A DNA stretch of 64,000 nt. Source: Kineosporia succinea. GTDB taxonomy: Bacteria; Actinomycetota; Actinomycetes; Actinomycetales; Kineosporiaceae. How positions within the stretch are numbered: the first letter of the stretch is position 1; the number at the start of each line of letters is the position of its first letter. A program made the translations under genes and the position numbers. The stretch is from positions 7,127,241-7,191,240 of the forward strand of contig NZ_JAUSQZ010000001.1 of assembly GCF_030811555.1 (NCBI RefSeq), given 5' to 3'. This document shows, one piece after another, positions 1 through 64,000 of the stretch. The notes under the pieces are model-generated. The model was not told where the DNA came from and searched no databases. It saw nothing but the letters and a program-made list of their open reading frames with translations.

Positions 1-1
1 C

Positions 2-142
2 CAGCGCAGCTGGGCCCACCGGAACCTCTTCGTCGTGGGATCGGGCAGCTTTCCCACGATGGGCACCTCGAACCCGACGCTGACCATGGCCGCCCTAACC
101 CTGCGCACCGCGCGGCGGGTGCTGGCCGAGCTCGGCGACTAG
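2..142 (+). CDS. GMC oxidoreductase, C-terminal fragment (cut by window edge)
   Basis: Only the last 46 codons are in the window. The encoded tail has NLFVVGSGSFPTMGTSNPT followed by TMAALTLRTAR, the C-terminal signature of GMC-family FAD oxidoreductases, which includes the catalytic Asn and the last strand of the FAD domain. The same region of the next gene reads NLYLVGGGSMPTIGTAN, so the two genes are tandem paralogues separated by 12 bases. The substrate cannot be told from the fragment. By context it is the first visible member of a sugar or polyol oxidation cluster continuing to 6534. Confidence 0.85.
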   Translation, partial: QRSWAHRNLFVVGSGSFPTMGTSNPTLTMAALTLRTARRVLAELGD

Positions 143-154
143 AAGGGACGCACC

Positions 155-2017
155 GTGATCTTTCCCCAGGGCGCCAGCATCCGCACCACGCCGGCCGCCG
201 TCAGCGAGACCGTCTACGACGTCGTGATCGTCGGCGGTGGCATCTGCGGCGCCGTGACGGCCGACCACCTGAGCCGGCAGGGCCGGTCCGTGCTCGTGCT
301 CGAGGCCGGGCCGGCCAACGACCTCGACATCAAGGACTACGAGGCGTATCTCACCGAGTTCTACTCGGCCGCGAGCAAGGACAACCAGTCGCCGTACCCG
401 GCCTACCCGACCTCGCCGATGCCCCGCAGCTCCGACGCCGAGCACCGGGCCGACGACAGCGGCTACCTGGTGCAGCGCGGCCCCCACACCACCGACACCA
501 CCTACACCCGGGTGCTGGGCGGCACCACGATGCACTGGGAGGCCAAGATCCTCCGGATGCTGCCGGAGGACTTCCAGCTGGCCGAGCGCTACCAGCAGGG
601 CCCGCGGTGGCCGGTGGACTACGCCGACCTGGAACCGCTCTACCGCGAGATGGAACGCGAGATCGGGGTCAGCGCGGACGTGGGCGACCAGGCCTACGGC
701 GGCATCACCTTCCCCCGCGACTACGTGTTCCCGATGAAGGGCCTGCCGCCGTCGTACCTCGACCGGGTGGTGGCCCGGGACGTCGACGGCACCAGGGTGC
801 AGCTCGGCGGCGAGGAGTTCGAGCTGAAGGTGCGCCCGTTCCCGCAGGGCCGCAACGGCATCCCGAACCCGGCCTACGACCACGGACGCGGTTTCGTGCC
901 CGTCGGTGCTGTCAGCACCCACCAGGTCGAGGAGGGAGAACGCTGCCAGGGCAACAACAACTGCGTGCCGCTGTGCCCGGTGCAGGCCAAGTACCACGCC
1001 GGCAAGACCCTCTCGCGGGCCCTGCAGCGCGGTGTCGACATGCTCACCCAGGCCGTGGCCCACCAGGTGCACACGGCTGAGAACGGGCGGGTCGAGAGCA
1101 TCGAGTACCGCCGCTACCGGCATCCCGGATCCACCGAGTTCGAGACCGGTTTCGCCCGGGGCCGCACCTACGTGCTGGCCACCAACGCGATCGAGAACGC
1201 CCGGCTGATGCTGGCCTCCGGCCTGCAGAACCGCAGCGACCTGGTGGGCCGCAACCTGATGGACCACGCCTACCTGCTCACCTGGGGCCTGCTGCCCGAG
1301 GTGGCCGGCACCGGCCGCGGCACGAACTGCACCTCCGGCATCGTCGACCTGCGGGGCGGCGCGTTCCGGCGGGAACAGGCCAGTTTCAGCACCGACATCC
1401 ACAACGACGGCTGGGGCTGGGCCACCGGCTCACCGATCACCGACCTGATCCAGATCGTCGACGACGGCACCCGCGGGTTCGACCTGCGGCGTGCCCTGGT
1501 CGACCGGATCAGCCGGCAGCTGCTGATGGCGCACATGATCGAGGTACTGCCCGAGCGCCACAACACCGTCACCGTCGACCCGGCCTTCCGCGACGGGCTG
1601 GGCAACCTGCGCCCGGTGATCACCTTCGAGGTCCCGGACTACTCGATGAAGGGCGCGGCCTTCGCCCGCTCCCTCTCGAAGCGGCTGTTCGCCCGGCTCG
1701 GCGTCGAGGACTTCACCGAGTACCCGTCGGACCAGTACGGTTTCGTCGAGTTCGAGGGGCAGGGCTACCGCATCCTGGGCGGCAACCACCTGGCCGGCAC
1801 GCACATCATGGGCACCAGCCCGGGCACGTCGGTGGTCGACGACGTGCAGCGCAGCTGGGAGCACGACAACCTCTACCTGGTCGGCGGGGGCAGCATGCCG
1901 ACCATCGGCACGGCCAACATCACCCTGACCGCGGCGGCGCTGACCCTGCGCACGGCCCGGCACCTGGAGCGGGAGCTGGCGAAGCAGGACCAGCCCTACG
2001 AGCTCGCATCCGTCTGA
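155..2017 (+). CDS. GMC-family FAD-dependent oxidoreductase
   Basis: 620 aa, GTG start preceded by AAGGGA at a good distance. The N-terminus has the dinucleotide-binding motif VGGGICG (about residues 26-32) ending in E50. LGGTTMHW (about 120-127) resembles the flavin-contact stretch of glucose/pyranose oxidases. A Cys-containing segment (CQGNNNCVPLC, about 265-275) occurs in gluconate- and fructose-dehydrogenase-type members. The catalytic pair appears as H550 (GTHIMGT) and N588 (GTAN). Family members oxidise a sugar or alcohol hydroxyl and pass electrons to oxygen or a carrier. No signal peptide is visible. It is followed 10 bases later by a ferritin-like gene. A sugar, cyclitol or glycoside oxidase/dehydrogenase is the likely role; the exact substrate is inference. 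Confidence 0.88.
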   Translation: MIFPQGASIRTTPAAVSETVYDVVIVGGGICGAVTADHLSRQGRSVLVLEAGPANDLDIKDYEAYLTEFYSAASKDNQSPYPAYPTSPMPRSSDAEHRADDSGYLVQRGPHTTDTTYTRVLGGTTMHWEAKILRMLPEDFQLAERYQQGPRWPVDYADLEPLYREMEREIGVSADVGDQAYGGITFPRDYVFPMKGLPPSYLDRVVARDVDGTRVQLGGEEFELKVRPFPQGRNGIPNPAYDHGRGFVPVGAVSTHQVEEGERCQGNNNCVPLCPVQAKYHAGKTLSRALQRGVDMLTQAVAHQVHTAENGRVESIEYRRYRHPGSTEFETGFARGRTYVLATNAIENARLMLASGLQNRSDLVGRNLMDHAYLLTWGLLPEVAGTGRGTNCTSGIVDLRGGAFRREQASFSTDIHNDGWGWATGSPITDLIQIVDDGTRGFDLRRALVDRISRQLLMAHMIEVLPERHNTVTVDPAFRDGLGNLRPVITFEVPDYSMKGAAFARSLSKRLFARLGVEDFTEYPSDQYGFVEFEGQGYRILGGNHLAGTHIMGTSPGTSVVDDVQRSWEHDNLYLVGGGSMPTIGTANITLTAAALTLRTARHLERELAKQDQPYELASV

Positions 2018-2027
2018 GAGGCGCACC

Positions 2028-3131
2028 ATGACCCAGCTGGACACCCGGCTCCCCGCGCAGATCCGCACCCTGTCGGACCTGCACGCCTACCTGGACGCCG
2101 CGCTGCGCCTGGAGCACGCCACCATCCCGCCGTACCTGACCGCCCTGTACTCCCTGCATCCGGGCGCCAACTCGGACGCACAGCACGTGATCCGGGTGGT
2201 CGTGGTCGAGGAGATGCTGCACCTGACCCTGGTCGCGAACGTGATGAACGCCGTCGGGCTGACGGTCGACCTGACGCCCGACGACTTCGTGCCCAACTAC
2301 CCGGCCCACCTGCCCAGCGGCGAGGTCGACTTCCTCGTCGACGTGCAGCCGTTCTCGTTCCGGGCCGTCACCACGTTCCTCAACATCGAGCGCCCGGCCA
2401 AGGCCCCGAGCGAGGAGGCCCGGCTGCTGCCCTGTCCCGACCTGGGGGCCGGTACCGTGCTGGCGGCCAGTCCGCTCGACCCGAGCGTGCGCTACTACAG
2501 CATCGGCGAGTTCTACGAGGAGATCGACCGCGGACTGCGCTACCTCGACGCGCAGTTCCGGCTCGAGGGCCGGGAACTGTTCGTGGGCAACGCCTCCCAC
2601 CAGGTCACGCCGGAGTACTTCTACTCCGGCGGCGGCGAGGCCCTGGCCGTGGTCGACCTGAACACCGCGCTCCGGGCGCTCACCGTGATCGCCGAGCAGG
2701 GCGAGGGCATGGGCGGCGGCATCTACGACGGTGAGGGCGAGCTCTCGCACTACTACCGGTTCGAGCAGATCCAGCTGGCCCGCTACTACCAGAAGGGCGA
2801 CATCCCCGGGCGTCCGAGCGGCCCCCGGCTCGACGTCGACTTCGACGCGGTGTACCCGGTCGCGGTGAACGCCGAGCTGGCCGACTATCCGCCCGGTTCG
2901 CCGGTTCTCGAGGCCGCCCAGCGGTTCAACCAGACCTACCACGACTTCCTGGTCTTCCTCACCGAGGCCTACAACGGCCGCCCGGACCTTCTGCTCGAGG
3001 CCGTGCCCTGGATGTTCCGGCTGCGCGACGACATCAACCAGCTGATCCGCAACCCGCACCCCACCCGGGAGGGCGTCAACGCGTCCCCCGTCTACGAGCG
3101 TGTCCCCATCGATCGAGGTGAGACATCATGA
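2028..3131 (+). CDS. Ferritin-like protein (VioB/iminophenyl-pyruvate dimer synthase-type domain)
   Basis: 367 aa, ATG start. The N-terminal half matches the ferritin-like fold found at the C-terminus of VioB and RebD. LEHATIPPYLTALYSLHPG (about residues 26-44) carries a metal-type Glu, and VVVEEMLHLTLVANVMNAVG (about 61-80) holds the EExxH motif of a diiron four-helix bundle. The C-terminal half is unassigned. Stand-alone copies of this domain often neighbour GMC oxidoreductases, but their reaction is unknown. It overlaps the next gene by ATGA and so is translationally coupled. A haem, diiron or peroxide-handling partner of the flavoenzymes is plausible but not shown. Confidence 0.8.
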   Translation: MTQLDTRLPAQIRTLSDLHAYLDAALRLEHATIPPYLTALYSLHPGANSDAQHVIRVVVVEEMLHLTLVANVMNAVGLTVDLTPDDFVPNYPAHLPSGEVDFLVDVQPFSFRAVTTFLNIERPAKAPSEEARLLPCPDLGAGTVLAASPLDPSVRYYSIGEFYEEIDRGLRYLDAQFRLEGRELFVGNASHQVTPEYFYSGGGEALAVVDLNTALRALTVIAEQGEGMGGGIYDGEGELSHYYRFEQIQLARYYQKGDIPGRPSGPRLDVDFDAVYPVAVNAELADYPPGSPVLEAAQRFNQTYHDFLVFLTEAYNGRPDLLLEAVPWMFRLRDDINQLIRNPHPTREGVNASPVYERVPIDRGETS

Positions 3132-3622
3132 GCACGGACGCTTTCGTCACCTTCTCGGCGGAGGTCACCGGGTTCACCGAGTTCGACCTGCACGGCACCG
3201 GCCAGGCCCGGTCGTACTACGACACCGTCGTGAAGGTGGTGGGCCGGCAGAACCTCGACGACCTGCTCCACCGCTACTTCGACGAGGTGACCGAGCTGCT
3301 CGACGAGCAGAAACGGGCGAAGCAACTCGACGAGTCGGTGTTCGACGACCCGCGCCTGGGCGCCGTCGCGAAGAACGTGATCAAGCTCTGGTACAGCGGC
3401 ACCTGGTTCGACCTGTCACCGGAATGGACCGCCACCTACGGCATTCCCGGCACCGAGGGCACGTTCACCGCCTCCCCGCAGGCCTACGCGCAAGGCCTGC
3501 TCTGGTTCGCGGTGGGCACCAGCCCGCCCGGGGCCCGCGCTCCCGGGTACGGCTCCTGGGCCGACCCACCCCGCATCCCTGAACTCCCCGCGTCCCCCGT
3601 TCCCCGCTCACTCCAGCGATGA
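3128..3622 (+). CDS. Small subunit-like protein of a membrane/periplasmic FAD sugar dehydrogenase
   Basis: 164 aa; the start overlaps the preceding stop (ATGA). The pattern is that of small subunits of FAD-linked sorbitol/fructose/gluconate dehydrogenases: a helical N-terminus, a central IKLWYSGTW segment (about residues 82-90), QAYAQGLLWFAVG (about 118-130) and a C-terminal PGYGSWADPP motif. In dehydrogenase small subunits this last motif normally contains a Cys (PxYCGG...W); here the Cys is missing. No twin-arginine signal is present, although classical homologues are exported. Encoded directly after two GMC genes, it probably supports folding or electron transfer of one of them. Confidence 0.6.
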   Translation: MSTDAFVTFSAEVTGFTEFDLHGTGQARSYYDTVVKVVGRQNLDDLLHRYFDEVTELLDEQKRAKQLDESVFDDPRLGAVAKNVIKLWYSGTWFDLSPEWTATYGIPGTEGTFTASPQAYAQGLLWFAVGTSPPGARAPGYGSWADPPRIPELPASPVPRSLQR

Positions 3623-3632
3623 AGGGCCAGTC

Positions 3633-4541
3633 ATGGTGATCAGCACGCTCACCCCGGACCGGGTGAAACTCGGCGTCACGCCGACTCTCTGGTGGAACGA
3701 CGACTTCCCGAGCATCGACATCGGCATCCCGTTCGGCGAGGCCGTGAGCGAGATGGCCCTGGCCGGATTCCAGGGCTGCAGCATCGGGCACAAGTACCCG
3801 ACCGACCCGGCCGAGCTCAAGAGCGCCCTCGACCTGCGCGGCCTGACCGTGTCCGAGCCGTGGGTGAGCACCTACTTCACGCTCGACGGCATGGAACAGC
3901 AGACGGTGGACGCCTTCCAGGACCGCCTCGCGTTCCTGGCGGCGGTCGGTGGTCACGACATCGTGGTCGCCGAGTTCGGCGACACCTCGCACATCCTGCC
4001 CGTCGCCCTGTTCGCCAACCGCGCCCGGTTCGACGACGACCAGTGGGACCGCCTGTGCCGGGGACTGAACCGGCTCGGGAAGATCGCGAACGAGGCCGGG
4101 ATGCGCCTGTGCTACCACCACCACATGGGCACCGGGGTGATGGACCGCGCCGACGTCGACCGGCTGATGGCCGGCACCGACCCGGACCTGGTGCACCTGC
4201 TGCTGGACACCGGGCATCTGCGGTTCGCCGGTTACGACCCGCTCGACGCGGTCAGGGCCCACGCCGGGCGGATCAAGCACGTTCACCTGAAAGACGTTCG
4301 CGCACCGATTGTTCAGCGGGTCCGGGACGAGGGACTGTCGTTCCAGCAGGGCATCGAGGACGGGGTGTTCACCGTTCCCGGCGACGGCTCGATCGACTTC
4401 GTGCCGATCCTGCAGGCCCTGGGCGACAGCGGGTACGAGGGCTGGCTGGTGGTGGAGGCCGAGCAGGACCCGGCCAAGGCCAACCCGCTGGAGTACGCCC
4501 TGAAGGCCCGCGGTTACCTGCGCGACGTGCTGGGCTGGTGA
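3633..4541 (+). CDS. iolE: IolE-type inosose dehydratase (sugar isomerase-like TIM barrel)
   Basis: 302 aa. It carries the hallmark segments of the myo-inosose-2 dehydratase family along its whole length: a WWNDD start region, ALAGFQGCSIGHKYP, YHHHMGTGV (about residue 165), LLDTGHL, IKHVHLKDVR, VFTVPGDGSIDF and the C-terminal WLVVEAEQDPAKANP. Inosose dehydratase removes water from 2-keto-inositol in the cytoplasm, using a divalent metal. No other inositol genes (iolG, iolD, iolC, iolB) are nearby. The upstream GMC oxidoreductases may therefore supply the keto substrate, and the true substrate may be a different keto-sugar or keto-cyclitol. ATG start, 10 bases after the previous gene. Confidence 0.8.
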   Translation: MVISTLTPDRVKLGVTPTLWWNDDFPSIDIGIPFGEAVSEMALAGFQGCSIGHKYPTDPAELKSALDLRGLTVSEPWVSTYFTLDGMEQQTVDAFQDRLAFLAAVGGHDIVVAEFGDTSHILPVALFANRARFDDDQWDRLCRGLNRLGKIANEAGMRLCYHHHMGTGVMDRADVDRLMAGTDPDLVHLLLDTGHLRFAGYDPLDAVRAHAGRIKHVHLKDVRAPIVQRVRDEGLSFQQGIEDGVFTVPGDGSIDFVPILQALGDSGYEGWLVVEAEQDPAKANPLEYALKARGYLRDVLGW

Positions 4542-4547
4542 AAGGCC

Positions 4548-5549
4548 GTGACCTACCTCAGTTTCTTCATGTTCACCACCGACCTGCGGCCGGGCGACCC
4601 GGAGTACACCAAGGTCGTGGTGAACCACATGAGAGAGATGCGGCAGCTCGGGTACACGGGTTTCGACCTGCCGATCCGTCCTCTGGACACCTCCGACCAC
4701 CGGGGTGAGGTCGAGCGTTACGCCGAGCTGAGGCGGGCGCTGGACCGGGCCGGGCTCGACGACCTGGGCTTCACCACCAACGTGGCCACCACCCGCACGT
4801 TCGACCCTACCTCGCCGTACGCCGAGCAGCGGGCCGGGGCGCTGAACTACCTGAAGTCGCGGGTGGACATCACCGCCGTGCTCGGCGGTCACATCCTCGG
4901 CGGCCCGATCGTGTTCCCGTACAACCAGTTCCCCACCACCGATTCCGGCGAGCCGGTCTGGAGCGACGCCCTGCAGGACTGGCTGCCGCCGCGCTCCGCG
5001 AACGCGCAGCCGGTGCTCGACGAGCTCGGCGACTACGCGGCGACCCGCGGCGTGAAGCTGGCGATCGAGGGCGTGGACCACTGGGAGCAGCCCGCCCCGA
5101 ACATGGTCGAGGACGTGCTGCACTTCCTCGAGGGCGTGAGCAGCCGGCAGGTCGGCGTCTGTCTCGACATCGCCCACGTGGTGCTGGGCAGCAGCGGCCC
5201 GGAGGTGTTCCGCCAGGCCGTGTCCCGCGCCGCCGCCACCGGCAGGCTCCACTACGTCCAGGTCTCACCGCCCGACCGGGGCGCGGTGCGCGACAGCTGG
5301 ATCCCCTGGGACCTGTTCCTGACCACCGTCATGCCCCACTACGACGGGCCGCTCCTGATCGAGATCTTCAACGCCATCCCCGACTTCCAGCCGTCGCTGC
5401 GCCTGACCCGCCGCAAGTTCTGGGTGCCGGGCGAGGACGAGCCGGACACCTCGCACCCGAATGCCTACACGGTGGCGGCCGAGGCGATCGAGGAGCTCGA
5501 GAAGCAACTCGCCCGCGTGCCCGGGAAGGACCACGATGACCACCATTGA
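4548..5549 (+). CDS. Xylose isomerase-like TIM barrel (sugar epimerase/lyase family)
   Basis: 333 aa, GTG start. The fold is that of the AP-endonuclease-2/sugar isomerase family. Probable metal ligands are E in KLAIEGVDHWEQ, D in VCLDIAHVV and E in LLIEIFNA. The protein is not IolE-like in detail and is closer to generic sugar phosphate isomerase/epimerase entries. It sits 6 bases after the IolE-like gene and overlaps the next gene by 14 bases. Epimerisation or beta-elimination of a keto-sugar produced by the upstream oxidoreductases would fit; C-glycoside-cleaving enzymes also use this fold. The specific reaction is not determined. Confidence 0.72.
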   Translation: MTYLSFFMFTTDLRPGDPEYTKVVVNHMREMRQLGYTGFDLPIRPLDTSDHRGEVERYAELRRALDRAGLDDLGFTTNVATTRTFDPTSPYAEQRAGALNYLKSRVDITAVLGGHILGGPIVFPYNQFPTTDSGEPVWSDALQDWLPPRSANAQPVLDELGDYAATRGVKLAIEGVDHWEQPAPNMVEDVLHFLEGVSSRQVGVCLDIAHVVLGSSGPEVFRQAVSRAAATGRLHYVQVSPPDRGAVRDSWIPWDLFLTTVMPHYDGPLLIEIFNAIPDFQPSLRLTRRKFWVPGEDEPDTSHPNAYTVAAEAIEELEKQLARVPGKDHDDHH

Positions 5550-6534
5550 CACGCCCGCCGACCCGCTCAGTCACCCGCCGCACCCCTCGCTCGGCGATCC
5601 GACGGCGGCCCTGCTGCAGCCGGCCCAGATCGGCCCGCTGCAGGGAGTTCCCCGGCAGAGCGGCTACCGGGCCGTGCCCCGTCAGCGCACGGTGTCCGAG
5701 GAGCTCGGCCCGCTGCAGGATCTTCCGGGGATCTGGGAGGGTCCCGGGTTCAGCCTGATCGCGCGGCCGGACTTCGACGCCGACAACCCGGACGGGTTCT
5801 TCCTGCAGCTCAACCTGCTGCGCGAGACCATCGAGTTCACGTCGATCGGCTCGCCCGTGTTCAACCGGGGCAGCCTGCAGAGCGACATCGCCATGTTCGG
5901 TGTGACCTACCTGCACCGGGTCACCGACGCGATCACCGGTGAGGCGCTGCACATCGAGCCCGGCCTGTGGCTGAACATCCCACCGACCACCCAGCCGCAG
6001 TCCGGGCCGAGCGTGGCCCGCCTGGCCACCGTCCCGCACGGGAACTCGGCCTGTGCGGTGGGTTTCGCCGAGGAGGAGGACCTGCAGGACCGGCTGCCCA
6101 CCATCCCGCCGGTCAACACGGTGCCCTTCCCGGTCGGCGCTTCGACGCCCCCGCCCGGCACGATCAGCCCCTTCCCGGCCTACGACCTGGCCCAGGAGTC
6201 GCCGTTCCGCACGTCGCCGCTGCCGCCGAACATCACCCAGGCGGTGATCGACGACCCGAACACGCTGCTGCGGGCCGCGTTACGGGGTCTGGACATCCAG
6301 CACGTGACCCGGCTGATCACGAACACCCCGGCCGTCGGGGGCGTCGCGAACATCCCGTTCATCACCGCGAACGCCGACAACCCGACGCTGAACTCGGTGT
6401 TCGGCATCCAGTACGTGACCGGGCCGAGCGGACGCGAGTACATGCAGCTGCAGTACGCCCAGACCGCACTGCTGAACTTCCGCGGGCTGAGCTGGCCTCA
6501 CGTCACGGTGGGGACACTGGTCAAGGCGTTCTGA
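5536..6534 (+). CDS. Predicted haem-binding-like beta-barrel protein
   Basis: 332 aa. ATG at 5536 is chosen because GGGAAGGA precedes it; an in-frame upstream start would overlap the previous gene far more. The core contains LQDLPGIWEGPGFSLI, then a repeated strand pattern with LQLNLLRETIEF, GVTYLHRVTD and LHIEPGLWLNIP, and later VPHGNSACAVG. The G-x-W-x-G-x-G opening is typical of nitrobindin/lipocalin-like barrels, and related proteins are annotated as haem-binding. No signal peptide is visible. It ends 14 bases inside the convergent trpF. As the last gene of the oxidoreductase cluster it may be a cofactor- or product-binding accessory; no function is proved. Confidence 0.5.
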   Translation: MTTIDTPADPLSHPPHPSLGDPTAALLQPAQIGPLQGVPRQSGYRAVPRQRTVSEELGPLQDLPGIWEGPGFSLIARPDFDADNPDGFFLQLNLLRETIEFTSIGSPVFNRGSLQSDIAMFGVTYLHRVTDAITGEALHIEPGLWLNIPPTTQPQSGPSVARLATVPHGNSACAVGFAEEEDLQDRLPTIPPVNTVPFPVGASTPPPGTISPFPAYDLAQESPFRTSPLPPNITQAVIDDPNTLLRAALRGLDIQHVTRLITNTPAVGGVANIPFITANADNPTLNSVFGIQYVTGPSGREYMQLQYAQTALLNFRGLSWPHVTVGTLVKAF

Positions 6535-7126
6535 CCGCCGCGACGAACTGGCGGATCTTCTCGTGGTCCTTCACGCCCCGGGCTGACTCGACGCCGCTGG
6601 ACACGTCGACGCCGTGCGGGTGCAGGTTCTCGATCTGCGCCCGCACGTTGCCCGGGTTCAGGCCGCCGGCCAGGATCCAGGGCGTGCCGGGCAGCTGGGC
6701 ACGGTCGGGCACGTGCATCAGCCGGCCGGCGCCGGGCTCCGGGGCATCGAGCATGAGGCGCGCGCCGGTCGCGGGCTCGGCGTCGTGTTCGGCGAGGTGC
6801 TCGGCGAGTGACCGAGCCCGGATGACCCCGAACCCCGCTTCCGCGGCGGCGAGAAGATCGCTGTCCGGCTCACCGCCGTGGAACTGAATGGTGCGCACAC
6901 CCCCGGCGCGGGCCACGTCGAGCACCTCACCGATCTCCCGGCCCCGCACCACCAGGACCGTCTCGACGGGAACGTCACCCAGCGCGCCGACCATCGACCT
7001 GATCTGCTCGGGCCCGACGTGACGCGGGCTGGCGGGGTGGTACACGAAGCCGATCGCGTCGGCGCCCGCCTCGACGGCCACGCGTGCCGCCTCGATGTCT
7101 CTCAGACCACAGATCTTCACGAACAC
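6521..7126 (-). CDS. trpF: Phosphoribosylanthranilate isomerase
   Basis: 201 aa, GTG start. The N-terminal VKICGLRD is the TrpF signature, with the catalytic Cys at the end of strand 1. GADAIGFVYHPASPRHV, IQFHGGEPD and WILAGGLNPGNV follow at the usual spacing, and a C-terminal GVDVSSGVES gives the phosphate-binding loop. It catalyses the Amadori rearrangement of N-(5-phosphoribosyl)anthranilate in tryptophan synthesis. The catalytic Asp lies late, in HPHGVDVSSG. No other trp gene is nearby. It is 12 bases downstream of an LLM flavin oxidoreductase and probably co-transcribed with it. Confidence 0.95.
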   Translation of the reverse strand: MFVKICGLRDIEAARVAVEAGADAIGFVYHPASPRHVGPEQIRSMVGALGDVPVETVLVVRGREIGEVLDVARAGGVRTIQFHGGEPDSDLLAAAEAGFGVIRARSLAEHLAEHDAEPATGARLMLDAPEPGAGRLMHVPDRAQLPGTPWILAGGLNPGNVRAQIENLHPHGVDVSSGVESARGVKDHEKIRQFVAAVRTP

Positions 7127-7138
7127 GCACCCATTGTG

Positions 7139-8146
7139 TCAGCCGGCCTTCCAGCCCAGCTCGGGCGCGATCAGCTCGACGGTGTCGCGCAGGATCTGCT
7201 CGTAGTCCTCGCGCACGAACTCGTAGGGCAGCTCCAGACGCAGCTCCGACACCCGCGCGAGCACCGGGTCGGCGTGCAGCTTCTCGAGGATCTCGGAGCT
7301 GGTGCCGACCAGGTCGGGCGCGATGTGCATGCGCCGCCCGCCGAACTGGACCGGGGCCTTCGTGCGCCCGGCGCGGCTCGCCCCGTACTCCCGGTACCGC
7401 GAGCGCGTGGCCTCCGAGGCGCTGTCGAGGGGCACGATCACGCGGCCCAGGGCGATGCGGCCGGCCGGGGCGAGGGTGCGGTACTCGTCGAGGAGGTTGA
7501 GCTGGGCCTCGAGGAAGGTGTCCCCCGCGTCGGCCGAGACGATGTTGCCGGTGAGCAGGTTCAGGCCCTGCTGCCCGGCCCAGCGCACCGATCGGAGGCT
7601 GCCGCCGCCGTACCAGACGCGGTTCACCAGGCCGGGGCTGTGGGGCTGCAGGCGGGGGCGCTGCACGTTGCCGGGTGAGTGGATGACGGTGTCCTCGTCG
7701 CCGAGGTAGTCGCCGCGCAGGTTCGCGAGGAGGCGTTCGAGGCGCCCGTAGGACAGGTCGAACTGCCGCCAGTCGCCGTCGAAGACGAGGTCGCCGATGA
7801 GGTCGGCGTGCGGCGGCGTGCCCGCGCTGAAGCCGACCTGCAGCCGCCCGCGGGAGAGCACGTCGGACAGGGACAGGTCTTCGGCCAGCCGGAACGGGCT
7901 CTCGTAGCCGACCGGGATGACGGCGGTGCCGAGCTCGACGCGGCGGGTGCGCTGCCCGGCGGCGGCGAGGAAGACCGCGGCCGAGCCGACACCGTGCTCG
8001 AGGTGCCGCTGCCGGATCCAGGCCCCGTCGTAGCCGAGGGCCTCGCCGTACTCGAACAGCTGGAGCGTGTCCTCGAGACCGGCGTGGGGGTCGTCGTCCT
8101 CGAAGTTGCCCGGCGTCAGGAACGCCAGGGTGGTGATGGCCGGCAT
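7139..8146 (-). CDS. LLM-class flavin-dependent oxidoreductase
   Basis: 335 aa. ATG at 8146 is chosen because AAAGGAG lies 7 bases upstream; a longer in-frame version lacks an RBS. It is a bacterial luciferase-like TIM barrel: AFLTPGNF at the N-terminus, ALGYDGAWIRQRHLEHGVGS, then VELGTAVIPVGYESPFRLAEDLSLSD and GRLQVGFSAG, as in FMN-dependent monooxygenases and F420-dependent reductases. NRVWYGGGSLRSVRWAGQQGLN is the usual phosphate-binding segment. The cofactor (FMNH2 or F420) cannot be decided from sequence alone. It lies upstream of trpF in the same direction, and an inverted repeat (8157-8179) covers its leader. Confidence 0.88.
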   Translation of the reverse strand: MPAITTLAFLTPGNFEDDDPHAGLEDTLQLFEYGEALGYDGAWIRQRHLEHGVGSAAVFLAAAGQRTRRVELGTAVIPVGYESPFRLAEDLSLSDVLSRGRLQVGFSAGTPPHADLIGDLVFDGDWRQFDLSYGRLERLLANLRGDYLGDEDTVIHSPGNVQRPRLQPHSPGLVNRVWYGGGSLRSVRWAGQQGLNLLTGNIVSADAGDTFLEAQLNLLDEYRTLAPAGRIALGRVIVPLDSASEATRSRYREYGASRAGRTKAPVQFGGRRMHIAPDLVGTSSEILEKLHADPVLARVSELRLELPYEFVREDYEQILRDTVELIAPELGWKAG

Positions 8147-8156
8147 GCAGGCTCCT

Positions 8157-8179
8157 TTGTCTTCTATTTCGGTAGACAA
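8157..8179. promoter_or_regulatory. Inverted repeat in the leader of the LLM oxidoreductase gene
   Basis: Arms TTGTCT (8157-8162) and AGACAA (8174-8179) are perfect inverted copies 11 bases apart, and the spacer holds a smaller TCTA/TAGA pair. It lies in an unusually AT-rich stretch next to the RBS of the minus-strand gene, as expected for a TetR- or MarR-type operator. The regulator is not encoded next to it. Confidence 0.4.
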
Positions 8180-8283
8180 TATGTGAGTCACCGGTCCGCG
8201 TACAGGCCACCCGTTCGGTCCCGCCCGATGGTGGACGTGGTGGTGGCCCTCGGTCACGAACGCCCGGTTCGCTTGACCGCCGG

Positions 8284-9855
8284 GTGGGGACGGCCGATGG
8301 AACCGACGTGACGCACACCCCCGGGCCCGGCGTCCGTCCCCGTGCCCGCCGTCCCGGGAGGGCCGGCCGCTATCTGCGGACGTGGCTCGAGCCGAGCCTG
8401 GACGAGGACGCCCAGCGGGCCCGCAAGGGCCGGCTGGCGGCTGCCCTGTACCTGGCCGCCTGCCTGTACGCGGGGTTCATCACCTGGCAGAACCCGCAGG
8501 CCTGGGTCTCGCAGACGGTGCTCGTGGTCGTGGTCTTCGTGCTCGCCGTGACGCTGATGGTGGTGCCCTGGCGGCGTTTTCCCGATCATGTGCTGATCTG
8601 GCCGGTGCTGCCGAGCGCCTTCTTCACCACCGTCGGCGAGGGCGCGTTCGGGGTGCTCGGGCACTACCAGCCGCTCTACGTGCTGGCGCTGGGCTACGCC
8701 GGGCTGGTGCTGAGACCGGGCCGCACGACGATGCTGGCGGGGCTGAACCTGGCGTTGCTGGGCGGGGTCAGCGCGCTCGGCCTGCAGCGCGACCACCACG
8801 TCGAGATCATCGGCACCATCGTGTGCTCGGCGCTGATCGGTGAGCTGATCGCCGCGGCCCGCTCGGTGCAGCGCCGTCAGCGCAGCGACCTGCAGCAGCT
8901 GCACGCCGGCATCGGGCCGCTCCTGGGCGCCCAGACCGAGCACGACACCGCCCAGCTGGTCAGCGAGCTGGCCGTGCGCCTGCTGCGCGCGGACGGGGCC
9001 CTGACGATGGTGACCGACCAGGAGGAACGGCCCGCCGATCTCGGTGAGGTGTCCCTGCCGCCCGAGGTGCTCACCGCACGCGGCGGGGCCGGGGGCGGCG
9101 AGGACTTCACCGGGGTGCAGGTGTGGCTGAACGGTGAGCAGTCCGGCACCGGCATCGTCGCGCGCACCCGGCGTCACCTGTTCGTCGCCGACGCCGCGAC
9201 CAGCCACCTGGTCTCGCGCCAGCACATCGAGCGGTTCGGGGCCCAGTCGTGCCTGTACGTGCCGATTCTCGTGAACGAGCGCCTGCTCGGCGTGATCGTG
9301 GTCTGGTGGACCACCCGCGTCGACGACCTCGACCACTTCACCGACCAGATCCTCGAGCTGCTCTCGCTGCAGGCCGGCCCGGTGCTGGAACGGGTGCGGG
9401 TGGTCGAGCACCTCGACCGGGCCGCGACCACCGACGGGCTCACCGGCGTCCTCAATCGGCGCGCCTTCGACCAGGGCCTGGCCGGCCTGCCCGACGACGC
9501 CGTGCTGCTGCTGTTCGACCTCGACCGGTTCAAGGCCCTCAACGACAGCCAGGGGCACCCGGCCGGCGACCGGGTGCTGCGGGCGTTCGCGGCGGCGCTG
9601 GCCGCGTCGGTGCGCGACAGCGACCTGGTCTGCCGGATCGGGGGCGACGAGTTCGCGGTGATCGCGACCGGGGACGGCCGGGCGGCCCGGTCGGTGCTGG
9701 AACGGCTCGAGGCGCTGTGGACCTCACCGGAGGGGGTCGGGTTCAGCGCCGGGTACGCGCTGCGGCGGCCGGGCGAGCCGGCGGAACAGCTGAGCGCCCG
9801 CGCGGACGAGGCTCTCTACGAGGAGAAGAACCGGCGTCGGTCACGGGCGCTCTGA
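8284..9855 (+). CDS. Membrane-anchored GAF-GGDEF diguanylate cyclase
   Basis: 523 aa from GTG 8284; a GTG at 8308 is an alternative start. About five hydrophobic segments (residues 50-190) form a membrane domain. A GAF-like region follows (about 215-375, ending LYVPILVNERLLGVIVVWW), then a GGDEF domain. The active-site motif is intact (G453-F457, RIGGDEFAV), and RDSD sits exactly five residues before it, forming the RxxD inhibitory I-site. DLDRFKALNDSQGHPAGD and the TDGLTGVLNRRAFD opening are canonical. It should make cyclic di-GMP from two GTP at the inner membrane and be feedback-inhibited. No EAL domain is present. It ends 15 bases before a convergent gene. Confidence 0.93.
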   Translation: MGTADGTDVTHTPGPGVRPRARRPGRAGRYLRTWLEPSLDEDAQRARKGRLAAALYLAACLYAGFITWQNPQAWVSQTVLVVVVFVLAVTLMVVPWRRFPDHVLIWPVLPSAFFTTVGEGAFGVLGHYQPLYVLALGYAGLVLRPGRTTMLAGLNLALLGGVSALGLQRDHHVEIIGTIVCSALIGELIAAARSVQRRQRSDLQQLHAGIGPLLGAQTEHDTAQLVSELAVRLLRADGALTMVTDQEERPADLGEVSLPPEVLTARGGAGGGEDFTGVQVWLNGEQSGTGIVARTRRHLFVADAATSHLVSRQHIERFGAQSCLYVPILVNERLLGVIVVWWTTRVDDLDHFTDQILELLSLQAGPVLERVRVVEHLDRAATTDGLTGVLNRRAFDQGLAGLPDDAVLLLFDLDRFKALNDSQGHPAGDRVLRAFAAALAASVRDSDLVCRIGGDEFAVIATGDGRAARSVLERLEALWTSPEGVGFSAGYALRRPGEPAEQLSARADEALYEEKNRRRSRAL

Positions 9856-9870
9856 GCCGTGCTTCGCGAT

Positions 9871-10785
9871 CTAGGCCCCGAACCAGGGAGCGGTGATCTT
9901 CTCGTTCCGGGCCGCCCACTGCTCGGCGACCTGGCTCTCCTTGCCGGTCCCGGCGTCCTGGATGTCGGCCATCAGACCGGACAGCACGTCGTCCTCCATG
10001 GAGAAGTTCTTCAGCCAGCCGGCGACCTCGGGCCGCGCCGTGGCGAAACCCTTCGTGGCGATGGTGGTGTGGTTGTCCGGCTCGCCGAAGGTGAGCTCCG
10101 GGTCGTCGAGCGGCTTGAGGTCCCACCGGCCGAACGCCCAGTGCGGCGACCACAGCGTCACCACGATGTTCTTCCGGCGGGCGATCGCGGTGTTCAGCTC
10201 GGCCAGCATCGCCGGGGTGCTGCCCTCGACGAGGGTGTAGTCGTCCAGCCCGTAGGTCGGGATGGTCTCCTCCCGCATGAGCCGCATGTGCCCGGCCCCG
10301 GCCTCGACGCCGACGATGCGGCCCCCGAAGTCGCTCTCGCGGCCCTTGAGGTCGGGGATCGAGTCGACGTCCACGTACTCGGGCACCACGAGCATGAGCG
10401 TGCCCTTGGCCCACTGCGTGACGATCTCGAGGTCGTCCTGGTAGCGGTCCCAGTACTCGGCGTGCACACCGGGCAGCCAGGCGTCCATGTAGAGGTCGAT
10501 CTGGCCCTGCGCGACCCCGGTGAAGGCGCTGGCGATGTCGAGCTCCTGCAGGTTCACGCGGTAGCCGCGCTGCTCGAGCAGGACCTTCCAGAGGTGGCTG
10601 GAGGCGACGGCGTCGTCCCAGCCGGCCACCACGGCCATGCTGATCGAGCCGGTGTCGCCGTCGTCCGAGCTGCCGGAGCCGCCCGATCCCCCGCTGAACT
10701 GCGTGGCGTTGCCGCTGCAGGCGGCCAGACCGGCGGTGCCGGCGGCCATCAGGCCGCCCAGGAGGGCGCGTCGGGTGATCGTCAC
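9871..10785 (-). CDS. proX: Glycine betaine/choline-type ABC transporter substrate-binding lipoprotein (copy 1)
   Basis: 304 aa, GTG start overlapping the stop of the upstream paralogue (GTGA). The N-terminus has a twin-arginine-like ITRRALLGG followed by a lipobox GLAAC (C23), then a Gly/Ser linker. The mature part is the OpuAC fold: MAVVAGWDDAVASSHLWK, LYMDAWLPGVHAEYW, GGRIVGVEAGAGHM and VVTLWSPHWAF. It should bind a quaternary amine osmolyte outside the membrane. It is last in the operon ATPase-permease-lipoprotein-lipoprotein. Its neighbour is a close paralogue, and the two may differ in ligand. Confidence 0.9.
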   Translation of the reverse strand: MTITRRALLGGLMAAGTAGLAACSGNATQFSGGSGGSGSSDDGDTGSISMAVVAGWDDAVASSHLWKVLLEQRGYRVNLQELDIASAFTGVAQGQIDLYMDAWLPGVHAEYWDRYQDDLEIVTQWAKGTLMLVVPEYVDVDSIPDLKGRESDFGGRIVGVEAGAGHMRLMREETIPTYGLDDYTLVEGSTPAMLAELNTAIARRKNIVVTLWSPHWAFGRWDLKPLDDPELTFGEPDNHTTIATKGFATARPEVAGWLKNFSMEDDVLSGLMADIQDAGTGKESQVAEQWAARNEKITAPWFGA

Positions 10786-11720
10786 GCGGCCTCCCCGAAC
10801 CAGGCGGCGGTGATCGTCTCGTTCTCCGAGGCCCACTCGCCCGCCACCTCCTCGGCGTTCTCGGTGCCCGCGGCCTGGATCTGCGAGAGCAGGCCGGCGA
10901 GCGCGTCGTCGTCGATGGAGTAGTTCTTGAGCCAGCCGGCCACCTCGGGCCGGGCCTCGCTGAAGCCCTTGGTGGCGATCGTGGTGAGCTCGTCCGGGTC
11001 GCCCCAGGCCTGGTCCGGGTCTTCCAGGTTCTTGATGTCGAACTTGCCGTAGGCCCAGTGCGGCGTCCAGAGCGTCACCACGACGTTCTGCCGGCGCTTG
11101 ATCGACGACTGCAGTTCGGCGAGCATCGCCGCGGTGCTGCCCTCGACCAGGGTGTAGGCGTCGAGCCCGTAGCCCGGGATGATGCTCTCGCGCATCACCT
11201 TCATCTCACCGGCACCGGCCTCGATCCCGACGATCCGGCCGCCGAAGTCGCCCTCGCGGCCCTTCAGGTCGGCGATCGAGGTGATGTCGCAGTACTCCGG
11301 CACGGCGAGCTGGAGCGTGCCGCTGGTCCAGGTACCGAGCGTCTCGAGATCGTCCTCGAAGCGCTTCCAGTAGTCCTCGTGCGTCGCGGGCAGCCACGCG
11401 TCCATGTACATGTCGATCTGGCCGCTCGCGACCGCGGTGAAGGCCGGGGCGATCTCGAGCTCCTGCAGGTCCACGGTGTAACCGCGCTGCTCGAGCAGCA
11501 CTTTCCAGAGGCTGGACGAGGCGATGCACTCGTCCCAGCCGGCCACGACGGCCATGCTGACGGTCTTGGGGTCACCGCCCGAGCCCCCGCTGCCGCCCGA
11601 GCCACTGCCCGAGCCGCCGCTGAACTGAGCGGTGTTCCCGCTGCACGCGGCGACCCCGGCCGTGGTGGCGGCCAGGAGGCCGCCGAGCAGGGCACGCCGT
11701 GAGAGGTTGCTGGGGTTCAC
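10782..11720 (-). CDS. Glycine betaine/choline-type ABC transporter substrate-binding lipoprotein (copy 2)
   Basis: 312 aa, GTG start with GAGGAGAA upstream. SRRALLGG and a lipobox GVAAC (C26) suggest a twin-arginine-exported lipoprotein, followed by a Gly/Ser-rich tether. The body, with SMAVVAGWDECIASSSLWK, MYMDAWLPATHEDYW, GIEAGAGEMKVM and TLVEGSTAAMLAEL, parallels copy 1 segment by segment, so the genes arose by tandem duplication. It lies 16 bases after the permease gene and is translationally coupled to copy 1. Ligand expected: glycine betaine, proline betaine, carnitine or choline. Confidence 0.9.
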   Translation of the reverse strand: MNPSNLSRRALLGGLLAATTAGVAACSGNTAQFSGGSGSGSGGSGGSGGDPKTVSMAVVAGWDECIASSSLWKVLLEQRGYTVDLQELEIAPAFTAVASGQIDMYMDAWLPATHEDYWKRFEDDLETLGTWTSGTLQLAVPEYCDITSIADLKGREGDFGGRIVGIEAGAGEMKVMRESIIPGYGLDAYTLVEGSTAAMLAELQSSIKRRQNVVVTLWTPHWAYGKFDIKNLEDPDQAWGDPDELTTIATKGFSEARPEVAGWLKNYSIDDDALAGLLSQIQAAGTENAEEVAGEWASENETITAAWFGEAA

Positions 11721-11736
11721 GAAAGGTTCTCCTCGC

Positions 11737-12672
11737 TCAGGAAGCGGCCAGCGCGGCCTCGTCCGCCGAGGTGTTCTCGGCGGCGGGCTTCGCGGCGGCG
11801 GTCTGGGCCGGGGCGCTCGCCGGGCGCCCGGGGGCCCGGCGGCGGCGCGGCCGGCTGAGCGCGTGGCTGAGACGGTCGAGGTAGATGGCCAGGAGCACGA
11901 CGCCCAGACCACCCTCGAAGCCCGCGCCCACGTCGAGCGTGCTGATGCCGCGCACCACCACGGAGCCCAGGCCGTCGGCGCCGACCATGCCGGCGATGAC
12001 CACCATCGACAGGGCCAGCATGATCGTCTGGTTGACGCCGGCCATGATCGAGGGCATCGCCAGCGGGATCTGCACCTCGCGCAGGATCTGGCGGGGCTTG
12101 GCGCCGAAGGCGTGGGCCGCCTCGACGACCTCGGTGTCGACGCCGCGGATGCCGAGCTCGGTGAGCCGGACGGCCGGCGGGATGGCGAAGACGGTCGTGG
12201 CGACCACACCGGGCACCACGCCGACGCCGAAGAAGAACACGGCCGGGATCAGGTACACGAACACCGGCAGGGTCTGCATCAGGTCGAGCAGGGGCCGGGC
12301 CACGCCGCTGACCTCGCGACTGCGGGACGCCCAGATGCCGACCGGGACGCCGATGATCACGGCGATGACGGCGGCGACCACGACGACGGCGAGCGTCTGC
12401 ATGGCCTGGATCCACAGGTCCATGGCCTGGATCACGACGAAGGCGACCAGCGCGAACAGGGCGAGGCCGTACTTGCGCACCAGAACCGGCAGCGCCACGG
12501 CGACCAGGGTCACCACGTAGGCGTGCGGGGCGGTGAGCACGTAGAGCACCGCGTTCAGCAGGAACAGCATGACGTCGGTGATCAGGTCGAACAGCGACCC
12601 GAGGTTCTCGGTGAGCCAGTCGACGGCGTCGCTGACCGGGGCACCGAGGTCGATGACGGGAATCTCAGGCAT
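11737..12672 (-). CDS. proW: Betaine-type ABC transporter permease
   Basis: 311 aa, ATG at 12672 overlapping the ATPase stop by 8 bases. It has about six to seven transmembrane helices. The binding-protein-dependent permease EAA loop is seen as VEAAHAFGAKPRQILREVQIPLA, which contacts the ATPase. LLDLMQTLPVFVYLIPAVFFFGVG and GVNQTIMLALSMVVIAGMVGA are typical of ProW/OpuAB. An Ala/Pro/Arg-rich cytoplasmic tail ends the protein. Second gene of the minus-strand operon. Confidence 0.93.
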   Translation of the reverse strand: MPEIPVIDLGAPVSDAVDWLTENLGSLFDLITDVMLFLLNAVLYVLTAPHAYVVTLVAVALPVLVRKYGLALFALVAFVVIQAMDLWIQAMQTLAVVVVAAVIAVIIGVPVGIWASRSREVSGVARPLLDLMQTLPVFVYLIPAVFFFGVGVVPGVVATTVFAIPPAVRLTELGIRGVDTEVVEAAHAFGAKPRQILREVQIPLAMPSIMAGVNQTIMLALSMVVIAGMVGADGLGSVVVRGISTLDVGAGFEGGLGVVLLAIYLDRLSHALSRPRRRRAPGRPASAPAQTAAAKPAAENTSADEAALAAS

Positions 12673-13942
12673 TCTTCGGTTCGTCCTTCCCGTCCTGCTG
12701 GCTGGTGGTGCCGGGCGTGGCCAGGGCCGCGAGCAGCGTGGCCTGCGGGATGACACCCAGCAGGCGGCGCTCGTCGTCGGTGACCGCGAGCGGCACCGGG
12801 TTGCGCCCGACCAGCGAGAAGACGTCGGACAGGGGCACGTCGTCGGCCACCCGGTCGTAGTCGTCACTCATGCAGGAGGCGATCGTGACCTTCTTGCCGC
12901 CGGTGATGGCCTTGGCCACCCGGTCGGCGCGGGCAATGCCCTGCACGCGGCGCTGCGCGTCGAGCACGTAGGTGCCGGTGCCCTCCACGTTGGACAGGCG
13001 GCGCAGCACGTCGGCGGCGTCCTCGTCCTGCGTGGCGGTGAACAGCGGCTCACGCATGATGTCGCCCGTGGTGAGAACCCGGGTGCGGTCGACGTCGGCG
13101 ATGAACTCGGTGACGTAGTCGTCGGCCGGCGTGTTCAGGATCTCCTGGGCCGTGCCGAGCTGCACCACCTTCCCGTCACGCATGATCATGATCCGGTCGC
13201 CCATGCGCATGGCCTCGTTGAGGTCGTGCGTCACGAAAACGACCGTGCGTCTGAGGTCTCGCTGAAGGGTCATCAGCAGATCCTGCATGTCCCGCCGGAT
13301 CAGCGGGTCGAGCGCGCTGAAAGGCTCGTCCATCAGCAGGATGTCGGCGTCCGAGGCGAGAGCGCGGGCCAGGCCGACGCGCTGGCGCATACCGCCGGAC
13401 AGCTCGCCGGGCAGGGAGTCGCCCCATTCGCCGAGACCGACCGTGCGCAGGGCCCAGTCGGCCCGCTCGGCCCGCTCGGCGGCGGAGACGTTGCGCAGAT
13501 GCAGCGCGTAGGCCGCATTCTCGCGGACGGTGAAGTGGGGGAACAGCGCGAAGTGCTGGAAAACCATGTTGATCTTACGGTTCCGGAGATCGCGCAGTTC
13601 GGCCGGGTTCATCCCGGCCACGTCCCGGCCCTCGATCTCGAGCGTGCCCGCGGTGGGCTCGACCAGCCGGTTGAGCATCCGCAGCACGGTCGACTTGCCG
13701 GACCCGGACAGGCCCATGATGACGAAGAACTCGCCCTGCGCGACGGTGAAGTTCACGTCGTCGGCGGCGGCCTTGTGACCGGGCACGGGCCCGGAGGTCT
13801 TCGCTCCGAACCACTTCCTCCATCCGCTGGAGGCTTCGGGGGCGCCGTAGACCTTCGTCAACCCGGAAACTGAGATGGCAGGTGCAGCATTGGGCGCCGT
13901 CGTCGGCATTGCTGGCTGCTGGCTCCACGTACCTGAAGTCAA
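12665..13942 (-). CDS. proV: Betaine-type ABC transporter ATPase with CBS domains
   Basis: 425 aa. TTG at 13942 is chosen because AAAGGAG sits 7 bases upstream; ATG 13909 is the alternative but has no RBS. Walker A is GLSGSGKST, the Q-loop NMVFQHFAL, the signature LSGGMRQRVGLARAL, Walker B ILLMDEPFSALDP and the switch His FVTHDLNEA. After the ATPase domain two CBS modules (about residues 285-410) act as ionic-strength sensors in OpuA. The protein energises osmolyte uptake at the inner face of the membrane and is first in the operon, behind a TTGACA-containing palindrome. Confidence 0.95.
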   Translation of the reverse strand: MTSGTWSQQPAMPTTAPNAAPAISVSGLTKVYGAPEASSGWRKWFGAKTSGPVPGHKAAADDVNFTVAQGEFFVIMGLSGSGKSTVLRMLNRLVEPTAGTLEIEGRDVAGMNPAELRDLRNRKINMVFQHFALFPHFTVRENAAYALHLRNVSAAERAERADWALRTVGLGEWGDSLPGELSGGMRQRVGLARALASDADILLMDEPFSALDPLIRRDMQDLLMTLQRDLRRTVVFVTHDLNEAMRMGDRIMIMRDGKVVQLGTAQEILNTPADDYVTEFIADVDRTRVLTTGDIMREPLFTATQDEDAADVLRRLSNVEGTGTYVLDAQRRVQGIARADRVAKAITGGKKVTIASCMSDDYDRVADDVPLSDVFSLVGRNPVPLAVTDDERRLLGVIPQATLLAALATPGTTSQQDGKDEPKNA

Positions 13943-14328
13943 AAGCCGCTCCTTTCGCTCGCTTCGCCGCGATGGCCTGGCTCTGAAGTGCCCGGTCACC
14001 CTTCCCCGGGGGTTGACAGGGTGTCAAGCGGAGCGAATGTGGTTGCGCCACACGAAAGCCCGGATCGTCGCGTCCGGAAGTGGTCGACCGGTGGACCGAT
14101 CCACGCCCCCGCAAGGCGTTTCGGGAACATCGCCGCGGACGTTCCCGGCGTTACGTGACGCTGGTCTCAGTCACGCTCGGGAGTCGGATTCTCACCGGGA
14201 TTCCGGGCTAGCACGAATCAGCGCGCTCCGCCCACCAAGCCGGAGGAGGCGGCGTGCGAGAGCGCGCCGGAAACGGGCTTTCGGTTGATTCCCGTCCGGG
14301 ACCTGGTGAAATCGCGGCCGGCGAAGGC
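13943..14328. other. Intergenic region between the ATPase and universal stress protein genes
   Basis: 386 bases without a supportable gene. Apart from the TTGACA palindrome it contains GGGAACAT (14123-14130) and ACGTTCCC (14139-14146), an inverted repeat with one mismatch and 8-base spacing, and a GTGGA/TCCAC pair near 14091-14104. These could be operators. Nothing resembling an RNA gene is seen. Confidence 0.5.
13998..14027 (-). promoter_or_regulatory. Probable promoter/operator of the proVWXX operon
   Basis: TTGACA and TGTCAA flank GGG (14013-14027), a perfect 6-3-6 palindrome. Read on the minus strand, TTGACA (14027-14022) is a perfect -35 box, and AAGGGT (14003-13998) is a weak -10 at 18-base spacing. 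Transcription would start about 45 bases before the TTG start of the ATPase gene. The symmetrical element could also be a repressor site. Confidence 0.4.
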
Positions 14329-15075
14329 CTAATGGACGACCGCGAGAGGACTGTGCGATCTCGTGACCAGATCGTGACCGACCGAGCTGCGGGGTCCGGT
14401 GGTCAGCCCCCGGCCCTGGTTACCGACCACGACCAGGCCGCAGTCACGGGAGGCCTCACTCAGCACCGGGACGGCTGTGCCCTCGAGCACCTCATGACTC
14501 ACCCTCACACCCGGGAACGTGCGCCGGACACGCACCCGCGCGGACTCCGCGAGCACGGCCGCGGCATCAGCCGCCGGTGAAGCGGCCGCGGTGCCCGAGA
14601 AGGCCACCGTGACCACCAGCGGCACCCCGAGCCGGTCGGCCCGCTCGGCGGCGAAGAACAGGGCCCGCTCGGCACCGGGCGAACCGTCGAAGCCCACCCG
14701 CACCGCACCTCCCGCCTCCGGTACGGGCGTGCGCCCGCTCACCAGGATCACCGGGCAGTGCGCACCCGCGACCAGGGCGGCGATCAGCGCGTGCGGTTGC
14801 TCGGGCACCCCGAGCACAACCATCTCCGCCGTGCAGGACGCCGCGACCAGCGAACGGCCGCTCTCCAGGGTCACCGGCAGCTCGGGCGCCCGCCGGCGCA
14901 CCCGGGCCAGCGCCTCGGCGAGCACCGTGGCCGGAGTCTCCGGCGAACCCTCGACGTGCAGCACGAGCAGTTCCGAACCTCGCTGCACCACATCGGCCGT
15001 GGCCCAGTCCAGGGCGGCCCGCGCCGAGCGCGACCCGTCGTAGCCGACGACCGTCGTACGTTGCCTGAACGTCAT
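14329..15075 (-). CDS. Tandem universal stress protein (two UspA domains)
   Basis: 248 aa, ATG with GGAGCTGATC just upstream. Two UspA repeats: domain 1 starts TTVVGYDGSRSARAALDWA and domain 2 starts AVRVGFDGSPGAERALFFA (about residue 130). Domain 2 keeps the ATP-binding G-x2-G-x9-G(S) pattern in VVVGNQGRGLTTGPRSSVG. The matching loop of domain 1 (VLGVPEQPHALIAALVAGA) is degenerate, so only one ATP site is likely. Cytoplasmic stress/dormancy protein, monocistronic here. Confidence 0.9.
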   Translation of the reverse strand: MTFRQRTTVVGYDGSRSARAALDWATADVVQRGSELLVLHVEGSPETPATVLAEALARVRRRAPELPVTLESGRSLVAASCTAEMVVLGVPEQPHALIAALVAGAHCPVILVSGRTPVPEAGGAVRVGFDGSPGAERALFFAAERADRLGVPLVVTVAFSGTAAASPAADAAAVLAESARVRVRRTFPGVRVSHEVLEGTAVPVLSEASRDCGLVVVGNQGRGLTTGPRSSVGHDLVTRSHSPLAVVH

Positions 15076-15227
15076 GATCAGCTCCTTCCCCGCTACGTCC
15101 AGTGTCGCGGCAGGTGGGGCGGAGATCGACGGGCGAAGGTCCTCGCGGCGGTCGGCGGACGTCCCTGGACCTGTTGCGGCAGTTCGGCCGTGACCCGCGG
15201 AGGTGCCCGGGGCATGGCCTCTTGAAA

Positions 15228-16148
15228 CTAACGGCAGGCGGCCAGAAATGCGTCGATCTCCTCGCCCGTCGGCGCCGTCGCCGGACCGGGACGGGTCACC
15301 GCGACCGCCGCCGCCGCGTTCGCCCGCCGCGCCGCCTCCACCAGCGGCCGCCCGGCCATCAACCCCGCCAGCAGCACCCCGTCGTGCGTGTCACCGGCGC
15401 CGTTGGTGTCCACCGCCGTCACCTCGAACCCCTCGACCAGCACCGCCGGCGACCCCGGGTCCGCGATCCAGCAGCCCGCGTCCCCGTCGCGCACCACCGC
15501 CGTCAGCGACCAGCGGCGCGCGAACTCGGTCGCGGCCTCGCCCGCCTTCAGGCTCGGGGCCATCAGCCGGGCCTCACGCCGGTTCGTGGTCAGCACGTCG
15601 GTGCGACGCAGCACCGCGTTGAGCACCTCGGGGGCGATGCTGTCGACCAGCGGCCCCACGTCGAGGGCCACCCGCACCCCGGCCGGCAGCGACGGCACCC
15701 AGCGGGCCAGGGCCACCGCGTTGCTCGGGTGCACCAGGCCGTAGCCGGAGACGAAGACGGTGTCACCGGCCACCGGGCGCACCCGCTCCAGCGCCGCCGG
15801 GCCCAGCCCGCCCTCCGCACCGACGTGGGTCATGAAGGTGCGCTCGCCGGTGTCGTCGACCACGGCGAAGCAGTGCCCGGTGTCGATGCCCTCCACGGGC
15901 GGTTGCAGTACCTGGATCCCGTTGCCCGCCAGTGATTCCCGGGCCAGGTCACCGAACACACCGGTGCCGAGCAGCCCGGCGTAGACCACCCGCGCGCCGT
16001 CCCGGCGGGCGGCGACCATGGTGTTCAGGCCACCGCCGACCACCGTCCGGGCGCCCGAGGCGATCACGTCACCGCCGGGTTCGGGCATCCGGGGCACCCG
16101 CATGACCAGGTCCACGATGACGTTGCCGACGGAGATGAACGAGCCCAT
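15228..16148 (-). CDS. PfkB-family sugar/nucleoside kinase
   Basis: 306 aa; the ATG overlaps the permease stop (ATGA). It starts FISVGNVIVDLVM with a ribokinase-type GG motif (VVGGGLNTMVAARRDGA) and ends with the anion-hole/base motif DTNGAGDTHDGVLLAG, in which the GAGD Asp is the catalytic base. It phosphorylates a sugar or nucleoside in the cytoplasm. Last gene of an operon ordered GntR, ADP-ribosylglycohydrolase, permease, kinase, the same functional set as E. coli yegW-U-T-V. The substrate is unknown; a ribosyl compound imported by the permease is likely. Confidence 0.85.
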   Translation of the reverse strand: MGSFISVGNVIVDLVMRVPRMPEPGGDVIASGARTVVGGGLNTMVAARRDGARVVYAGLLGTGVFGDLARESLAGNGIQVLQPPVEGIDTGHCFAVVDDTGERTFMTHVGAEGGLGPAALERVRPVAGDTVFVSGYGLVHPSNAVALARWVPSLPAGVRVALDVGPLVDSIAPEVLNAVLRRTDVLTTNRREARLMAPSLKAGEAATEFARRWSLTAVVRDGDAGCWIADPGSPAVLVEGFEVTAVDTNGAGDTHDGVLLAGLMAGRPLVEAARRANAAAAVAVTRPGPATAPTGEEIDAFLAACR

Positions 16149-17572
16149 CAGAGCGTCGCCTCCTTCCGGGAACCACCGAGCGCCGCGTAGACCCCGGCGG
16201 CCACCACGAACGTGACCACCCAGCCCAGGCCGTTCGTGCCGAACCAGGTGACGGCCAGCGGACCGGTGAACGCGTCGTTGTCGTTGAACAGGTAGCCGAT
16301 CACGATGGCCGCCGCCCACGGGGCGAAGGCCCGCCAGGCGACACCGCCGGTGTACCAGTACCGCGAGCCGGGACTCAGGTCGAGCAGAGCCTCCGGGTCG
16401 TAGTGACGGCGGTGGATCATGTCGACGATGAAGACGCCCAGCCAGGCCGTGATCGGCACGGCGAGCAGCGAGATGAACGTGATGAAGGGCGAGTAGAACC
16501 CGTCGGCCACCAGCATGAACAGGAGCGACCCGACCAGGGTGACCACCACGTCCACTATGACCGCCCACACCCGCGGGACCCGCAGGCCGAGCGTGAGCGT
16601 GGTGAGGCTGGCCGAGTACACCGACAGGTGGTTCGAGAGCAGCAGGCCACCGAAGGCCGCGATCAGGTAGGGGATCGCCATCCAGCTGGGCAGCAGGTCG
16701 CGGATGGCCGCGACCGGGTCGCCGGCCGAGGCCAGCTGCGGGTCACCGGCGGCCAGGAGCGAGCCCAGGCCGATGAGCAGCACCAGTGGGATGCCCGCAC
16801 CGACCGCGCTGATGCCGATGAGGGTGGACGCCCTGGTGCCCGGGCGGGAGTAGCGGGCGATGTCGGCGCCGGCGCTGGCCCAGCCGATACCCGTTCCGGC
16901 GGCGATGGTTCCGATGCCGATGATGATCGCGCTGACCGGTCCCGCCGGGATCTGGCCGACCCGGTCCCAGTCGACGCGGATCACCAGGAAGACGGCGACG
17001 AAGATGTTGAGGGCACCGAAGATCCAGGTGGCCCACCGCTGCACGGCGACGATCGCGGCGTGCCCGAGGCCGGAGATCAGCACGGTCGCGGCCTCGAAGA
17101 CTCCGATCGCGATGATCGTGAGCACCGGGAACTCCTTGGCGGTGATGTCCCGGCCCGAGACGATCGCGAACACCGACAGCAGCACGAACGCGGCCGTGGT
17201 GGTGTTGACGGTCTCCCAGCCCAGCCTGCTCAGCAGGGAAACCGCTGTCGGGCCGATGTTTCCGCGCACCCCGAACACCGCACGCGACAGGGTCAGGCCG
17301 GGCGCTCCCCCTCGCCGGCCGGCCACCGAGATGATGCCGACGACCGCGAACGAGCCCGCCGAGCCGATCACGGCCACGATCAGGGCCTGCCAGAACGCCA
17401 GGCCCTGCACCAGCAGGGTGGCGCCCAGCGGCAGGCCGAGGATGGAGATGTTGGCGGCGAACCAGACCCAGAACAGGGCGCTGGGCCGGCCGTTTCGTTC
17501 GCCGGCCGGAACCGGCTCGATACCGCGTTGCTCGACCTGGGTGAGTGTGCCACCCGATGTGTGAGTCGTCAT
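16148..17572 (-). CDS. NCS1-type cytosine/purine-like permease
   Basis: 474 aa, ATG start, about twelve transmembrane helices. Characteristic nucleobase:cation symporter-1 features are FAANISILGLPLGATLL (helix 1) and PGLTLSRAVFGVRGNIGP (helices 2-3). GTGIGWASAGADIARYSRPG follows, and the Trp/Asp and Tyr in this stretch usually contact the nucleobase. Neighbouring kinase and glycohydrolase genes suggest import of a nucleoside or ribosylated base. In E. coli the yegT position is taken by an NupG-type transporter, so this is a non-orthologous replacement. Confidence 0.88.
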   Translation of the reverse strand: MTTHTSGGTLTQVEQRGIEPVPAGERNGRPSALFWVWFAANISILGLPLGATLLVQGLAFWQALIVAVIGSAGSFAVVGIISVAGRRGGAPGLTLSRAVFGVRGNIGPTAVSLLSRLGWETVNTTTAAFVLLSVFAIVSGRDITAKEFPVLTIIAIGVFEAATVLISGLGHAAIVAVQRWATWIFGALNIFVAVFLVIRVDWDRVGQIPAGPVSAIIIGIGTIAAGTGIGWASAGADIARYSRPGTRASTLIGISAVGAGIPLVLLIGLGSLLAAGDPQLASAGDPVAAIRDLLPSWMAIPYLIAAFGGLLLSNHLSVYSASLTTLTLGLRVPRVWAVIVDVVVTLVGSLLFMLVADGFYSPFITFISLLAVPITAWLGVFIVDMIHRRHYDPEALLDLSPGSRYWYTGGVAWRAFAPWAAAIVIGYLFNDNDAFTGPLAVTWFGTNGLGWVVTFVVAAGVYAALGGSRKEATL

Positions 17573-17580
17573 CGTCGTCG

Positions 17581-18609
17581 TTACCTCACGTGCGTCGGTG
17601 CGGGGGATGAAGGACGCGTCCAGTCACGCAGGGCCAGAAGCTCACGGGTGAGCTTCTCGAGCGGAAGATCGTTGACGCGGTGCAGCGTGCTCACAGCGTC
17701 GGCGGGCCAGGCGTCCGGGCCGTGCACGGCGCCGAGAACGGCACCGGCCATGGCCGCGACGGTGTCGGTGTCGCCGCCGAGAGATGCCGCCAGGCCGAGG
17801 GTTTCCCAGGGGTCGCGGTTCTGCGCCACGAGGGCGAGGGCGGCCACGACCGACTCCTGCGAGGCGACGGACGTGCCGATCACCTGCGCGAGTTCGGTCG
17901 CCTCCCGGCCCGGGGCCCAGTCGCGGGCCCAGCGCAGCTTGGCCGCGATGTCGGCGCCGGCGATCCAGTGGCCCTTCGTGGCACCGAGCTCGGCGGCGGC
18001 CACCGCCAGGTCGAGGGCCTCGGAGCGGGTGGCACCGTCGATACCCGCACTCACGGCCGCGGCCACGGCGGACGCCCCGGCGACGCCCAGGCCGGTGTCG
18101 TGGGTGACCCGGCAGGAGTCGTGCACGGCGGCCACGAAGTCTTCGAGATTATGTGCCCGATAAGCGATTCCGACCGGCGTGATACGCATGGCGGCGCCGT
18201 TCGTGGTGCCGCCGGAGCCGGCCTCCTCCACCGGGATGCCGTCGAGGATGCGCTGCACGGCGGCCCTGGTGCTGGGGCCCAGCAGGTCGAGGGAGCCCTT
18301 GGCCCGCATCGCGCGCTCCCACTCGATCAGGGCGCGGGAGAAGTCGTGGGGATCGATGCGGCCAACGCCCTCGACGAGCAGCCCGGCGACCAGCACGGCC
18401 TGCTCGGTGTCGTCAGTGATACTGCCGGCCGGCAGGCCCGCGGCGATGCGCTGGCGCCCTCCGGCGTCGACGAAACCGGTGATGGTGCCGTAGTCCTCGT
18501 GGATCTCGCGCGGGGACATCGACTGGGTGGGCATGCCGAGGGCGTCGCCCAGGGCCAGGCCGGTGAAGGACGCGAGGGCATGGTCGTGCGTGTCGCTCGT
18601 GTTGCTCAC
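17581..18609 (-). CDS. ADP-ribosylglycohydrolase-family protein
   Basis: 342 aa, GTG start overlapping the regulator's stop (GTGA). It has the two-metal site of the DraG/ARH fold: SITDDTEQAVL (about residues 63-73) and GGDTDTVAAMAGAVLGA (about 285-301), plus GLALGDALGMPTQ at the N-terminus and NGAAMRITPVG in the middle. ARH-like enzymes hydrolyse N- or O-glycosidic bonds to ADP-ribose or ribose. Placed between a GntR regulator and an NCS1 permease, it most likely cleaves a ribosyl bond of the imported compound rather than acting on modified proteins. Confidence 0.9.
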   Translation of the reverse strand: MSNTSDTHDHALASFTGLALGDALGMPTQSMSPREIHEDYGTITGFVDAGGRQRIAAGLPAGSITDDTEQAVLVAGLLVEGVGRIDPHDFSRALIEWERAMRAKGSLDLLGPSTRAAVQRILDGIPVEEAGSGGTTNGAAMRITPVGIAYRAHNLEDFVAAVHDSCRVTHDTGLGVAGASAVAAAVSAGIDGATRSEALDLAVAAAELGATKGHWIAGADIAAKLRWARDWAPGREATELAQVIGTSVASQESVVAALALVAQNRDPWETLGLAASLGGDTDTVAAMAGAVLGAVHGPDAWPADAVSTLHRVNDLPLEKLTRELLALRDWTRPSSPAPTHVR

Positions 18610-19298
18610 TGGGTACTCCCGAAACGCATGTGCAGGCGGAACCGGTCGGGGGCCAGCAGGCTGTCCACGCTCTCGACGAACTCGCCCGCGTGGGTGCGGG
18701 AGACGCGCCGGGAGTGCAGGAACGGGGTGCCCGGCTCCTGACCGAGGAGGCTCGCGTCGTCGGGAGCCAGCGGAATGACGCCGACCCACTGCTCGGCGCG
18801 CGCGGGCACCAGGCCGGCGGCGTCGAGGGTGGCCGTGATCGAGTCGTCGACGAGGCCGCGTGTGACCACGTCGCGCAGGGTGCCGAGGTACGGGATGCGG
18901 CTGCGCTCGAGCGAGATCGCGGTGCCACCGGCGTGACGCAGGCGGTCGACGGCCACGAGCGCGCCGGTGAACCCGGCCTCACGGGCGACCGGGTCGTCGT
19001 CCAGCACCGAGATGTTCAGCACCTGGACCGTGACGGAGGCGCCGGCGGCATGGATGGAGCGGGCCCAGCCGGCCCGGGGATCGAGGGCGGTGCCGTCGAA
19101 GGTGACGATGGAGCCGATGCCGCCCCGGGTGGCGATGTACTCCTCGTCGGCGAGCTCGGCCAGGGCCGCGCGCACCGTGCCGCGGCTGACCGAGAAGCGC
19201 TCGGCCAGGTCGTGTTCACCGGGCAGGCGGGCTCCGGGGGCCAGGCGGCCGGTGGTGATCTCCTGACGCAGGGCGTCGACCACCCGCTGGCGCTTCAT
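18606..19298 (-). CDS. GntR/HutC-family transcriptional regulator
   Basis: 230 aa from ATG 19298. GTG 19310 and GTG 19343 are possible, but 19343 would place the GTACATGTAC operator inside the gene. The N-terminal winged helix reads LPGEHDLAERFSVSRGTVRAALAEL, and a UTRA effector domain follows (LRHAGGTAISLERSRIPYL, then PFLHSRRVSRTHAGEFVE). It probably represses the operon it heads (glycohydrolase, permease, kinase) and is released by a sugar phosphate or nucleoside. GTGA coupling to the next gene supports one transcript. Confidence 0.88.
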   Translation of the reverse strand: MKRQRVVDALRQEITTGRLAPGARLPGEHDLAERFSVSRGTVRAALAELADEEYIATRGGIGSIVTFDGTALDPRAGWARSIHAAGASVTVQVLNISVLDDDPVAREAGFTGALVAVDRLRHAGGTAISLERSRIPYLGTLRDVVTRGLVDDSITATLDAAGLVPARAEQWVGVIPLAPDDASLLGQEPGTPFLHSRRVSRTHAGEFVESVDSLLAPDRFRLHMRFGSTQ

Positions 19299-19320
19299 CG
19301 AGCTGGGCACGTCACGGACG

Positions 19321-19330
19321 GTACATGTAC
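19321..19330. promoter_or_regulatory. Palindrome GTACATGTAC upstream of the GntR operon
   Basis: A perfect 10-bp palindrome 22 bases upstream of the assigned GntR start. GntR/HutC regulators bind GT-N-TA-type palindromes, so this is a probable autoregulatory operator. Confidence 0.5.
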
Positions 19331-19352
19331 AGCACCTGTCCACTCAAGGGGC

Positions 19353-20117
19353 TCAGAGCCGGTTTCTGAGGTGAAGGATCGCGAACCGGATCAGGCGGCC
19401 GACGCGGAACAGACGGGTGGGCTGCACCAGGATCCGGTAGCACCACTCCAGTCCGCAGCGGCGCAGCACGGCGGGAGCCCGGCGGACCTGCCCGCTCACC
19501 ACGTCGAAGGTGCCGCCGACCCCGATGTAGAGCGCGGGGTGCAGACGACGGCACTCCTGCATGAAGATCTCCTGGCGGGGAGAGCCGAGCGCCACCGTGA
19601 CGATCGCAGCGCCGCTGTCGCGGATCTCGCGCATCACCGCGTCGCGGTCGGCGTCGGCGAAGTAGCCGTGGCGGCTGCCGACGACCCGCACGTTCCACTC
19701 GTGGCGCAGTTTGCGGTGCACCTCGAGAGCCACCGGAGGGCGGCCTCCGAGCAGGTAGACGGCGGCGCGTTCGGTGACGGCGCGGGCCATCAGGCCGTGC
19801 CACAGGTCGGCGCCGGTGATGCGGGTCAGCCGCACGGCGTGTTTGCGGCGAACCGCCATCACCACACTGACGCCGTCGGCGTAGCGGTAGTCGGCGGCCT
19901 GGATGCTGTTGCGCAGCAACGGGTCCGACTCCGCGGCGATGATCTTCTCGGCGTTCATCGCGACCATCGTGCCGGGCCGCACCCGGCCGCCGGTGAAGAT
20001 CTCTTCGAGCAGCCACTGCTCGTCGGGGTAGGCGACCACGCTGAGGCCGCGCAGGTCGTAGCCTGGACACCCGCTCACGCGGACCCCCGGGACGGCGCCC
20101 CCGCACTCATGAGCCAC
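19353..20117 (-). CDS. WecG/TagA/CpsF-family glycosyltransferase (GT26)
   Basis: 254 aa, ATG with a GGGGGTGG stretch upstream. Family motifs in order: AMNAEKIIAAESDP, ADGVSVV (catalytic Asp region, about residues 79-85), RITGADL, YLLGGRPP, GSRHGYF, VALGSPRQE and YIGVGGTFDVVSGQV. A basic, hydrophobic C-terminus (RLFRVGRLIRFAILHLRNRL) fits peripheral membrane attachment. GT26 enzymes add an N-acetyl-mannosaminyl-type sugar to a lipid-linked precursor of wall or exopolysaccharide. No other polysaccharide gene is adjacent. Confidence 0.9.
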   Translation of the reverse strand: MAHECGGAVPGVRVSGCPGYDLRGLSVVAYPDEQWLLEEIFTGGRVRPGTMVAMNAEKIIAAESDPLLRNSIQAADYRYADGVSVVMAVRRKHAVRLTRITGADLWHGLMARAVTERAAVYLLGGRPPVALEVHRKLRHEWNVRVVGSRHGYFADADRDAVMREIRDSGAAIVTVALGSPRQEIFMQECRRLHPALYIGVGGTFDVVSGQVRRAPAVLRRCGLEWCYRILVQPTRLFRVGRLIRFAILHLRNRL

Positions 20118-20421
20118 CCCCGTGCGCTCAAAAGACCCGGAGAAAGCGGCTTTCAGGCCGTTCTCGGCTCCATGTCTATCAGGAGTGGATCAACGGGACA
20201 AGAGAACCTGGGGCCGCTGCGGACAACGGTCATCACCGGGGCCGGGGAGAAGCCCGAGGCGGCTCACAAGTGCGGGGCCATCCGGGTGTTATCCCGCATC
20301 GCGAAACTCACAGCACTCATCTGACCAGCACGTTTGCTGTGACGTTCAAAGAGCGCGTTTCTTTTCGGAGCACGGACCGAGTACCGTCCTGCGCGTTGTG
20401 CCATTCAGCCGGGGGGAAAGA
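20118..20421. other. Intergenic region between divergent WecG-like and stress-protein genes
   Basis: 304 bases with no supportable gene. It must hold promoters for both flanking genes. The right part (20330-20400) is less GC-rich, with TTTGCTGTGACGTTCAAAG. No clear -35/-10 pair, riboswitch or terminator is recognised. Confidence 0.4.
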
Positions 20422-20877
20422 ATGAGTGCCGAGATCGGGCGACGGTATCGCGTCGTCGCCGGTATCGACCTGTCGCCGTCGAACGTCGCGATCGCCCGCC
20501 GGGCCGCGCTCGAGGCGCGCCTGCGCGAGGTCCCGCTCGTCCTCGTCCACGCCCTGCGGGTCCCGCCCCGGGCGGTCGGCGCCAGTCGAACCCCCTCCCC
20601 CTCTCCCGAGCTGCTCATCAGCAGTGCCCAGTGGCTCGAGTCGATCGCCGAACCCCTGCGTTCCGAACCACATTCGCTTCAGGTCAGCACGCGGGTCATT
20701 CCCGGGCGGGCGGACGACGTGCTCATCGCCGAGTCGCTCACGGCGACTCTCGTGGTGGTCGGGGAAGACCAGTGCGGGGTGGTCGCCGCCGAGGTGAACC
20801 ACCGCGGCTGCTCACCGGTGCTCGTCGTGCGCCCCGACCCCATGCCGCTCGTCACCACCATCCAGCTCAGGCGATAA
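20422..20877 (+). CDS. Universal stress protein (single UspA domain)
   Basis: 151 aa. ATG 20422 follows GGGGGGAAAG; longer upstream frames have no RBS. It opens RVVAGIDLSPSNVAIARRA and ends SPVLVVRP, with TATLVVVGEDQCGVV where the ATP loop would be. The canonical G-x2-G-x9-G motif is absent, so ATP binding is doubtful. Monocistronic; 155 bases separate it from the next gene. Confidence 0.75.
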   Translation: MSAEIGRRYRVVAGIDLSPSNVAIARRAALEARLREVPLVLVHALRVPPRAVGASRTPSPSPELLISSAQWLESIAEPLRSEPHSLQVSTRVIPGRADDVLIAESLTATLVVVGEDQCGVVAAEVNHRGCSPVLVVRPDPMPLVTTIQLRR

Positions 20878-21032
20878 GAGCCGCACCAGAACGACATTCA
20901 GATTCTCCTGGTCCTTTCGGCCTGTATCACCGGGCGCGCAGCCGAGGGGCCGGTCGCCGTGCGCGGCGACGGCGAGAATGCGGGCGGTCCGGCGCGCTGC
21001 CGGGCCGCCCGAGTTCCCGAGCGAGGAGAACC

Positions 21033-22502
21033 GTGAAGCGTTCCCGAAACCGCCGTCCCCGCATCGCCCGGGCCGGCTCGGCCGGTGTGGTCCTGACCGG
21101 GCTGACCGTGAGCGGGCTGGTTCTGGCCGCCGGCACCACCGCGTCCGCCGCACCGACGGCACCCGGCCCGGCCGCCACGTCCACCGTCACACCCGCCCCG
21201 CCCACCCTGACGCCCCAGGCCCGGATGCAGCGTGCGGCCCAGGACCTGGTCGACGCCGGCGCCGTCGGCGTTCTCGGGCGGATCGACACCGGCAGCCAGA
21301 TCCTCACCACCACGGCGGGTCTCGCCGACCGCACCACCGGCCGCCGGATCAAGAACAAGGACCAGTACGAGATCGGCAGCCAGACCAAGACGTTCATGTC
21401 CGTCCTCGTGCTCCAGCTCGTGCGGGCGAAGAAGGTGGCGCTCGACGAGCCGGTCGAGACGTACCTGCCCGGCATGGTTCCGGACGGCGCGCACATCACC
21501 GTGCGGATGCTCCTCAACCACACCAGCGGGCTCTACGACTACGCCGCCGACCCCGACGTCTTCCGGGCCTACGTGGAGAACCCGTACGCCGTGGTGCCGC
21601 CGGAGAGCATCCTCCGGAACGCCTTCTCGCACGCCCCGGACTTCGCGCCGGGCACTCGCTGGGAGTACTCCAACACCAACTACGTCGTGATCGGCGAACT
21701 CCTGACGAAGGTCTCCGGACACTCACTGAACCAGCTTCTGCAGCAGCACATCACGAAGCCCCTGCGGTTGCGCGACACCTACCTGGCCGATCCGTTCGTG
21801 ACCAGCACCGGGCCCGGCCTCGCCCACGGCCACGCCTTCGACGTGCCGGCCGACGTCTACTACGACACCTCCGGCTTCTCCCTGAGTCTGCTCGGGGCGG
21901 CCGGGGGCATGATCTCCACCGCCCGTGACCTGAGCAGCTTCTACTTGGCCCTGCTGGGCGGCCGGATCCTGCCGCCGGACCTGCTGGCCGAGATGAAGAA
22001 GAACGCCGCCGGCGAGGCGATCGCCGGTGGCGCCTACGGTCTCGGCCTGCAGAAGGCCGAGACCCCGTGCGGCGACGCCTGGGGGCACACCGGCGGCACC
22101 TACGGGACGCTCACCCTCACCGTGGTCAGTGAGGACGGCACCCGCTCGGCGGCGAGCGCCGTGACCACCGTTCCGTACTTCATCGACGACACCGACCCGG
22201 CCGTCGACGCCTTCTTCACCGCTCAGGGCAACGCCGAGTTCCTGAGCCTGTGCACCATGAACGGGATCGAGGTCCCCGCCGGGATGCTCGCCCAGCGCAG
22301 CGCGCCGGGCTCCGACCCCGCCCCGGCCCCGGGCTCAGGCCACTCGCGCAGCGAGGGCGCCCCGCGCGTCCAGAAGCACGCGGGGTCGACCCCGGGCGAC
22401 CGGCCGGCCGGGACGCTCGCGCCCCGTCTGCTGCCCGAGCCCGTCACCCAGCACGCGCCGGTGTTCGCCGGCCAGTGGCGCCGGGCGTCCGCCTCCCGGT
22501 GA
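21033..22502 (+). CDS. Secreted class C beta-lactamase-like serine hydrolase (D-Ala-D-Ala carboxypeptidase type)
   Basis: 489 aa, GTG start after CGAGGAGAAC. A long signal peptide ends about residue 39 (TTASA|AP), followed by a Pro/Thr-rich linker. The three active-site motifs are present: SQTK (S116-K119, the SxxK motif), YSN in WEYSNTNY, and HTG in WGHTGGTYG. It should act outside the membrane on peptidoglycan D-Ala peptides or esters. A roughly 90-residue Pro/Gly/Arg-rich C-terminal tail is unusual and probably disordered. A strong hairpin follows the stop. Confidence 0.92.
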   Translation: MKRSRNRRPRIARAGSAGVVLTGLTVSGLVLAAGTTASAAPTAPGPAATSTVTPAPPTLTPQARMQRAAQDLVDAGAVGVLGRIDTGSQILTTTAGLADRTTGRRIKNKDQYEIGSQTKTFMSVLVLQLVRAKKVALDEPVETYLPGMVPDGAHITVRMLLNHTSGLYDYAADPDVFRAYVENPYAVVPPESILRNAFSHAPDFAPGTRWEYSNTNYVVIGELLTKVSGHSLNQLLQQHITKPLRLRDTYLADPFVTSTGPGLAHGHAFDVPADVYYDTSGFSLSLLGAAGGMISTARDLSSFYLALLGGRILPPDLLAEMKKNAAGEAIAGGAYGLGLQKAETPCGDAWGHTGGTYGTLTLTVVSEDGTRSAASAVTTVPYFIDDTDPAVDAFFTAQGNAEFLSLCTMNGIEVPAGMLAQRSAPGSDPAPAPGSGHSRSEGAPRVQKHAGSTPGDRPAGTLAPRLLPEPVTQHAPVFAGQWRRASASR

Positions 22503-22627
22503 GGTGAGACCGCCGCCCGTCGGGGGCAGGGGGTTCATCGTCCGAAAGGGCCCGGACCAGGCGAGACCTCGTGGCGCTCGGGACGTCACGCGGCGTCCGG
22601 CGATCTCAGGAGGATTCCCCGCCCCCG

Positions 22628-22665
22628 CGCGGGCCGGGCGGAGTCAGGGCTCCGTCCGGCCCGCG
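22628..22665. terminator. Bidirectional terminator hairpin
   Basis: Arms 22628-22643 and 22650-22665 pair over 16 bp with a single G-T wobble and a 6-base loop (TCAGGG). It lies between two convergent genes, 125 bases after the hydrolase stop and 18 bases before the stop of the minus-strand gene. There is no U-tract, as is usual in actinobacteria. Confidence 0.75.
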
Positions 22666-22682
22666 GTTTCAGCGGAAGCGGG

Positions 22683-23093
22683 TCACCCGCCCAGCAGGGT
22701 GACGCTGTAGTCGAGCGTCGTACCCGTGGCGGTGTACGTGGCGCTCTGGCCGTTCTCGCAGTACGACACGAACACGTTGCCGGGCACCGTGTTGCCGGCC
22801 GTCGCCCGGACCAGCGGGCGCACGTCGGTGCCGGGTGCGATCTCGGTCGCGTTCAGGTCGATCGTGCGGGACTGGTTGATCGCGTAGGTGTCGGTGGACG
22901 CGGTCAGCGAACCCTCGCGCGTGGTCAGGGCGAAGTTCATGGTGAAGCCGCCGTTGTTCACGACGGTCACCTTCTGCACGCACGGGGACGCCTGGGCCTG
23001 GGCCGCGGGGGCGGCCAGCCCCACCGCGCCGACACCGAGCACCCCGGCCAGGGCCAGGGCGCGCTTACGGGACTTCATCGGGAAGAGGTTCAT
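22683..23093 (-). CDS. Small secreted protein of unknown function
   Basis: 136 aa. ATG 23093 has GGAGG eight bases upstream. A clear signal peptide (KSRKRALALAGVLGVGAVGL) ends near residue 34 (AAQAQA). The mature part is a roughly 100-residue, beta-rich domain with two Cys (SPCVQK and VSYCENG), likely one disulfide, and many Thr/Ser/Asn. The family is not recognised. It is transcribed alone, divergent from the quinone oxidoreductase. Confidence 0.75.
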   Translation of the reverse strand: MNLFPMKSRKRALALAGVLGVGAVGLAAPAAQAQASPCVQKVTVVNNGGFTMNFALTTREGSLTASTDTYAINQSRTIDLNATEIAPGTDVRPLVRATAGNTVPGNVFVSYCENGQSATYTATGTTLDYSVTLLGG

Positions 23094-23329
23094 CAGGGTT
23101 GCCTCCATGACAAGGTGCTCGACTGCGCCGCAATGCCCCTTTTGTCGCATCGCGGCCAGGAGTCACCCTCGTCCTGACGTCCGGGCGCGGCGACTCCAGA
23201 TGCACCCCCAAATCCGCGTCTGTCCCTGTTTAACCCGGGCTTGAGCCGTCCGGTAGCGCACGGGACGTCTTCTCCTGAAAAGCTGCTGCCCGAAGGTGAA
23301 CGTTCCGGACAGACGGCGAACAAGGAGAC

Positions 23330-24298
23330 ATGGTGCGGGCAGCACGCGTGACGAGCACGGCCGGGCCGGGGGCGCTGGAGATCGTCGAGGTGCCGGAGCC
23401 GGTGCCCGGCCCGGGCGACGTCGTCATCGAGGTCGAGGCGGCCGGGGTGAACTTCCCCGACACGCTGCTCACGCGCGACCTCTACCAGTACAAGCCGGGG
23501 CTGCCGTTCACGCTGGGCGGCGAGGTGGCGGGCACCGTGCGTCAGGCCCCGCCGGAGAGCGGGTTCGTGCCGGGCGACCGGGTGGCCGCGTCGACCACGA
23601 CGGGCGCCTTCGCGGAGGTGGTGGTGGCCCCCGCACACACGGTCGGGCCCCTGCCGGGCAAGGTCGGTTTCGTCACCGGGGCCTGCCTGCCGATGAACTA
23701 CCTGACCGTGACGTTCGCGCTGAACCTGCGGGCCGGCCTGCTGCCCGGGCAGACCGTGCTGGTGCACGGGGCGGCGGGCGGGATCGGCTCGGCAGCCGTG
23801 CAGATGGCCAAACTCATGGGCGCGCGGGTGTTCTCGGTGGTCTCGACGCCGGAGAAGGCGGAGTTCGCTAAGGGGCTGGGCTCGGACGAGGTGTTCCTGG
23901 CCGACGGCTTCAAGGACGCGGTGCTGGACCTGACCGCCGGCGGCGGGGTGGACGTGGTGGTCGACCCGGTCGGCGGCGACCGGTTCACCGACTCGCTGCG
24001 CTGTCTGGCCCCCCTGGGCCGCGCGCTGGTGATCGGCTTCACCGAGGGCAGCATCCCCACGGTGAAGGTGAACCGGCTGCTGCACAACAACATCGACGTG
24101 CGGGGCGTGGGCTGGGGCGCCTTCACGGCGAAGTACCCGCAGGCCTGGCGCCGTGAGTGGGACCGGCTGGTGCCGCAGCTGAAGTCGGGTGCGGTCGAGC
24201 CGCCCGTGCACCGGATCTACGCACTGGAGCGGGTGGCCGAGGCCGTCGGGCTGCTCGAGGAGCGGGCGGTGTTCGGGAAGGTCGTCATCCAGCCGTAG
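23330..24298 (+). CDS. NADPH:quinone oxidoreductase-type MDR protein
   Basis: 322 aa, ATG with AAGGAG upstream. Medium-chain dehydrogenase fold without zinc ligands. AAGVNFPDTLLTRDLYQYKPGLP is the quinone oxidoreductase signature, and VLVHGAAGGIGSAAVQMAK is the nucleotide-binding loop (AAGGIG, about residues 147-152). The C-terminal YALERVAEAVGLLEERAVFGKVVI is usual. Cytoplasmic reduction of quinones or enones with NADPH is expected. It is monocistronic with 263 bases before the next gene. Confidence 0.9.
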   Translation: MVRAARVTSTAGPGALEIVEVPEPVPGPGDVVIEVEAAGVNFPDTLLTRDLYQYKPGLPFTLGGEVAGTVRQAPPESGFVPGDRVAASTTTGAFAEVVVAPAHTVGPLPGKVGFVTGACLPMNYLTVTFALNLRAGLLPGQTVLVHGAAGGIGSAAVQMAKLMGARVFSVVSTPEKAEFAKGLGSDEVFLADGFKDAVLDLTAGGGVDVVVDPVGGDRFTDSLRCLAPLGRALVIGFTEGSIPTVKVNRLLHNNIDVRGVGWGAFTAKYPQAWRREWDRLVPQLKSGAVEPPVHRIYALERVAEAVGLLEERAVFGKVVIQP

Positions 24299-24471
24299 GC
24301 CGAAAGGGAGTCTGCCCAAGTGCGGATGCGGGGGTCACCGAACGGCGGACTTCGTTCACGCTGAGCGTTTTCCCCCGCCATCCGAGCAGGTCAGCGAATT
24401 GCGCGACACCTGACGGATCACCGCCCGGGACATTTCCGAAAGGCGATCCTCTTTCTGGTCAGTGCCATTGT

Positions 24472-24505
24472 TCGACAGCGATACTCTTTCTGTCGACTGT
24501 CGACA
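24472..24505. promoter_or_regulatory. Operator cluster upstream of the FadR-type GntR gene
   Basis: TGTCGAC (24491-24497) and GTCGACA (24499-24505) form a perfect 7-1-7 inverted repeat. A further half-site TCGACAG lies at 24472-24478, so three CTGTCGA-type half-sites occur within 34 bases. They resemble the CTGTTGACAG core at 25614-25623 and 28937-28946, which suggests autoregulation and control by the same protein. The site is 56 bases before the gene start. Confidence 0.6.
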
Positions 24506-24561
24506 TCAGAATCCCAGCCCGGCGGAACCGATCAGATCCCGCCATCCGGACAAGGACCGCC

Positions 24562-25236
24562 GTGACCGACGCCAGCCAGAACCGGCTCACCCGCGACAGC
24601 ACGTTCTCGCGGCGCACCGAGGCCGTGCTGCGCGACATGATCCTCGACGGGCAGATGGCCCCGGGCGAGCGCATCAACGAGGTCAGCCTGGCGCAGGCGC
24701 TGGGCATCAGCCGGGGCCCCCTGCGCGAGGCGATCCAGCGCCTGGCCGCCGAGGGCCTGCTCACGGTGATCAGTCACCGCGGCGCGTTCGTGCGCACGTT
24801 CGAGCGCTACCAGGTCGACGAGCTGTACGACCTGCGCACGGCCCTCGAGAGTCACGTGGTGCGGCTGGTGTGCCAACGGGCCACCGACGAAGAGGTCGCG
24901 GCGCTCGGCGAGCTGGTCCGCGAGACCGGGGCGATCATCTCGGCCTCCCCCGACGCCGCCTACCCGGCCGACCACGACCTGCACACCCGGTTGATCGAGC
25001 TGGCCCGCAACGAGACCATGGGCCGGGCCACGCTCGAGGCCCAGCGGCAGATCCAGCTGGCCCGGCGCATGTCGGCCAAGGCGCCGGCCCGGGCCCGCGA
25101 CGCACTGGGCGAGCACCAGGACCTCATCGCGGCCATCCAGCGCCGCGATGCCGACCGGGCCGCCGCCCTGATGACCGAGCACCTCGACGCCGCCCGTCGC
25201 GGCGCCCTCGACGCCCTGGGCTTCGCCGGGAGCTGA
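24562..25236 (+). CDS. FadR/FCD-type GntR transcriptional regulator
   Basis: 224 aa, GTG with AAGGA upstream. The winged helix contains INEVSLAQALGISRGPLREAIQRLAAEGLL (about residues 37-66). The all-helical FCD domain follows: LYDLRTALESHVVRLV, then the metal/ligand residues DHDLHTRLIELARN and GEHQDLIAAIQRRDAD. FCD regulators sense organic acids. It lies just upstream of, and co-directional with, the lyase/hydantoinase/amidase operon and is the best candidate for binding the shared operators. Its last ten codons form the first unit of a 44-bp tandem repeat array. Confidence 0.9.
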   Translation: MTDASQNRLTRDSTFSRRTEAVLRDMILDGQMAPGERINEVSLAQALGISRGPLREAIQRLAAEGLLTVISHRGAFVRTFERYQVDELYDLRTALESHVVRLVCQRATDEEVAALGELVRETGAIISASPDAAYPADHDLHTRLIELARNETMGRATLEAQRQIQLARRMSAKAPARARDALGEHQDLIAAIQRRDADRAAALMTEHLDAARRGALDALGFAGS

Positions 25237-25379
25237 CCGGCCCGGCGCAACTCGACGCCCTGAGCCTCGCCGAGAGCCGACCGGCCCAGGACATCTCGAC
25301 ACCCTGAGCCGCGCCGAGAGCCGACCGGCCCGGGACATCTCGACGCCCTGAGCTTCACCGAAGGCCCGGTCCGGGGCAT
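25207..25379. repeat. 44-bp tandem repeat array (4 units) running out of the GntR gene
   Basis: Units start at 25207, 25251, 25295 and 25339. The first three are 44 bp and the fourth is 41 bp because of a 3-base deletion. Each begins CTCGACgCCCTGaGC and ends GGaCAT or a variant. Unit 1 includes the last codons and stop of the GntR gene; in units 2 and 3 the TGA has become CGA. The array looks like serial duplication of the gene's 3' end. Because 44 is not a multiple of three, the copies do not extend the protein. Confidence 0.85.
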
Positions 25380-25781
25380 CTTGAGCCGGCCCGCCCCTCC
25401 ACTCCGGGCCGAGGGGTGAGCCCGCCGGCATCCGGGCTCCGGCAACCCCTTTCGTCCACATACATCTGAGGCCGACGTCGACCCGCCGGCGACCGGGACC
25501 CCCATCCGGTCCGGCGCACGTGAACCTCTCCGCGCCCCATTGTCCGATTCCTCACGGTCCAACCGCGCATCGTGACCGCTCGTCGTCATTCGCGTGGCGC
25601 CCGTCACCGCAAACTGTTGACAGTTGTCAGTCGACGGTTGAGGATTGCGGCACGGCAGTGGCGCCGCCCACATCGGGCAGGTGCCCCGGCCGCCGGATTC
25701 AGAACAGGCCGGCATCCGCCGAAGCCCGAACCGCCTGTGGCGGAGTGGCTCTGGGCGATGCTCGGAACTAAGGACGGATCG
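25380..25781. other. Leader region of the lyase/hydantoinase operon
   Basis: About 400 bases with no supportable gene. GC-rich inverted segments around 25385-25450 may terminate the GntR transcript. The operator/promoter lies at 25609-25645, leaving a leader of roughly 130 bases before the ATG at 25782. No riboswitch class is recognised in it. Confidence 0.5.
25609..25645 (+). promoter_or_regulatory. Operator-promoter of the lyase/hydantoinase/amidase operon
   Basis: AACTGT (25612-25617) and ACAGTT (25620-25625) are perfect inverted arms around TG. TTGACA within them (25617-25622) is a perfect -35 box, with GAGGAT (25640-25645) 17 bases on as a weak -10. The 17-mer GCAAACTGTTGACAGTT (25609-25625) recurs exactly at 28932-28948, which implies a common regulator that would block RNA polymerase. 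A second, degenerate GTCAGTCGAC lies directly downstream. Confidence 0.75.
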
Positions 25782-26666
25782 ATGACGACCACACGCCGAC
25801 TGCGTGAACTGCTCGGCTCCGACGGCCCCCCGCTCCTGCTCCCGGGCGCCCCCAACGCCCTGACGGCGCGGGTCGTGGAGGAGGCCGGCTTCGAGGCGGT
25901 CTATGTCTCCGGTGCTGGACTGACCAACACCTACCTGGGCATGCCCGACCTGGGGCTGCTGTCACTGACCGAACTCACCGCCCACGTCGCGTCCATCTCC
26001 GACACCGTCGGGATCCCCACGATGGTCGACGCCGACACCGGTTTCGGCAACGCACTCAACGTGCAGCGCACCGTGCGGATGCTGGAACGGGCCGGGGCCG
26101 CGGCCATTCAGCTCGAAGACCAGGTGAGCCCCAAGAAATGCGGGCATTTCGCCGGCAAGGAGGTCATCCCCCAGCAGGAGATGGTCGGCAAGATCAAGGC
26201 CGCCGTCGACGCCCGCGACGACCAGGACCTGGTGATCGTCGCCCGGACCGACGCGATCTCGACCGAGGGCCTCGACCGGGCCCTCGAGCGCATCGAGGCC
26301 TACCGCGACGCCGGGGCCGACGTCCTCTTCGTCGAGGCCCCGAACAACCACGAGCAGCTGCGCGCGGTCACCAGCACGGTTCCCGGCATCCACATGGCCA
26401 ACATGGTCGAGGGCGGGCTCACCCCCATCACCTCGCGGGCCGAGCTGGGAGAGCTGGGGTTCCGGATCGCGCTGTACGCCAACGCCGCCATGCGCGGCGC
26501 GGTCGCCGGCATGCGCCAGGTCATGCAGCACCTGGCCGAGCACGGCGACACCCGCGAGGCCGGTGATCTGATGATCAGCTGGGCGGACCGGCAGTCACTC
26601 GTCCGCAAGCCCGAGTTCGACCGGCTGGAGGCCCTTTACGCGGCCGGAGAGGGAGGAGCCGCATGA
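25782..26666 (+). CDS. Isocitrate lyase/PEP mutase-family C-C lyase
   Basis: 294 aa, ATG 25782 after AAGGACGG. Signature residues are metal-binding D83/D85 in MVDADTGFG, E112 in IQLEDQ and the catalytic loop KKCGH (118-122, C120). VSGAGLTNTYLGMPDLGLL lies at the active-site entrance. The family includes 2-methylisocitrate lyase, 2,3-dimethylmalate lyase, oxaloacetate decarboxylase and carboxyphosphonoenolpyruvate mutase; the Cys loop points to a C-C lyase. ATGA coupling to a hydantoinase-like gene is not the methylcitrate-cycle context. The proposed role is retro-aldol cleavage of a branched dicarboxylate at the end of the pathway. Confidence 0.88.
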   Translation: MTTTRRLRELLGSDGPPLLLPGAPNALTARVVEEAGFEAVYVSGAGLTNTYLGMPDLGLLSLTELTAHVASISDTVGIPTMVDADTGFGNALNVQRTVRMLERAGAAAIQLEDQVSPKKCGHFAGKEVIPQQEMVGKIKAAVDARDDQDLVIVARTDAISTEGLDRALERIEAYRDAGADVLFVEAPNNHEQLRAVTSTVPGIHMANMVEGGLTPITSRAELGELGFRIALYANAAMRGAVAGMRQVMQHLAEHGDTREAGDLMISWADRQSLVRKPEFDRLEALYAAGEGGAA

Positions 26667-28075
26667 CGGTCACCTACGACCTGCGCCTGCACGGCGGCCA
26701 GGTGTACCTGCACGGCAGCGGGGTCACCGCCGTCGACCTGCTGGTGCGCGAGGGCCGGATCGCCGCGATCGTGGAACCCGGCTTCGTCGCCGAGGCGAGC
26801 GAGACCGTCGACCTGAAGGGCAAACTCGTCCTTCCCGGCGCCATCGACCCGCACGTGCACCTGGGCAAGGACATCCGCGTCCCCAAGGACCCGGACGACG
26901 CCCTCCTGGAGTCCGCCTCGGCCGCCGCCGGCGGCATCACCTCGATGCTCGTCTACCTGATGAGCGGCGACAGCTACCAGGACATCGTCCCCGCGGCCCG
27001 GCAGGTGATGGAACAGGACTCGCACGTCGACTTCGGCTTCCACATCTGCGTCGGCTCGCAGCAGCACGTCGAGGAGATCCCCGGCTACATCCGTGAGTTC
27101 GGCATCTCCAGCTTCAAGTTCTTCATGAACTTCCGCGGCGAGGAGGGCGCCTACCTGGGACTGCCCGGCAACGACGACGGCTACATGTACGACGTCCTCG
27201 GCATGACCGCCGACCACGGGGCCATGGTCAACCCGCACCCCGAGAACATCGAGCTGGTCTGGAAACTCAAGAACCGCGTCATCGATTCCAGCCGTGGGCC
27301 GCTGAGCGAGTGGAACCAGTCCCGTCCCTCGTTCGTCGAGGCCGAGGCCGTGCAGCGGGTCGCCTACATGGCCTCCGTGACCGGCGCGTCCGTCTACGCC
27401 GTGCACACCAGCAGCACCCTCGCCCTGGAGGCCATGCGCCGGCAGCAGGAGAGCTACGAGAACCTCTTCGTCGAGACCTGCACGCATTACCTGACTCTCA
27501 CCACCGAGTCGAACGCCGGCACCTACGGCAAGGTCAACCCGCCCCTGCGCGAACGCGGCGACCTCGAGTCACTCTGGGTCGCCCTGGCGAACGGCCAGGT
27601 CGACACCGTCGGTTCCGACCACAACGCCCGGCACCGCTCCTTCAAGGAGAAGGACATCTGGAAGGCCAGCGCCGGCTTCCCGGGCACCGGCGGCGTGCTG
27701 CCGCTGACGCTCGCCGAGGGCCTGCGCCGCGGCGTCCCGATCGAGCGCCTGGTCGACGCGACCTCCACCCGCGCCGCCAAGCTGTTCGGGATGTATCCCC
27801 AGAAGGGCATCATCCGGGTCGGTTCGGACGCCGACCTGGCCGTCGTCGACCTCGACGGCTCCTACACGATCAACGCGGCCACCCAGCACTCCGGCGCCGA
27901 GTACACGCCGTGGGAGGGCACCGAGGTGCCCCTGCGGGTCGTCCACACCATCGTGCGGGGCCACTTCGCGATGAGGGACGGCGTGGTCGCCGACCGCCCG
28001 GGGGGCACCTACCTGCGACGCGAGAAGAGCGGGGCGACCGCGCTCGCCGCCACAGCCCTGGAGGACGACAAGTGA
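26663..28075 (+). CDS. Hydantoinase/dihydropyrimidinase-type cyclic amidohydrolase
   Basis: 470 aa, ATG coupled to the previous stop (ATGA). The binuclear-metal ligand set of the family is complete: H64 and H66 (DPHVH), carboxylatable K152 (SFKFFM), H192, H248 and D319 (GSDH). The barrel should hydrolyse a cyclic amide or imide such as a dihydropyrimidine, hydantoin, lactam or enamide. The substrate loops differ from classic dihydropyrimidinase (KFFMNFRGEEG instead of KMFMAYKG), so the ring may be unusual. It is coupled by GTGA to a carbamoyl-amidase-like gene, which would act on the ring-opened product. Confidence 0.88.
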   Translation: MTVTYDLRLHGGQVYLHGSGVTAVDLLVREGRIAAIVEPGFVAEASETVDLKGKLVLPGAIDPHVHLGKDIRVPKDPDDALLESASAAAGGITSMLVYLMSGDSYQDIVPAARQVMEQDSHVDFGFHICVGSQQHVEEIPGYIREFGISSFKFFMNFRGEEGAYLGLPGNDDGYMYDVLGMTADHGAMVNPHPENIELVWKLKNRVIDSSRGPLSEWNQSRPSFVEAEAVQRVAYMASVTGASVYAVHTSSTLALEAMRRQQESYENLFVETCTHYLTLTTESNAGTYGKVNPPLRERGDLESLWVALANGQVDTVGSDHNARHRSFKEKDIWKASAGFPGTGGVLPLTLAEGLRRGVPIERLVDATSTRAAKLFGMYPQKGIIRVGSDADLAVVDLDGSYTINAATQHSGAEYTPWEGTEVPLRVVHTIVRGHFAMRDGVVADRPGGTYLRREKSGATALAATALEDDK

Positions 28076-28746
28076 TCATCGACGATCTCACCCGTCAGCG
28101 GTACGAGGCAGCCGGTTTCGGCCGGCCCGTCGGACTCGGCAGCAAGCCCGGCCTGATGATCATCGATGTGCAGTACCGCACCGTCGGCACCACCCCGAAG
28201 CCGTTCGACGAGGCCCTCGAGGAGTTCACCACCAGCTGCGGCGAGGAGGGCTGGGCGGCCGTGCCGAACATCGCACGCCTGCTGGAGCTGTTCCGGGAGC
28301 GCGACTGGCCCGTCTTCTACCCGCACGTGGCCCCCAAGCAGAGCTACGACCAGGGCGCCCTGGGTGCGAAAGTCCCCGGGATCATGAACATCCCGGCCAA
28401 GGGCTACGAGTTCGTCGCCGAGGTCGCACCTCGCGAGGGCGACGTGCTGCTGCCCAAGCGCCACCCGAGCGCCTTCTTCGGCACTCCCCTGGCCAGTTAC
28501 CTGATCCAGTCGGGCATCGACACCCTGGTCGTCACCGGCTGCACCACCTCGGGCTGTGTGCGCGGCAGCGTGGTGGACGCGTTCTCCCTCAACTACAAGG
28601 TCGCGGTGCCCTCCGACGCCGTCTACGACCGCAGCCCGATCGTGCACGAGGTCAACCTCTTCGACATCGGCCAGAAGTACGCCGACGTCTCCACCACCAG
28701 CGACCTCCTCTCCAGCCTCGGCGCCCTGCCCGCCCGCGGCGCCTGA
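28072..28746 (+). CDS. Isochorismatase-family cysteine hydrolase (N-carbamoylsarcosine amidase-like)
   Basis: 224 aa, GTG overlapping the previous stop (GTGA). Catalytic triad: D32 (IIDVQ), K129 (LLPKRHPSAF) and C162 (TGCTTSGCVRGS), with the cis-peptide region before the Cys. The N-terminus YEAAGFGRPVGLGSKPGL resembles N-carbamoylsarcosine amidohydrolases. Such enzymes release ammonia (and CO2) from an amide or carbamoyl group. Following a cyclic amidohydrolase, it likely removes nitrogen from the opened ring. Last gene of the first transcription unit. Confidence 0.87.
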   Translation: MIIDDLTRQRYEAAGFGRPVGLGSKPGLMIIDVQYRTVGTTPKPFDEALEEFTTSCGEEGWAAVPNIARLLELFRERDWPVFYPHVAPKQSYDQGALGAKVPGIMNIPAKGYEFVAEVAPREGDVLLPKRHPSAFFGTPLASYLIQSGIDTLVVTGCTTSGCVRGSVVDAFSLNYKVAVPSDAVYDRSPIVHEVNLFDIGQKYADVSTTSDLLSSLGALPARGA

Positions 28747-28929
28747 AGACCGCCCGAAGGCCACCCGAAGGCCACCTGAGGCCACGGGCGGACGGGACCG
28801 GCCAACACCCCACCCGGCCGAAACCGAACGCCGCACAGGCCACCTCGGGTGACCGGCGCGTCCCCCGTTTCAACCACCTTTCGCACAGTTCGCCCCGACT
28901 CCCGCGTCATTCTTTTCGCCTCAGTACAA

Positions 28930-28969
28930 CTGCAAACTGTTGACAGTTTGCAGGCATCGTTCCTAACGT
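28930..28969 (+). promoter_or_regulatory. 24-bp perfect palindromic operator with embedded promoter
   Basis: Arms CTGCAAACTGT (28930-28940) and ACAGTTTGCAG (28943-28953) are perfect inverted copies around TG. TTGACA (28940-28945) is a perfect -35 box inside the palindrome, and TAACGT (28964-28969) at 18-base spacing is a good actinobacterial -10. Start of transcription is expected near 28976. The central 17-mer is identical to that at 25609-25625. It drives the 14-gene operon starting with the cupin gene. Confidence 0.85.
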
Positions 28970-28999
28970 GAGCGTCGTCATATCCAATGGAGGAGAGAC

Positions 29000-29020
29000 A
29001 TGCACGGAGACCACCGATGA
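29000..29020 (+). CDS. Possible 6-codon leader peptide (MHGDHR)
   Basis: ATG at 29000 follows GGAGGAGAGAC, the strongest ribosome-binding sequence in this leader. The frame codes for MHGDHR and stops with a TGA that overlaps the cupin ATG (ATGA). The cupin gene itself has only GGAG inside this mini-frame, so its translation may depend on coupling to the leader. It could also be fortuitous. Confidence 0.35.
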   Translation: MHGDHR

Positions 29021-29400
29021 GCGGCTACTGGGCCTCGCTGAGCGAGCTGCCCGAGCGTGAGGTGCTCCCCGGGAACTTCCGCACCGCCGTCTCCGGCCGC
29101 GAGATGAGCATCAACCAGATCCGCTGGGTGCACCCCACCGTGCTCCCCGAGCACACCCACCCGGACGCCGAGCAGGCCATGGTTCTCACCGCCGGCCGGA
29201 TCTCGTTCACCGTCGCCGGGCACGAAACCACCCTCCGGACCGGTGATGTCGTGATCATCCCGCGGGGCGTGCCGCACTCGGGCCGCAGCGTCGAGGGTGA
29301 GGCGACCTTCATCGAGATCTTCGCCCCCGCCCGGGTCGAGAACCTGCTCGGGTTCCTGGCCGGGCCCACCATGCCGTCTCCGGCCCCCGGAAAGGACTGA
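29017..29400 (+). CDS. Small cupin-domain protein
   Basis: 127 aa from ATG 29017; an in-frame ATG at 28987 lacks an RBS. Single cupin barrel with motif 1 HTHPDAEQAMVLTAG and motif 2 GDVVIIPRGVPHSG giving His/His/Glu/His metal ligands. Small stand-alone cupins serve as dioxygenases, isomerases or ligand sensors. First structural gene of the large operon behind the 24-bp palindrome, 5 bases before the MBL hydrolase gene. Substrate unknown. Confidence 0.85.
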   Translation: MSGYWASLSELPEREVLPGNFRTAVSGREMSINQIRWVHPTVLPEHTHPDAEQAMVLTAGRISFTVAGHETTLRTGDVVIIPRGVPHSGRSVEGEATFIEIFAPARVENLLGFLAGPTMPSPAPGKD

Positions 29401-29405
29401 CCCTC

Positions 29406-30269
29406 ATGAGCCTTCAGCAGATCAGCCCCCGGGTGCACGTCGAGGTCGCGAACCTCGGCAGCAACAACTCGATCATCACCGGCTCCGACGGCCTGGCCCT
29501 GGTGGACACCCCGCACCGCCCGAGTGACGCGATCGCCTGGCGCCACGTCGCCGACGGTTTCGGCCGCACCCGCTTCGTGGTCAACACCGACCACCACCCC
29601 GACCACACCATCGGCAACTTCTGGCAGGGCGGCGAGGTCGTCGCGCACCGCGGCACCCGCGAAAGACTGCTCCACGACGCGCCTTCCGATCAGTACCTGC
29701 ACGACCTGATGGCCCGCATCGACCCCGAGGCCCTGCCCCTGATGGCCGAGTACTCGGTGCGGGTGCCGGAGGTCGTGTTCAGCGAGCGTCTCGAACTCCA
29801 CCTCGGCGACGTGCACCTGGAACTGACCTTCCAGCCCGGGCACACGGCCAACAGCCTCATCGCCTACCTCCCGCAGGACAGGGTCGTGTTCACCGGCGAC
29901 ATCGTGTGCGAGGCCGGCCTGCCCTCGTTCCAGGACTCCCGGCTGTGGAACTGGTTCGACGCCATCGACGCGGTCGCCGCCTACGACTTCGAGGTCCTCG
30001 TACCCGGCCACGGCGAGGTCGCCGACCGCACCGTGCTGGAGCAGTACCGGGCCCAGGGCCGGGAGGTGGTGGCCGAGGTCGCCGCCGCCATCGCGGCCGG
30101 CCACGAGAGCGCCCAGGCCTGCGACGAGATCCGTTTCCCCGACAACATCCACGTCGACACCGAGGACTACGTCGGCTACCCCGACGAGCTCTGCGAGGTC
30201 TTCCAGCGGCGCTCGATCGCCCGCATCTACGAGGACCTGCTCGAACGGCCGGACCTCTCCACGCGCTGA
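29406..30269 (+). CDS. MBL-fold metallo-hydrolase
   Basis: 287 aa, ATG. Metallo-beta-lactamase fold: N-terminal strands NNSIITGSDGLALVDT, metal motif TDHHPDHTIGN (residues 61-71), PGHTANSL, TGDIV and VLVPGHGEV. The usual HxHxDH is DHHPDH, with Asp62 at the first ligand position, a variation seen in some family branches. Such enzymes hydrolyse lactones, thioesters or esters, or act as oxygenases. It is followed by an ABC importer; lactone or thioester hydrolysis in the same pathway is plausible. Confidence 0.85.
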   Translation: MSLQQISPRVHVEVANLGSNNSIITGSDGLALVDTPHRPSDAIAWRHVADGFGRTRFVVNTDHHPDHTIGNFWQGGEVVAHRGTRERLLHDAPSDQYLHDLMARIDPEALPLMAEYSVRVPEVVFSERLELHLGDVHLELTFQPGHTANSLIAYLPQDRVVFTGDIVCEAGLPSFQDSRLWNWFDAIDAVAAYDFEVLVPGHGEVADRTVLEQYRAQGREVVAEVAAAIAAGHESAQACDEIRFPDNIHVDTEDYVGYPDELCEVFQRRSIARIYEDLLERPDLSTR

Positions 30270-30355
30270 GAACCGTTCCCCCGCACCACCTGTGATGCAC
30301 CACTGCCCTGATGCACCCCGCCCCCACCCCTTCACGTTTCGATCCGGAGCGTCCC

Positions 30356-31507
30356 ATGCGCATCAACAAGACCGCCCTCGCCGTCGTCACCGCGGCCACT
30401 CTCTCCCTCACCGCCTGCGGCGGTGGCAGCAGCTCCGGCTCCGGTGACACCGGCAGCGGGGGCGGGGCCGACGGCCAGGCCAAGGTCGACGCCGCCCAGA
30501 AGGTCATCGACGCGGCCAAGGCCGTGCCGACCACCGAGGACCTGGGCGCGGCCATCGACGTCGCCTCGCTCAAGGGCAAGACCATCTACAGCATCCCCAT
30601 CGACAGCAAGGCCGAGTTCTACACCGCCGGTGAGAAGGCGATGAAGGAGGTCGCGGCCAAGGCCGGCGTCAACTTCGTGACCTTCCCCTCCGACGGCTCG
30701 CAGACCTCGTACCAGCAGGGCATCTCGCAGGCCATCAACGCCAAGGCCGGGGCGATCCTGCTCAACGGGCCGCTGCCGACCACCCTCGGCCCGCAGATCG
30801 ACGCGGCGAACAAGGCCGGTATCCCGGTGATCCCGCTGCACCTGACCGACAAGGACAGCCCCTCGGCCGACGGCATCGAGTACGAGGCGTTCGCCCCGTT
30901 CAACGAGGCCGCGAAGCTGATGGCGCTCGACGCCGTGGTCGGCGCCAAGGGCGAGGCGGTGCACGCGCTGATCATCCAGTCGTCCGAGACCGGGCCGGCC
31001 AAGGGCATGGTCGAGACGATGGAGAAGACGCTCTCCGACGACGCGCCCTCCGGTTCCAAGGCGACCGTGGTGAACGTGGCCGTGCCGCAGTGGTCCACGC
31101 AGATCCAGGGCCAGGTCCAGTCGGCGCTGCTGAAGGACCCGAAGATCAACGCCGTGCTGCCGATCTACGACTCGATGGCGCTGTACGCGATCCCGGGCAT
31201 CAAGCAGGCCGCGAGCAACCGCGAGGTGCCGATCTACTCGTTCAACGGCACCCCGTCGATCCTCAAGCTGGTGCAGGACGGCTCGGTGGCGATGGACGTG
31301 GCCGAGAACCCCGACTGGGTGGCCTACGTCAACATCGACACCGCGTTCCGGGCCATGCTCGGCGCCGACCCGATCGCCAAGGCGTCCGGCCCGCTGCGCG
31401 TCATCGACTCGTCCAACGTCGCCGACACGGGCAACCCGCCGGAGAGCGGCAAGGGCTTCGGTGACGAGTACCAGGGCGCGTTCCTCAAGGTGTGGGGCCT
31501 GAGCTGA
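30356..31507 (+). CDS. Sugar-type ABC transporter substrate-binding lipoprotein
   Basis: 383 aa, ATG 30356 with GGAG upstream. Lipoprotein signal with lipobox SLTAC (C21) and a Gly/Ser tether. The mature protein is a type-I periplasmic binding fold related to RbsB: KTIYSIPIDSKAEFYTAGEKAM, ISQAINAKAGAILLNGP and IDAANKAGIPVIPLH. It delivers the substrate to the following ATPase and permease. Although the family is called sugar-binding, members also bind autoinducer-2, purines and other small polar compounds, so the ligand is open. Confidence 0.9.
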   Translation: MRINKTALAVVTAATLSLTACGGGSSSGSGDTGSGGGADGQAKVDAAQKVIDAAKAVPTTEDLGAAIDVASLKGKTIYSIPIDSKAEFYTAGEKAMKEVAAKAGVNFVTFPSDGSQTSYQQGISQAINAKAGAILLNGPLPTTLGPQIDAANKAGIPVIPLHLTDKDSPSADGIEYEAFAPFNEAAKLMALDAVVGAKGEAVHALIIQSSETGPAKGMVETMEKTLSDDAPSGSKATVVNVAVPQWSTQIQGQVQSALLKDPKINAVLPIYDSMALYAIPGIKQAASNREVPIYSFNGTPSILKLVQDGSVAMDVAENPDWVAYVNIDTAFRAMLGADPIAKASGPLRVIDSSNVADTGNPPESGKGFGDEYQGAFLKVWGLS

Positions 31508-33045
31508 TGGAGACTCAGCCGCTCCTGGCGGTCAAGGGCCTGAAGAAGTCGTTCAACGGCGTTCCCGCCCTGCACGGTGTCGACATCGACGTCCGCCCGG
31601 GCGAGGTGCACGGCCTGCTCGGTGCGAACGGCAGCGGAAAGTCCACGCTGATCAAGATTCTCGCGGGGTTCCACGACGGTGACGGCGGTACGGTCACCGT
31701 GCACGGCACCACCGTCTCCAGCCCGTTCGGCCCCCGGGGCCTGCGTGACCAGGGTCTGGGCTTCGTGCACCAGGACCTGGGACTGGCCCCGGCCGGCACG
31801 GTGCTGGAGCACATGGCTCTCGACGCCGAGGGTGAGTCGAAGGGCTGGCGCCGGGTCGGCTGGAAGGCCGAGCGGGCCCGGGTGCAGGACCTGCTCGACC
31901 GGTTCCAGATCGACGTCGACCCGGACGCCACCATCGACATGCTCACCCCGGTGCAGCGGGCGATGGTCGCGGTGATCCGGGCGGTGGGTGGCCAGGAAGC
32001 CACACCGCACGCCGAAAGGGCCGGGCAGATCCTGGTTCTCGACGAGCCGACGGTGTTCCTGCCCCGGCAGGAGGTCGGCCTGCTGTTCGACGTGCTGCAC
32101 CGGCTGCGTGACCGCGGCGACGCGGTGCTGCTGGTCAGTCACGACCTGGACGAGATCCTCGAGGTCACCGACCGGGTGACGGTCTTCCGCAACGGGAGCA
32201 CGGCCGGCACCCGCTCCACCACCGGCGCCACCCGCGACGACCTGGTGCAGCTGATCCTCGGCGCCCGCGACGAGCACGTGGCCAAGGGCCGGGCGGTGGT
32301 CCGGGACGACCGGCCACCCCTGCTCGCGGCGCGCGGCATCACCGGCACCCGGGTGCGCGACCTCGACCTGGAGCTGTACTCCGGCGAGGTCGTGGGCCTG
32401 ACCGGTCTCGCCGGTTCGGGTTTCGAGGAACTGCCGGAGCTGCTGTTCGGGTCGAAGCTGCCCAAGCAGGGCACCGTGGAGCACGGTGGCGAGACCGTCA
32501 AACGGCCGAGCCCGGCGAGAAGCATGGACGCCGGTGTCGTCCTCATCCCCAGCGACCGCAAGAACCAGGGCGGGGCCCAGGAACTCAGCGTGCTGGAGAA
32601 CATGTCGGTGCCGTTCCTGGCCAAGGCCCAGGGCGGCTGGAAGATCCCCTGGAAGAAGCTCGAGCACCAGTCGCAGGAGACCTGCGACCGGCTGAACGTG
32701 GTGCCGCCCAACCCGCAGGCCATGTTCGGGCACCTGTCCGGCGGCAACCAGCAGAAGGCCCTGCTGGGCAAGTGGATGGACACCAGCCCCACGGTGATGC
32801 TGCTCAGCGAGCCGACCCAGGGCGTCGACATCGGCGCCCGGCGGGAGATCTTCAAGCTCATCCGCTCGGCGGTGGCCCAGGGCATGGCCGTGCTGTGCGC
32901 CACCTCCGACTACGAGCAGCTGGTCGAGATGGCCGACCGCGTCCTGGTTCTCGACGACGGCCGGGTACGGGCCGAGCTCCTGGGCGACGACATCACCAAG
33001 GACGCCCTGGCGTCCGCCGTCTACGCGGAAGAGGCAGCATCATGA
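31507..33045 (+). CDS. RbsA-type ABC importer ATPase (two ABC domains)
   Basis: 512 aa; the ATG overlaps the previous stop (TGATG). Domain 1 has a canonical Walker A (GANGSGKSTL) and Walker B (LVLDEPTVF), but an irregular signature (LTPVQRAMV instead of LSGGQ). Domain 2 has a degenerate Walker A (GLAGSGFEEL) and a good signature (LSGGNQQK). This asymmetry is normal for RbsA/MglA-type ATPases. Cytoplasmic, coupled to the permease that starts at its stop. Confidence 0.93.
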   Translation: METQPLLAVKGLKKSFNGVPALHGVDIDVRPGEVHGLLGANGSGKSTLIKILAGFHDGDGGTVTVHGTTVSSPFGPRGLRDQGLGFVHQDLGLAPAGTVLEHMALDAEGESKGWRRVGWKAERARVQDLLDRFQIDVDPDATIDMLTPVQRAMVAVIRAVGGQEATPHAERAGQILVLDEPTVFLPRQEVGLLFDVLHRLRDRGDAVLLVSHDLDEILEVTDRVTVFRNGSTAGTRSTTGATRDDLVQLILGARDEHVAKGRAVVRDDRPPLLAARGITGTRVRDLDLELYSGEVVGLTGLAGSGFEELPELLFGSKLPKQGTVEHGGETVKRPSPARSMDAGVVLIPSDRKNQGGAQELSVLENMSVPFLAKAQGGWKIPWKKLEHQSQETCDRLNVVPPNPQAMFGHLSGGNQQKALLGKWMDTSPTVMLLSEPTQGVDIGARREIFKLIRSAVAQGMAVLCATSDYEQLVEMADRVLVLDDGRVRAELLGDDITKDALASAVYAEEAAS

Positions 33046-34070
33046 GCGCGATCCAGAAGGAGGCCCCGCCCGTGGCCACAGCCTCGCGAACCTCGGCCAA
33101 GAAACCCGCCGAGCCGGAACGTTTCGCCCTCCTCGGCGTCTGGCTCGTGCTGATCGTGGCGTTCTGCCTGATCGTGCCGGAGACCTTCCCGACCACCGGC
33201 AACCTGTCGAACATGCTGGGCTCGCAGGTGGTCCTGCTGATCCTGGCGCTGGCCCTGCTGATCCCGCTGCGGGCCGGCGACTACGACCTCTCGGTGGCCT
33301 CCACGCTCAACCTGTCCACGGTCGTCGTGGCGGTGCTGAACGTGAACCAGGGCTGGGGCATCTGGCCCTCGGTGCTCGTCGCGATCCTCGCCAGCCTGCT
33401 CGTGGGCGTCGTGAACGGGTTCATCATCACGAAGTTCGCGATCGACCCGTTCATCGTCACGCTGGGCATCGGGACCGTCGTCCAGGGCCTGATCTACTAC
33501 CTGTCGAACTCCTCCACGATCAGTGGCGTCGACCGCGTCCTCACCGACGTCGTCCTCACGCAGCCGTTCCTCGGCATCCCGATCGGCTTCTACTACGCGA
33601 TCGCCCTATGCGCGGTGGTCTGGTACGTGTTCGACCACACCGCTTTCGGCCAGCGGCTGCTCTTCGTCGGGCAGAGCCGTGACGTGGCCCGCCTCAACGG
33701 CGTCAACGTGTCCGGCCTGCGCTGGACCTCGATGATCACCTCGGCCGGTCTGGCCGGGGTCGCCGGTGTCGTCTACGCCGGCACCACGGCCAGCGCCGAC
33801 CCGGTCTCGGGCCAGGCGTTCCTGCTCCCGGCGTTCGCGGCCTGCTTCCTCGGCTCGACCGTGCTGCGCATCGGCCGGTTCAACCCGGTCGGCACGTTGA
33901 TCGCCGTCTACTTCCTGGTCACCGGTATCACCGGACTGCAGCTGATGGGCGCCCAGCAGTACGTGCAGCAGCTCTTCTACGGCGGCGCCCTCGTCATCGC
34001 CGTGATCCTGTCCAAGCTCGTCCGTAGTCGCGGTGAACGTAAGCGCCGCGCCCAGATCCAGCCTTCCTAA
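33042..34070 (+). CDS. RbsC-type ABC transporter permease
   Basis: 342 aa, ATG overlapping the ATPase stop (ATGA). About eight to ten transmembrane helices. LALLIPLRAGDYDLSVASTLNLS, the NGFIITKFAIDPFIVTLGIGT loop and the coupling region LFVGQSRDVARLNGVNVSGLRW are typical of the BPD_transp_2 family. A basic C-terminus (SRGERKRRAQ) follows the last helix. The stop is TAA, uncommon in this genome region. Confidence 0.92.
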   Translation: MSAIQKEAPPVATASRTSAKKPAEPERFALLGVWLVLIVAFCLIVPETFPTTGNLSNMLGSQVVLLILALALLIPLRAGDYDLSVASTLNLSTVVVAVLNVNQGWGIWPSVLVAILASLLVGVVNGFIITKFAIDPFIVTLGIGTVVQGLIYYLSNSSTISGVDRVLTDVVLTQPFLGIPIGFYYAIALCAVVWYVFDHTAFGQRLLFVGQSRDVARLNGVNVSGLRWTSMITSAGLAGVAGVVYAGTTASADPVSGQAFLLPAFAACFLGSTVLRIGRFNPVGTLIAVYFLVTGITGLQLMGAQQYVQQLFYGGALVIAVILSKLVRSRGERKRRAQIQPS

Positions 34071-34081
34071 GGAGAACCGAC

Positions 34082-35194
34082 ATGCGGGCACGCGGAGCCG
34101 TCATTCACGAGGTCGGCAAGGAGTGGCAGGTCCAGGACCTCGAACTGGGCGAGCCGAACGACACCGAGGTGCGGGTCAAGGTGATGGCCAGCGGGCTGTG
34201 CCACTCGGACGACCACTTCGTCACCGGTGACATCCCCGTCACCCTGCCGATGGTCGGTGGGCACGAGGGCGCGGGCATCGTCGAGGCCGTCGGCTCGAAG
34301 GTGACCCGGGTCAAGCCCGGCGACCACGTGGCCACCCTGTTCATCCCGGCCTGCGGGCACTGTCGCTACTGCGCCACCGGCCGCTCGTACATCTGCGACA
34401 ACGGCGCGGGCATGGAGCACGGCAAGTCGCTCGACGGCACGTACCGGTTCTTCGACACCGACGGCAACGGCATCGGCGGCGTCACCCGGCTCGGAACCTT
34501 CTCGAACTATCTGGTGTGCAACGAGAATCAGACCGTCAAGCTGCCCGAGGACATCCCGTTCGAGCTGGCCTGCCTGGCCTCGTGCGGAGTCGCGACCGGC
34601 TTCGGCGCGGCGGTCAACGGTGGCCCGGTGCGGCCCGGTGACGTGGTGCTGGTGGCCGGTCTGGGCGGTGTCGGTGCGAACGCGGTGCAGGGCGCGAAGA
34701 TCGCCGGGGCGGCGCACATCATCGTGGTCGACCCGAGCGAGTACAAGGTCGGGCGGGCCGCCGACTTCGGGGCCACGGCCGCCTTCAAGAGCCTGGACGA
34801 GGCCCGGCCGCTCATCGCCCACCTCACCAACGGCCAGGGCGTGGACGTCGGCATCGTCACCGTCGGCCGCGTGGACGGCGACATCATCGGCTCCGTCTTC
34901 GAGGCCGTGGGCAAGGCCGGCCGGCTGGTGCTGGTCTCGGTCGGCTCGTACGAGAAGTCGCTGACGATCAGCCCGCAGGACCTGACCAACTTCGCCAAGT
35001 CCATCCAGGGCGTCATGTACGGCAACTGCAACCCGGTCGTCGACATCCCCCGGCTGCTGGGCCTGTACCGCGACGGCCGGCTCAAGCTCGAGGAGCTGGT
35101 GACCCGCCGCTACAAGCTCGACGAGATCAACCAGGCCGTGGCCGACATGCACGCCGGGAAGAACATCCGCGGCGTCGTCGTGCACGAGCACTAG
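34082..35194 (+). CDS. Zinc alcohol dehydrogenase, NDMA-dependent type
   Basis: 370 aa, ATG with AAGGAG upstream. Catalytic zinc ligands C40, H61/E62 and a later Cys; structural zinc set C91, C94, C97, C105. Nucleotide loop GLGGVGANAVQGA. The overall pattern (GLCHSDDHFVTGDIP, MEHGKSLDGTYRF) matches the actinobacterial NDMA-dependent group, which holds a tightly bound NAD and often needs mycofactocin-linked re-oxidation. It should oxidise an alcohol of the pathway to an aldehyde for the following dehydrogenase. No mycofactocin genes are in the window. Confidence 0.88.
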   Translation: MRARGAVIHEVGKEWQVQDLELGEPNDTEVRVKVMASGLCHSDDHFVTGDIPVTLPMVGGHEGAGIVEAVGSKVTRVKPGDHVATLFIPACGHCRYCATGRSYICDNGAGMEHGKSLDGTYRFFDTDGNGIGGVTRLGTFSNYLVCNENQTVKLPEDIPFELACLASCGVATGFGAAVNGGPVRPGDVVLVAGLGGVGANAVQGAKIAGAAHIIVVDPSEYKVGRAADFGATAAFKSLDEARPLIAHLTNGQGVDVGIVTVGRVDGDIIGSVFEAVGKAGRLVLVSVGSYEKSLTISPQDLTNFAKSIQGVMYGNCNPVVDIPRLLGLYRDGRLKLEELVTRRYKLDEINQAVADMHAGKNIRGVVVHEH

Positions 35195-35215
35195 GTCCTA
35201 GAAGGAGCTTCAGAC

Positions 35216-36667
35216 ATGAGCAACATCGAGTTCACGCGCCTGCACATCGGCGGCGAATGGGTCGACGCCCTCGACGGCGCCGAGTTCGAGACGGTCAACC
35301 CGGCCACCGGCGAGGTCATCACCAAGGTCTCCGAGGCCAAGGCCGCCGACGTCGACCGGGCGGTCAAGGCCGCCCGCGAGGCGTTCGAGAACGGCCCCTG
35401 GTCGCGGATGAAGCCGAAGGAGCGGGCCGCCGCCCTCTGGCGCCTGGGTGACCTGCTGGTCGCCGACGCCGAGGAGATGGGCCGCATCGAGACCCTCGAC
35501 CAGGGCAAGCCCTACCTGGCCGCCAAGAACGGCGACGTGCCCACCGCCGCGGGCCTTTTCCACTACATGTCCGGGTACGCCACCAAGATCGAGGGCGAGA
35601 CCATCCCGATCTCGGCCCCCGGCGACTACCACACCTACACCCGCCGCGAGGCGCTCGGCGTGGTCGGCCTGATCGTGCCCTGGAACTTCCCGCTCGTCAT
35701 CACCGCCTGGAAGGTCGCCCCGGCGCTGGCCGCGGGCAACACGGTGGTGCTGAAGCCGGCCGAGGCGACACCGCTGAGCGCCCTGCGCCTGGCCCATCTC
35801 GCTCTCGAAGCGGGCATCCCGCCGGGTGTTCTCAACGTCGTGACCGGTTTCGGCTCCGGCGCCGGTGCGGCCCTGAGCGTACACCCTGACGTGGACAAGG
35901 TCTCGTTCACCGGCTCCACCGCCACCGGGCGGCGCATCCTCGAGGCGGCCGGCGGCAACCTCAAGCGGGTCACGCTGGAGCTGGGCGGCAAGAGCGCCAA
36001 CATCATCTTCCCGGACGCCGACCTGGAGGCCGCGATCGCCGGTTCCAGCGACGCGATCTTCTACAACGCCGGGCAGGCCTGCGCCGCCGGCTCGCGCCTG
36101 TACATCCACGAGGACGTCTACGACGAGGTCGTGGCCGGCCTGGTCGCCAAGGCCCAGGCCATCACGGTGGGTGACGGGTTCGACGAGTCCAGCGAGATCG
36201 GCCCGGTGGCGAGCAAGGAGCACTTCGAGCGGGTGAGCAACTACCTGCGCATCGGGGCCGAGGAGGGCACGATCGCGACCGGCGGCAACCGGATCGGCGA
36301 GAAGGGGTACTTCCTCGAGCCCACGATCATCACGGGCACGAGTGAGGACGCGCGGGTCGTCAAGGAGGAGATCTTCGGTCCGGTGGTGGTCGCCACCAAG
36401 TTCACGACCGAGGCCGAGGTCGTCCAGCTGGCCAACGATTCCCGCTACGGCCTGGCCGCGGGCGTCTGGACCAGCAACGTGGCGACCGCCCACCGGGTGG
36501 CGAACAAGCTGCGCGCGGGCACGGTGTGGGTCAACGCGTACGGCGTCTTCGACCCGAGCATGCCGTTCGGCGGCATGAAGGAGTCGGGCTGGGGCCGGGA
36601 GATGGGCCACGAGGTGCTGCACGACTACACCGACGTCAAGACGGTCTGCGTCAGCATCGCCGAGTAG
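35216..36667 (+). CDS. Aldehyde dehydrogenase
   Basis: 483 aa, ATG with AAGGAGC upstream. Catalytic residues are present: N157 (PWNFP), general base E255 (LELGGKS) and nucleophile C289 (NAGQACAAGS). The cofactor motif is GSTATGRRI. It oxidises an aldehyde to an acid with NAD(P)+ and would follow the adjacent alcohol dehydrogenase. Specific substrate not determined. Confidence 0.93.
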   Translation: MSNIEFTRLHIGGEWVDALDGAEFETVNPATGEVITKVSEAKAADVDRAVKAAREAFENGPWSRMKPKERAAALWRLGDLLVADAEEMGRIETLDQGKPYLAAKNGDVPTAAGLFHYMSGYATKIEGETIPISAPGDYHTYTRREALGVVGLIVPWNFPLVITAWKVAPALAAGNTVVLKPAEATPLSALRLAHLALEAGIPPGVLNVVTGFGSGAGAALSVHPDVDKVSFTGSTATGRRILEAAGGNLKRVTLELGGKSANIIFPDADLEAAIAGSSDAIFYNAGQACAAGSRLYIHEDVYDEVVAGLVAKAQAITVGDGFDESSEIGPVASKEHFERVSNYLRIGAEEGTIATGGNRIGEKGYFLEPTIITGTSEDARVVKEEIFGPVVVATKFTTEAEVVQLANDSRYGLAAGVWTSNVATAHRVANKLRAGTVWVNAYGVFDPSMPFGGMKESGWGREMGHEVLHDYTDVKTVCVSIAE

Positions 36668-36672
36668 TCACC

Positions 36673-37368
36673 GTGCCCGATCACTTCGCCGGGGTCGTGC
36701 CGATCGACCGCAGCAACCTCACCCTGGCCGACCAGGTGGAGGCCCGGCTGCGGGAACAGATCGTGCAGGGCCACTTCTCCCCCGGCGTCCGGCTCAACGA
36801 GGGTGAGATCGCCCAGTCGCTGGGCACCAGCCGGGGACCGGTGCGGGAGGCGCTGCGGCGCCTGGAGCACCACGGCCTGGTCACGGTCGAACCGCACCGC
36901 GGGGCGTTCGTGCGGCGGCTCGACCTGGCCGAGGTGCGCGAGCTGTTCGAGGTCCGGATCGCGCTCGAGAGCGAGGCCGCCGACCTGGCGGCCTCGCGCC
37001 TCGACCGCACCGGCACCAGCCTGCTGCTCGACCTGCAGCACCACGCCGAGCACGAGGTCAGCCAGGGCCAGCAGACGGTGGTGTTCGACCGGCACGACCT
37101 GCACGAGGCCATCGTGCGTCTGGCCGGCAACCAGCGGCTGGCCCAGGCCGTCACCCAGATCAACGTGGAGCTGCGGCTGGCCCGCTCGCGCTCCGGCGCC
37201 GACGGGCCCCGCACGAAGCACGCCGCGCACGAGCACCGACTGCTGGTCGAGCAGCTCACGGCCGGCGACCGGGCCGGGGCCGCCCGGGCCATGCGCGAGC
37301 ACCTCACCGCCTCCCTGCAGAACACCATCCAGCTGCTCTACCGCCGTGACGGAACGGAACTCGCATGA
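36673..37368 (+). CDS. Second FadR/FCD-type GntR regulator
   Basis: 231 aa, GTG start 5 bases after the previous stop. Winged helix LNEGEIAQSLGTSRGPVREALRRLEHHGLV; FCD helices with LFEVRIALESEAADLA, FDRHDLHEAIVRLAGN and AAHEHRLLVEQLTAGD. It is embedded in the operon and coupled to the next gene by ATGA, so it is co-expressed with the enzymes. With the GntR at 24562 this gives two acid-sensing repressors in one locus. Which one binds the shared palindromes is open. Confidence 0.9.
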   Translation: MPDHFAGVVPIDRSNLTLADQVEARLREQIVQGHFSPGVRLNEGEIAQSLGTSRGPVREALRRLEHHGLVTVEPHRGAFVRRLDLAEVRELFEVRIALESEAADLAASRLDRTGTSLLLDLQHHAEHEVSQGQQTVVFDRHDLHEAIVRLAGNQRLAQAVTQINVELRLARSRSGADGPRTKHAAHEHRLLVEQLTAGDRAGAARAMREHLTASLQNTIQLLYRRDGTELA

Positions 37369-38450
37369 CGCACACCATCTTCCAGCCCTGGCGGCTGGGC
37401 CGGGCCGAGCTCGCGAACCGGGTCGTGATGGCCCCGATGACCCGCAACCGGGCCGACGTGCGCGGGGTGCTCCCCGCGTCCGCCGTCACCTACTACGAAC
37501 AGCGGGCCGGGGCCGGGCTGATCATCAGCGAGGCCACCCAGCCCAGCGCCGCGGGCCAGGGCTACCCGGGCACGCCGGGCATCCACGACGACGCCCAGCA
37601 GGAGGTCTGGGCCCAGGTCGCCGACGCCGTGCACGCCCGCGGCGGGCGGATCTTCTGCCAGCTCATGCACACCGGGCGGATCAGCCACGAGAGCCTGCTG
37701 CCGCCGGGCGTTCCCGTGGTCGCGCCCTCGGCGGTGCGGGCCGACCTGGAGGTCGAGACGCTCGACGGCGCCAAGGTGCCCGCCCCGATGCCGAAAGAGC
37801 TCACGGTCGAGGAGATCCGGCAGACCATCGAGGACTTCGCCGCAGCCGCCCGGCGCGCCGTCGACGCCGGGATGGACGGGGTGGAGCTCCACGGCGCCAA
37901 CGGCTACCTGCTGCACCAGTTCCTCTCCCCCGGCACCAACCGGCGCACCGACGCCTACGGCGGAACACCTGGCAACCGGGCCCGTTTCGTGGTCGAGCTG
38001 GTGCAGGCCGTGGCCGAGCGGATCGGCGCCGACCGGGTGGGCCTGCGCATCTCCCCCGGCGGCCAGTTCAACGACATGGCCGACAAGGACAACGACGACA
38101 CCTACCTGGCCCTCGTCGAGGCGCTCCAGGCCGTGAGACCCGCCTACCTGCACACCCTCCGGCGCCGGTCGTCGCGGCTGCACGAGCAGGTCCGCGACCT
38201 GTGGCCGACCACGTACATCATGAACACCGGGTACCTGGGGTCCAGCGAACTGGACGACCTGGAGCCCATTCTCGCGGGCGGGCAGGCCGACCTGGTCAGC
38301 GTCGGGCGGCTCTTCATCGCCAACCCCGACCTGCTCGAGCGCTGGCGCCACGACCACCCGCGCGCGGCCTGGGACGAGGACACGTTCTACACCGGCGGCG
38401 ACCGGGGCTACATCGACTACCCGGCAATCGGCACGCACAAGGAGAACTGA
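37365..38450 (+). CDS. Old yellow enzyme-type NADH:flavin oxidoreductase
   Basis: 361 aa, ATG overlapping the regulator stop (ATGA). FMN-binding barrel: IFQPWRLGRAELANRVVMAPMTRNRA, CQLMHTGRISH, ELHGANGYLLHQFLSPGTNRRTDAYGG (His-x-x-Asn pair and Tyr of the active site) and a C-terminal GQADLVSVGRLFIANPDL phosphate site. It lacks the Fe-S extension of dienoyl-CoA reductases. Expected to reduce an activated C=C bond with NAD(P)H. Confidence 0.92.
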   Translation: MTHTIFQPWRLGRAELANRVVMAPMTRNRADVRGVLPASAVTYYEQRAGAGLIISEATQPSAAGQGYPGTPGIHDDAQQEVWAQVADAVHARGGRIFCQLMHTGRISHESLLPPGVPVVAPSAVRADLEVETLDGAKVPAPMPKELTVEEIRQTIEDFAAAARRAVDAGMDGVELHGANGYLLHQFLSPGTNRRTDAYGGTPGNRARFVVELVQAVAERIGADRVGLRISPGGQFNDMADKDNDDTYLALVEALQAVRPAYLHTLRRRSSRLHEQVRDLWPTTYIMNTGYLGSSELDDLEPILAGGQADLVSVGRLFIANPDLLERWRHDHPRAAWDEDTFYTGGDRGYIDYPAIGTHKEN

Positions 38451-39199
38451 TGACCGACACCATCCCCGCCCCCTTCGCCGGCCGCGTGGTCGTCGTCACC
38501 GGCACCGCGTCCGGGATCGGCGCCGCCACCGCCGACGTGTTCCGCCGTCAGGGCGCGGCCGTCGTCGGCTGGGACATCAGCGGCACCCCCGAGGCCGGCC
38601 CCCTCGACCTGACCGACGCCACGGCCGTGAAGGCGGCCGGTGCCCGGGTTCTCGAGCAGCACGGACGCGTGGACGCCCTGGTCAACTGCGCCGGGGTGAT
38701 CACGCCGAACCTGCCCGCGGAAGAGGTCGACCCGGCCGATTTCCAGAAGTGCTTCAGCGTCAACGTGGTCGGCACGCTCAACGCCAGCCAGGCCCTGTAC
38801 GCGGCGCTCGCCGCCTCGAAGGGCGCGATCGTCAACGTCGCCTCGCAGGCCGCGCTCGTCTGCCTGCCGCAGCAGTCGGCGTACTCGGCGTCGAAGGGGG
38901 CCGTCGCGGCCCTGACCCGCTCGCTGGCCGTCGACTGGGCCTCGGCCGGCGTCCGCGTGAACGCGGTCTGCCCGGGCTTCACGCTCACCCCGATGGCTGT
39001 TCAGCAGATGACGCCCGAGCTGGACGCCGCGGTGTCCCGGCGGGTTCCGCTCGGCCGGATGTTCCAGCCCGACGAGATCGGTTCCGTCATCGCGTTCCTC
39101 GCCTCCACCGGCGCCTCGGCCGTGACCGGCGTGGTCATGGCCGTCGACGGCGGCTGGACGGCCGGCGAGCCCGCGCTGCCGATGGGCGGCGAGGCATGA
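38450..39199 (+). CDS. Short-chain dehydrogenase/reductase
   Basis: 249 aa; the ATG shares a base with the previous stop (TGATG). Classical SDR: VVTGTASGIGAA cofactor loop, NCAG, Ser in NVASQAA, YSASK catalytic Tyr/Lys and NAVCPGF. Unusually short NAD-binding middle (GWDISGTPEAGPLDLTDA), as in 3-oxoacyl-like and polyol SDRs; the Asp after strand 2 favours NAD+. Coupled to the next SDR by ATGA. Confidence 0.92.
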   Translation: MTDTIPAPFAGRVVVVTGTASGIGAATADVFRRQGAAVVGWDISGTPEAGPLDLTDATAVKAAGARVLEQHGRVDALVNCAGVITPNLPAEEVDPADFQKCFSVNVVGTLNASQALYAALAASKGAIVNVASQAALVCLPQQSAYSASKGAVAALTRSLAVDWASAGVRVNAVCPGFTLTPMAVQQMTPELDAAVSRRVPLGRMFQPDEIGSVIAFLASTGASAVTGVVMAVDGGWTAGEPALPMGGEA

Positions 39200-39945
39200 G
39201 CGTCGCCTACGTGACCGGGGCCAGCTCGGGGATCGGCCGGGGGGCCGCCGTGCGCCTGGCCGAGGACGGGTACCGCGTGGTGCTGCTCGGCCGTTCCCAG
39301 GAGCGGCTGGCCGACGCCGCCGCCGAGTGCGGGCCGGACGCCTACTACGCCGCGTTCGACGCCACCTCGGCCGAGGCCGTCGATCGCGAACTGCCCTCTC
39401 TGCTGGAGCAGTACGGCGCTCCCGACGTGGTGGTGCACGCCGCCGGGCAGACCGTGGTCGGGGCCCTCGACCAGCTGACGCCCCAGCAGTGGCACCAGCA
39501 GATGGACGTCAACCTGACGAGCATCTACCTGCTCAACCGGCACCTGTGGCCGGCCCAGGTCGCGGCGGGTGGCGGTTCGGTCGTGCTCATCGCCTCCACC
39601 GCCTCGTTCGCCGCCTTCCCCCAGGACGCGGCCTACGTGGCCTCGAAGGGGGCCGTGCTCGCCCTGACCAAGGCGATGGCCCTGGACGGGGCGCCGGCCG
39701 GGATCCGGGTCAACGCGGTGTGTCCCGGATTCATCCTGACGCCCAACCTGCAGGGCTATTTCGATGCGCAGGACGATCCGGCGGCGGCCTCGGGCGGGGC
39801 GGCGGCCGCCGCTCCCCTGGGCCGGATGGGCACGCCGGCCGACGTCGCCGGGGCCATCGCGTTCCTCGCCTCACCGGCGTCGTCGTTCGTGACCGGCACC
39901 TCGCTGCTCGTCGACGGCGGCCTGATGGCCCGCGTCCCCGGCTGA
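39196..39945 (+). CDS. Short-chain dehydrogenase/reductase
   Basis: 249 aa, ATGA-coupled to the SDR before it. YVTGASSGIGRGAA loop, Arg after strand 2 (LLGRSQERL) suggesting NADPH, VHAAG, IASTASF, YVASK and NAVCPGF. It is not a recent duplicate of its neighbour: cofactor preference and C-terminus (GYFDAQDDPAAASGG) differ. Substrate unknown; acts on a hydroxy/keto intermediate of the pathway. Confidence 0.92.
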   Translation: MSVAYVTGASSGIGRGAAVRLAEDGYRVVLLGRSQERLADAAAECGPDAYYAAFDATSAEAVDRELPSLLEQYGAPDVVVHAAGQTVVGALDQLTPQQWHQQMDVNLTSIYLLNRHLWPAQVAAGGGSVVLIASTASFAAFPQDAAYVASKGAVLALTKAMALDGAPAGIRVNAVCPGFILTPNLQGYFDAQDDPAAASGGAAAAAPLGRMGTPADVAGAIAFLASPASSFVTGTSLLVDGGLMARVPG

Positions 39946-40023
39946 CGAAGCCCTCCCCCGCCGTCCCGGCCCGATGCCCAGCCCCACGGGCGTGTGGCCA
40001 ACTTCCTGGAAAGGTGCTCGACG

Positions 40024-41382
40024 ATGAGTGAACGCGATGTGGACGTGGTGGTCGTCGGCGCGGGCGGCGGCGGGCTCGTCGCCGCCCTGGCCGCCGCCGA
40101 CCGGGGCGCCTCGGTGGTGGTGCTGGAGAAGCTGAACGAGGCGGGCGGCAACACCGGCCTGTCCACCGGGTCGATCCCGGGCGGCGGCTCGAAGCAGCAG
40201 AAGGCCGCCGGGGTGGACGACGACCCGGAGCGGATGTTCACCGACCTGATGCGCCAGAGCGGCCCGCACGAGGCCGAGCACCTGACCCGCCGGCTGGCGC
40301 AGACCTCGGGGGCGCTGGTGGACTGGCTGGTCGAGAAGCACGGCGTCGAGCTCAGACTCATCATGGACTACAAGCACGTCGGGCACTCGGTGAACCGGCT
40401 GCACGCCCCGGCCTCGCGACGCGGTGGCGATCTCGTGCGTGACCTGCTGGCCGCCTGCGAACGGGCCGGGGTGGACGTCGTCCTCGGCAATCCGGTCGGT
40501 GGGCTGATCGTCGAGGACGGGGTGGTGCAGGGTGTGCGGGTCGCGGGCGACCGCGTCGATCCCTACGAGTTGCGCGCGGGGGCAGTGGTTCTCGCGGCCA
40601 ACGGTTTCGCGGCCAACCGGGACCTGGTGACGAGGTGGGCACCGGAACTGGCCGCGCTGGAGTACTTCGGGGCGCACGGCTCGACCGGTGAGGCCATCGA
40701 GTGGGGTCTCGAGGTGGGCGGGCGGCTGCGCAACGCCACGGCATTCCAGGGCTACGCGGCCGTGGCCTATCCGCACGGCAGCATCCTGTCCTGGACCACG
40801 GTCGAGAAGGGCGGCGTGCTGGTCGATTCCACCGGCTCCCGGATGGGTGACGAGATCGTCGGGTACTCCGGTTTCACCACCGAGGTGACGGCCGGGCAGC
40901 AGCCGATCTGGGCGCTGTACGACACCCGGATCCGCGACATCACGCTGCGGGAGGACGAGTTCCGCGACCTGGTCGAGATGGGGGGCGCCAAGGAGTGCGC
41001 CGATCTGGCCGAGGTCGCGGCGGTCACGGGCGCTCCCCTGGAGGCACTGACGGCGACCGTGACCCAGTACGCCGGAGCGGCCCGCGGAGAACATCCGGAC
41101 TCCTTCGGGCGCACCGACCTGGCGCTGCTCGAGGCCCCCTACGTGGTCTCGCGGGTCACACCCGGCCTGTTCCACACGCAGGGCGGGCTCGACGTGGACG
41201 CCGACGGCCGGGTGCTGCGTGCCGACGGTTCCGCGGTCGAGGGACTGTTCGCGGTCGGCGGGGTCGCGGCGGGGGTGAGCGGCATCTCCGGTGGTCGCGG
41301 GTACTCGTCGGGCAACGGGCTGCTGACCGCGGTGGGTCTCGGCGAGCTGGCCGGGGCGGCAGCGGCTTCCAGGGTTCTCTGA
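40024..41382 (+). CDS. FAD-dependent oxidoreductase, fumarate reductase/3-ketosteroid-dehydrogenase type
   Basis: 452 aa, ATG 40024 with GGAAAGG upstream. FAD motif VVVVGAGGGGLVAALAAADRGASVVVLEK, then GGNTGLSTGSIPG. It ends with GLFAVGGVAAGVSG and GRGYSSGNGLLTAVGLGELAG, as in soluble fumarate reductase-like flavoproteins. HTQGGLDVDADGRVLRADG precedes the final FAD segment. It may dehydrogenate or reduce a C-C bond. TGATG coupling to the first PrpD gene implies a joint reaction sequence. Confidence 0.88.
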   Translation: MSERDVDVVVVGAGGGGLVAALAAADRGASVVVLEKLNEAGGNTGLSTGSIPGGGSKQQKAAGVDDDPERMFTDLMRQSGPHEAEHLTRRLAQTSGALVDWLVEKHGVELRLIMDYKHVGHSVNRLHAPASRRGGDLVRDLLAACERAGVDVVLGNPVGGLIVEDGVVQGVRVAGDRVDPYELRAGAVVLAANGFAANRDLVTRWAPELAALEYFGAHGSTGEAIEWGLEVGGRLRNATAFQGYAAVAYPHGSILSWTTVEKGGVLVDSTGSRMGDEIVGYSGFTTEVTAGQQPIWALYDTRIRDITLREDEFRDLVEMGGAKECADLAEVAAVTGAPLEALTATVTQYAGAARGEHPDSFGRTDLALLEAPYVVSRVTPGLFHTQGGLDVDADGRVLRADGSAVEGLFAVGGVAAGVSGISGGRGYSSGNGLLTAVGLGELAGAAAASRVL

Positions 41383-42746
41383 TGGTGGACGACGTGGTCG
41401 CCTGGCGCACGGCCCTGGCCGGACGCCTGGACTCCCTGGGTGACGGCCTGCCGTCCGGCGTACGCCGCCGGGCGGCGCTCGTGCTGGTCGACGACCTGGC
41501 CGCGATGGTGGCCGGGCACGCCCACGCCGACGTCGCCTCGTTCACCGGGGCGATGCACGGGAGCGGCTCGGAGGCAACGGTTCTCGACGGCTCACGGGCT
41601 GCTCGCGACCGCGCGGCGGCGGCGAACGCGGTGGCGGCCGGATGGGACGAGCTCGACGAGGGTTACCGGCCGGCGACCTGTCACGGTGGGCTCTACGCGG
41701 TGCCGGCGGCGCTGGCCGAGGCCGAGGCGGCGCGCGCGTCCCTCGGGGAGCTGCTGACGGCGGTCGTGGCCGGGTACGAGGTGGCGACCGCCGTGGCCCG
41801 GCTCTTCCCGGCACCCAGACCACTGGTGCTGCACCCGCACGCCACGCTCGCGCCGATCGGCGCCGCGGCCGCCGTCGCCTGGCTGCGCACCCGCTCGGGA
41901 GGGGCCGTGCTGGCGGCGGCGGACGTGGCCGCGAGCCTGTCCATGCCCGGCCCGTTCCGGCTCGCGACGGCCGGGGCCCAGGTGCGCAACCTGTGGGCGG
42001 CGGCCGGCGCGGTCAGCGGCTTCCTGGCGGTGGACGCGTGCCACGCGGGACTCACCGCCGACCCCCGGACCATGACGGACGTGTTCACCCAGGGCTACGG
42101 CCATCAGCTGTCCGAGGACGAACTGACCTCACGGCCCGCGCGTTTCGCCATTCTCGACGGCTACCACAAGCTCTACGCCGCCTGTCAGTACACGCACTCG
42201 GCGCTGGAGGCCGCCCGCGACCTGGCCTCCGCGCCGGGCTGGGACGCCGACCAGGTCGAGAGCATCGAGATCGCCACCCACCCACTGGCCCGGCCCCTCG
42301 ACTCGACCGCGCCCGAAACCGCTCTCGGCGGCAAGTTCTCGCTCCCGCACGTGATCGCCGCGGTGCTGGCCACGGGCCGGGACGACGCCGAGGTCTTCTC
42401 GGCCGGCCACCTCCACGACCCGCAGGTGAGGGATCTGCGCCCGCGGGTGCGGATCGTCCCCTATGCGCCACTGCCCGGGGCCCCGCACGACCGCCCCGCC
42501 CGGCTCACCGTGCGCCTGCGGGACGGCAGCACCCGCACCGCGACCTGCCTGAGCGCAGTCGGCGGCCCCGACCGCCCCCTGACCGAGAACCAGGTTCTGG
42601 CCAAGGCCGCCGGCCTGACCGCCGACGCCGCACCGGCATTCGGCGCCCAGGCCCGCTCGCTGGTGGAGGGAACCACCGCCGACGACCGCCTGTGGGCCGA
42701 CGTCCTCGGCCTCATGCTCGACGTGACCCCCGGAGCGACCCCGTGA
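41382..42746 (+). CDS. MmgE/PrpD-family protein (first of pair)
   Basis: 454 aa, ATG overlapping the previous stop. MmgE/PrpD fold: N-terminal helical domain with ALVLVDDLAAMVAGHA, then AANAVAAGWDELDEGY and HGGLYAVPAALAEAEA (catalytic Asp/His region). GYHKLYAACQYTHSALEAA holds Lys and His residues of the second domain, and GGKFSLPHVIAAVLATG is conserved. Members dehydrate, epimerise or decarboxylate polycarboxylates (2-methylcitrate, cis-aconitate, iminodisuccinate). No prpB/prpC genes accompany it, so methylcitrate-cycle function is unlikely. Confidence 0.9.
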   Translation: MVDDVVAWRTALAGRLDSLGDGLPSGVRRRAALVLVDDLAAMVAGHAHADVASFTGAMHGSGSEATVLDGSRAARDRAAAANAVAAGWDELDEGYRPATCHGGLYAVPAALAEAEAARASLGELLTAVVAGYEVATAVARLFPAPRPLVLHPHATLAPIGAAAAVAWLRTRSGGAVLAAADVAASLSMPGPFRLATAGAQVRNLWAAAGAVSGFLAVDACHAGLTADPRTMTDVFTQGYGHQLSEDELTSRPARFAILDGYHKLYAACQYTHSALEAARDLASAPGWDADQVESIEIATHPLARPLDSTAPETALGGKFSLPHVIAAVLATGRDDAEVFSAGHLHDPQVRDLRPRVRIVPYAPLPGAPHDRPARLTVRLRDGSTRTATCLSAVGGPDRPLTENQVLAKAAGLTADAAPAFGAQARSLVEGTTADDRLWADVLGLMLDVTPGATP

Positions 42747-44110
42747 CCAGTTCTCTGTCCCGCCGGCTCGCCGACGCCGCGGTCAGGGCCGCGACGTGCG
42801 TACCGTTCGAGGTCGACCGGGCCGCCCGTCTGCACCTGCTCGACAGCCTCGCCGTCGGCGCGCTCGGCGCCGCCCACGGACCGGTGCGCAGGCTGAAAGG
42901 GATGCGCGCGGGCGGCGGTCCGGCCAGCGTCATCGGCGGCCGCGACGGGGCCGGCGCCCCCGAGGCCGCCCTGCTGAACGGGGCGTTCATCCACTCGCTG
43001 GAGTACGACGACACCCACGTCGCGTCGGTCATGCACGGCAGCGCCGTGCTCACCCCCGCGGCCCTGGCCGCCGCCGAGGCGGCCGGGGTGGGCGGCGCCC
43101 GGCTGGTCGCGGCCTACGCGGTGGGCTGGGAGGTGCTGATCCGGATGGGCCTGGCCGGCCCGGGAACCCTTCAGGCGCGGGGATTCCAGACCACCAGCGC
43201 GGCCGGGCCGTTCGTCGCCGCCCTGGTGTCGGTGCTGGTCAACGGCGATCCCGAGCACGCCGTGGACGCCCTCGGGATCGCCGGGAGCCAGCCCGGCGGC
43301 ACCTTCGCGTTCCTGGCCGGTGGTGACACGGTCAAGGCCGTGCAGCCCGGCTGGGCCGCCCACTCCGGGCTCTGGGCCGCCGACCTGGCCCGGCACGGCG
43401 TCACCGGGCCGGCCGGGGTGCTCGACGGCGACTACGGCTTCTACCGGCTGTACGCGAACGACCCCCAGGCCCCCGCGCGGCTCGCGCAGCACCTCGACGA
43501 CCTCGGCACCCGCTGGCACCTGCTCGACGCCGCGTTCAAGCTGGTGCCCTGCTGCCACTTCATCCACCCGTACGTCGAGGCCGTGCGCGACCTGGCCGCC
43601 CGGGGCCTGCGCGCGGGCGACGTGGCCTCCTGGCACGTGAGGGTCCCGGCCGGGGCGGCGCCGGTGATCGCCGAGCCCTGGGCGGAGCGACAGCGCCCGG
43701 CCACCGGTCACGACGTGCGCTGGAGCCTGCCCTACGTGATGGCCGCCCAGCTGGCCGACGGACGCGTGGCGCTGGACCTGTTCGAGGCCCCGATCGGCGG
43801 GCAGCGCGCCGACCTGGCCGGGCGCATGACCTACGAGATCTGGGACGACAGCGGGTTCCCGGCGCGCTTCCCGGCCTGGGTCGAGGTGACCACGACCGAC
43901 GGGGACGTGCTGCGTGCCGAGGTCGACGACGTGCTCGGCGGCGGCGGACGGCCGGTTCCCCCCGACCGGGTGCTGGCCAAGGCCCGGGAATGCCTGTCGG
44001 CGGCCGGGCTCCCGTCGTCCGGCATCGACCTGCTCGTCACCATGGTGCTCGACGAGGCCGACTTCGACCCCGCCGCGGTGGGCGGCCTGCTGCGGAGGAT
44101 CAGGTCATAG
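42743..44110 (+). CDS. MmgE/PrpD-family protein (second of pair)
   Basis: 455 aa, GTG coupled to the first copy (GTGA). LHLLDSLAVGALGAAHGP, LNGAFIHSLEYDDTHVASVMHGSAVLTPAALAAAEA with the active-site Asp-Asp-Thr-His, FKLVPCCHFIHPYVEAV, WSLPYVMAAQLADG. It is closer to the aconitate decarboxylase/2-methylcitrate dehydratase consensus than the first copy, which has DELDEGY in place of EYDDTH. The two may form a heteromer or catalyse successive steps. It ends 11 bases inside the convergent EVE gene and closes the operon. Confidence 0.9.
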   Translation: MTSSLSRRLADAAVRAATCVPFEVDRAARLHLLDSLAVGALGAAHGPVRRLKGMRAGGGPASVIGGRDGAGAPEAALLNGAFIHSLEYDDTHVASVMHGSAVLTPAALAAAEAAGVGGARLVAAYAVGWEVLIRMGLAGPGTLQARGFQTTSAAGPFVAALVSVLVNGDPEHAVDALGIAGSQPGGTFAFLAGGDTVKAVQPGWAAHSGLWAADLARHGVTGPAGVLDGDYGFYRLYANDPQAPARLAQHLDDLGTRWHLLDAAFKLVPCCHFIHPYVEAVRDLAARGLRAGDVASWHVRVPAGAAPVIAEPWAERQRPATGHDVRWSLPYVMAAQLADGRVALDLFEAPIGGQRADLAGRMTYEIWDDSGFPARFPAWVEVTTTDGDVLRAEVDDVLGGGGRPVPPDRVLAKARECLSAAGLPSSGIDLLVTMVLDEADFDPAAVGGLLRRIRS

Positions 44111-44531
44111 CCTTCCGCAGCAGCCCGAAGTCGGCCAGGGTCAGCGGCACCAGCCCGTACCGCAGTGCGTAACCCCAGTTCGGCGCGCTCGTGAGCTCCA
44201 GCGGCAGGTCGGCGATCGGCACCGGCGTGACCGGCACGAACTCGACGTTGCGCCGCCACGGCCGGAACGTGCCGTGCGTGCCCATGCTCATCATCTCGTC
44301 GGCCTGGTAGGGCTCGTCGTCGGCCACGATCCCGAGCTGGGTGACGGCGCGTAGCGGTTGGGTGTCGCTCATGCGCTGTTTGGACGAGTAGAAGACGAAG
44401 CCGTCGCCCCGACCGAGGCGGCCCAGGCTGTTGCGCTTGCCGTGATTGAGCTGGATCCAGCCCTGCTCCGCCCCGATCGCGGCGTGCTCGGCGGAGACGA
44501 CACCCATCCATGCGTTCTTCATGCTCATCAT
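44100..44531 (-). CDS. EVE-domain protein
   Basis: 143 aa from ATG 44531. An ATG at 44543 would put the start inside the palindrome 44542-44566, and 44528 and 44522 are also possible. WMGVVSAEHAAIGAEQGWIQLNHGKRNSLGRLGRGDGFVFYSS is the N-terminal part of an EVE (PUA-like) domain, with the aromatic cage residues and a C-terminal NWGYALRYGLVPLTLADFGLL. EVE domains bind modified nucleobases in DNA or RNA and often occur in restriction or RNA-modification contexts. Here it is alone, divergent from a WYL regulator. Confidence 0.85.
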   Translation of the reverse strand: MMSMKNAWMGVVSAEHAAIGAEQGWIQLNHGKRNSLGRLGRGDGFVFYSSKQRMSDTQPLRAVTQLGIVADDEPYQADEMMSMGTHGTFRPWRRNVEFVPVTPVPIADLPLELTSAPNWGYALRYGLVPLTLADFGLLRKAMT

Positions 44532-44541
44532 CGTGCCGGGC

Positions 44542-44566
44542 ATACCTGCCAGGCCCTGTCAGGTAT
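44542..44566. promoter_or_regulatory. 25-bp inverted repeat between the EVE and WYL genes
   Basis: ATACCTGCCAG (44542-44552) and CTGTCAGGTAT (44556-44566) are inverted with one mismatch around GCC. It occupies the -35 position of the WYL gene (TAGTGT -10 at 44573-44578) and abuts the EVE start. This is the expected place for an operator repressing both genes. Confidence 0.65.
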
Positions 44567-44585
44567 TGCGGCTAGTGTCGGACGC

Positions 44586-45533
44586 GTGAAGTCCGACCGC
44601 CTGCTCGCCCTGCTCCTGCTGCTGCAGGCCCGCAGCCCGCGCCCGGCCACCGAGCTGAGCGAGCGTCTCGAGGTCTCGGTGCGCACGATCTACCGTGACG
44701 CCGAGGCGCTCTCGAGTGCGGGCGTGCCGGTGTACGCCGAACGCGGCCGTAGCGGTGGCATCGCCCTGCTGCCCGGCTACCGCACCCAGGTGCCGGGCCT
44801 GAGCGGCGACGAGGCCGCCGCCCTGTTCGTGCTCATGACCGGCACCGCCCACACCGACCTGGGGTTCGGGCCGTCGATCGGCGGCGCCCTGCGCAAGCTG
44901 CTGGCCTCGCTGCCCGGCACCCAGCAGGACACGGCCGAGCTCATCCGCGAACGCATCCTCGTCGACCCGGCCCGCTGGCGCGCCCACGACACCCGCCCCG
45001 AGCACCTCGGCACGGTGCAGACCGCGGTGCTCGACACGCGCCGTCTTCGCCTGCACTACCGCAAGTCCCAGGGTGCCGAGGGCACGTACACCGTCGACCC
45101 GCTGGGCCTCGTGCACAAGGCCGGGGTCTGGCACCTGATCGCCCGGCACCGGCAGGTCACCAAGAACTTCCGCGTCGACCGGGTGCTCGACGCCACCGTG
45201 CTGGACTCGAACGCCCACCGCCCGGCCGGTTTCGACCTCCAGACCACGTGGCACGAGCTTCAGCGTGACTTCAGCGGCTCGATGCGCGCCGTCGCGGTGC
45301 GGGTGCGGGTGAGACGCCGCATCCTGGGCCGGGTCCTGCGCATGCACGGGCAGGAGACGACGGTGGACGCGGGGGACGACGAGGACTGGGTCGGGACCAC
45401 CCTGCGGTTCCCGGCTCTCGAGGCCGCCCGCGCGCTGCTCGCGCACGGGGACGACCTCGAGATCCTCGATCCGCCGGAGCTGCGGGACCGGTTCGCCGAC
45501 CTCGGCCACCGGATCGCCGCGATGTACTCCTAG
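44586..45533 (+). CDS. WYL-domain transcriptional regulator (YafY type)
   Basis: 315 aa, GTG start. TAGTGT (44573-44578) lies 7 bases before the GTG, so the mRNA is probably leaderless. N-terminal DeoR-like HTH (ATELSERLEVSVRTIYRDAEALSSAGVPV), then a WYL domain (VDPLGLVHKAGVWHLIARHR, the WYL motif appearing as WHL) and a WCX-like C-terminus. WYL regulators respond to nucleic-acid fragments or other ligands and often control defence or DNA-damage genes. It likely controls itself and the EVE gene. Ends 4 bases inside the convergent lactonase gene. Confidence 0.9.
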   Translation: MKSDRLLALLLLLQARSPRPATELSERLEVSVRTIYRDAEALSSAGVPVYAERGRSGGIALLPGYRTQVPGLSGDEAAALFVLMTGTAHTDLGFGPSIGGALRKLLASLPGTQQDTAELIRERILVDPARWRAHDTRPEHLGTVQTAVLDTRRLRLHYRKSQGAEGTYTVDPLGLVHKAGVWHLIARHRQVTKNFRVDRVLDATVLDSNAHRPAGFDLQTTWHELQRDFSGSMRAVAVRVRVRRRILGRVLRMHGQETTVDAGDDEDWVGTTLRFPALEAARALLAHGDDLEILDPPELRDRFADLGHRIAAMYS

Positions 45534-46498
45534 CCCCCGTTGCTCTGCCGGATTCCTCTCCCCAGCGCGGTGAACGAGTGGACGAAGCCGCCCGACGGCC
45601 CGCTCACGGTGACGTACGCCTCGCGGGTCCCGGGCCGGATCGCCAGGTTCGTCGCCGAGTAGTCGCCGTCGTCCGGAACCGGCAGGTCGATCGTCTTCAG
45701 GTGATCCCCCCGGTCGTTGAAGACCATCACCCGGGCCTGCCGGTGGAACATCTGGTACACGTTCCCGGCCGCGTCCACCGCGTTCGAGTCGACCTGGTTG
45801 CCACCCGCGTCCACCCGCACGGCCGGATGCGCCGTGGCCACGGCCTTCCCGCCGACCGTGAGACCCAGGTGGTCGATGCGGTTCTCGGCGTACTGACTCA
45901 CCCACAGGCCCTCGGACCCCGCGTCGAACGAGATCCCGTTGGGTGCGGGCAGGTCAGGCGCGAGCACCGTGGCCTCGCCACCGTCGCGCGGGATCCGCAC
46001 CACGCGGCCCCGGTCGTCGCCGAGCGGGTCGTCGTGCCCGCGGGTGTCGCTGACGTAGAGATGGCCGGCTGGGTCGAAAGCCAGGTCGTCGGGCTGCATC
46101 ACGGTCCCGTCGACCTTGCCCTCGAAGAACACCTCCGGGTCGTCACCGCGCACGCTGATGCTGTCGATCGCGCCCGACGCGAAGTCGGTCAGGTAGATCC
46201 GGCCGTCGTAGGGACTGATCTGGGCCGAGGTGTACGCACTCGAGGAATCGGTGAAGAACGGTTTCACCGTGCGCTTCCCGACGTCGATGCTCAGCACCTT
46301 GGGCTCACCGGCCGGCGCGGTCACGTCGACCACCAGCAGCGAGCCGTCGGGTGTGAACACCGGCCCCTCGAGCAGGGTCATGCCGGTGGCCTCGTGCACG
46401 TCGGTCACCTTGAGGGGTTTCGGGGTTGCCGCCGGGGACGCCGCGGAACCGCACGCCGTCAGGGCCAGCAGGACGGCCGAGATCACCAGGCGCTTCAT
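45530..46498 (-). CDS. SMP-30/gluconolactonase-like lipoprotein
   Basis: 322 aa, ATG coupled to the monooxygenase stop (ATGA). Lipobox LTAC (C16) near the N-terminus. Six-bladed propeller: LLEGPVFTPDGSLLVVDV, YDGRIYLTDFASGAID, PDDLAFDPAGHLYVSDTRG and APNGISFDAGSEGLWVS, where Glu, Asn and Asp are the calcium/catalytic residues of SMP-30 lactonases. Being exported but co-transcribed with a Baeyer-Villiger monooxygenase, it could open lactones in the envelope; other propeller functions are possible. Confidence 0.8.
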   Translation of the reverse strand: MKRLVISAVLLALTACGSAASPAATPKPLKVTDVHEATGMTLLEGPVFTPDGSLLVVDVTAPAGEPKVLSIDVGKRTVKPFFTDSSSAYTSAQISPYDGRIYLTDFASGAIDSISVRGDDPEVFFEGKVDGTVMQPDDLAFDPAGHLYVSDTRGHDDPLGDDRGRVVRIPRDGGEATVLAPDLPAPNGISFDAGSEGLWVSQYAENRIDHLGLTVGGKAVATAHPAVRVDAGGNQVDSNAVDAAGNVYQMFHRQARVMVFNDRGDHLKTIDLPVPDDGDYSATNLAIRPGTREAYVTVSGPSGGFVHSFTALGRGIRQSNGG

Positions 46499-48279
46499 TC
46501 TCCCACCACCAGGACGTCGTCGATGCTCGTCTCCCGCCACTGCCCGAGCAGCCGGTGGAAGGCGACCGGACCGGGCGAGAACGTCCGGATCGGAAGGGTT
46601 CTCCCCTCGCCGTTGTAGTAGCCCGGGGTGCACTCGGCCTGGAAGGCCCTGGTGTCCACCGAGACCTCCTCGATCGTGCGCACCCAGGCGACCGCGTCGT
46701 CCTCACGCGGTTCGACCCTCACCGCGCCCACATTCAGCGCCCGCGCGACCAGCGCCCCGATGTGCTCGGCCTGCTGCTGCAGGATGTGCACGAAGTTCAC
46801 CGAATTGGCGTTCTGCATCGAGCCCAGGTGGAAGAGGTTCGGGAAGCCCGGGCTGCAGAACCCGTGCAGCGTCTTCGGACCGCCCCGCCAGGTCTCGAGC
46901 AGCGCCTGGCCACCCCGTCCGGTGACGGGCAGCGCCCCGGTGACCACCCCGGAGCGGCCCACGTCGAAACCGGTCGCGAAAATGACGCAGTCGACGGCAT
47001 ACTCGGTCTCCCCGACCACCACGCCGGTCTCGGTCATCCGGGTGACTCCCCCGGTGTCGGCCGTGTCCACGAGCGTCACGTTCGGCCGGTTGAACGTCTC
47101 CAGGTACTCGTCACTGAACCCGGGCCGCTTGCACATGTACCGGTACCAGGGCTTCAGGATCTCGGCCGTGGCCGGGTCCCGCACCACCTCGGCGACCCGG
47201 TCGCGCAGCGACTCCATGACGCGGGCGTCGAGCAGCTCCTCCTCCGGCGCCGACGCGTCCGTCACCCCGGAGAGATAGGTGCGCTGCGCCCGGGCGGTAC
47301 GCGTCCATCCGTCGTCGATCAGGTCTTCCGGCACCGGTTCTCCGGTGACGGCGGCCAGGAAGTTGTTCATGCGCTCCCGCTGCCAGCCCGGCTTCTGCGC
47401 ACTGAACCACTCCTGGTCGAGCGGCCGGTTCGCCCGTACGCCCACGGTCGAGGGCGTACGCTGGAACACGTACAGATGCCCCGCGTCGCGCCCCAGGTGC
47501 GGCACGACCTGCAGACCCGTCGCGCCGGTGCCGATCACGGCCACCCGCCGGTCGCGCAGCCCGGTCAGGCCGCCTTCGGCGCTGCCCCCGGTGTAGGCGT
47601 AGTCCCAGCGGCTGGTATGAAAGGTGTGCCCGCGGAACGTCTCGATCCCCGGTATGCCCGGCAGTTTCGGCTGCGTCAGGGTTCCCGGCGAGACCACCAC
47701 GAACCGCGCCCGCACCCGGTCACCGCGATCGGTCGTGGCCACCCAGTCCTGCGTGTCGTCCCGCCAGGTCAGCGCGGTGACCCGGGTCTGGAACAGGGCG
47801 TGCTCGTAGAGCTTGTAGCGCTCGGCCAGCGCCACGGCGTGCAGCCGGATCTCCTCCCCCGGCGCGTACCGCATCGAGGGCGTGGTGCCCACCTCCTCGA
47901 GCAGCGGCATGTAGACGGAAGCCTCGATGTCGCAGTGAATTCCGGGATACCGGTTCCAGTACCAGGTGCCCCCGACGTCACCCGCCTCGTCGACCAGCCG
48001 CACGCTCCCCAGGCCGGCCTCCCGCAGCGCGGCGCCGGTCAGCAGCCCACCGAACCCGGCGCCGATCACCAGGGCGTCGACCTGGTCGTCGACCGGCTCC
48101 CGCGAGAGTCTCGCGATGTAGGGATCCTTGGCGTAGTACCCGAACTCCCCTGCGGCAGAACGGTACTGCCGGGGCTGTGCCGATCTCGTGCGGCGGTCAC
48201 GCTCGTGCGCGTACCGCGCCCGCAGGGCCTCGATGTCGATGCCGTCCAGATCAGTGTCGCTGCTGCCCGGAGAAACCAC
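46495..48279 (-). CDS. Baeyer-Villiger-type flavin monooxygenase
   Basis: 594 aa, GTG start after GAGGA. First Rossmann motif VIGAGFGGLLTGAALREAG (residues 71-89), the BVMO fingerprint FRGHTFHTSRWD and the second, NADPH-binding motif VAVIGTGATGLQVVPHL. NRYPGIHCDIEASVYMPLLEE is conserved in cyclohexanone/steroid BVMOs. It inserts oxygen next to a ketone to give an ester or lactone using FAD and NADPH. The lactonase-like gene follows, and a MarR regulator is divergent; together they form a ketone oxidation module. Confidence 0.92.
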   Translation of the reverse strand: MVSPGSSDTDLDGIDIEALRARYAHERDRRTRSAQPRQYRSAAGEFGYYAKDPYIARLSREPVDDQVDALVIGAGFGGLLTGAALREAGLGSVRLVDEAGDVGGTWYWNRYPGIHCDIEASVYMPLLEEVGTTPSMRYAPGEEIRLHAVALAERYKLYEHALFQTRVTALTWRDDTQDWVATTDRGDRVRARFVVVSPGTLTQPKLPGIPGIETFRGHTFHTSRWDYAYTGGSAEGGLTGLRDRRVAVIGTGATGLQVVPHLGRDAGHLYVFQRTPSTVGVRANRPLDQEWFSAQKPGWQRERMNNFLAAVTGEPVPEDLIDDGWTRTARAQRTYLSGVTDASAPEEELLDARVMESLRDRVAEVVRDPATAEILKPWYRYMCKRPGFSDEYLETFNRPNVTLVDTADTGGVTRMTETGVVVGETEYAVDCVIFATGFDVGRSGVVTGALPVTGRGGQALLETWRGGPKTLHGFCSPGFPNLFHLGSMQNANSVNFVHILQQQAEHIGALVARALNVGAVRVEPREDDAVAWVRTIEEVSVDTRAFQAECTPGYYNGEGRTLPIRTFSPGPVAFHRLLGQWRETSIDDVLVVGE

Positions 48280-48354
48280 GCGCGTCCTCAGTCCCGACCC
48301 GCCGGGCGTGTGCCGCCCAGCACGTCGTTGTCGATTGCCGTCGGTCGCAAAAAG

Positions 48355-48371
48355 CTTAGCATCGCCCTAAG
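48355..48371. promoter_or_regulatory. Inverted repeat CTTAG-N7-CTAAG (probable MarR operator)
   Basis: CTTAG (48355-48359) and CTAAG (48367-48371) are perfect inverted arms with 7-base spacing. They lie midway between the divergent monooxygenase and MarR genes in an AT-richer stretch. Size and spacing fit a MarR dimer site controlling both. Confidence 0.6.
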
Positions 48372-48400
48372 TATTTGCCAGGGGCGGCATACTGGGGCCC

Positions 48401-48862
48401 GTGACCAGCGAGAAGAGCGAACGCGCCCGTCTGCTGGGGGTGCTCGACGCGGCCCGGGAGGCGATGGAGACGTCGACCCTGCCCGCCGCGGTGCGCCGGC
48501 TGCTCGACTCCGACCTGACGTTTCAGCAGGTCAAGGTGCTCACCGTGCTCGTCACCCGGCCCGACGGCCTGACCGTGCGGGGCCTGGCCGAGCACTTCGG
48601 GGTCTCGATGGCGTCGATGTCCACGATGATCGACCGGCTCGTGGCGCAGGACATCGCCCGGCGCGACGTCGACCCGGCCGACAGCCGGGTGCGCCGCATC
48701 CACGCCACGCCGCACGGGCGTGACGTGCTGCGCCGCCTGGTCAGTGCCCGTCCCGAGTTCGAGGAGAGCACGCTGGAGGGGCTGGCCCTCGACGACCTGC
48801 GAGCCCTTGCGCAGGGCATGCAGGCGGTGGCGCGGGCCTTCAGGCCCTCGTCATCAGGGTGA
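48401..48862 (+). CDS. MarR-family transcriptional regulator
   Basis: 153 aa, GTG start. CATACT (48388-48393) lies 7 bases upstream, consistent with a leaderless message. Winged helix FQQVKVLTVLVTRPDGLTVRGLAEHFGVSMASMSTMIDRLVAQDIARR with the wing DVDPADSRVRRIHATPHG. It is divergent from the Baeyer-Villiger monooxygenase, with a shared operator between, so it probably represses it until a ketone or lactone ligand binds. Confidence 0.92.
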   Translation: MTSEKSERARLLGVLDAAREAMETSTLPAAVRRLLDSDLTFQQVKVLTVLVTRPDGLTVRGLAEHFGVSMASMSTMIDRLVAQDIARRDVDPADSRVRRIHATPHGRDVLRRLVSARPEFEESTLEGLALDDLRALAQGMQAVARAFRPSSSG

Positions 48863-48911
48863 GCGGGCGATCGCGGCACAGGTCTCACTGATCGGTGGTG
48901 GTGCGCCCGGT

Positions 48912-50114
48912 TCAGGGCACCGAGCGGATTCTCACCACGAGCACCGACCCGAGCACGCTCACCCCGGCCGCCAGCAGGTACAGCCCGCGATAGCCGAACC
49001 CGAGGCCGAGCACCCCGGCCGCGAGCGCGGGGGCGAGCACCTGCGGCAGGGCGGTGGCGATGTTGAGGACGCCGAGATCCCTTGCGCTGTCGGCCTTCCG
49101 GGGCAGCACCTGGGTGACGAGGGCGAAGTCCACGGCCTGGTAGGCGCCGAATCCGATGCCGAGCACGACCGCGGCCGCCCAGACCGCGGGCAGGGTGGGC
49201 GCGAGCGCGAAGACCAGCAGGGCGGCGGCGGTGATCAGGCCCGACCAGATCACGAAGACCCGGCGGCGTCCGGCCCGGTCGCTCCAGATCCCGCCCGCGA
49301 ACGCGGTGAGCACCGTGCCGAGGCCGTAGACGGCGGTGAGCCCGAAGACGGTGCTGTCGGCCGCTTCCACGTCGAGCCCGACCGAATCCTTCAGGTAGTA
49401 GAGCAGATACAGGATGAGCAGGGCGTTGCCCAGGTTCATCAGGAACCGGGTGATCCAGGCCCAGGCGAAGTCGGGGTGCCGCCGGGGCGAGAGGCGTCGG
49501 AGGCCGAAGGGTGGACGATCCTGCCGCGCGATCGCGGTGTCTCTCGAGTTGAGCGCGTAGGGCAGGGTGGTCACGACGAGAACGCCTGCCAGCGTGAGGT
49601 ATCCGGCGGCGGTGCTGCCGGTGGCGGCCGCGATGCCGGTGCCCCCGACGACGCCCAGGGTCTGGGCGACGGCGAGCGCGCCGCCCACGCCGCCGCGCCG
49701 GGAGGTGGGCACCTGGTCGGGCACGGTGGCGGTGATCGCGGCCAGCACGGCGTTGAGGGCTGCCTGGGCCAGGGCCCACCCGAGCGCCATCTCGAGGATG
49801 CTGCCGGCGCGGGAGAGCATCAGCATGGCGATCGTCCCGCCGGTGGCGCCGCCGAGCAGCCAGGGCAGACGGCGCCCGAGCCGGGAGGTGGTGCGGTCGG
49901 AGAAGGCACCCCAGACCGGGTTGAGCACGGTGGACACGGCCGCGCCGGCGCCGGTGACGAGGGCGAGCGCGGACTCCTTGTGGTCGGGGGCCAGGGTCTC
50001 GGCCTGTTCGGCCAGGAGCACCTGGATCGGGCCGAACAGGCCGGACCACAGGCCGATGACGGCCAGGACCAGGCCGAGGACCCAGGTGCGGGGCACGTCC
50101 GGGTGGTCAGTCAC
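48912..50114 (-). CDS. MFS transporter (glycoside/sugar type)
   Basis: 400 aa, ATG overlapping the beta-glucosidase stop by 8 bases. Twelve predicted helices. The loop WGAFSDRTTSRLGRRLPWLLGG after helix 2 resembles the glycoside-pentoside-hexuronide and sucrose-type carriers. The second loop (GGIWSDRAGRRRVFVIW) is the repeated MFS motif. Coupled to a GH1 enzyme, it probably imports the beta-glucoside that the enzyme cleaves. Confidence 0.88.
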   Translation of the reverse strand: MTDHPDVPRTWVLGLVLAVIGLWSGLFGPIQVLLAEQAETLAPDHKESALALVTGAGAAVSTVLNPVWGAFSDRTTSRLGRRLPWLLGGATGGTIAMLMLSRAGSILEMALGWALAQAALNAVLAAITATVPDQVPTSRRGGVGGALAVAQTLGVVGGTGIAAATGSTAAGYLTLAGVLVVTTLPYALNSRDTAIARQDRPPFGLRRLSPRRHPDFAWAWITRFLMNLGNALLILYLLYYLKDSVGLDVEAADSTVFGLTAVYGLGTVLTAFAGGIWSDRAGRRRVFVIWSGLITAAALLVFALAPTLPAVWAAAVVLGIGFGAYQAVDFALVTQVLPRKADSARDLGVLNIATALPQVLAPALAAGVLGLGFGYRGLYLLAAGVSVLGSVLVVRIRSVP

Positions 50115-51435
50115 GTTTCGCCCGGGGCGGGCGGTGGGCCTCGCGGTGGCGGCGCACCTGCTCGGCGTACCAGGTGAACGAGCGGCGCGGGGTGCGCTCG
50201 AGGGTCTCGAAGTCGACTTCGACGAGGCCGAAGCGCTGCGTGTAGCCGTCGGCCCACTCGAAGTTGTCGAGGAGTGACCAGCAGTAGTAGCCGCGCACGT
50301 CCACTCCCCGTCCGACGGCCTCGGCGACGGCCCGCAGGTGGGCGTCGAGGTAGTCGACGCGGGCGGTGTCGTCGAGCCCGGCCGGGTAGGAGCAGCCGTT
50401 CTCGGTGACGATCAGGGGCGGCAGTGCCGGATAGCGGGCCTTCAGGCCGGTGAGCAGGTCGGTGAGGGCGGCCGGGACGACGGGCCAGCCGAAGCCGGTG
50501 ACCGGGTGGCCGGTGATGTCGGCGTACTCGAACGGCAGCGGGGAGCCCGGCGCCGGGGCCCGCACGGCGATCGGGTTGTAGTAGTTGACGCCGTAGAAGT
50601 CGAGGGGCTGGCTGATCAGGGCGAGATCGTCGGGGGACGCGTCGGCCAGCAGGCCGTGCGGGTAGCGCCCGAGCAGCACGGGGTCGGCGAAGAGCCGGTT
50701 CCAGAACAGGTCGAGCTGGGCGGCCGCGCCCCGGTCGGCCTCGCTGGCGGTGACCGGCCAGACCGGGAAGTGGTTCGTGGCGGTGCCGATCCGGCCGTGT
50801 GAGCCGCGCCGCAGGGCCTCGACGGCCAGGCCGTGCGCGAGCAGCAGGTGGTGCGCGGCGGGCAGGGCGCCGAACAGCAGACCGCGGCCGGGGGCCAGCC
50901 CGGTCTGGGCGTACCCCTGCAGGATCGCGACGTTCGGCTCGTTCACCGGGCACCAGTGGGTGACCCGGTCGCCCAGCCGGGCGGCCACCACCGACGCGTA
51001 CTCCCCGAAGCGCAGGGCCGTGTCGCGCCGGAGCCAGCCCCCCGCGTCCTCGAGCCTCTGCGGTAGATCCCAGTGGTAGAGCGTGGCCATCGGCTGCAGG
51101 CCGGCCGAGAGCAGGCCGTCGACGAGCCGGTCGTAGAAGTCCAGGCCGCGGGCGTTGAGACCGGTGCCGTCGGGCTGGACGCGGGGCCAGGCGATCGAGA
51201 ACCGGTAGCCGGGAGCGCCCAGGCGCCGCAGCAGCTCGAGGTCGGCGGGCCAGCGGTGGTAGTGGTCGCAGGCCACCGCGCCGCTGCTGCCGTCGGCGAT
51301 CCGGCCCGGCTGCGCGGTGAAGGTGTCCCAGATGCTCGGGCCGCGGCCGTCTTCCGCCACCGCGCCCTCGATCTGGTAGGCGGCCGTGCTGGTGCCGAAC
51401 AGGAAACCGGCGGGCAGGGACTCGATGCCGCTCAT
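50107..51435 (-). CDS. GH1 beta-glucosidase
   Basis: 442 aa, ATG with GGGAGA upstream. Family 1 landmarks: N-terminal FLFGTSTAAYQIEGAVAEDGRGPSIWD, acid/base Glu in WCPVNEPNVA, NHFPVWP, nucleophile Glu in IVTENGCSYPAG and the aglycone region WSLLDNFEWADGYTQRFGLVEVD. No signal peptide, so cytoplasmic. Hydrolyses beta-glucosides or beta-galactosides imported by the adjacent MFS carrier. Confidence 0.95.
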   Translation of the reverse strand: MSGIESLPAGFLFGTSTAAYQIEGAVAEDGRGPSIWDTFTAQPGRIADGSSGAVACDHYHRWPADLELLRRLGAPGYRFSIAWPRVQPDGTGLNARGLDFYDRLVDGLLSAGLQPMATLYHWDLPQRLEDAGGWLRRDTALRFGEYASVVAARLGDRVTHWCPVNEPNVAILQGYAQTGLAPGRGLLFGALPAAHHLLLAHGLAVEALRRGSHGRIGTATNHFPVWPVTASEADRGAAAQLDLFWNRLFADPVLLGRYPHGLLADASPDDLALISQPLDFYGVNYYNPIAVRAPAPGSPLPFEYADITGHPVTGFGWPVVPAALTDLLTGLKARYPALPPLIVTENGCSYPAGLDDTARVDYLDAHLRAVAEAVGRGVDVRGYYCWSLLDNFEWADGYTQRFGLVEVDFETLERTPRRSFTWYAEQVRRHREAHRPPRAKRD

Positions 51436-51555
51436 GCGTGTCTCCCGGTGCGCGGGAACGATGATCTTCCCGAGCCGGTGGGCGTTCTGTCCAGATGCGG
51501 GGGGCGATCCGGCCACTGGATATGCTTCAGCGCTCCCCGCAGGCCCCTTGAACAG

Positions 51556-52173
51556 ATGAGAACCGTGAGCGTCAGCACCGACCAGCGTCCACCCGTCACC
51601 CCGGCCCGAGTCGTCCATCTGGTCGTCGCGTGTGCCGTGCTCGGGGCGGGGGTGACGTTGTTCCTGCTCGCCTCGCTCGGCTCGGACGGCTACTCCACCC
51701 TGATCAGCGGCCTGACCGAGACCACGGGCCTGCCCTTCGCGCTGGTCAACATCGGCGTGGGGGTGCTCTTCGTGGCGCTGGCCTGGCTGCGCGGCACCCG
51801 CCCGGGGCTGGGCACGGTGGTGCAGCCGGTGGTGGTCGGGCTCACCGTCTCCGCGCTGATGGGCGCGCTCGAGGCGCCGGACGGGCTCGCGGTGCGCATC
51901 GCTCTGCTGGTGGCGGCCGTGCCGGTGATGGCGTTCGGGGTCGCCGGCTACCTGGGCAGCCGCACCGGCGCCGGGCCGGCCGAGGCCGCCGCGCTCGCCT
52001 ACGACCCGCCGCTGCCGTTCCGGTGGAGCTACAGCGTCCTGCAGTTCGGTGGGGCGCTGGTGGGCTGGCTGCTGGGTGGGGCCGTCGGGCCGGGCACGAT
52101 CCTGGTGGTGCTGGTGCTGGGGCCGGCGATCGACCTGACCACCCGGCGGTTCGAGCGGATCGTGGTGCGCTGA
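51556..52173 (+). CDS. YczE/YyaS-like membrane protein
   Basis: 205 aa from ATG 51556 (GTG 51565 possible). Five hydrophobic helices; VGVLFVALAWLRGTRPGLGTVVQPVVVG and the N-terminal GVTLFLLASLGSDGYSTLISGL match the YitT/YczE membrane family, whose role is unknown. A -10-like TATGCT lies about 35 bases upstream. Monocistronic; divergent from the GH1 gene. Confidence 0.75.
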   Translation: MRTVSVSTDQRPPVTPARVVHLVVACAVLGAGVTLFLLASLGSDGYSTLISGLTETTGLPFALVNIGVGVLFVALAWLRGTRPGLGTVVQPVVVGLTVSALMGALEAPDGLAVRIALLVAAVPVMAFGVAGYLGSRTGAGPAEAAALAYDPPLPFRWSYSVLQFGGALVGWLLGGAVGPGTILVVLVLGPAIDLTTRRFERIVVR

Positions 52174-52192
52174 CCGCAATTCGGGGCGGGTC

Positions 52193-52269
52193 CCGAGCCA
52201 ATTCCGAGCCAATTCCGGGCCGGTCCCGGGCCGGTCCCGGGCCGGTCCCGGGCCGGTCCCGGGCCGGTC
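52193..52269. repeat. 11-bp tandem repeats (7 units)
   Basis: Two units of CCGAGCCAATT (52193-52214) are followed by five perfect units of CCGGGCCGGTC (52215-52269). They begin 20 bases after the membrane protein stop. Each GC-rich unit holds a small internal palindrome (GGGCC/CCGG), so the RNA could fold into a terminator-like structure. Confidence 0.85.
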
Positions 52270-52336
52270 CCGGCCGGACAGCAAGCGCACAGCCGACGTC
52301 CAGAGACGCCCCATGAGCCGTCGCCACACTGATCAC

Positions 52337-52528
52337 ATGACGAAGAGCTTCCCGACGGCGCAGTACCGCTCCGTGGCCGTGGCCGCGGTGGCCCTGGCCA
52401 GCATCCTGACCCTCAGCGGGTGCGGGTCGGCCTCGAACAACGACGCGGCCGCACCGGTCACGGCCGACCGCATCCTGGCGGTGGCCGGGATCCCCACGTC
52501 CGCCGAGGGGTACGGCCCCACCCGCTGA
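52337..52528 (+). CDS. Small lipoprotein
   Basis: 63 aa from ATG 52337 (ATG 52313 also in frame). N-terminal basic residues, a hydrophobic stretch (VAVAAVALASILTL) and lipobox LSGC, then only about 38 residues rich in Ala, Asn, Pro. The lipobox is convincing. No recognised domain; possibly a degenerate remnant or a genuine small envelope protein. Confidence 0.55.
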   Translation: MTKSFPTAQYRSVAVAAVALASILTLSGCGSASNNDAAAPVTADRILAVAGIPTSAEGYGPTR

Positions 52529-52685
52529 ACCCCGTCCGACCGGCGGTGAGACGTGCCGGAACGCCCCGGTGGCCCGTGTCAGCGCCGCGTCCATCAGGCG
52601 GCGCAGGTTCCCGGTCTCGTTCATCGAGCCCGGACGATCCCACCCGTCCGCCGCGCGGCGAAGGCCCCACGTCGTCCTCCAGCAC

Positions 52686-53546
52686 TCAGGCCACCAGACG
52701 CTTCTGGGCCGCGGTGTGGAACGCCGTCACCAGGCCGTTCGCGTCGCCCCCGCGGGAGGCGACCACCACCCGCCCGGGCGGGACGCCGTCGATCGGCACC
52801 GTGGTCAGGTCGGGGCGGATGCCCGTGGCGTAGGGACCCGAGCAGATGAACGCGCCCCGTCCCGAGGCGGCCAGCTCGTACTTGTCCCCCAGGGCCGCGG
52901 CCGACGGCCCGGCCGCCCCCACCCGCTCGCGGACGATGTCGTTGCCCGTGCGGCCCGACGCGTGCAGACGCACGAGGGGCTCGCCGGTGAGGTCGTCGAG
53001 AGTGATCGACTCCTTGCCCTCGAAGCGGTGCCCGACCGGGATCACCAGCAGCGGCTGCTCCTCGTACAGCGTTGTCAGTCTGAGGTTCTCGTCACTCACG
53101 GGCGTGTGCAGGCGGAGCAGCAGCACGTCGACCTCGTGCGCCAGCAGCGCCCGCAGGCTGTCGGGGCAGGGCAGGACCCGCGTGGTGACGTCGGCGGCCG
53201 GGTCGGCATGCACCAGCTCACGAACGGCGGCGGTGACGAACAGGTTCTCGCTGTGCCCGACGACCAGCCGGCCGGGGCGAGCGGCGGCGCGCGCGGCCCT
53301 CACCGCCTCGTCGGCGTCCCGCAGCAGGGCCTGCGCGCGGGGCAGGAACACGGCCCCGGCCTCGGTCAGGTCGTTGCCCCGGTTCGTCCGCTCGATCAGG
53401 GGGGTGCCGATGCGGCGTTCCAGCCGGGCGATCTGACGGGTGAGCGAGGGCTGCGTGACGTGCAGGTCGGCGGCGGCCCGCCCGAAGTGCCGGTGCCGGG
53501 CCAGCACCACGAAGGCCGCCACCAGCGCCAGGTCCAGTTCCGCCAT
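52686..53546 (-). CDS. LysR-family transcriptional regulator
   Basis: 286 aa, ATG 53546. Winged helix AFVVLARHRHFGRAAADLHVTQPSLTRQIARLERRIG with the typical FGRAA and TQPSLTRQI helices; the effector domain begins RLVVGHSENLFV. Divergent from the SDR at 53677 across a perfect inverted repeat (53567-53589), so it most likely activates or represses that gene and itself. Confidence 0.92.
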   Translation of the reverse strand: MAELDLALVAAFVVLARHRHFGRAAADLHVTQPSLTRQIARLERRIGTPLIERTNRGNDLTEAGAVFLPRAQALLRDADEAVRAARAAARPGRLVVGHSENLFVTAAVRELVHADPAADVTTRVLPCPDSLRALLAHEVDVLLLRLHTPVSDENLRLTTLYEEQPLLVIPVGHRFEGKESITLDDLTGEPLVRLHASGRTGNDIVRERVGAAGPSAAALGDKYELAASGRGAFICSGPYATGIRPDLTTVPIDGVPPGRVVVASRGGDANGLVTAFHTAAQKRLVA

Positions 53547-53566
53547 GCCGAATCCCTCTGGCCAGG

Positions 53567-53589
53567 GCCGATACGGGGTGCGTATCGGC
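53567..53589. promoter_or_regulatory. LysR-type operator GCCGATAC-N7-GTATCGGC
   Basis: Perfect 8-bp arms (53567-53574 and 53582-53589) around 7 bases. It contains ATAC-N7-GTAT, the T-N11-A form expected for LysR regulators. Lies 20 bases upstream of the LysR start and 87 bases before the SDR. Confidence 0.7.
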
Positions 53590-53676
53590 CGGTTCCGATC
53601 ATTCATTGGACGTGCCCGGAAGGTGACAACGACGGTGGTGGGCATCCACTTCCACCAGGTTCCAGGAAAGGCCGTC

Positions 53677-54414
53677 ATGAGCAGGTTCGCGGGCAAGAAC
53701 GTCGTCATCACCGGGGGCAGCAGCGGCATCGGGCTGGGCACGGCGAAGTACCTCACCGACGGCGGCGCCCGGGTGATGGTCACCGGGCGGGACCAGGCCG
53801 GGCTCGACCGGGCCGGCGAGAGCATCGGCGCGATCGCCGTGCGCAGCGACATGACCTCGGCGGCGGACCGGCAGGCGCTCGCCGAGCGGGTCGCGGCCGA
53901 GTTCGGTTCGCTCGACCTGCTGTTCGTGAACGCCGGCGTCACCCGCTCCTCGACGTTCGCCGAGACCGGTGAGGAGCTGTACGACGAGGTCTTCGCGATC
54001 AACACCCGGGGCGTGTACTTCACCGTGCAGGCGCTGGCCCCGTTGATGCGCGAGGGGTCGGGCATCGTGCTGACCACGTCGCTGGCCGACGAGATGGGAA
54101 TGCCCGGCACCGGCGTGTACTCGGCCAGCAAGGCCGCCGTCCGCTCGATGGCCCGCACGTTCGCCGCCGAACTGCTGCCGCGCGGGGTGCGGGTCAACGC
54201 GATCAGCCCGGGCCCGATCGACACCGGCATCATCCACCGTTCGATGCCCGCCGAGGCCGCCGACGCGTTCATGCGGCAGGTGCGTGAGGGCAACCCGATG
54301 CGGCGTACCGGCACCGAGGAGGAGATCGCCCGGGCCGTGGCGTTCCTGGGGTTCGAGGCCACCTACAACACCGGGCTCGAGCTGGCCGTGGACGGGGGCG
54401 CGGCGCAGTTGTAG
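53677..54414 (+). CDS. Short-chain dehydrogenase/reductase
   Basis: 245 aa, ATG with CAGGAAAG upstream. VVITGGSSGIGLGTA loop, NAG (FVNAGVT), Ser in LTTSLADEM, YSASK and NAISPGPIDT. The Arg after strand 2 (VTGRDQAG) favours NADPH. Divergent LysR control suggests induction by a xenobiotic or metabolite ketone/alcohol. Confidence 0.92.
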   Translation: MSRFAGKNVVITGGSSGIGLGTAKYLTDGGARVMVTGRDQAGLDRAGESIGAIAVRSDMTSAADRQALAERVAAEFGSLDLLFVNAGVTRSSTFAETGEELYDEVFAINTRGVYFTVQALAPLMREGSGIVLTTSLADEMGMPGTGVYSASKAAVRSMARTFAAELLPRGVRVNAISPGPIDTGIIHRSMPAEAADAFMRQVREGNPMRRTGTEEEIARAVAFLGFEATYNTGLELAVDGGAAQL

Positions 54415-54664
54415 CCCGTCGTGCCGGCCCTGCTGGACGCCCTCAGCGACGTGCACCACCCGCTGTGCGACCGTCGGCGAGCAGCCGGCCGGGCGCCCGG
54501 AGCCTTTCGGTGCTCAGGGCCAGAAGGTGTCACTGCGGATGACGACCCACCGGGCGGCCGCCGGCCAGCTCGGGAAGAGCCGGCCGGCGAGCGCTCGCCC
54601 ACCGCTTTGCCAGAACGGCAAGATCCCTTGGCGACCGCGCGCGTCTGCCCTAGCGTCCGTCAGC
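54415..54664. other. Intergenic region before a possible small gene
   Basis: 250 bases without a supportable coding region. TTGCC/GGCAA arms occur at 54607-54621. A good promoter-like pair ends the region: TTGGCG, 17 bases, then TAGCGT just before 54656. Confidence 0.4.
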
Positions 54665-54799
54665 ATGAAGTCAACGACCGAAGAACCCTTCTCTCCGCGC
54701 ACGGAAGCGCTGGTCTGCGAGATCGTGCTGGGAGACCGGCGTCACGGCCTGGCGCCCGCGGGGCCTGCCCCCGAAGAGGCTGGGCCCCAGGCAGATTGA
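54665..54799 (+). CDS. Possible small protein (44 aa)
   Basis: ATG 54665 begins a 44-codon frame (MKSTTEEPFSPRTEALVCEI then a Gly/Pro/Ala-rich end). A TTGGCG-17-TAGCGT promoter lies immediately upstream with no room for an RBS, which fits a leaderless actinobacterial message. No homology is recognised, and the second half looks low-complexity. It may equally be a remnant of a larger gene. Confidence 0.3.
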   Translation: MKSTTEEPFSPRTEALVCEIVLGDRRHGLAPAGPAPEEAGPQAD

Positions 54800-54815
54800 C
54801 GACCGCGAGCTCACC

Positions 54816-55595
54816 TCAGGCGGTGCGGTAGCGGGAGGCCAGCTCCGGGCTCTGGCCGTTGAAGGCCGCCTGGTCGGCCGCGAACACGGCCTCCAGCAGG
54901 CCCGCGTCCTCCACGCCGGGCGCCACGACGACCTCGCCCAGTTCCAGCCCGCGCAGGCTGGCGGTGACCACGTCCTCGGCCGTCATCCGCCGCACGGCGC
55001 TCAGGTCCAGGCCCTGTACCTCGTGGAACTCGGTGGCGACGACGCCCGGGCACAGCACCTGCACCTGCACCCCGGTTCCCTCCAGCTCGGCGCTGAGGGT
55101 CTGCGAGAAGGCGACCGCGAACGCGAGACCACCGGCGTACACGGCCCGGCGCGGCATCACCGAACTGGGCGCCGGGCCACTGAACGCGATCATGCCGGCC
55201 ACATTGATGACGGCACCCTCACCCCGCGCCTGCATCCCGCCCACCACGGCGCGGGTGAGCATCGTCGGGGCCACGACCTTGACCTGGGTCAGCTCCCGGG
55301 CCTTGGCCGCGGGCAGCTCGGCCAGCGGCATGTAGTGCGCGACCCCGGCGTTGTTGACCAGCAGGTCGATCGGCTCGGCCTCGCAGATCCGGGCGACCGT
55401 GTCGATGCCCGCGTCGGTGGAGAGGTCCGCGGCGATGTCCCGGACCTGGACGTCCGGGTGTTCCCGGACGAACTCGTCGAGGCGTTCCTGACGGCGTCCC
55501 ACGATGACGAGGTCGTAGCCCAGCCCGGCCAGTCTCCCGGCGAAGGCCCGGCCGATGCCCGACGTGGCCCCGGTGACGAGTGCGGTCCTGCTCAT
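54816..55595 (-). CDS. Short-chain dehydrogenase lacking the catalytic lysine
   Basis: 259 aa, ATG with GAGGAGACC upstream. ALVTGATSGIGRAFAGRL loop, VNNAG, NVAGMIAF and LCPGVVATEF are normal. At the active site, however, the YxxxK motif reads YAGGL (VYAGGLAFAVAF); homologues usually have YAATK there. Loss of the Lys should cripple proton relay, so the protein may be inactive, regulatory or use altered chemistry. Its substrate is unknown. Confidence 0.85.
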   Translation of the reverse strand: MSRTALVTGATSGIGRAFAGRLAGLGYDLVIVGRRQERLDEFVREHPDVQVRDIAADLSTDAGIDTVARICEAEPIDLLVNNAGVAHYMPLAELPAAKARELTQVKVVAPTMLTRAVVGGMQARGEGAVINVAGMIAFSGPAPSSVMPRRAVYAGGLAFAVAFSQTLSAELEGTGVQVQVLCPGVVATEFHEVQGLDLSAVRRMTAEDVVTASLRGLELGEVVVAPGVEDAGLLEAVFAADQAAFNGQSPELASRYRTA

Positions 55596-55787
55596 GGATC
55601 TGGTCTCCTCACGGACGGATGAGGCACCCGCGACGGGTACCCGGCCAGATTCGCCCACCGCCGGTGACCTACCCAGTGCCCTGGTCTTCCCAGGAGTGTC
55701 ACACCCAGGTTCGGACGTGGCGCACCGGTGAGACCGGAGGCTCCCTGACGCCGACCTCGCTCGGCCGGGGCGGGACATACTGGTCCC

Positions 55788-56639
55788 GTGACGGACGAGA
55801 TCGCAGCCCTGACCGCCCTGACCGAGGGCGACCCGACCACCGCCCGGACGCTGGCCTCACGGTCCGGCGGCCGGCTCGGCCGGGCCCTGGCCCGGTTCCT
55901 CGAAACCGACCATGCGGAAGGTGTTTATGCGGCTCCCGAAGCGTTCGAGGCCTTCATCGACGGCGGCGGCAACGTGCCGCTCTACGAGGCGGTGAGCCGC
56001 GAGCTCGCCGCGATCTGCGAGAAGGCCCGGGTCCAGAGCCTTCTCGACATCGGCTGCGGCAACGGCCGCGCCCTGCTGCCCGCCCTGCGCGCGTATGCGC
56101 CGGCCCGGGTGGATCTGGTCGAGCCTTCGGACGCGTTGCTCACCACCGCGGTCGGCGGCCTTCCGGAGGAGGTCACCAGCCGTACCTGGCCCACCACCGT
56201 GCAGGCCTTCCTCGAGGGCCTGCCCACCCACGAGCACTGGGACCTGGCGCAGTCCACCTTCGCGCTGCACACGCTGCCGCACGAGGAAAGGTCGCACGTG
56301 CTGGAGCTTCTGCGCCCGCACGTCGACGCGGTCGCGGTGATCGACTTCGACCTGCCCGACCACGAGCACGCCTCGCCCGAGCACCTGCGCCACCTGGCCA
56401 CGACCTACGAACGAGGCCTGGCCGAGTACGACGACGACCGCGATCTGGTGGCGCAGGGCTTCCTCATGCCGGTGCTCACCGGGCAACTGCGGCCGGGTGC
56501 GCGGCGCGTCACCTGGGAGCAGAGCGGTGAGCGCTGGGCGCAGCAGTTCACCGACGCCGGGTACCGGGACGTGGACGTGCGGCCGGTGCACGACTACTGG
56601 TCGGCCCCGGCGTTCGTGCTGCGGGCGCGGAGCCGATAG
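55788..56639 (+). CDS. SAM-dependent methyltransferase
   Basis: 283 aa, GTG start. CATACT (55776-55781) is 6 bases upstream and suggests a leaderless message. Motif I LLDIGCGNGRALLPAL (about residues 84-99), acidic end of strand 2 VDLVEPSDAL, then DLAQSTFALHTLP. The family is class I with an extra N-terminal helical region. Substrate not recognisable; it is monocistronic. Confidence 0.85.
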   Translation: MTDEIAALTALTEGDPTTARTLASRSGGRLGRALARFLETDHAEGVYAAPEAFEAFIDGGGNVPLYEAVSRELAAICEKARVQSLLDIGCGNGRALLPALRAYAPARVDLVEPSDALLTTAVGGLPEEVTSRTWPTTVQAFLEGLPTHEHWDLAQSTFALHTLPHEERSHVLELLRPHVDAVAVIDFDLPDHEHASPEHLRHLATTYERGLAEYDDDRDLVAQGFLMPVLTGQLRPGARRVTWEQSGERWAQQFTDAGYRDVDVRPVHDYWSAPAFVLRARSR

Positions 56640-56771
56640 TCCCTACGCAGCACCATCTTCCGCATTTCGGGCATAGATGCGCAGGGATTGTGGTTGAGTA
56701 GTGGACGGCGACGGCGCCATGTCCATGACCGACCTGCTTCCCGGTTCGTCGCCGGGCGAGAAAGGATCCTC

Positions 56772-57983
56772 GTGCTTCCCGCAACACCCGTCGTGTCCAT
56801 CCTCACGGACACGGCGGCCGACGCCGACCCCCTCCCCACACCGTCTCCCACACAGATGTGGACCCAGGTCTCGGACGCCGCGCAGGACGGCCCCGCAGCC
56901 ATCACCCACCTCCTGCTCGACGCCGGCGACTCCGTGCTCCAGATGCTTCTCAAGGCGGTCGTCGTGATCGCCGTGCTGCTGCTGGCCCGTCTGGTGCTGC
57001 ACCGCCTGATCAAGGGCGTCGCCGACAAGATCGCCACCCACACGTCGTCCGGCCGCTGGGACGTGGGCCTGACCGAACGCCGCAAGCAGCGGGCCCGGGC
57101 CATCGCCTCGCTGCTGTCGCACCTCACCTCGGCCGCCCTGGCCGTGACCGGGGTCCTGCTGTTCGTGCAGGGCACGGGCCTGTCGAGGGCCGGGGTGTTC
57201 ACCGCCGGGCTGCTCGGTGTGGTCGCCGCCGTGAGTTTCCGCGGTCTGGCGAACGACATCATCGCCGGGCTGTTCGTGCTCAGCGAGGACACGTACGGCA
57301 TCGGCGACTACATCGACACCACCCTCGGCGCCTCCGGCACGGTCGAGGAGATCGGCCTGCGCACCACGCGGCTGCGGGGTCGTGACGGCACGATCTGGCA
57401 CGTGCGGCACAGCAAGATCGACCGGCTGGGCAACCGTACCCAGGCCCAGTCGCACCTCACGCTCGACATCCGCGCCGGATTCGGCGAGGCCTCGCCCGAC
57501 ACCAGCGCGGCCGGCCGGCTCGCGTCGGCCGAGCGCGTGGTGCGGATGAGCCTGGACCGGCTCGACCGGGACCTGGCCTCGGCCGCGTCCCCGCTGTCGG
57601 GCGCCATGCCCGGCACCCTGGCCGAGATCCTTCCGGTGCTGGTGCCCGGCGCCCCGCAGAAGGCGCTGGCCACCCTGGCCACGGCCACCTCGGCCGCGGA
57701 ACTGGTCGACACCCAGCCCCTGGCCTTCACCCCGAAGGACCTGGCCGACCTCGCGCACCTGCGTGACCTGCTCGAGGACGCGGACGTTCCGGTGCTGACC
57801 CGCAGCCACCTGGCCGGGCTGATCAACGCCGGTGACGACCACGTGGTGCTGCGGGTGACCGCCCGGGTCGCCGACACGTCCCGGCAGCAGGCGCTGGCCG
57901 TGCTGCGGCGGCGCCTCTACCTGGACCTGAACGCGGCGGGCTTCACCGCGTCGTTCACCGTCCCGGGCCCTGAGGAGCTGTAG
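56772..57983 (+). CDS. MscS-family mechanosensitive ion channel
   Basis: 403 aa, GTG 56772 with AAAGGA upstream. Three transmembrane helices: VVVIAVLLLARLVL, then a loop, LAVTGVLLFVQGTGL, and the pore helix TAGLLGVVAAVSFRGLANDIIAGLFVL with Gly/Ala packing. A beta domain follows (YGIGDYID, GTVEEIGLRTTRLRGRDGTIWHVRHSKI), then about 220 extra C-terminal residues, longer than E. coli MscS. Opens under membrane tension to release solutes. Overlaps the convergent peptidase by 29 bases. Confidence 0.9.
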   Translation: MLPATPVVSILTDTAADADPLPTPSPTQMWTQVSDAAQDGPAAITHLLLDAGDSVLQMLLKAVVVIAVLLLARLVLHRLIKGVADKIATHTSSGRWDVGLTERRKQRARAIASLLSHLTSAALAVTGVLLFVQGTGLSRAGVFTAGLLGVVAAVSFRGLANDIIAGLFVLSEDTYGIGDYIDTTLGASGTVEEIGLRTTRLRGRDGTIWHVRHSKIDRLGNRTQAQSHLTLDIRAGFGEASPDTSAAGRLASAERVVRMSLDRLDRDLASAASPLSGAMPGTLAEILPVLVPGAPQKALATLATATSAAELVDTQPLAFTPKDLADLAHLRDLLEDADVPVLTRSHLAGLINAGDDHVVLRVTARVADTSRQQALAVLRRRLYLDLNAAGFTASFTVPGPEEL

Positions 57984-59340
57984 CGGCTGCGGCGGCCCAC
58001 CGTTCGAGCCCGGCCGCGTCGATCGGCAGCGCGTCCGACAGCACCTCGTGCCCGGTCGCGGTGACGAGCAGGTCGTCCTCCAGGCGCACACCGATGCCGC
58101 GCAGTTCCGGCGGCACGGTGGCGTCGTGGGCGTGGAAGTACAGGCCCGGCTCGACGGTCAGCACCATCCCCGCCTCCAGGTCGCCGTCGCGGTAGCGCTC
58201 GTCGGAGGAGGCCCCGCAGTCGTGCACGTCGAGCCCGAGGTGGTGCCCGACGCTGCAGACCATGAACCGGCGGTGCTGCTGGCCCTCGGGGGCGAGGGCC
58301 TCGTCGACCGAGACCGGCAGCAGACCCCAGTCGGACAGGCCCTGCGCCAGCACCTCCATCGACGCGAAATGCGCTTCGCTCCAGGGCAGTCCGGGACGCA
58401 CCGCGGCCATGCCGGCGCGGTGCGAGGCCTCGACCAGGTCGTGCACGGCCCGCTGCTGCGGGGTGAACCCGCCCGCCACCGGGATCGTGCGGGTGACGTC
58501 GGCGGTGTACAGCGAGTTCGCCTCCACGCCCATGTCGAGCAGCAGCGCCTGGTGCGGCAGCACCGGCCCGTCGCAGCGCACCCAGTGCAGGATCGGCGCG
58601 TGCGGGCCGGAGCCCACGATCGTGGCGTAGCCCGGCCCGTTGCCGAACGTCCGCGCGTGCCGGTCGAACGTGCCCTGCAGCCAGCGCTCGCCCAGGTTCT
58701 CGGCGACCGCGCGCGGAACCTCGGCCGCCACCGCCTCGAAACCGCCCACGGTGGCGGCGATCGCCTCGCGCAGCTGCCCGATCTCCCACGCGTCCTTGAT
58801 CATCCGCAGGTCGGACACGACCCGCGCGACGTCCTCGGAGGCGGCCGGGGCCACCAGGTCCACCACCGGCTCGACCGCCAGGCCGAGCGCGGACGACCAG
58901 GCGTCGAGCCCGGCCGACGGCCCCACCCACAGCTCACCGTGCGCGACGCTGGCGTAGAAGTCCTTCTCCCCCGGCCGGGCCGGCGGCGGCAGGTACAGCG
59001 TGGCGTCGTGGCCGCGCCCGGTGGGCGTCATCACGAGCACCGCGCCCTCGGCCTGGCAGCCGGTGGCCCAGACGAAGTCACTGTCGGCGCGGAACCCGTA
59101 GTCGGCGTCCCCGTTGCGGCTCTTCAGGTCGCCCGCGCGCAGCACCACGGTCTCGCCCGGCATCGCCTCGCTCAGGCGGGCCCGGTGCTCGGCGGCGGCC
59201 GCCGCGGCCTCGGGCGAGACCGGCGCCGGCACGTCGCGCGACTCCCAGCCCTGCCCGATCCACTCCTGGAATCCCGGGCTGTGCTCCGACAGACGCGGCG
59301 GCTTGGTTCCGGCCCAGGCGGGGCGCTGGCTGATGCTCAC
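57955..59340 (-). CDS. M24 aminopeptidase P-family metallopeptidase
   Basis: 461 aa; GTG 59340 has GGAGAA seven bases upstream. An N-terminal creatinase-like domain is followed by the pita-bread domain with the five ligands in LLLDMGVEANSLYTADVTRT (two Asp), VGHHLGLDVHD (His), LTVEPGLYF (Glu) and VRLEDDLLVT (Glu). Removes N-terminal residues preceding proline. Probably cytoplasmic and monocistronic. Confidence 0.95.
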   Translation of the reverse strand: MSISQRPAWAGTKPPRLSEHSPGFQEWIGQGWESRDVPAPVSPEAAAAAAEHRARLSEAMPGETVVLRAGDLKSRNGDADYGFRADSDFVWATGCQAEGAVLVMTPTGRGHDATLYLPPPARPGEKDFYASVAHGELWVGPSAGLDAWSSALGLAVEPVVDLVAPAASEDVARVVSDLRMIKDAWEIGQLREAIAATVGGFEAVAAEVPRAVAENLGERWLQGTFDRHARTFGNGPGYATIVGSGPHAPILHWVRCDGPVLPHQALLLDMGVEANSLYTADVTRTIPVAGGFTPQQRAVHDLVEASHRAGMAAVRPGLPWSEAHFASMEVLAQGLSDWGLLPVSVDEALAPEGQQHRRFMVCSVGHHLGLDVHDCGASSDERYRDGDLEAGMVLTVEPGLYFHAHDATVPPELRGIGVRLEDDLLVTATGHEVLSDALPIDAAGLERWAAAAATAPQGPGR

Positions 59341-59397
59341 GTGCGGGTTCTCCGTCCCGAGCCGGCGGCGAGGCTCACGGCGCACGGTAGCAAGGGG

Positions 59398-60705
59398 CTA
59401 CTGCCTCAGCTCACCACCCCGGTCCCGCACCATCTCCCGCAACCGCGAGAACGTGCGTCCACTCCCGATCCCGTCGTGCTCGAACTCGTTCGTCACCCAC
59501 GCCCGGGCGTTACCCAGCCGGCTCAGCGTGTCGCGGGACAGGTCGGCGTCCACGAACACGTCGTCCGCGTAGACCGCCGCCGCCAGCGGCACCTCGTTCG
59601 CGGCCAGCCTCGGCAGGTCGTACAGCGGCGACCAGACCTCCTGCTCCGCGAGCGCGTCCATCGCCGGGGCGAACGGCCGCAGCGCGGTGATCTCCTCGAA
59701 CAGCCAGGGGAAGGCCATCTCCGAGGTGAACAGCAGCGGGCGCCGGTCCTCGGCGAACTCGGGTCGCCGGTCGCGCTCGCGCTGCGCGGCCCAGCGGAAC
59801 GGGCCGTTGGCGCCGTCGCCGTAGATGGTCTCCTGCAGCGTCCAGAACAGCGGGCCGCCGGCCTGCGAGGTACGCGACAGCACCGCCTCGAGGAACCCGT
59901 CGCTCAGCCGGCCGCCGGCGGCGAAGGCCTCGGAGACCAGCCAGTGCAGGCGCAGGTGGCCGGGCCCGAAACCCAGGTCGTTGCCGAGGGTCTGGAAGCG
60001 GCGCACCGAGAGCGGCGATCCGTCGGGCAGTTTCACGGTGCCGGAGGCCAGCACGTCGGCGATGGCCGCGACCGTGGCCTGGTCGTGCGGGTAGCGACGG
60101 TAGAAGTCGGCCGTCTTCGCCGCGACCCGCGAGAAGGTCCGGGAGTACACCGCCTCCGGGTCGGGCGGGGTGCCCGGGATGCCGCCGCAGACGTAGCAGG
60201 CACTGAGGGCCTCGGGGGCGGTGGACAGATAGGTGAGCGTGATCCAGCCGCCGAAGCTCTGGGCGAGGGTGGCCCACTTCCGGCCGTCGTAGTGATTGCG
60301 GCGCACGTGCTCCAGGTCGCGCACGATCGAGTCGGCGCGGAAGTTCAGCAGGAAGTCCGCGGCGGCGCGCCCGTCGGTGCCGAACCGCTCCGCCACGAAG
60401 GTGCCGTCGATCGGGGTGCTGCGCCCGGTGCCGCGCTGGTCGACGAGCACGACCCGGTAGTGCGGCAGTGCCTCGTCGAGCCAGCCGCCAGGGGTGCTCG
60501 CCCCGGCCGGGCGGGGGTTCGCGCCTCCGGGCCCGCCCTGCAGGAACGTCAGCAGGGGCAGGTCGTCGTGACGGCGGTCGGGATCGGTGAACTCCCGCAC
60601 GAACACCTCGATCCGCTCACCGCCGGGTGCCGCCCAGTCGAGCGGCACGTCGGCGGTGAACTCGCGCACCCAGGCGCCCGGCAGGGGGTATTCGACCACG
60701 CTCAT
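59398..60705 (-). CDS. Alpha/beta hydrolase, proline iminopeptidase-like
   Basis: 435 aa, ATG 60705. LLTFLQGGPGG is the oxyanion region, VVLVDQRGTGRSTP the S33 signature, and LAQSFGGW carries the nucleophile Ser (AxSxG instead of GxSxG). EFEHDGIGSG near the C-terminus provides the His. Clan SC peptidase S33 cleaves N-terminal proline or bulky residues. Next to an aminopeptidase P on the same strand, which suggests a shared role in proline peptide turnover. Confidence 0.88.
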   Translation of the reverse strand: MSVVEYPLPGAWVREFTADVPLDWAAPGGERIEVFVREFTDPDRRHDDLPLLTFLQGGPGGANPRPAGASTPGGWLDEALPHYRVVLVDQRGTGRSTPIDGTFVAERFGTDGRAAADFLLNFRADSIVRDLEHVRRNHYDGRKWATLAQSFGGWITLTYLSTAPEALSACYVCGGIPGTPPDPEAVYSRTFSRVAAKTADFYRRYPHDQATVAAIADVLASGTVKLPDGSPLSVRRFQTLGNDLGFGPGHLRLHWLVSEAFAAGGRLSDGFLEAVLSRTSQAGGPLFWTLQETIYGDGANGPFRWAAQRERDRRPEFAEDRRPLLFTSEMAFPWLFEEITALRPFAPAMDALAEQEVWSPLYDLPRLAANEVPLAAAVYADDVFVDADLSRDTLSRLGNARAWVTNEFEHDGIGSGRTFSRLREMVRDRGGELRQ

Positions 60706-60790
60706 GGGGTGCAGCTTTTCACCCCGACGGTGGACGTGGTGGCCGGGGTGCGCTCTCGCCGGGGCGATCCCGGCGGGCGCCTCCCGGGGC

Positions 60791-60882
60791 CTGACCGGCC
60801 TGACCATCGTGACCGGGCCGGACCGGCGTGACCGGCCGGACCGGCGTGACCGGGCCTGACCGTCGTGACCGGCCGGACCGGC
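60791..60882. repeat. 18-19-bp tandem repeats in an intergenic region
   Basis: Five imperfect units start at 60791, 60809, 60828, 60846 and 60865; the best ones read GTGACCGGCCGGACCGGC. Each holds the palindromic core CCGGCCGG or a variant. They lie between the stop of the HAD-like gene (60894) and the start of the hydrolase (60705), both minus strand, and could end the upstream transcript. Confidence 0.8.
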
Positions 60883-60893
60883 GGCGGGCGCGG

Positions 60894-61391
60894 CTACCCG
60901 ACGGCGTAGTTCTCGATCACGTCGAGATCGTCCGGCCGCAGGCAGCGGGTGGCGTCGGGGGCGATGAGCAGCGCCCCGGCGGCCTCGAGCTCCTCGCGCA
61001 CCGCGCCGGCCGGCGGGATGGCCTCGTCGTCGGTCCAGATCAGCCGCCCGCCCGCACGCACGACCGCGAGGGCGGCGTGCACCTTGAGCTCGCCGACCTG
61101 CTCGCGCGGGGTGCCGTCACCGTGCGGCAGGGCGAAGGCCGGCGGCACGCCGGGCAGGCTGAACAGGTCGTTGAGCTCGAAGGTGTGCCCGGCCCAGGTG
61201 CTGGCCCAGCGCAGCTCGACCCGCCCGGCCCGGTGCAGGGTGCGGATACGGATCATCAGGGCGGGGGCGTACCGGATGCGGTACTCGCAGCCGTTCGCCT
61301 CGAGGCTGGTGCTGCGCGGCGAGCGCCCCCAGCCGGGCCGGCTGCCGTTGATCACGCCGTCCAGGTCGAGCAGCCAGACCGGAGCGCGCAT
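60894..61391 (-). CDS. HAD-like hydrolase-related protein
   Basis: 165 aa, ATG 61391. WLLDLDGVINGSRPGWG (residues 5-21) is a DxDG-type HAD motif I, followed by LRWASTWAGH (motif II-like Ser/Thr) and later LIWTDDEAIP (motif IV-like Asp pair). The conserved Lys is probably K in GELKVHAA. Small HAD-domain proteins of this type are common in actinobacteria; the substrate is unknown. Confidence 0.75.
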   Translation of the reverse strand: MRAPVWLLDLDGVINGSRPGWGRSPRSTSLEANGCEYRIRYAPALMIRIRTLHRAGRVELRWASTWAGHTFELNDLFSLPGVPPAFALPHGDGTPREQVGELKVHAALAVVRAGGRLIWTDDEAIPPAGAVREELEAAGALLIAPDATRCLRPDDLDVIENYAVG

Positions 61392-61659
61392 GCGGAAATA
61401 CTGACATACCGCCCGGTCGGTCGACGGCATCATGTGAGAACAAGCGCACCCGGACCGTGCAACCAAAACGCTCGGTACACGACGGGTTTCCGGGGCGTCA
61501 CGCTCGGCGAGCAGGGCGGCGGGCCGGTCCGTCGGCATCGTCCCCGGTCAGAGCCCTGATGCTCGCTGCGGCGGTACTGACGAGGCGCTGCCGGGGGTCG
61601 GCACCAGCGTGGTACTACGACTTTGGTCCCAGGTTCAATGGCCCGAACTTGTGTGTTTA

Positions 61660-62352
61660 ATGTGCAAGGTGGACCCGAAGAGAACGTTAAATGGCCTTTT
61701 GAGACGGGTGACGGGATACGAGATCGCCCGCCCGGCCGGGCCCCGGGTCCCCAGCCAGGCCACGGTGAAGAAGACCGCCCCCAAGCCCTTTCCCCGGGAC
61801 TTCGACGACGAGCTCCGTGACATCATCACGGCGGTGCGCCCGTTCACCACCGCCGGTAACGAGAAGCTGCACGCCCTGGTCACAGCCACCCGGTACGTGC
61901 GCGAGCGCGGCGTGGCCGGGGCGGTGGTCGAATGCGGCGTCTCGGGAAGCGGTTCGATGCAGGCCGTGGCCCGCGCCCTGATCGCCGGCGGCGAGCGCGA
62001 CCGCGACCTGTACCTCTTCGATACCGCCCTCGACCAGGCCCGTGCCGACTTCGGGGCCGTCGCCTACCCGTCCGGGCACCTGCACTTCGTGCCCGGTCCG
62101 CTGGAGGAGACGGTTCCCGGGCGCGCCCCCGGGCAGATCGCGCTGCTGCGCATCGACACCGACGACTACGCACCCACCCGGCACCAGCTCGACCACCTCT
62201 ACCCGCGTCTGGCTCCCGGCGGGGTGCTCGTCCTCGACGACTACGGCTGGTGGAAGGGCGCCCGCCAGGCCACCGACGACTGGCTGCGCGAGAGCGGCGC
62301 CCAGCTCGTGCTGTGGCGCGCGGGCGGCGGGCGCGTGGCGGTCAAGCCGTGA
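61660..62352 (+). CDS. TylF/MycF-type class I O-methyltransferase
   Basis: 230 aa from ATG 61660 (GTG 61669 possible). Motif I VVECGVSGSGSMQAVARAL (usually GVWRGGS), LYLFDTALDQARADFG, LRIDTDDYAPTRHQLDHLYPRLAPGGVLVLDDYG with the metal-binding Asp pair. This family methylates sugar hydroxyls in macrolides and surface glycans. GTGA overlap with a GT4 glycosyltransferase points to glycan or teichoic acid decoration. The upstream 61600-61660 region is AT-richer with a TTTAAT -10-like box. Confidence 0.85.
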   Translation: MCKVDPKRTLNGLLRRVTGYEIARPAGPRVPSQATVKKTAPKPFPRDFDDELRDIITAVRPFTTAGNEKLHALVTATRYVRERGVAGAVVECGVSGSGSMQAVARALIAGGERDRDLYLFDTALDQARADFGAVAYPSGHLHFVPGPLEETVPGRAPGQIALLRIDTDDYAPTRHQLDHLYPRLAPGGVLVLDDYGWWKGARQATDDWLRESGAQLVLWRAGGGRVAVKP

Positions 62353-63779
62353 CCGGGGCCCCCGGCACCACCGAGCACCCCACCCGCTTCGACTTCCCGG
62401 CCGGTCAGTACCTCGCCGTCACCGCCCGCCTGGCCCTCGACACCGGCGGCCAGACGGCCATGTTCCTGCTGCGCAGCCGCGTCTTCGCCGCGCGCGCGGG
62501 CATCGCGCCGACCCTGGTGTCGTTCGACGACCAGCCGGACTACCCGCACATCCGCCGTCAGCTGCTGGCGCGTGGTCTGGTCGCGCCCTCCACGGTGGTC
62601 GTCAACCTGCACGAGTGGCTGCGCAACGAGCCCCCCGAGCTGGCCGCCGACGACGCCGAGACACTCCCGGAGACAACCGGCTCCACCGTCCAGCACGTCC
62701 CGCACCCCGACGGCACCCGGCATCTCACCACCCACCTCGACGCCGACGGCGAACGCGTCGTCACCGACCACCTCCGCGCCGACGGCAGTGTCTACCTGCG
62801 GCAGGGCCCCGACGGGATCGTGCTGGCCGACCGCTGCAACCGCGTGCTGCGCCGCTTCCCCGGGACGGGCGCGCTGCGGCGCTGGTGGCTGCCGAAGCTG
62901 TTCGACCAGCGACGGGTCCCGGTGTTCGTGCTGTCCGACAGCCGTTTCGCGACCCGCCAGCTGCTGGGCCTGAGCGGCCACAAACGGGTGCGGCTCATCC
63001 ACGTCGTGCACAACATCCACGTCCAGGAGCCCTACACCTGGGACTCCCCCGTGCACCCCACCCACCTGCCGGTGCTCGAGGCCGCCGATCGCCTGGCCGC
63101 GCTGGTGACGCTGACCGAACGCCAGCGCGACGACATCGCGGCCCGCTTCGGTCCCTCCTCCACCACGCACGTGGTGCCGAACCCGATCGACACGACCACC
63201 ACGTCCCCCATCGACCCCGGGAAACCGCGCGAGCCCATGCGTTTCGTGATGGTGGGGCGGCTGGAACGGCAGAAGCGAACGATGGACGCGGTGCGCGCGT
63301 TCGCGACGGTCGTCACCCGGGAGCCGGGGGCCACCCTGGACGTCTACGGCGACGGCAGCCGTCGCGCCGAACTCGAGCAGGAGATCGAGTGCCTCGGGCT
63401 GGGCGCCGCGGTGCGGCTGCGCGGGCACGTGCCCCGGGCGAAGGACGAACTGCGCTCGGCCACCGCGATGCTGCTCACCAGCCGGTTCGAGGGGTATCCC
63501 CTGGTGGTGCTCGAGGCTCTCGACGCGGGCTGCCCGGTGATCGCCTACGACATCGCCTACGGCCCGCGCGAGCAGATCACCGACGGGGTGAGCGGATTCC
63601 TGGTACCGCCCGGGGACACCGACGCGCTCGCCGACCGGGTGGTGCGACTGGCCCGCGACCCGCAGCTGGTGGCCCGGATGAGCGAGGCCGGACGGGTGAG
63701 CGCGGCGGGCCATTCGGTGGACGCGTATCTGGAGCAATGGCAGGGCGTGCTCCGCGACGTGGTCGCCCGGCGCGTCTGA
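62349..63779 (+). CDS. GT4 glycosyltransferase (TagE-like)
   Basis: 476 aa, GTG coupled to the methyltransferase (GTGA). GT-B fold; the donor-binding half reads MRFVMVGRLERQKRTMDAVRAF, LDVYGDGSRRAELEQEI and LTSRFEGYPLVVLEALDAG with the E-x7-E motif, then IAYDIAYGPREQITDG. These residues match poly(glycerol-phosphate) alpha-glucosyltransferases. Likely transfers a sugar to a wall teichoic acid-type polymer at the cytoplasmic membrane face. Confidence 0.9.
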   Translation: MTGAPGTTEHPTRFDFPAGQYLAVTARLALDTGGQTAMFLLRSRVFAARAGIAPTLVSFDDQPDYPHIRRQLLARGLVAPSTVVVNLHEWLRNEPPELAADDAETLPETTGSTVQHVPHPDGTRHLTTHLDADGERVVTDHLRADGSVYLRQGPDGIVLADRCNRVLRRFPGTGALRRWWLPKLFDQRRVPVFVLSDSRFATRQLLGLSGHKRVRLIHVVHNIHVQEPYTWDSPVHPTHLPVLEAADRLAALVTLTERQRDDIAARFGPSSTTHVVPNPIDTTTTSPIDPGKPREPMRFVMVGRLERQKRTMDAVRAFATVVTREPGATLDVYGDGSRRAELEQEIECLGLGAAVRLRGHVPRAKDELRSATAMLLTSRFEGYPLVVLEALDAGCPVIAYDIAYGPREQITDGVSGFLVPPGDTDALADRVVRLARDPQLVARMSEAGRVSAAGHSVDAYLEQWQGVLRDVVARRV

Positions 63780-63781
63780 GA

Positions 63782-63797
63782 CCGCCCCGAGGGGCGG
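63782..63797. terminator. GC-rich hairpin after the glycosyltransferase gene
   Basis: CCGCCCC (63782-63788) and GGGGCGG (63791-63797) are perfect inverted arms starting 3 bases after the stop codon. The 2-base centre would open to a slightly larger loop. No T-run follows. Confidence 0.5.
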
Positions 63798-63940
63798 CGG
63801 GTTCCGTCGAAAGAGGGAGTCCGCTGCTACCGAAGGGTGAAGGGGACGTCCGGGCGGGACCAGTCCGGGGACGGACGCGGCGGCGGGCCCGCGAGGACAG
63901 GCTGGTTCCGTACCGATCAACCGGACGGAAGGACGAGATC

Positions 63941-64000
63941 ATGCTCAGCAAGCGCATTCTGGCCACCGGCACCGCCACCGCCCTGGGGGTGCTGATGTTC
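63941..64000 (+). CDS. Secreted protein, N-terminus only (cut by window edge)
   Basis: ATG 63941 with GGAAGGA upstream. The 20 visible codons begin MLSKRILATG and continue ATALGVLM, a basic start followed by a hydrophobic signal-peptide core. Nothing can be said about the mature protein. Confidence 0.6.
   Translation, partial: MLSKRILATGTATALGVLMF

Follow-up and report, generated by a model that had tools for sequence, protein, structure and literature searches.

Excerpts of three articles describe the closest comparable systems. According to the survey in PMC4494728, operators of the FadR subfamily are GT/AC palindromes, with a 2-nt spacing for GntR, HpxS, HypR, MdcY, PrpR and UxuR. For 23 orthologous groups the survey also describes additional, weaker half-sites at a distance of 7-12 nt from the centre, whose role it left open. 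The VanR-type FCD repressor Atu1419 of Agrobacterium fabrum has the operator ATGTATACAT, present in three copies in two promoter regions, and tetramer looping was shown for that system (PMC7797058). The motif of HypR from Streptomyces coelicolor, CTNTGC(A/C)ATGTCAC, has an unclear symmetry and covers the -10 region of the regulator's own promoter; metal-binding FCD domains are described in the same article (PMC6608401).

By comparison across related loci, we recognise in Kineosporia succinea a real, conserved element, very probably the operator of a GntR-type repressor, that is fused to a -35 box and duplicated in its gene cluster. The window, to which positions refer unless a locus is named, is the whole stretch of 64,000 nucleotides that was analysed, and the 24-bp operator sequence is CTGCAAACTGT-TG-ACAGTTTGCAG (Table 1). 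As in the FadR-subfamily operators of the excerpted survey (PMC4494728), GT and AC are 2 nt apart and weaker extra half-sites are present. CTGT-TG-ACAG is found in both window sites (in the relatives GT and AC are conserved by construction, being letters of the search core), and the extra left box AACTG and right box CAGTT start roughly 9 nt from the centre. Of the TKGT/ACMA boxes, KGT/ACM is present as TGT/ACA, whereas the outermost T/A is C/G here (CTGT/ACAG); the half-site AACTGT has C where the TKGT box has T. A further difference from the operators of that excerpt is that the central TG stands in the direction of transcription and overlaps TTGACA.

With Atu1419 the locus shares a candidate FCD repressor, short identical palindromes over promoter elements and more than one promoter in the regulon, whereas the sites given in the Atu1419 excerpt lie over the -10 box or in the spacer and not on the -35, and the pathway is another one (PMC7797058). 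HypR, as far as the excerpt describes it, is an actinobacterial FCD repressor of a catabolic operon with predicted metal-binding histidines (PMC6608401), and the candidate repressor of the locus would be another. The 14-mer core was not found as uninterrupted text in the open-licence papers searched, and searches of these papers by gene content, by FCD regulators and promoters and by PmiR/PrpR found no description of the regulon and operator. The switch is of a known general kind and no new kind of regulation; its target-gene set was not found described.

Table 1. Coordinates of the operators, promoters and genes of the cluster, numbered from the first nucleotide of the window.
Feature	Position	Strand	Remarks
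GntR1, GntR/FCD regulator	24562..25236	+	Proposed repressor of both operators; Pfam GntR and FCD
Second operator	25607..25630 (core 25612-25625)	+	Before the lyase-hydantoinase-isochorismatase genes; block conserved in same-genus genome G001
Second-operator promoter	25617..25645	+	-35 TTGACA 25617-25622, 17-base spacer, -10 GAGGAT 25640-25645
Lyase, PEP mutase / methylisocitrate lyase superfamily	25782..26666	+	First gene behind the second operator
Hydantoinase/dihydropyrimidinase-like amidohydrolase	26663..28075	+	Below curated cut-offs
Isochorismatase-family hydrolase	28123..28746	+	Start approximate
Left outer half-site AACTG	28928..28932	+	7 bp outside the inner half-site; perfect in the window
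24-bp palindromic operator before the cupin-led operon	28930..28953	+	Arms CTGCAAACTGT / ACAGTTTGCAG
Operator core AACTGTTGACAGTT	28935..28948	+	2 exact genome copies; at most one mismatch in 33/37 related loci
-35 box TTGACA	28940..28945	+	Inside the operator
Right outer half-site CAGGC (consensus CAGTT)	28951..28955	+	7 bp outside the inner half-site; CAG kept (28951-28953)
-10 box TAACGT	28964..28969	+	18-base spacer
Cupin-domain protein	29017..29400	+	First gene behind the palindrome; start supported by relatives
Rest of proposed operon	29406..44110	+	MBL-fold protein, sugar-type ABC transporter, NDMA-dependent alcohol dehydrogenase, aldehyde dehydrogenase, GntR2, OYE-type reductase, two SDRs, FAD dehydrogenase, two MmgE/PrpD-family genes
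GntR2, GntR/FCD paralogue	36673..37368	+	Possible second binder; 36% identity to GntR1

The operator and its second copy

A preliminary description of this DNA, made from its letters, had reported a perfect palindrome around TG, and it is indeed there: the 11-bp arms match with zero mismatches, so that 22 of the 24 positions are paired, the central TG being unpairable. The same description named this one site; there are two operators. When the window was searched with the 24-mer at up to three mismatches, the query found itself on both strands and one other place, the second operator of Table 1, while 100 dinucleotide shuffles of the window gave no match. The exact core AACTGTTGACAGTT is common to both copies. 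Across the genome (8,065,021 bases) the pattern AACTGTNNACAGTT occurs exactly only twice, both times in this cluster. Two more occurrences have one mismatch, and up to two mismatches there are 30 in all, against 23 for a reversed control pattern. The second copy is separated from the ATG of the lyase gene by 151 bases and the first copy from the cupin gene by 63. With its centre set to NN and up to two mismatches, the 24-mer matched none of five further genomes of the genus. This is due to variation in the outer boxes, and the core is the better query.

In a same-genus relative (L003 / L075) the isochorismatase and cupin genes lie directly next to each other, with no operator ahead of the latter; the two transcription units thus appear to be fused there.

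Recurrence in related loci

Relatives of the hydantoinase-like protein were sought in one genome per species. This gave 37 related loci, ranging from Kineosporia babensis (86%) to metagenome-assembled genomes at 32-56% and including Streptomyces, Nocardia, Pseudonocardia, Aeromicrobium, Dietzia, Arthrobacter and Brevibacterium, and all 37 were scanned. The core with at most one mismatch was found at 54 sites in 33 loci, whereas 150 palindromes with permuted half-sites averaged 0.34 sites over the same loci. One permuted palindrome, TTGACANNTGTCAA, was an outlier with 15 sites in 13 loci; by our reading it overlaps real sites through the right outer box. No core at this threshold was found in loci L031, L036, L037 and L038. 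The last three also lack any GntR1 match, and the match in L031 reaches only 35% and has a different HTH.

Since sites were chosen by at most one mismatch to 12 fixed core bases, conservation of the core itself is circular, and the independent evidence lies in the centre, the flanks, the -10 box and the locus counts. Dropping sites more than 80% identical to one already kept reduced 56 sites to 48 non-redundant ones. Oriented by their central dinucleotide, 47 of these 48 have TG and one, in Brevibacterium (L034), has CG. Loci were fetched with 10 kb on each side, the stretch for which absences of genes hold. The lyase query used to map their genes was shifted by one base from the reading frame, so lyase matches are under-scored; the PrpD query contained stops, and some query starts were approximate.

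A class-wide, even draw of 394 genomes gave a view beyond these loci. With the seven best first-look candidates per genome scored for GntR1, three genomes had the regulator (E 1e-45 or better), one of them the window's own, and all three carried two or three exact copies with a TG/CA centre. Among the other 391 genomes, 11 had one AACTGTNNACAGTT copy each, with a TG/CA centre in two (G077 and G360). The reversed control pattern matches many of the 394 genomes (uncounted), so single core matches are expected by chance. The recurring candidate regulon spans Streptomyces, Nocardia, Pseudonocardia, Aeromicrobium, Dietzia, Kineosporia and others.

Candidate regulators

Both GntR genes of the cluster, at 24562 and 36673, had been named as candidate binders, and the comparison favours the first. 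GntR1 scores above the gathering thresholds for PF00392 (62.3 bits) and PF07729 (89.8 bits), and a homologue is present in 32 of the 33 site-bearing loci, with identities of 36-37% in L025 and L034. We consider it quite probable that the palindrome is the operator of GntR1 and that this protein represses both transcription units. One dimer would sit on AACTGT and ACAGTT, the inverted inner half-sites on either side of TG, and further subunits may bind with the help of the weaker half-sites that lie 7 bp farther out to the left and right. GntR1 on the operator would exclude RNA polymerase, because the operator shares its centre with the -35 hexamer and extends on the right into the spacer between -35 and -10. 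Through the second operator, built to the same design, GntR1 would also control the lyase-hydantoinase-isochorismatase unit, and both units would turn on together once an effector, probably a carboxylate of the pathway, releases the protein. Comparison of the loci shows a conserved element with its layout of half-sites, a promoter in register with it and two target promoters; we infer GntR1 as the binder, repression over activation, and the effector.

The main alternative, to which we give real but clearly minor weight, is that GntR2 reads the operators, alone or with GntR1, through a common half-site specificity, the two perhaps sensing two metabolites. The paralogues agree at R37, E40, S50-P53, R55, R60 and H72-G74 (in 10 of 10 GntR2 sequences, that of L034 being left out). 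The HTH is conserved across 34 GntR1 sequences, and most of its conserved positions are common to GntR2; the GntR1 set includes the window's own protein and some near-identical ones and leaves out L025, L031 and L034. The one site-bearing locus without a GntR1 homologue, L032, has an operator and only a GntR2-type protein, which counts against GntR1 as the binder. So does G077, which has the same site context as L032 and a best GntR1 match of 37% identity. However, GntR2 was found in only 9 of the 33 site-bearing loci (10 with a 42% partial match in L034). It is missing from between the adjoining ALDH and OYE genes in eight loci that have GntR1 and operators (L007, L008, L020, L021, L022, L026, L027 and L028), and in the fetched stretches of L009-L016, L033 and L039, too, GntR2 is absent and GntR1 and operators are present.

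A further point against GntR1 is the Streptomyces-like genome G360, which has no close GntR1 and carries the same operator with a -10 box TACCGT before a RidA-like gene (L073, position 9828). This site belongs to another, unrelated gene cluster with its own distant FCD-type GntR, gene names being assigned by eye. The sites of G077 and G360 indicate that the specificity is probably common to a wider branch of FCD regulators.

Among known structures, PDB 7xp0/7xp1 is the best sequence match of both GntR1 and GntR2 (E 1.8e-27, nearly the whole length). We take these entries to be PmiR of Pseudomonas aeruginosa, a 2-methylisocitrate sensor. The likeness lies in the GntR-family sequence, and the proposed target genes here include one for a lyase of the methylisocitrate lyase superfamily. 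PDB 6z74 and others among the GntR1 matches are presumably structures of Atu1419. Residues D139, H141, H185 and H207 are invariant in 34 of 34 GntR1 sequences. Matched by pattern, they resemble the FCD metal site, which would fit a carboxylate effector.

The operator precedes GntR1 in other genera, for example in L004-L008. About 60 bases upstream of GntR1 in the window, at 24491-24505, lies TGTCGACTGTCGACA, a 15-bp odd palindrome with a TGT-NN-ACA core. This repeat has no counterpart in the same-genus alignment, and autoregulation of GntR1 in the window's genome is not claimed.

Overlap with the promoter

TTGACA had been placed at the centre of the palindrome with TAACGT following after an 18-base spacer, and both stand exactly so. 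TTGACA-18-TAACGT has the form of a sigma-70-type (housekeeping) promoter; a simple but stricter promoter scanner did not list it, because TAACGT matches TATAAT at three positions and the scanner needs four. Transcription would start near 28976. At the lyase promoter of the same-genus genome G001 the -10 box is GAGTAT, and operator and -10 region are kept as one block.

NANNNT follows TTGACA at a spacer of 17 (19 sites) or 18 (19 sites) in 38 of the 48 sites, against 1 to 8 of 48 at seven control offsets. Only 7 of the 38 have T in the first position, so most are weak -10 boxes. The other ten sites have no -10 box at spacers 17-19 and count against reading the element as operator and promoter in one. 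They are L017 12906, L018 8992 and 12853, L020 8995, L021 8994, L026 8988, L030 1519, L032 8614, L034 7884 (spacer 16) and L039 4604; the L030 site has one mismatch and lies outside the mapped genes. In Prauserella (L017 and L018) an extra one-mismatch copy on the other strand stands between divergent genes, its TTGACA pointing at GntR1. The single site of Arthrobacter (L025) faces away from GntR1 and the hydantoinase gene, towards minus-strand dehydrogenase genes, which is another point against the main reading.

The recurring in-register -10 box and the site orientations support the view that a single sequence serves as operator centre and as -35 box; many natural variants illustrate how the two can coincide. 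The earlier suggestion that a GntR protein on the palindrome would block the promoter centred on it fits the comparison, given the -10 box in 38 of 48 sites and the GntR1 homologue in 32 of 33 loci. Activation by the bound regulator, or activation combined with repression, in place of simple repression is improbable. Some FCD regulators do act from upstream sites (CitO, in the excerpt of PMC6608401), but here the site lies in register over the -35 box itself and some of the spacer, where a bound protein should keep polymerase out.

Half-sites and palindromicity

Beyond the core, two groups of outer letters are prominent at 7-bp steps, AACTG (left) and CAGTT (right). They were analysed in 51 sites, after loci L074 and L076 had been added. 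The right box had a mean of 3.63 of 5 matches, with at least four in 29 of the 51 sites and at most 1.73 at other right offsets. The left box was clearly weaker: its mean was 2.51 of 5, 10 of the 51 sites had at least four matches, and no other left offset exceeded 1.55. In the opposite orientation the same letters gave 2.1 and 2.24 of 5 right at the core edge, scores to which the core and the CAG box contribute their own letters. The element consists of a 14-bp core flanked by weaker half-sites, and the 24-bp palindrome combines the inner operator with portions of both outer half-sites. The role of such extra half-sites, here at a constant 7-bp step, was left open in the excerpted survey (PMC4494728).

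A more elaborate arrangement appears rather unlikely to us. Here two paralogous FCD regulators would act on a four-half-site array locked to the -35 box, and cooperative loading of two dimers, perhaps with contact between the operators 3.3 kb apart, would set a sharp switch for an undescribed actinobacterial regulon that breaks down some cyclic amide or ureide.

The preliminary description had called the length and perfection of the palindrome exceptional. This holds in part: with arms of at least 11 and gaps up to 8 the window has three perfect inverted repeats (at 28930 with gap 2, at 22038 and 36971 with gap 5), and 40 first-order Markov resamples gave a mean of 0.75 and a maximum of 4. Within the operator class the perfect extension is unusual, arms of at least 11 occurring in only 3 of 61 measured sites, some loci being counted twice. 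These are the site of the window, a Micromonospora site with arms of 11 (L039) and a site with arms of 16 in L074; arms of 6 or 7 prevail in the class. Palindromicity was dropped as the main argument, since perfect repeats of such size are insufficiently rare by themselves; palindromic perfection alone is weak evidence, and recurrence carries the case.

The site in L074 (2319-2352) is the cupin operator of genome G043, and its 16-bp perfect arms around TG exceed those of the window. The repeats at 22038 and 36971 have perfect 11-bp arms with 5-bp loops, and that at 36971 lies inside the GntR2 gene.

The perfect 11-bp arms could also pair, as in a hairpin (terminator or attenuator) or a recombination or replication element. 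We hold this to be very unlikely: the loop would have only two bases, there is no T run, and no terminator-like site was found in 24000-43000. The TG centre and in-register -10 box recur in the relatives, most of which have the short arms noted above. Pure chance, for which the 0.75 perfect repeats expected per window might speak, can be set aside, because the core recurs in 33 of 37 related loci and permuted palindromes average 0.34 sites.

Target genes and pathway

The palindrome had been described as heading a 15-kb operon, and the layout agrees. The genes from 29017 to 44110 lie on the + strand and form the proposed operon, the apparent gap at 38451-39190 being filled by an SDR gene at about 38462-39187. 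Against NCBIfam, the enzymes fall below the curated cut-offs except for the NDMA-dependent alcohol dehydrogenase (483 against 440 bits). In Streptomyces (L009) and Pseudonocardia (L023) the first gene behind one operator is a metabolite:H+ symporter-like gene. With a transporter, a hydantoinase-like ring opener, an isochorismatase-type hydrolase, a lyase and an FAD dehydrogenase, the gene set may serve to take up and break down a cyclic amide or ureide. With a GntR regulator, a defined candidate operator and two target promoters, inducer and pathway could be found by binding and growth tests.

Between promoter and cupin gene, at 29000-29020, a 6-codon ORF (MHGDHR) with a GGAGG-type ribosome site overlaps the cupin start codon with its end. 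A leader-peptide reading was rejected, since by eye no such ORF was seen at the same promoter in six relatives; it may be due to chance.

The proposed operon ends in two tandem MmgE/PrpD-family genes at 41382-44110, with likely starts at 41382 and 42743. In L032, a mycofactocin-like cluster recognised by eye (795-4923) lies on the opposite strand, near the catabolic cluster with its NDMA-dependent alcohol dehydrogenase.
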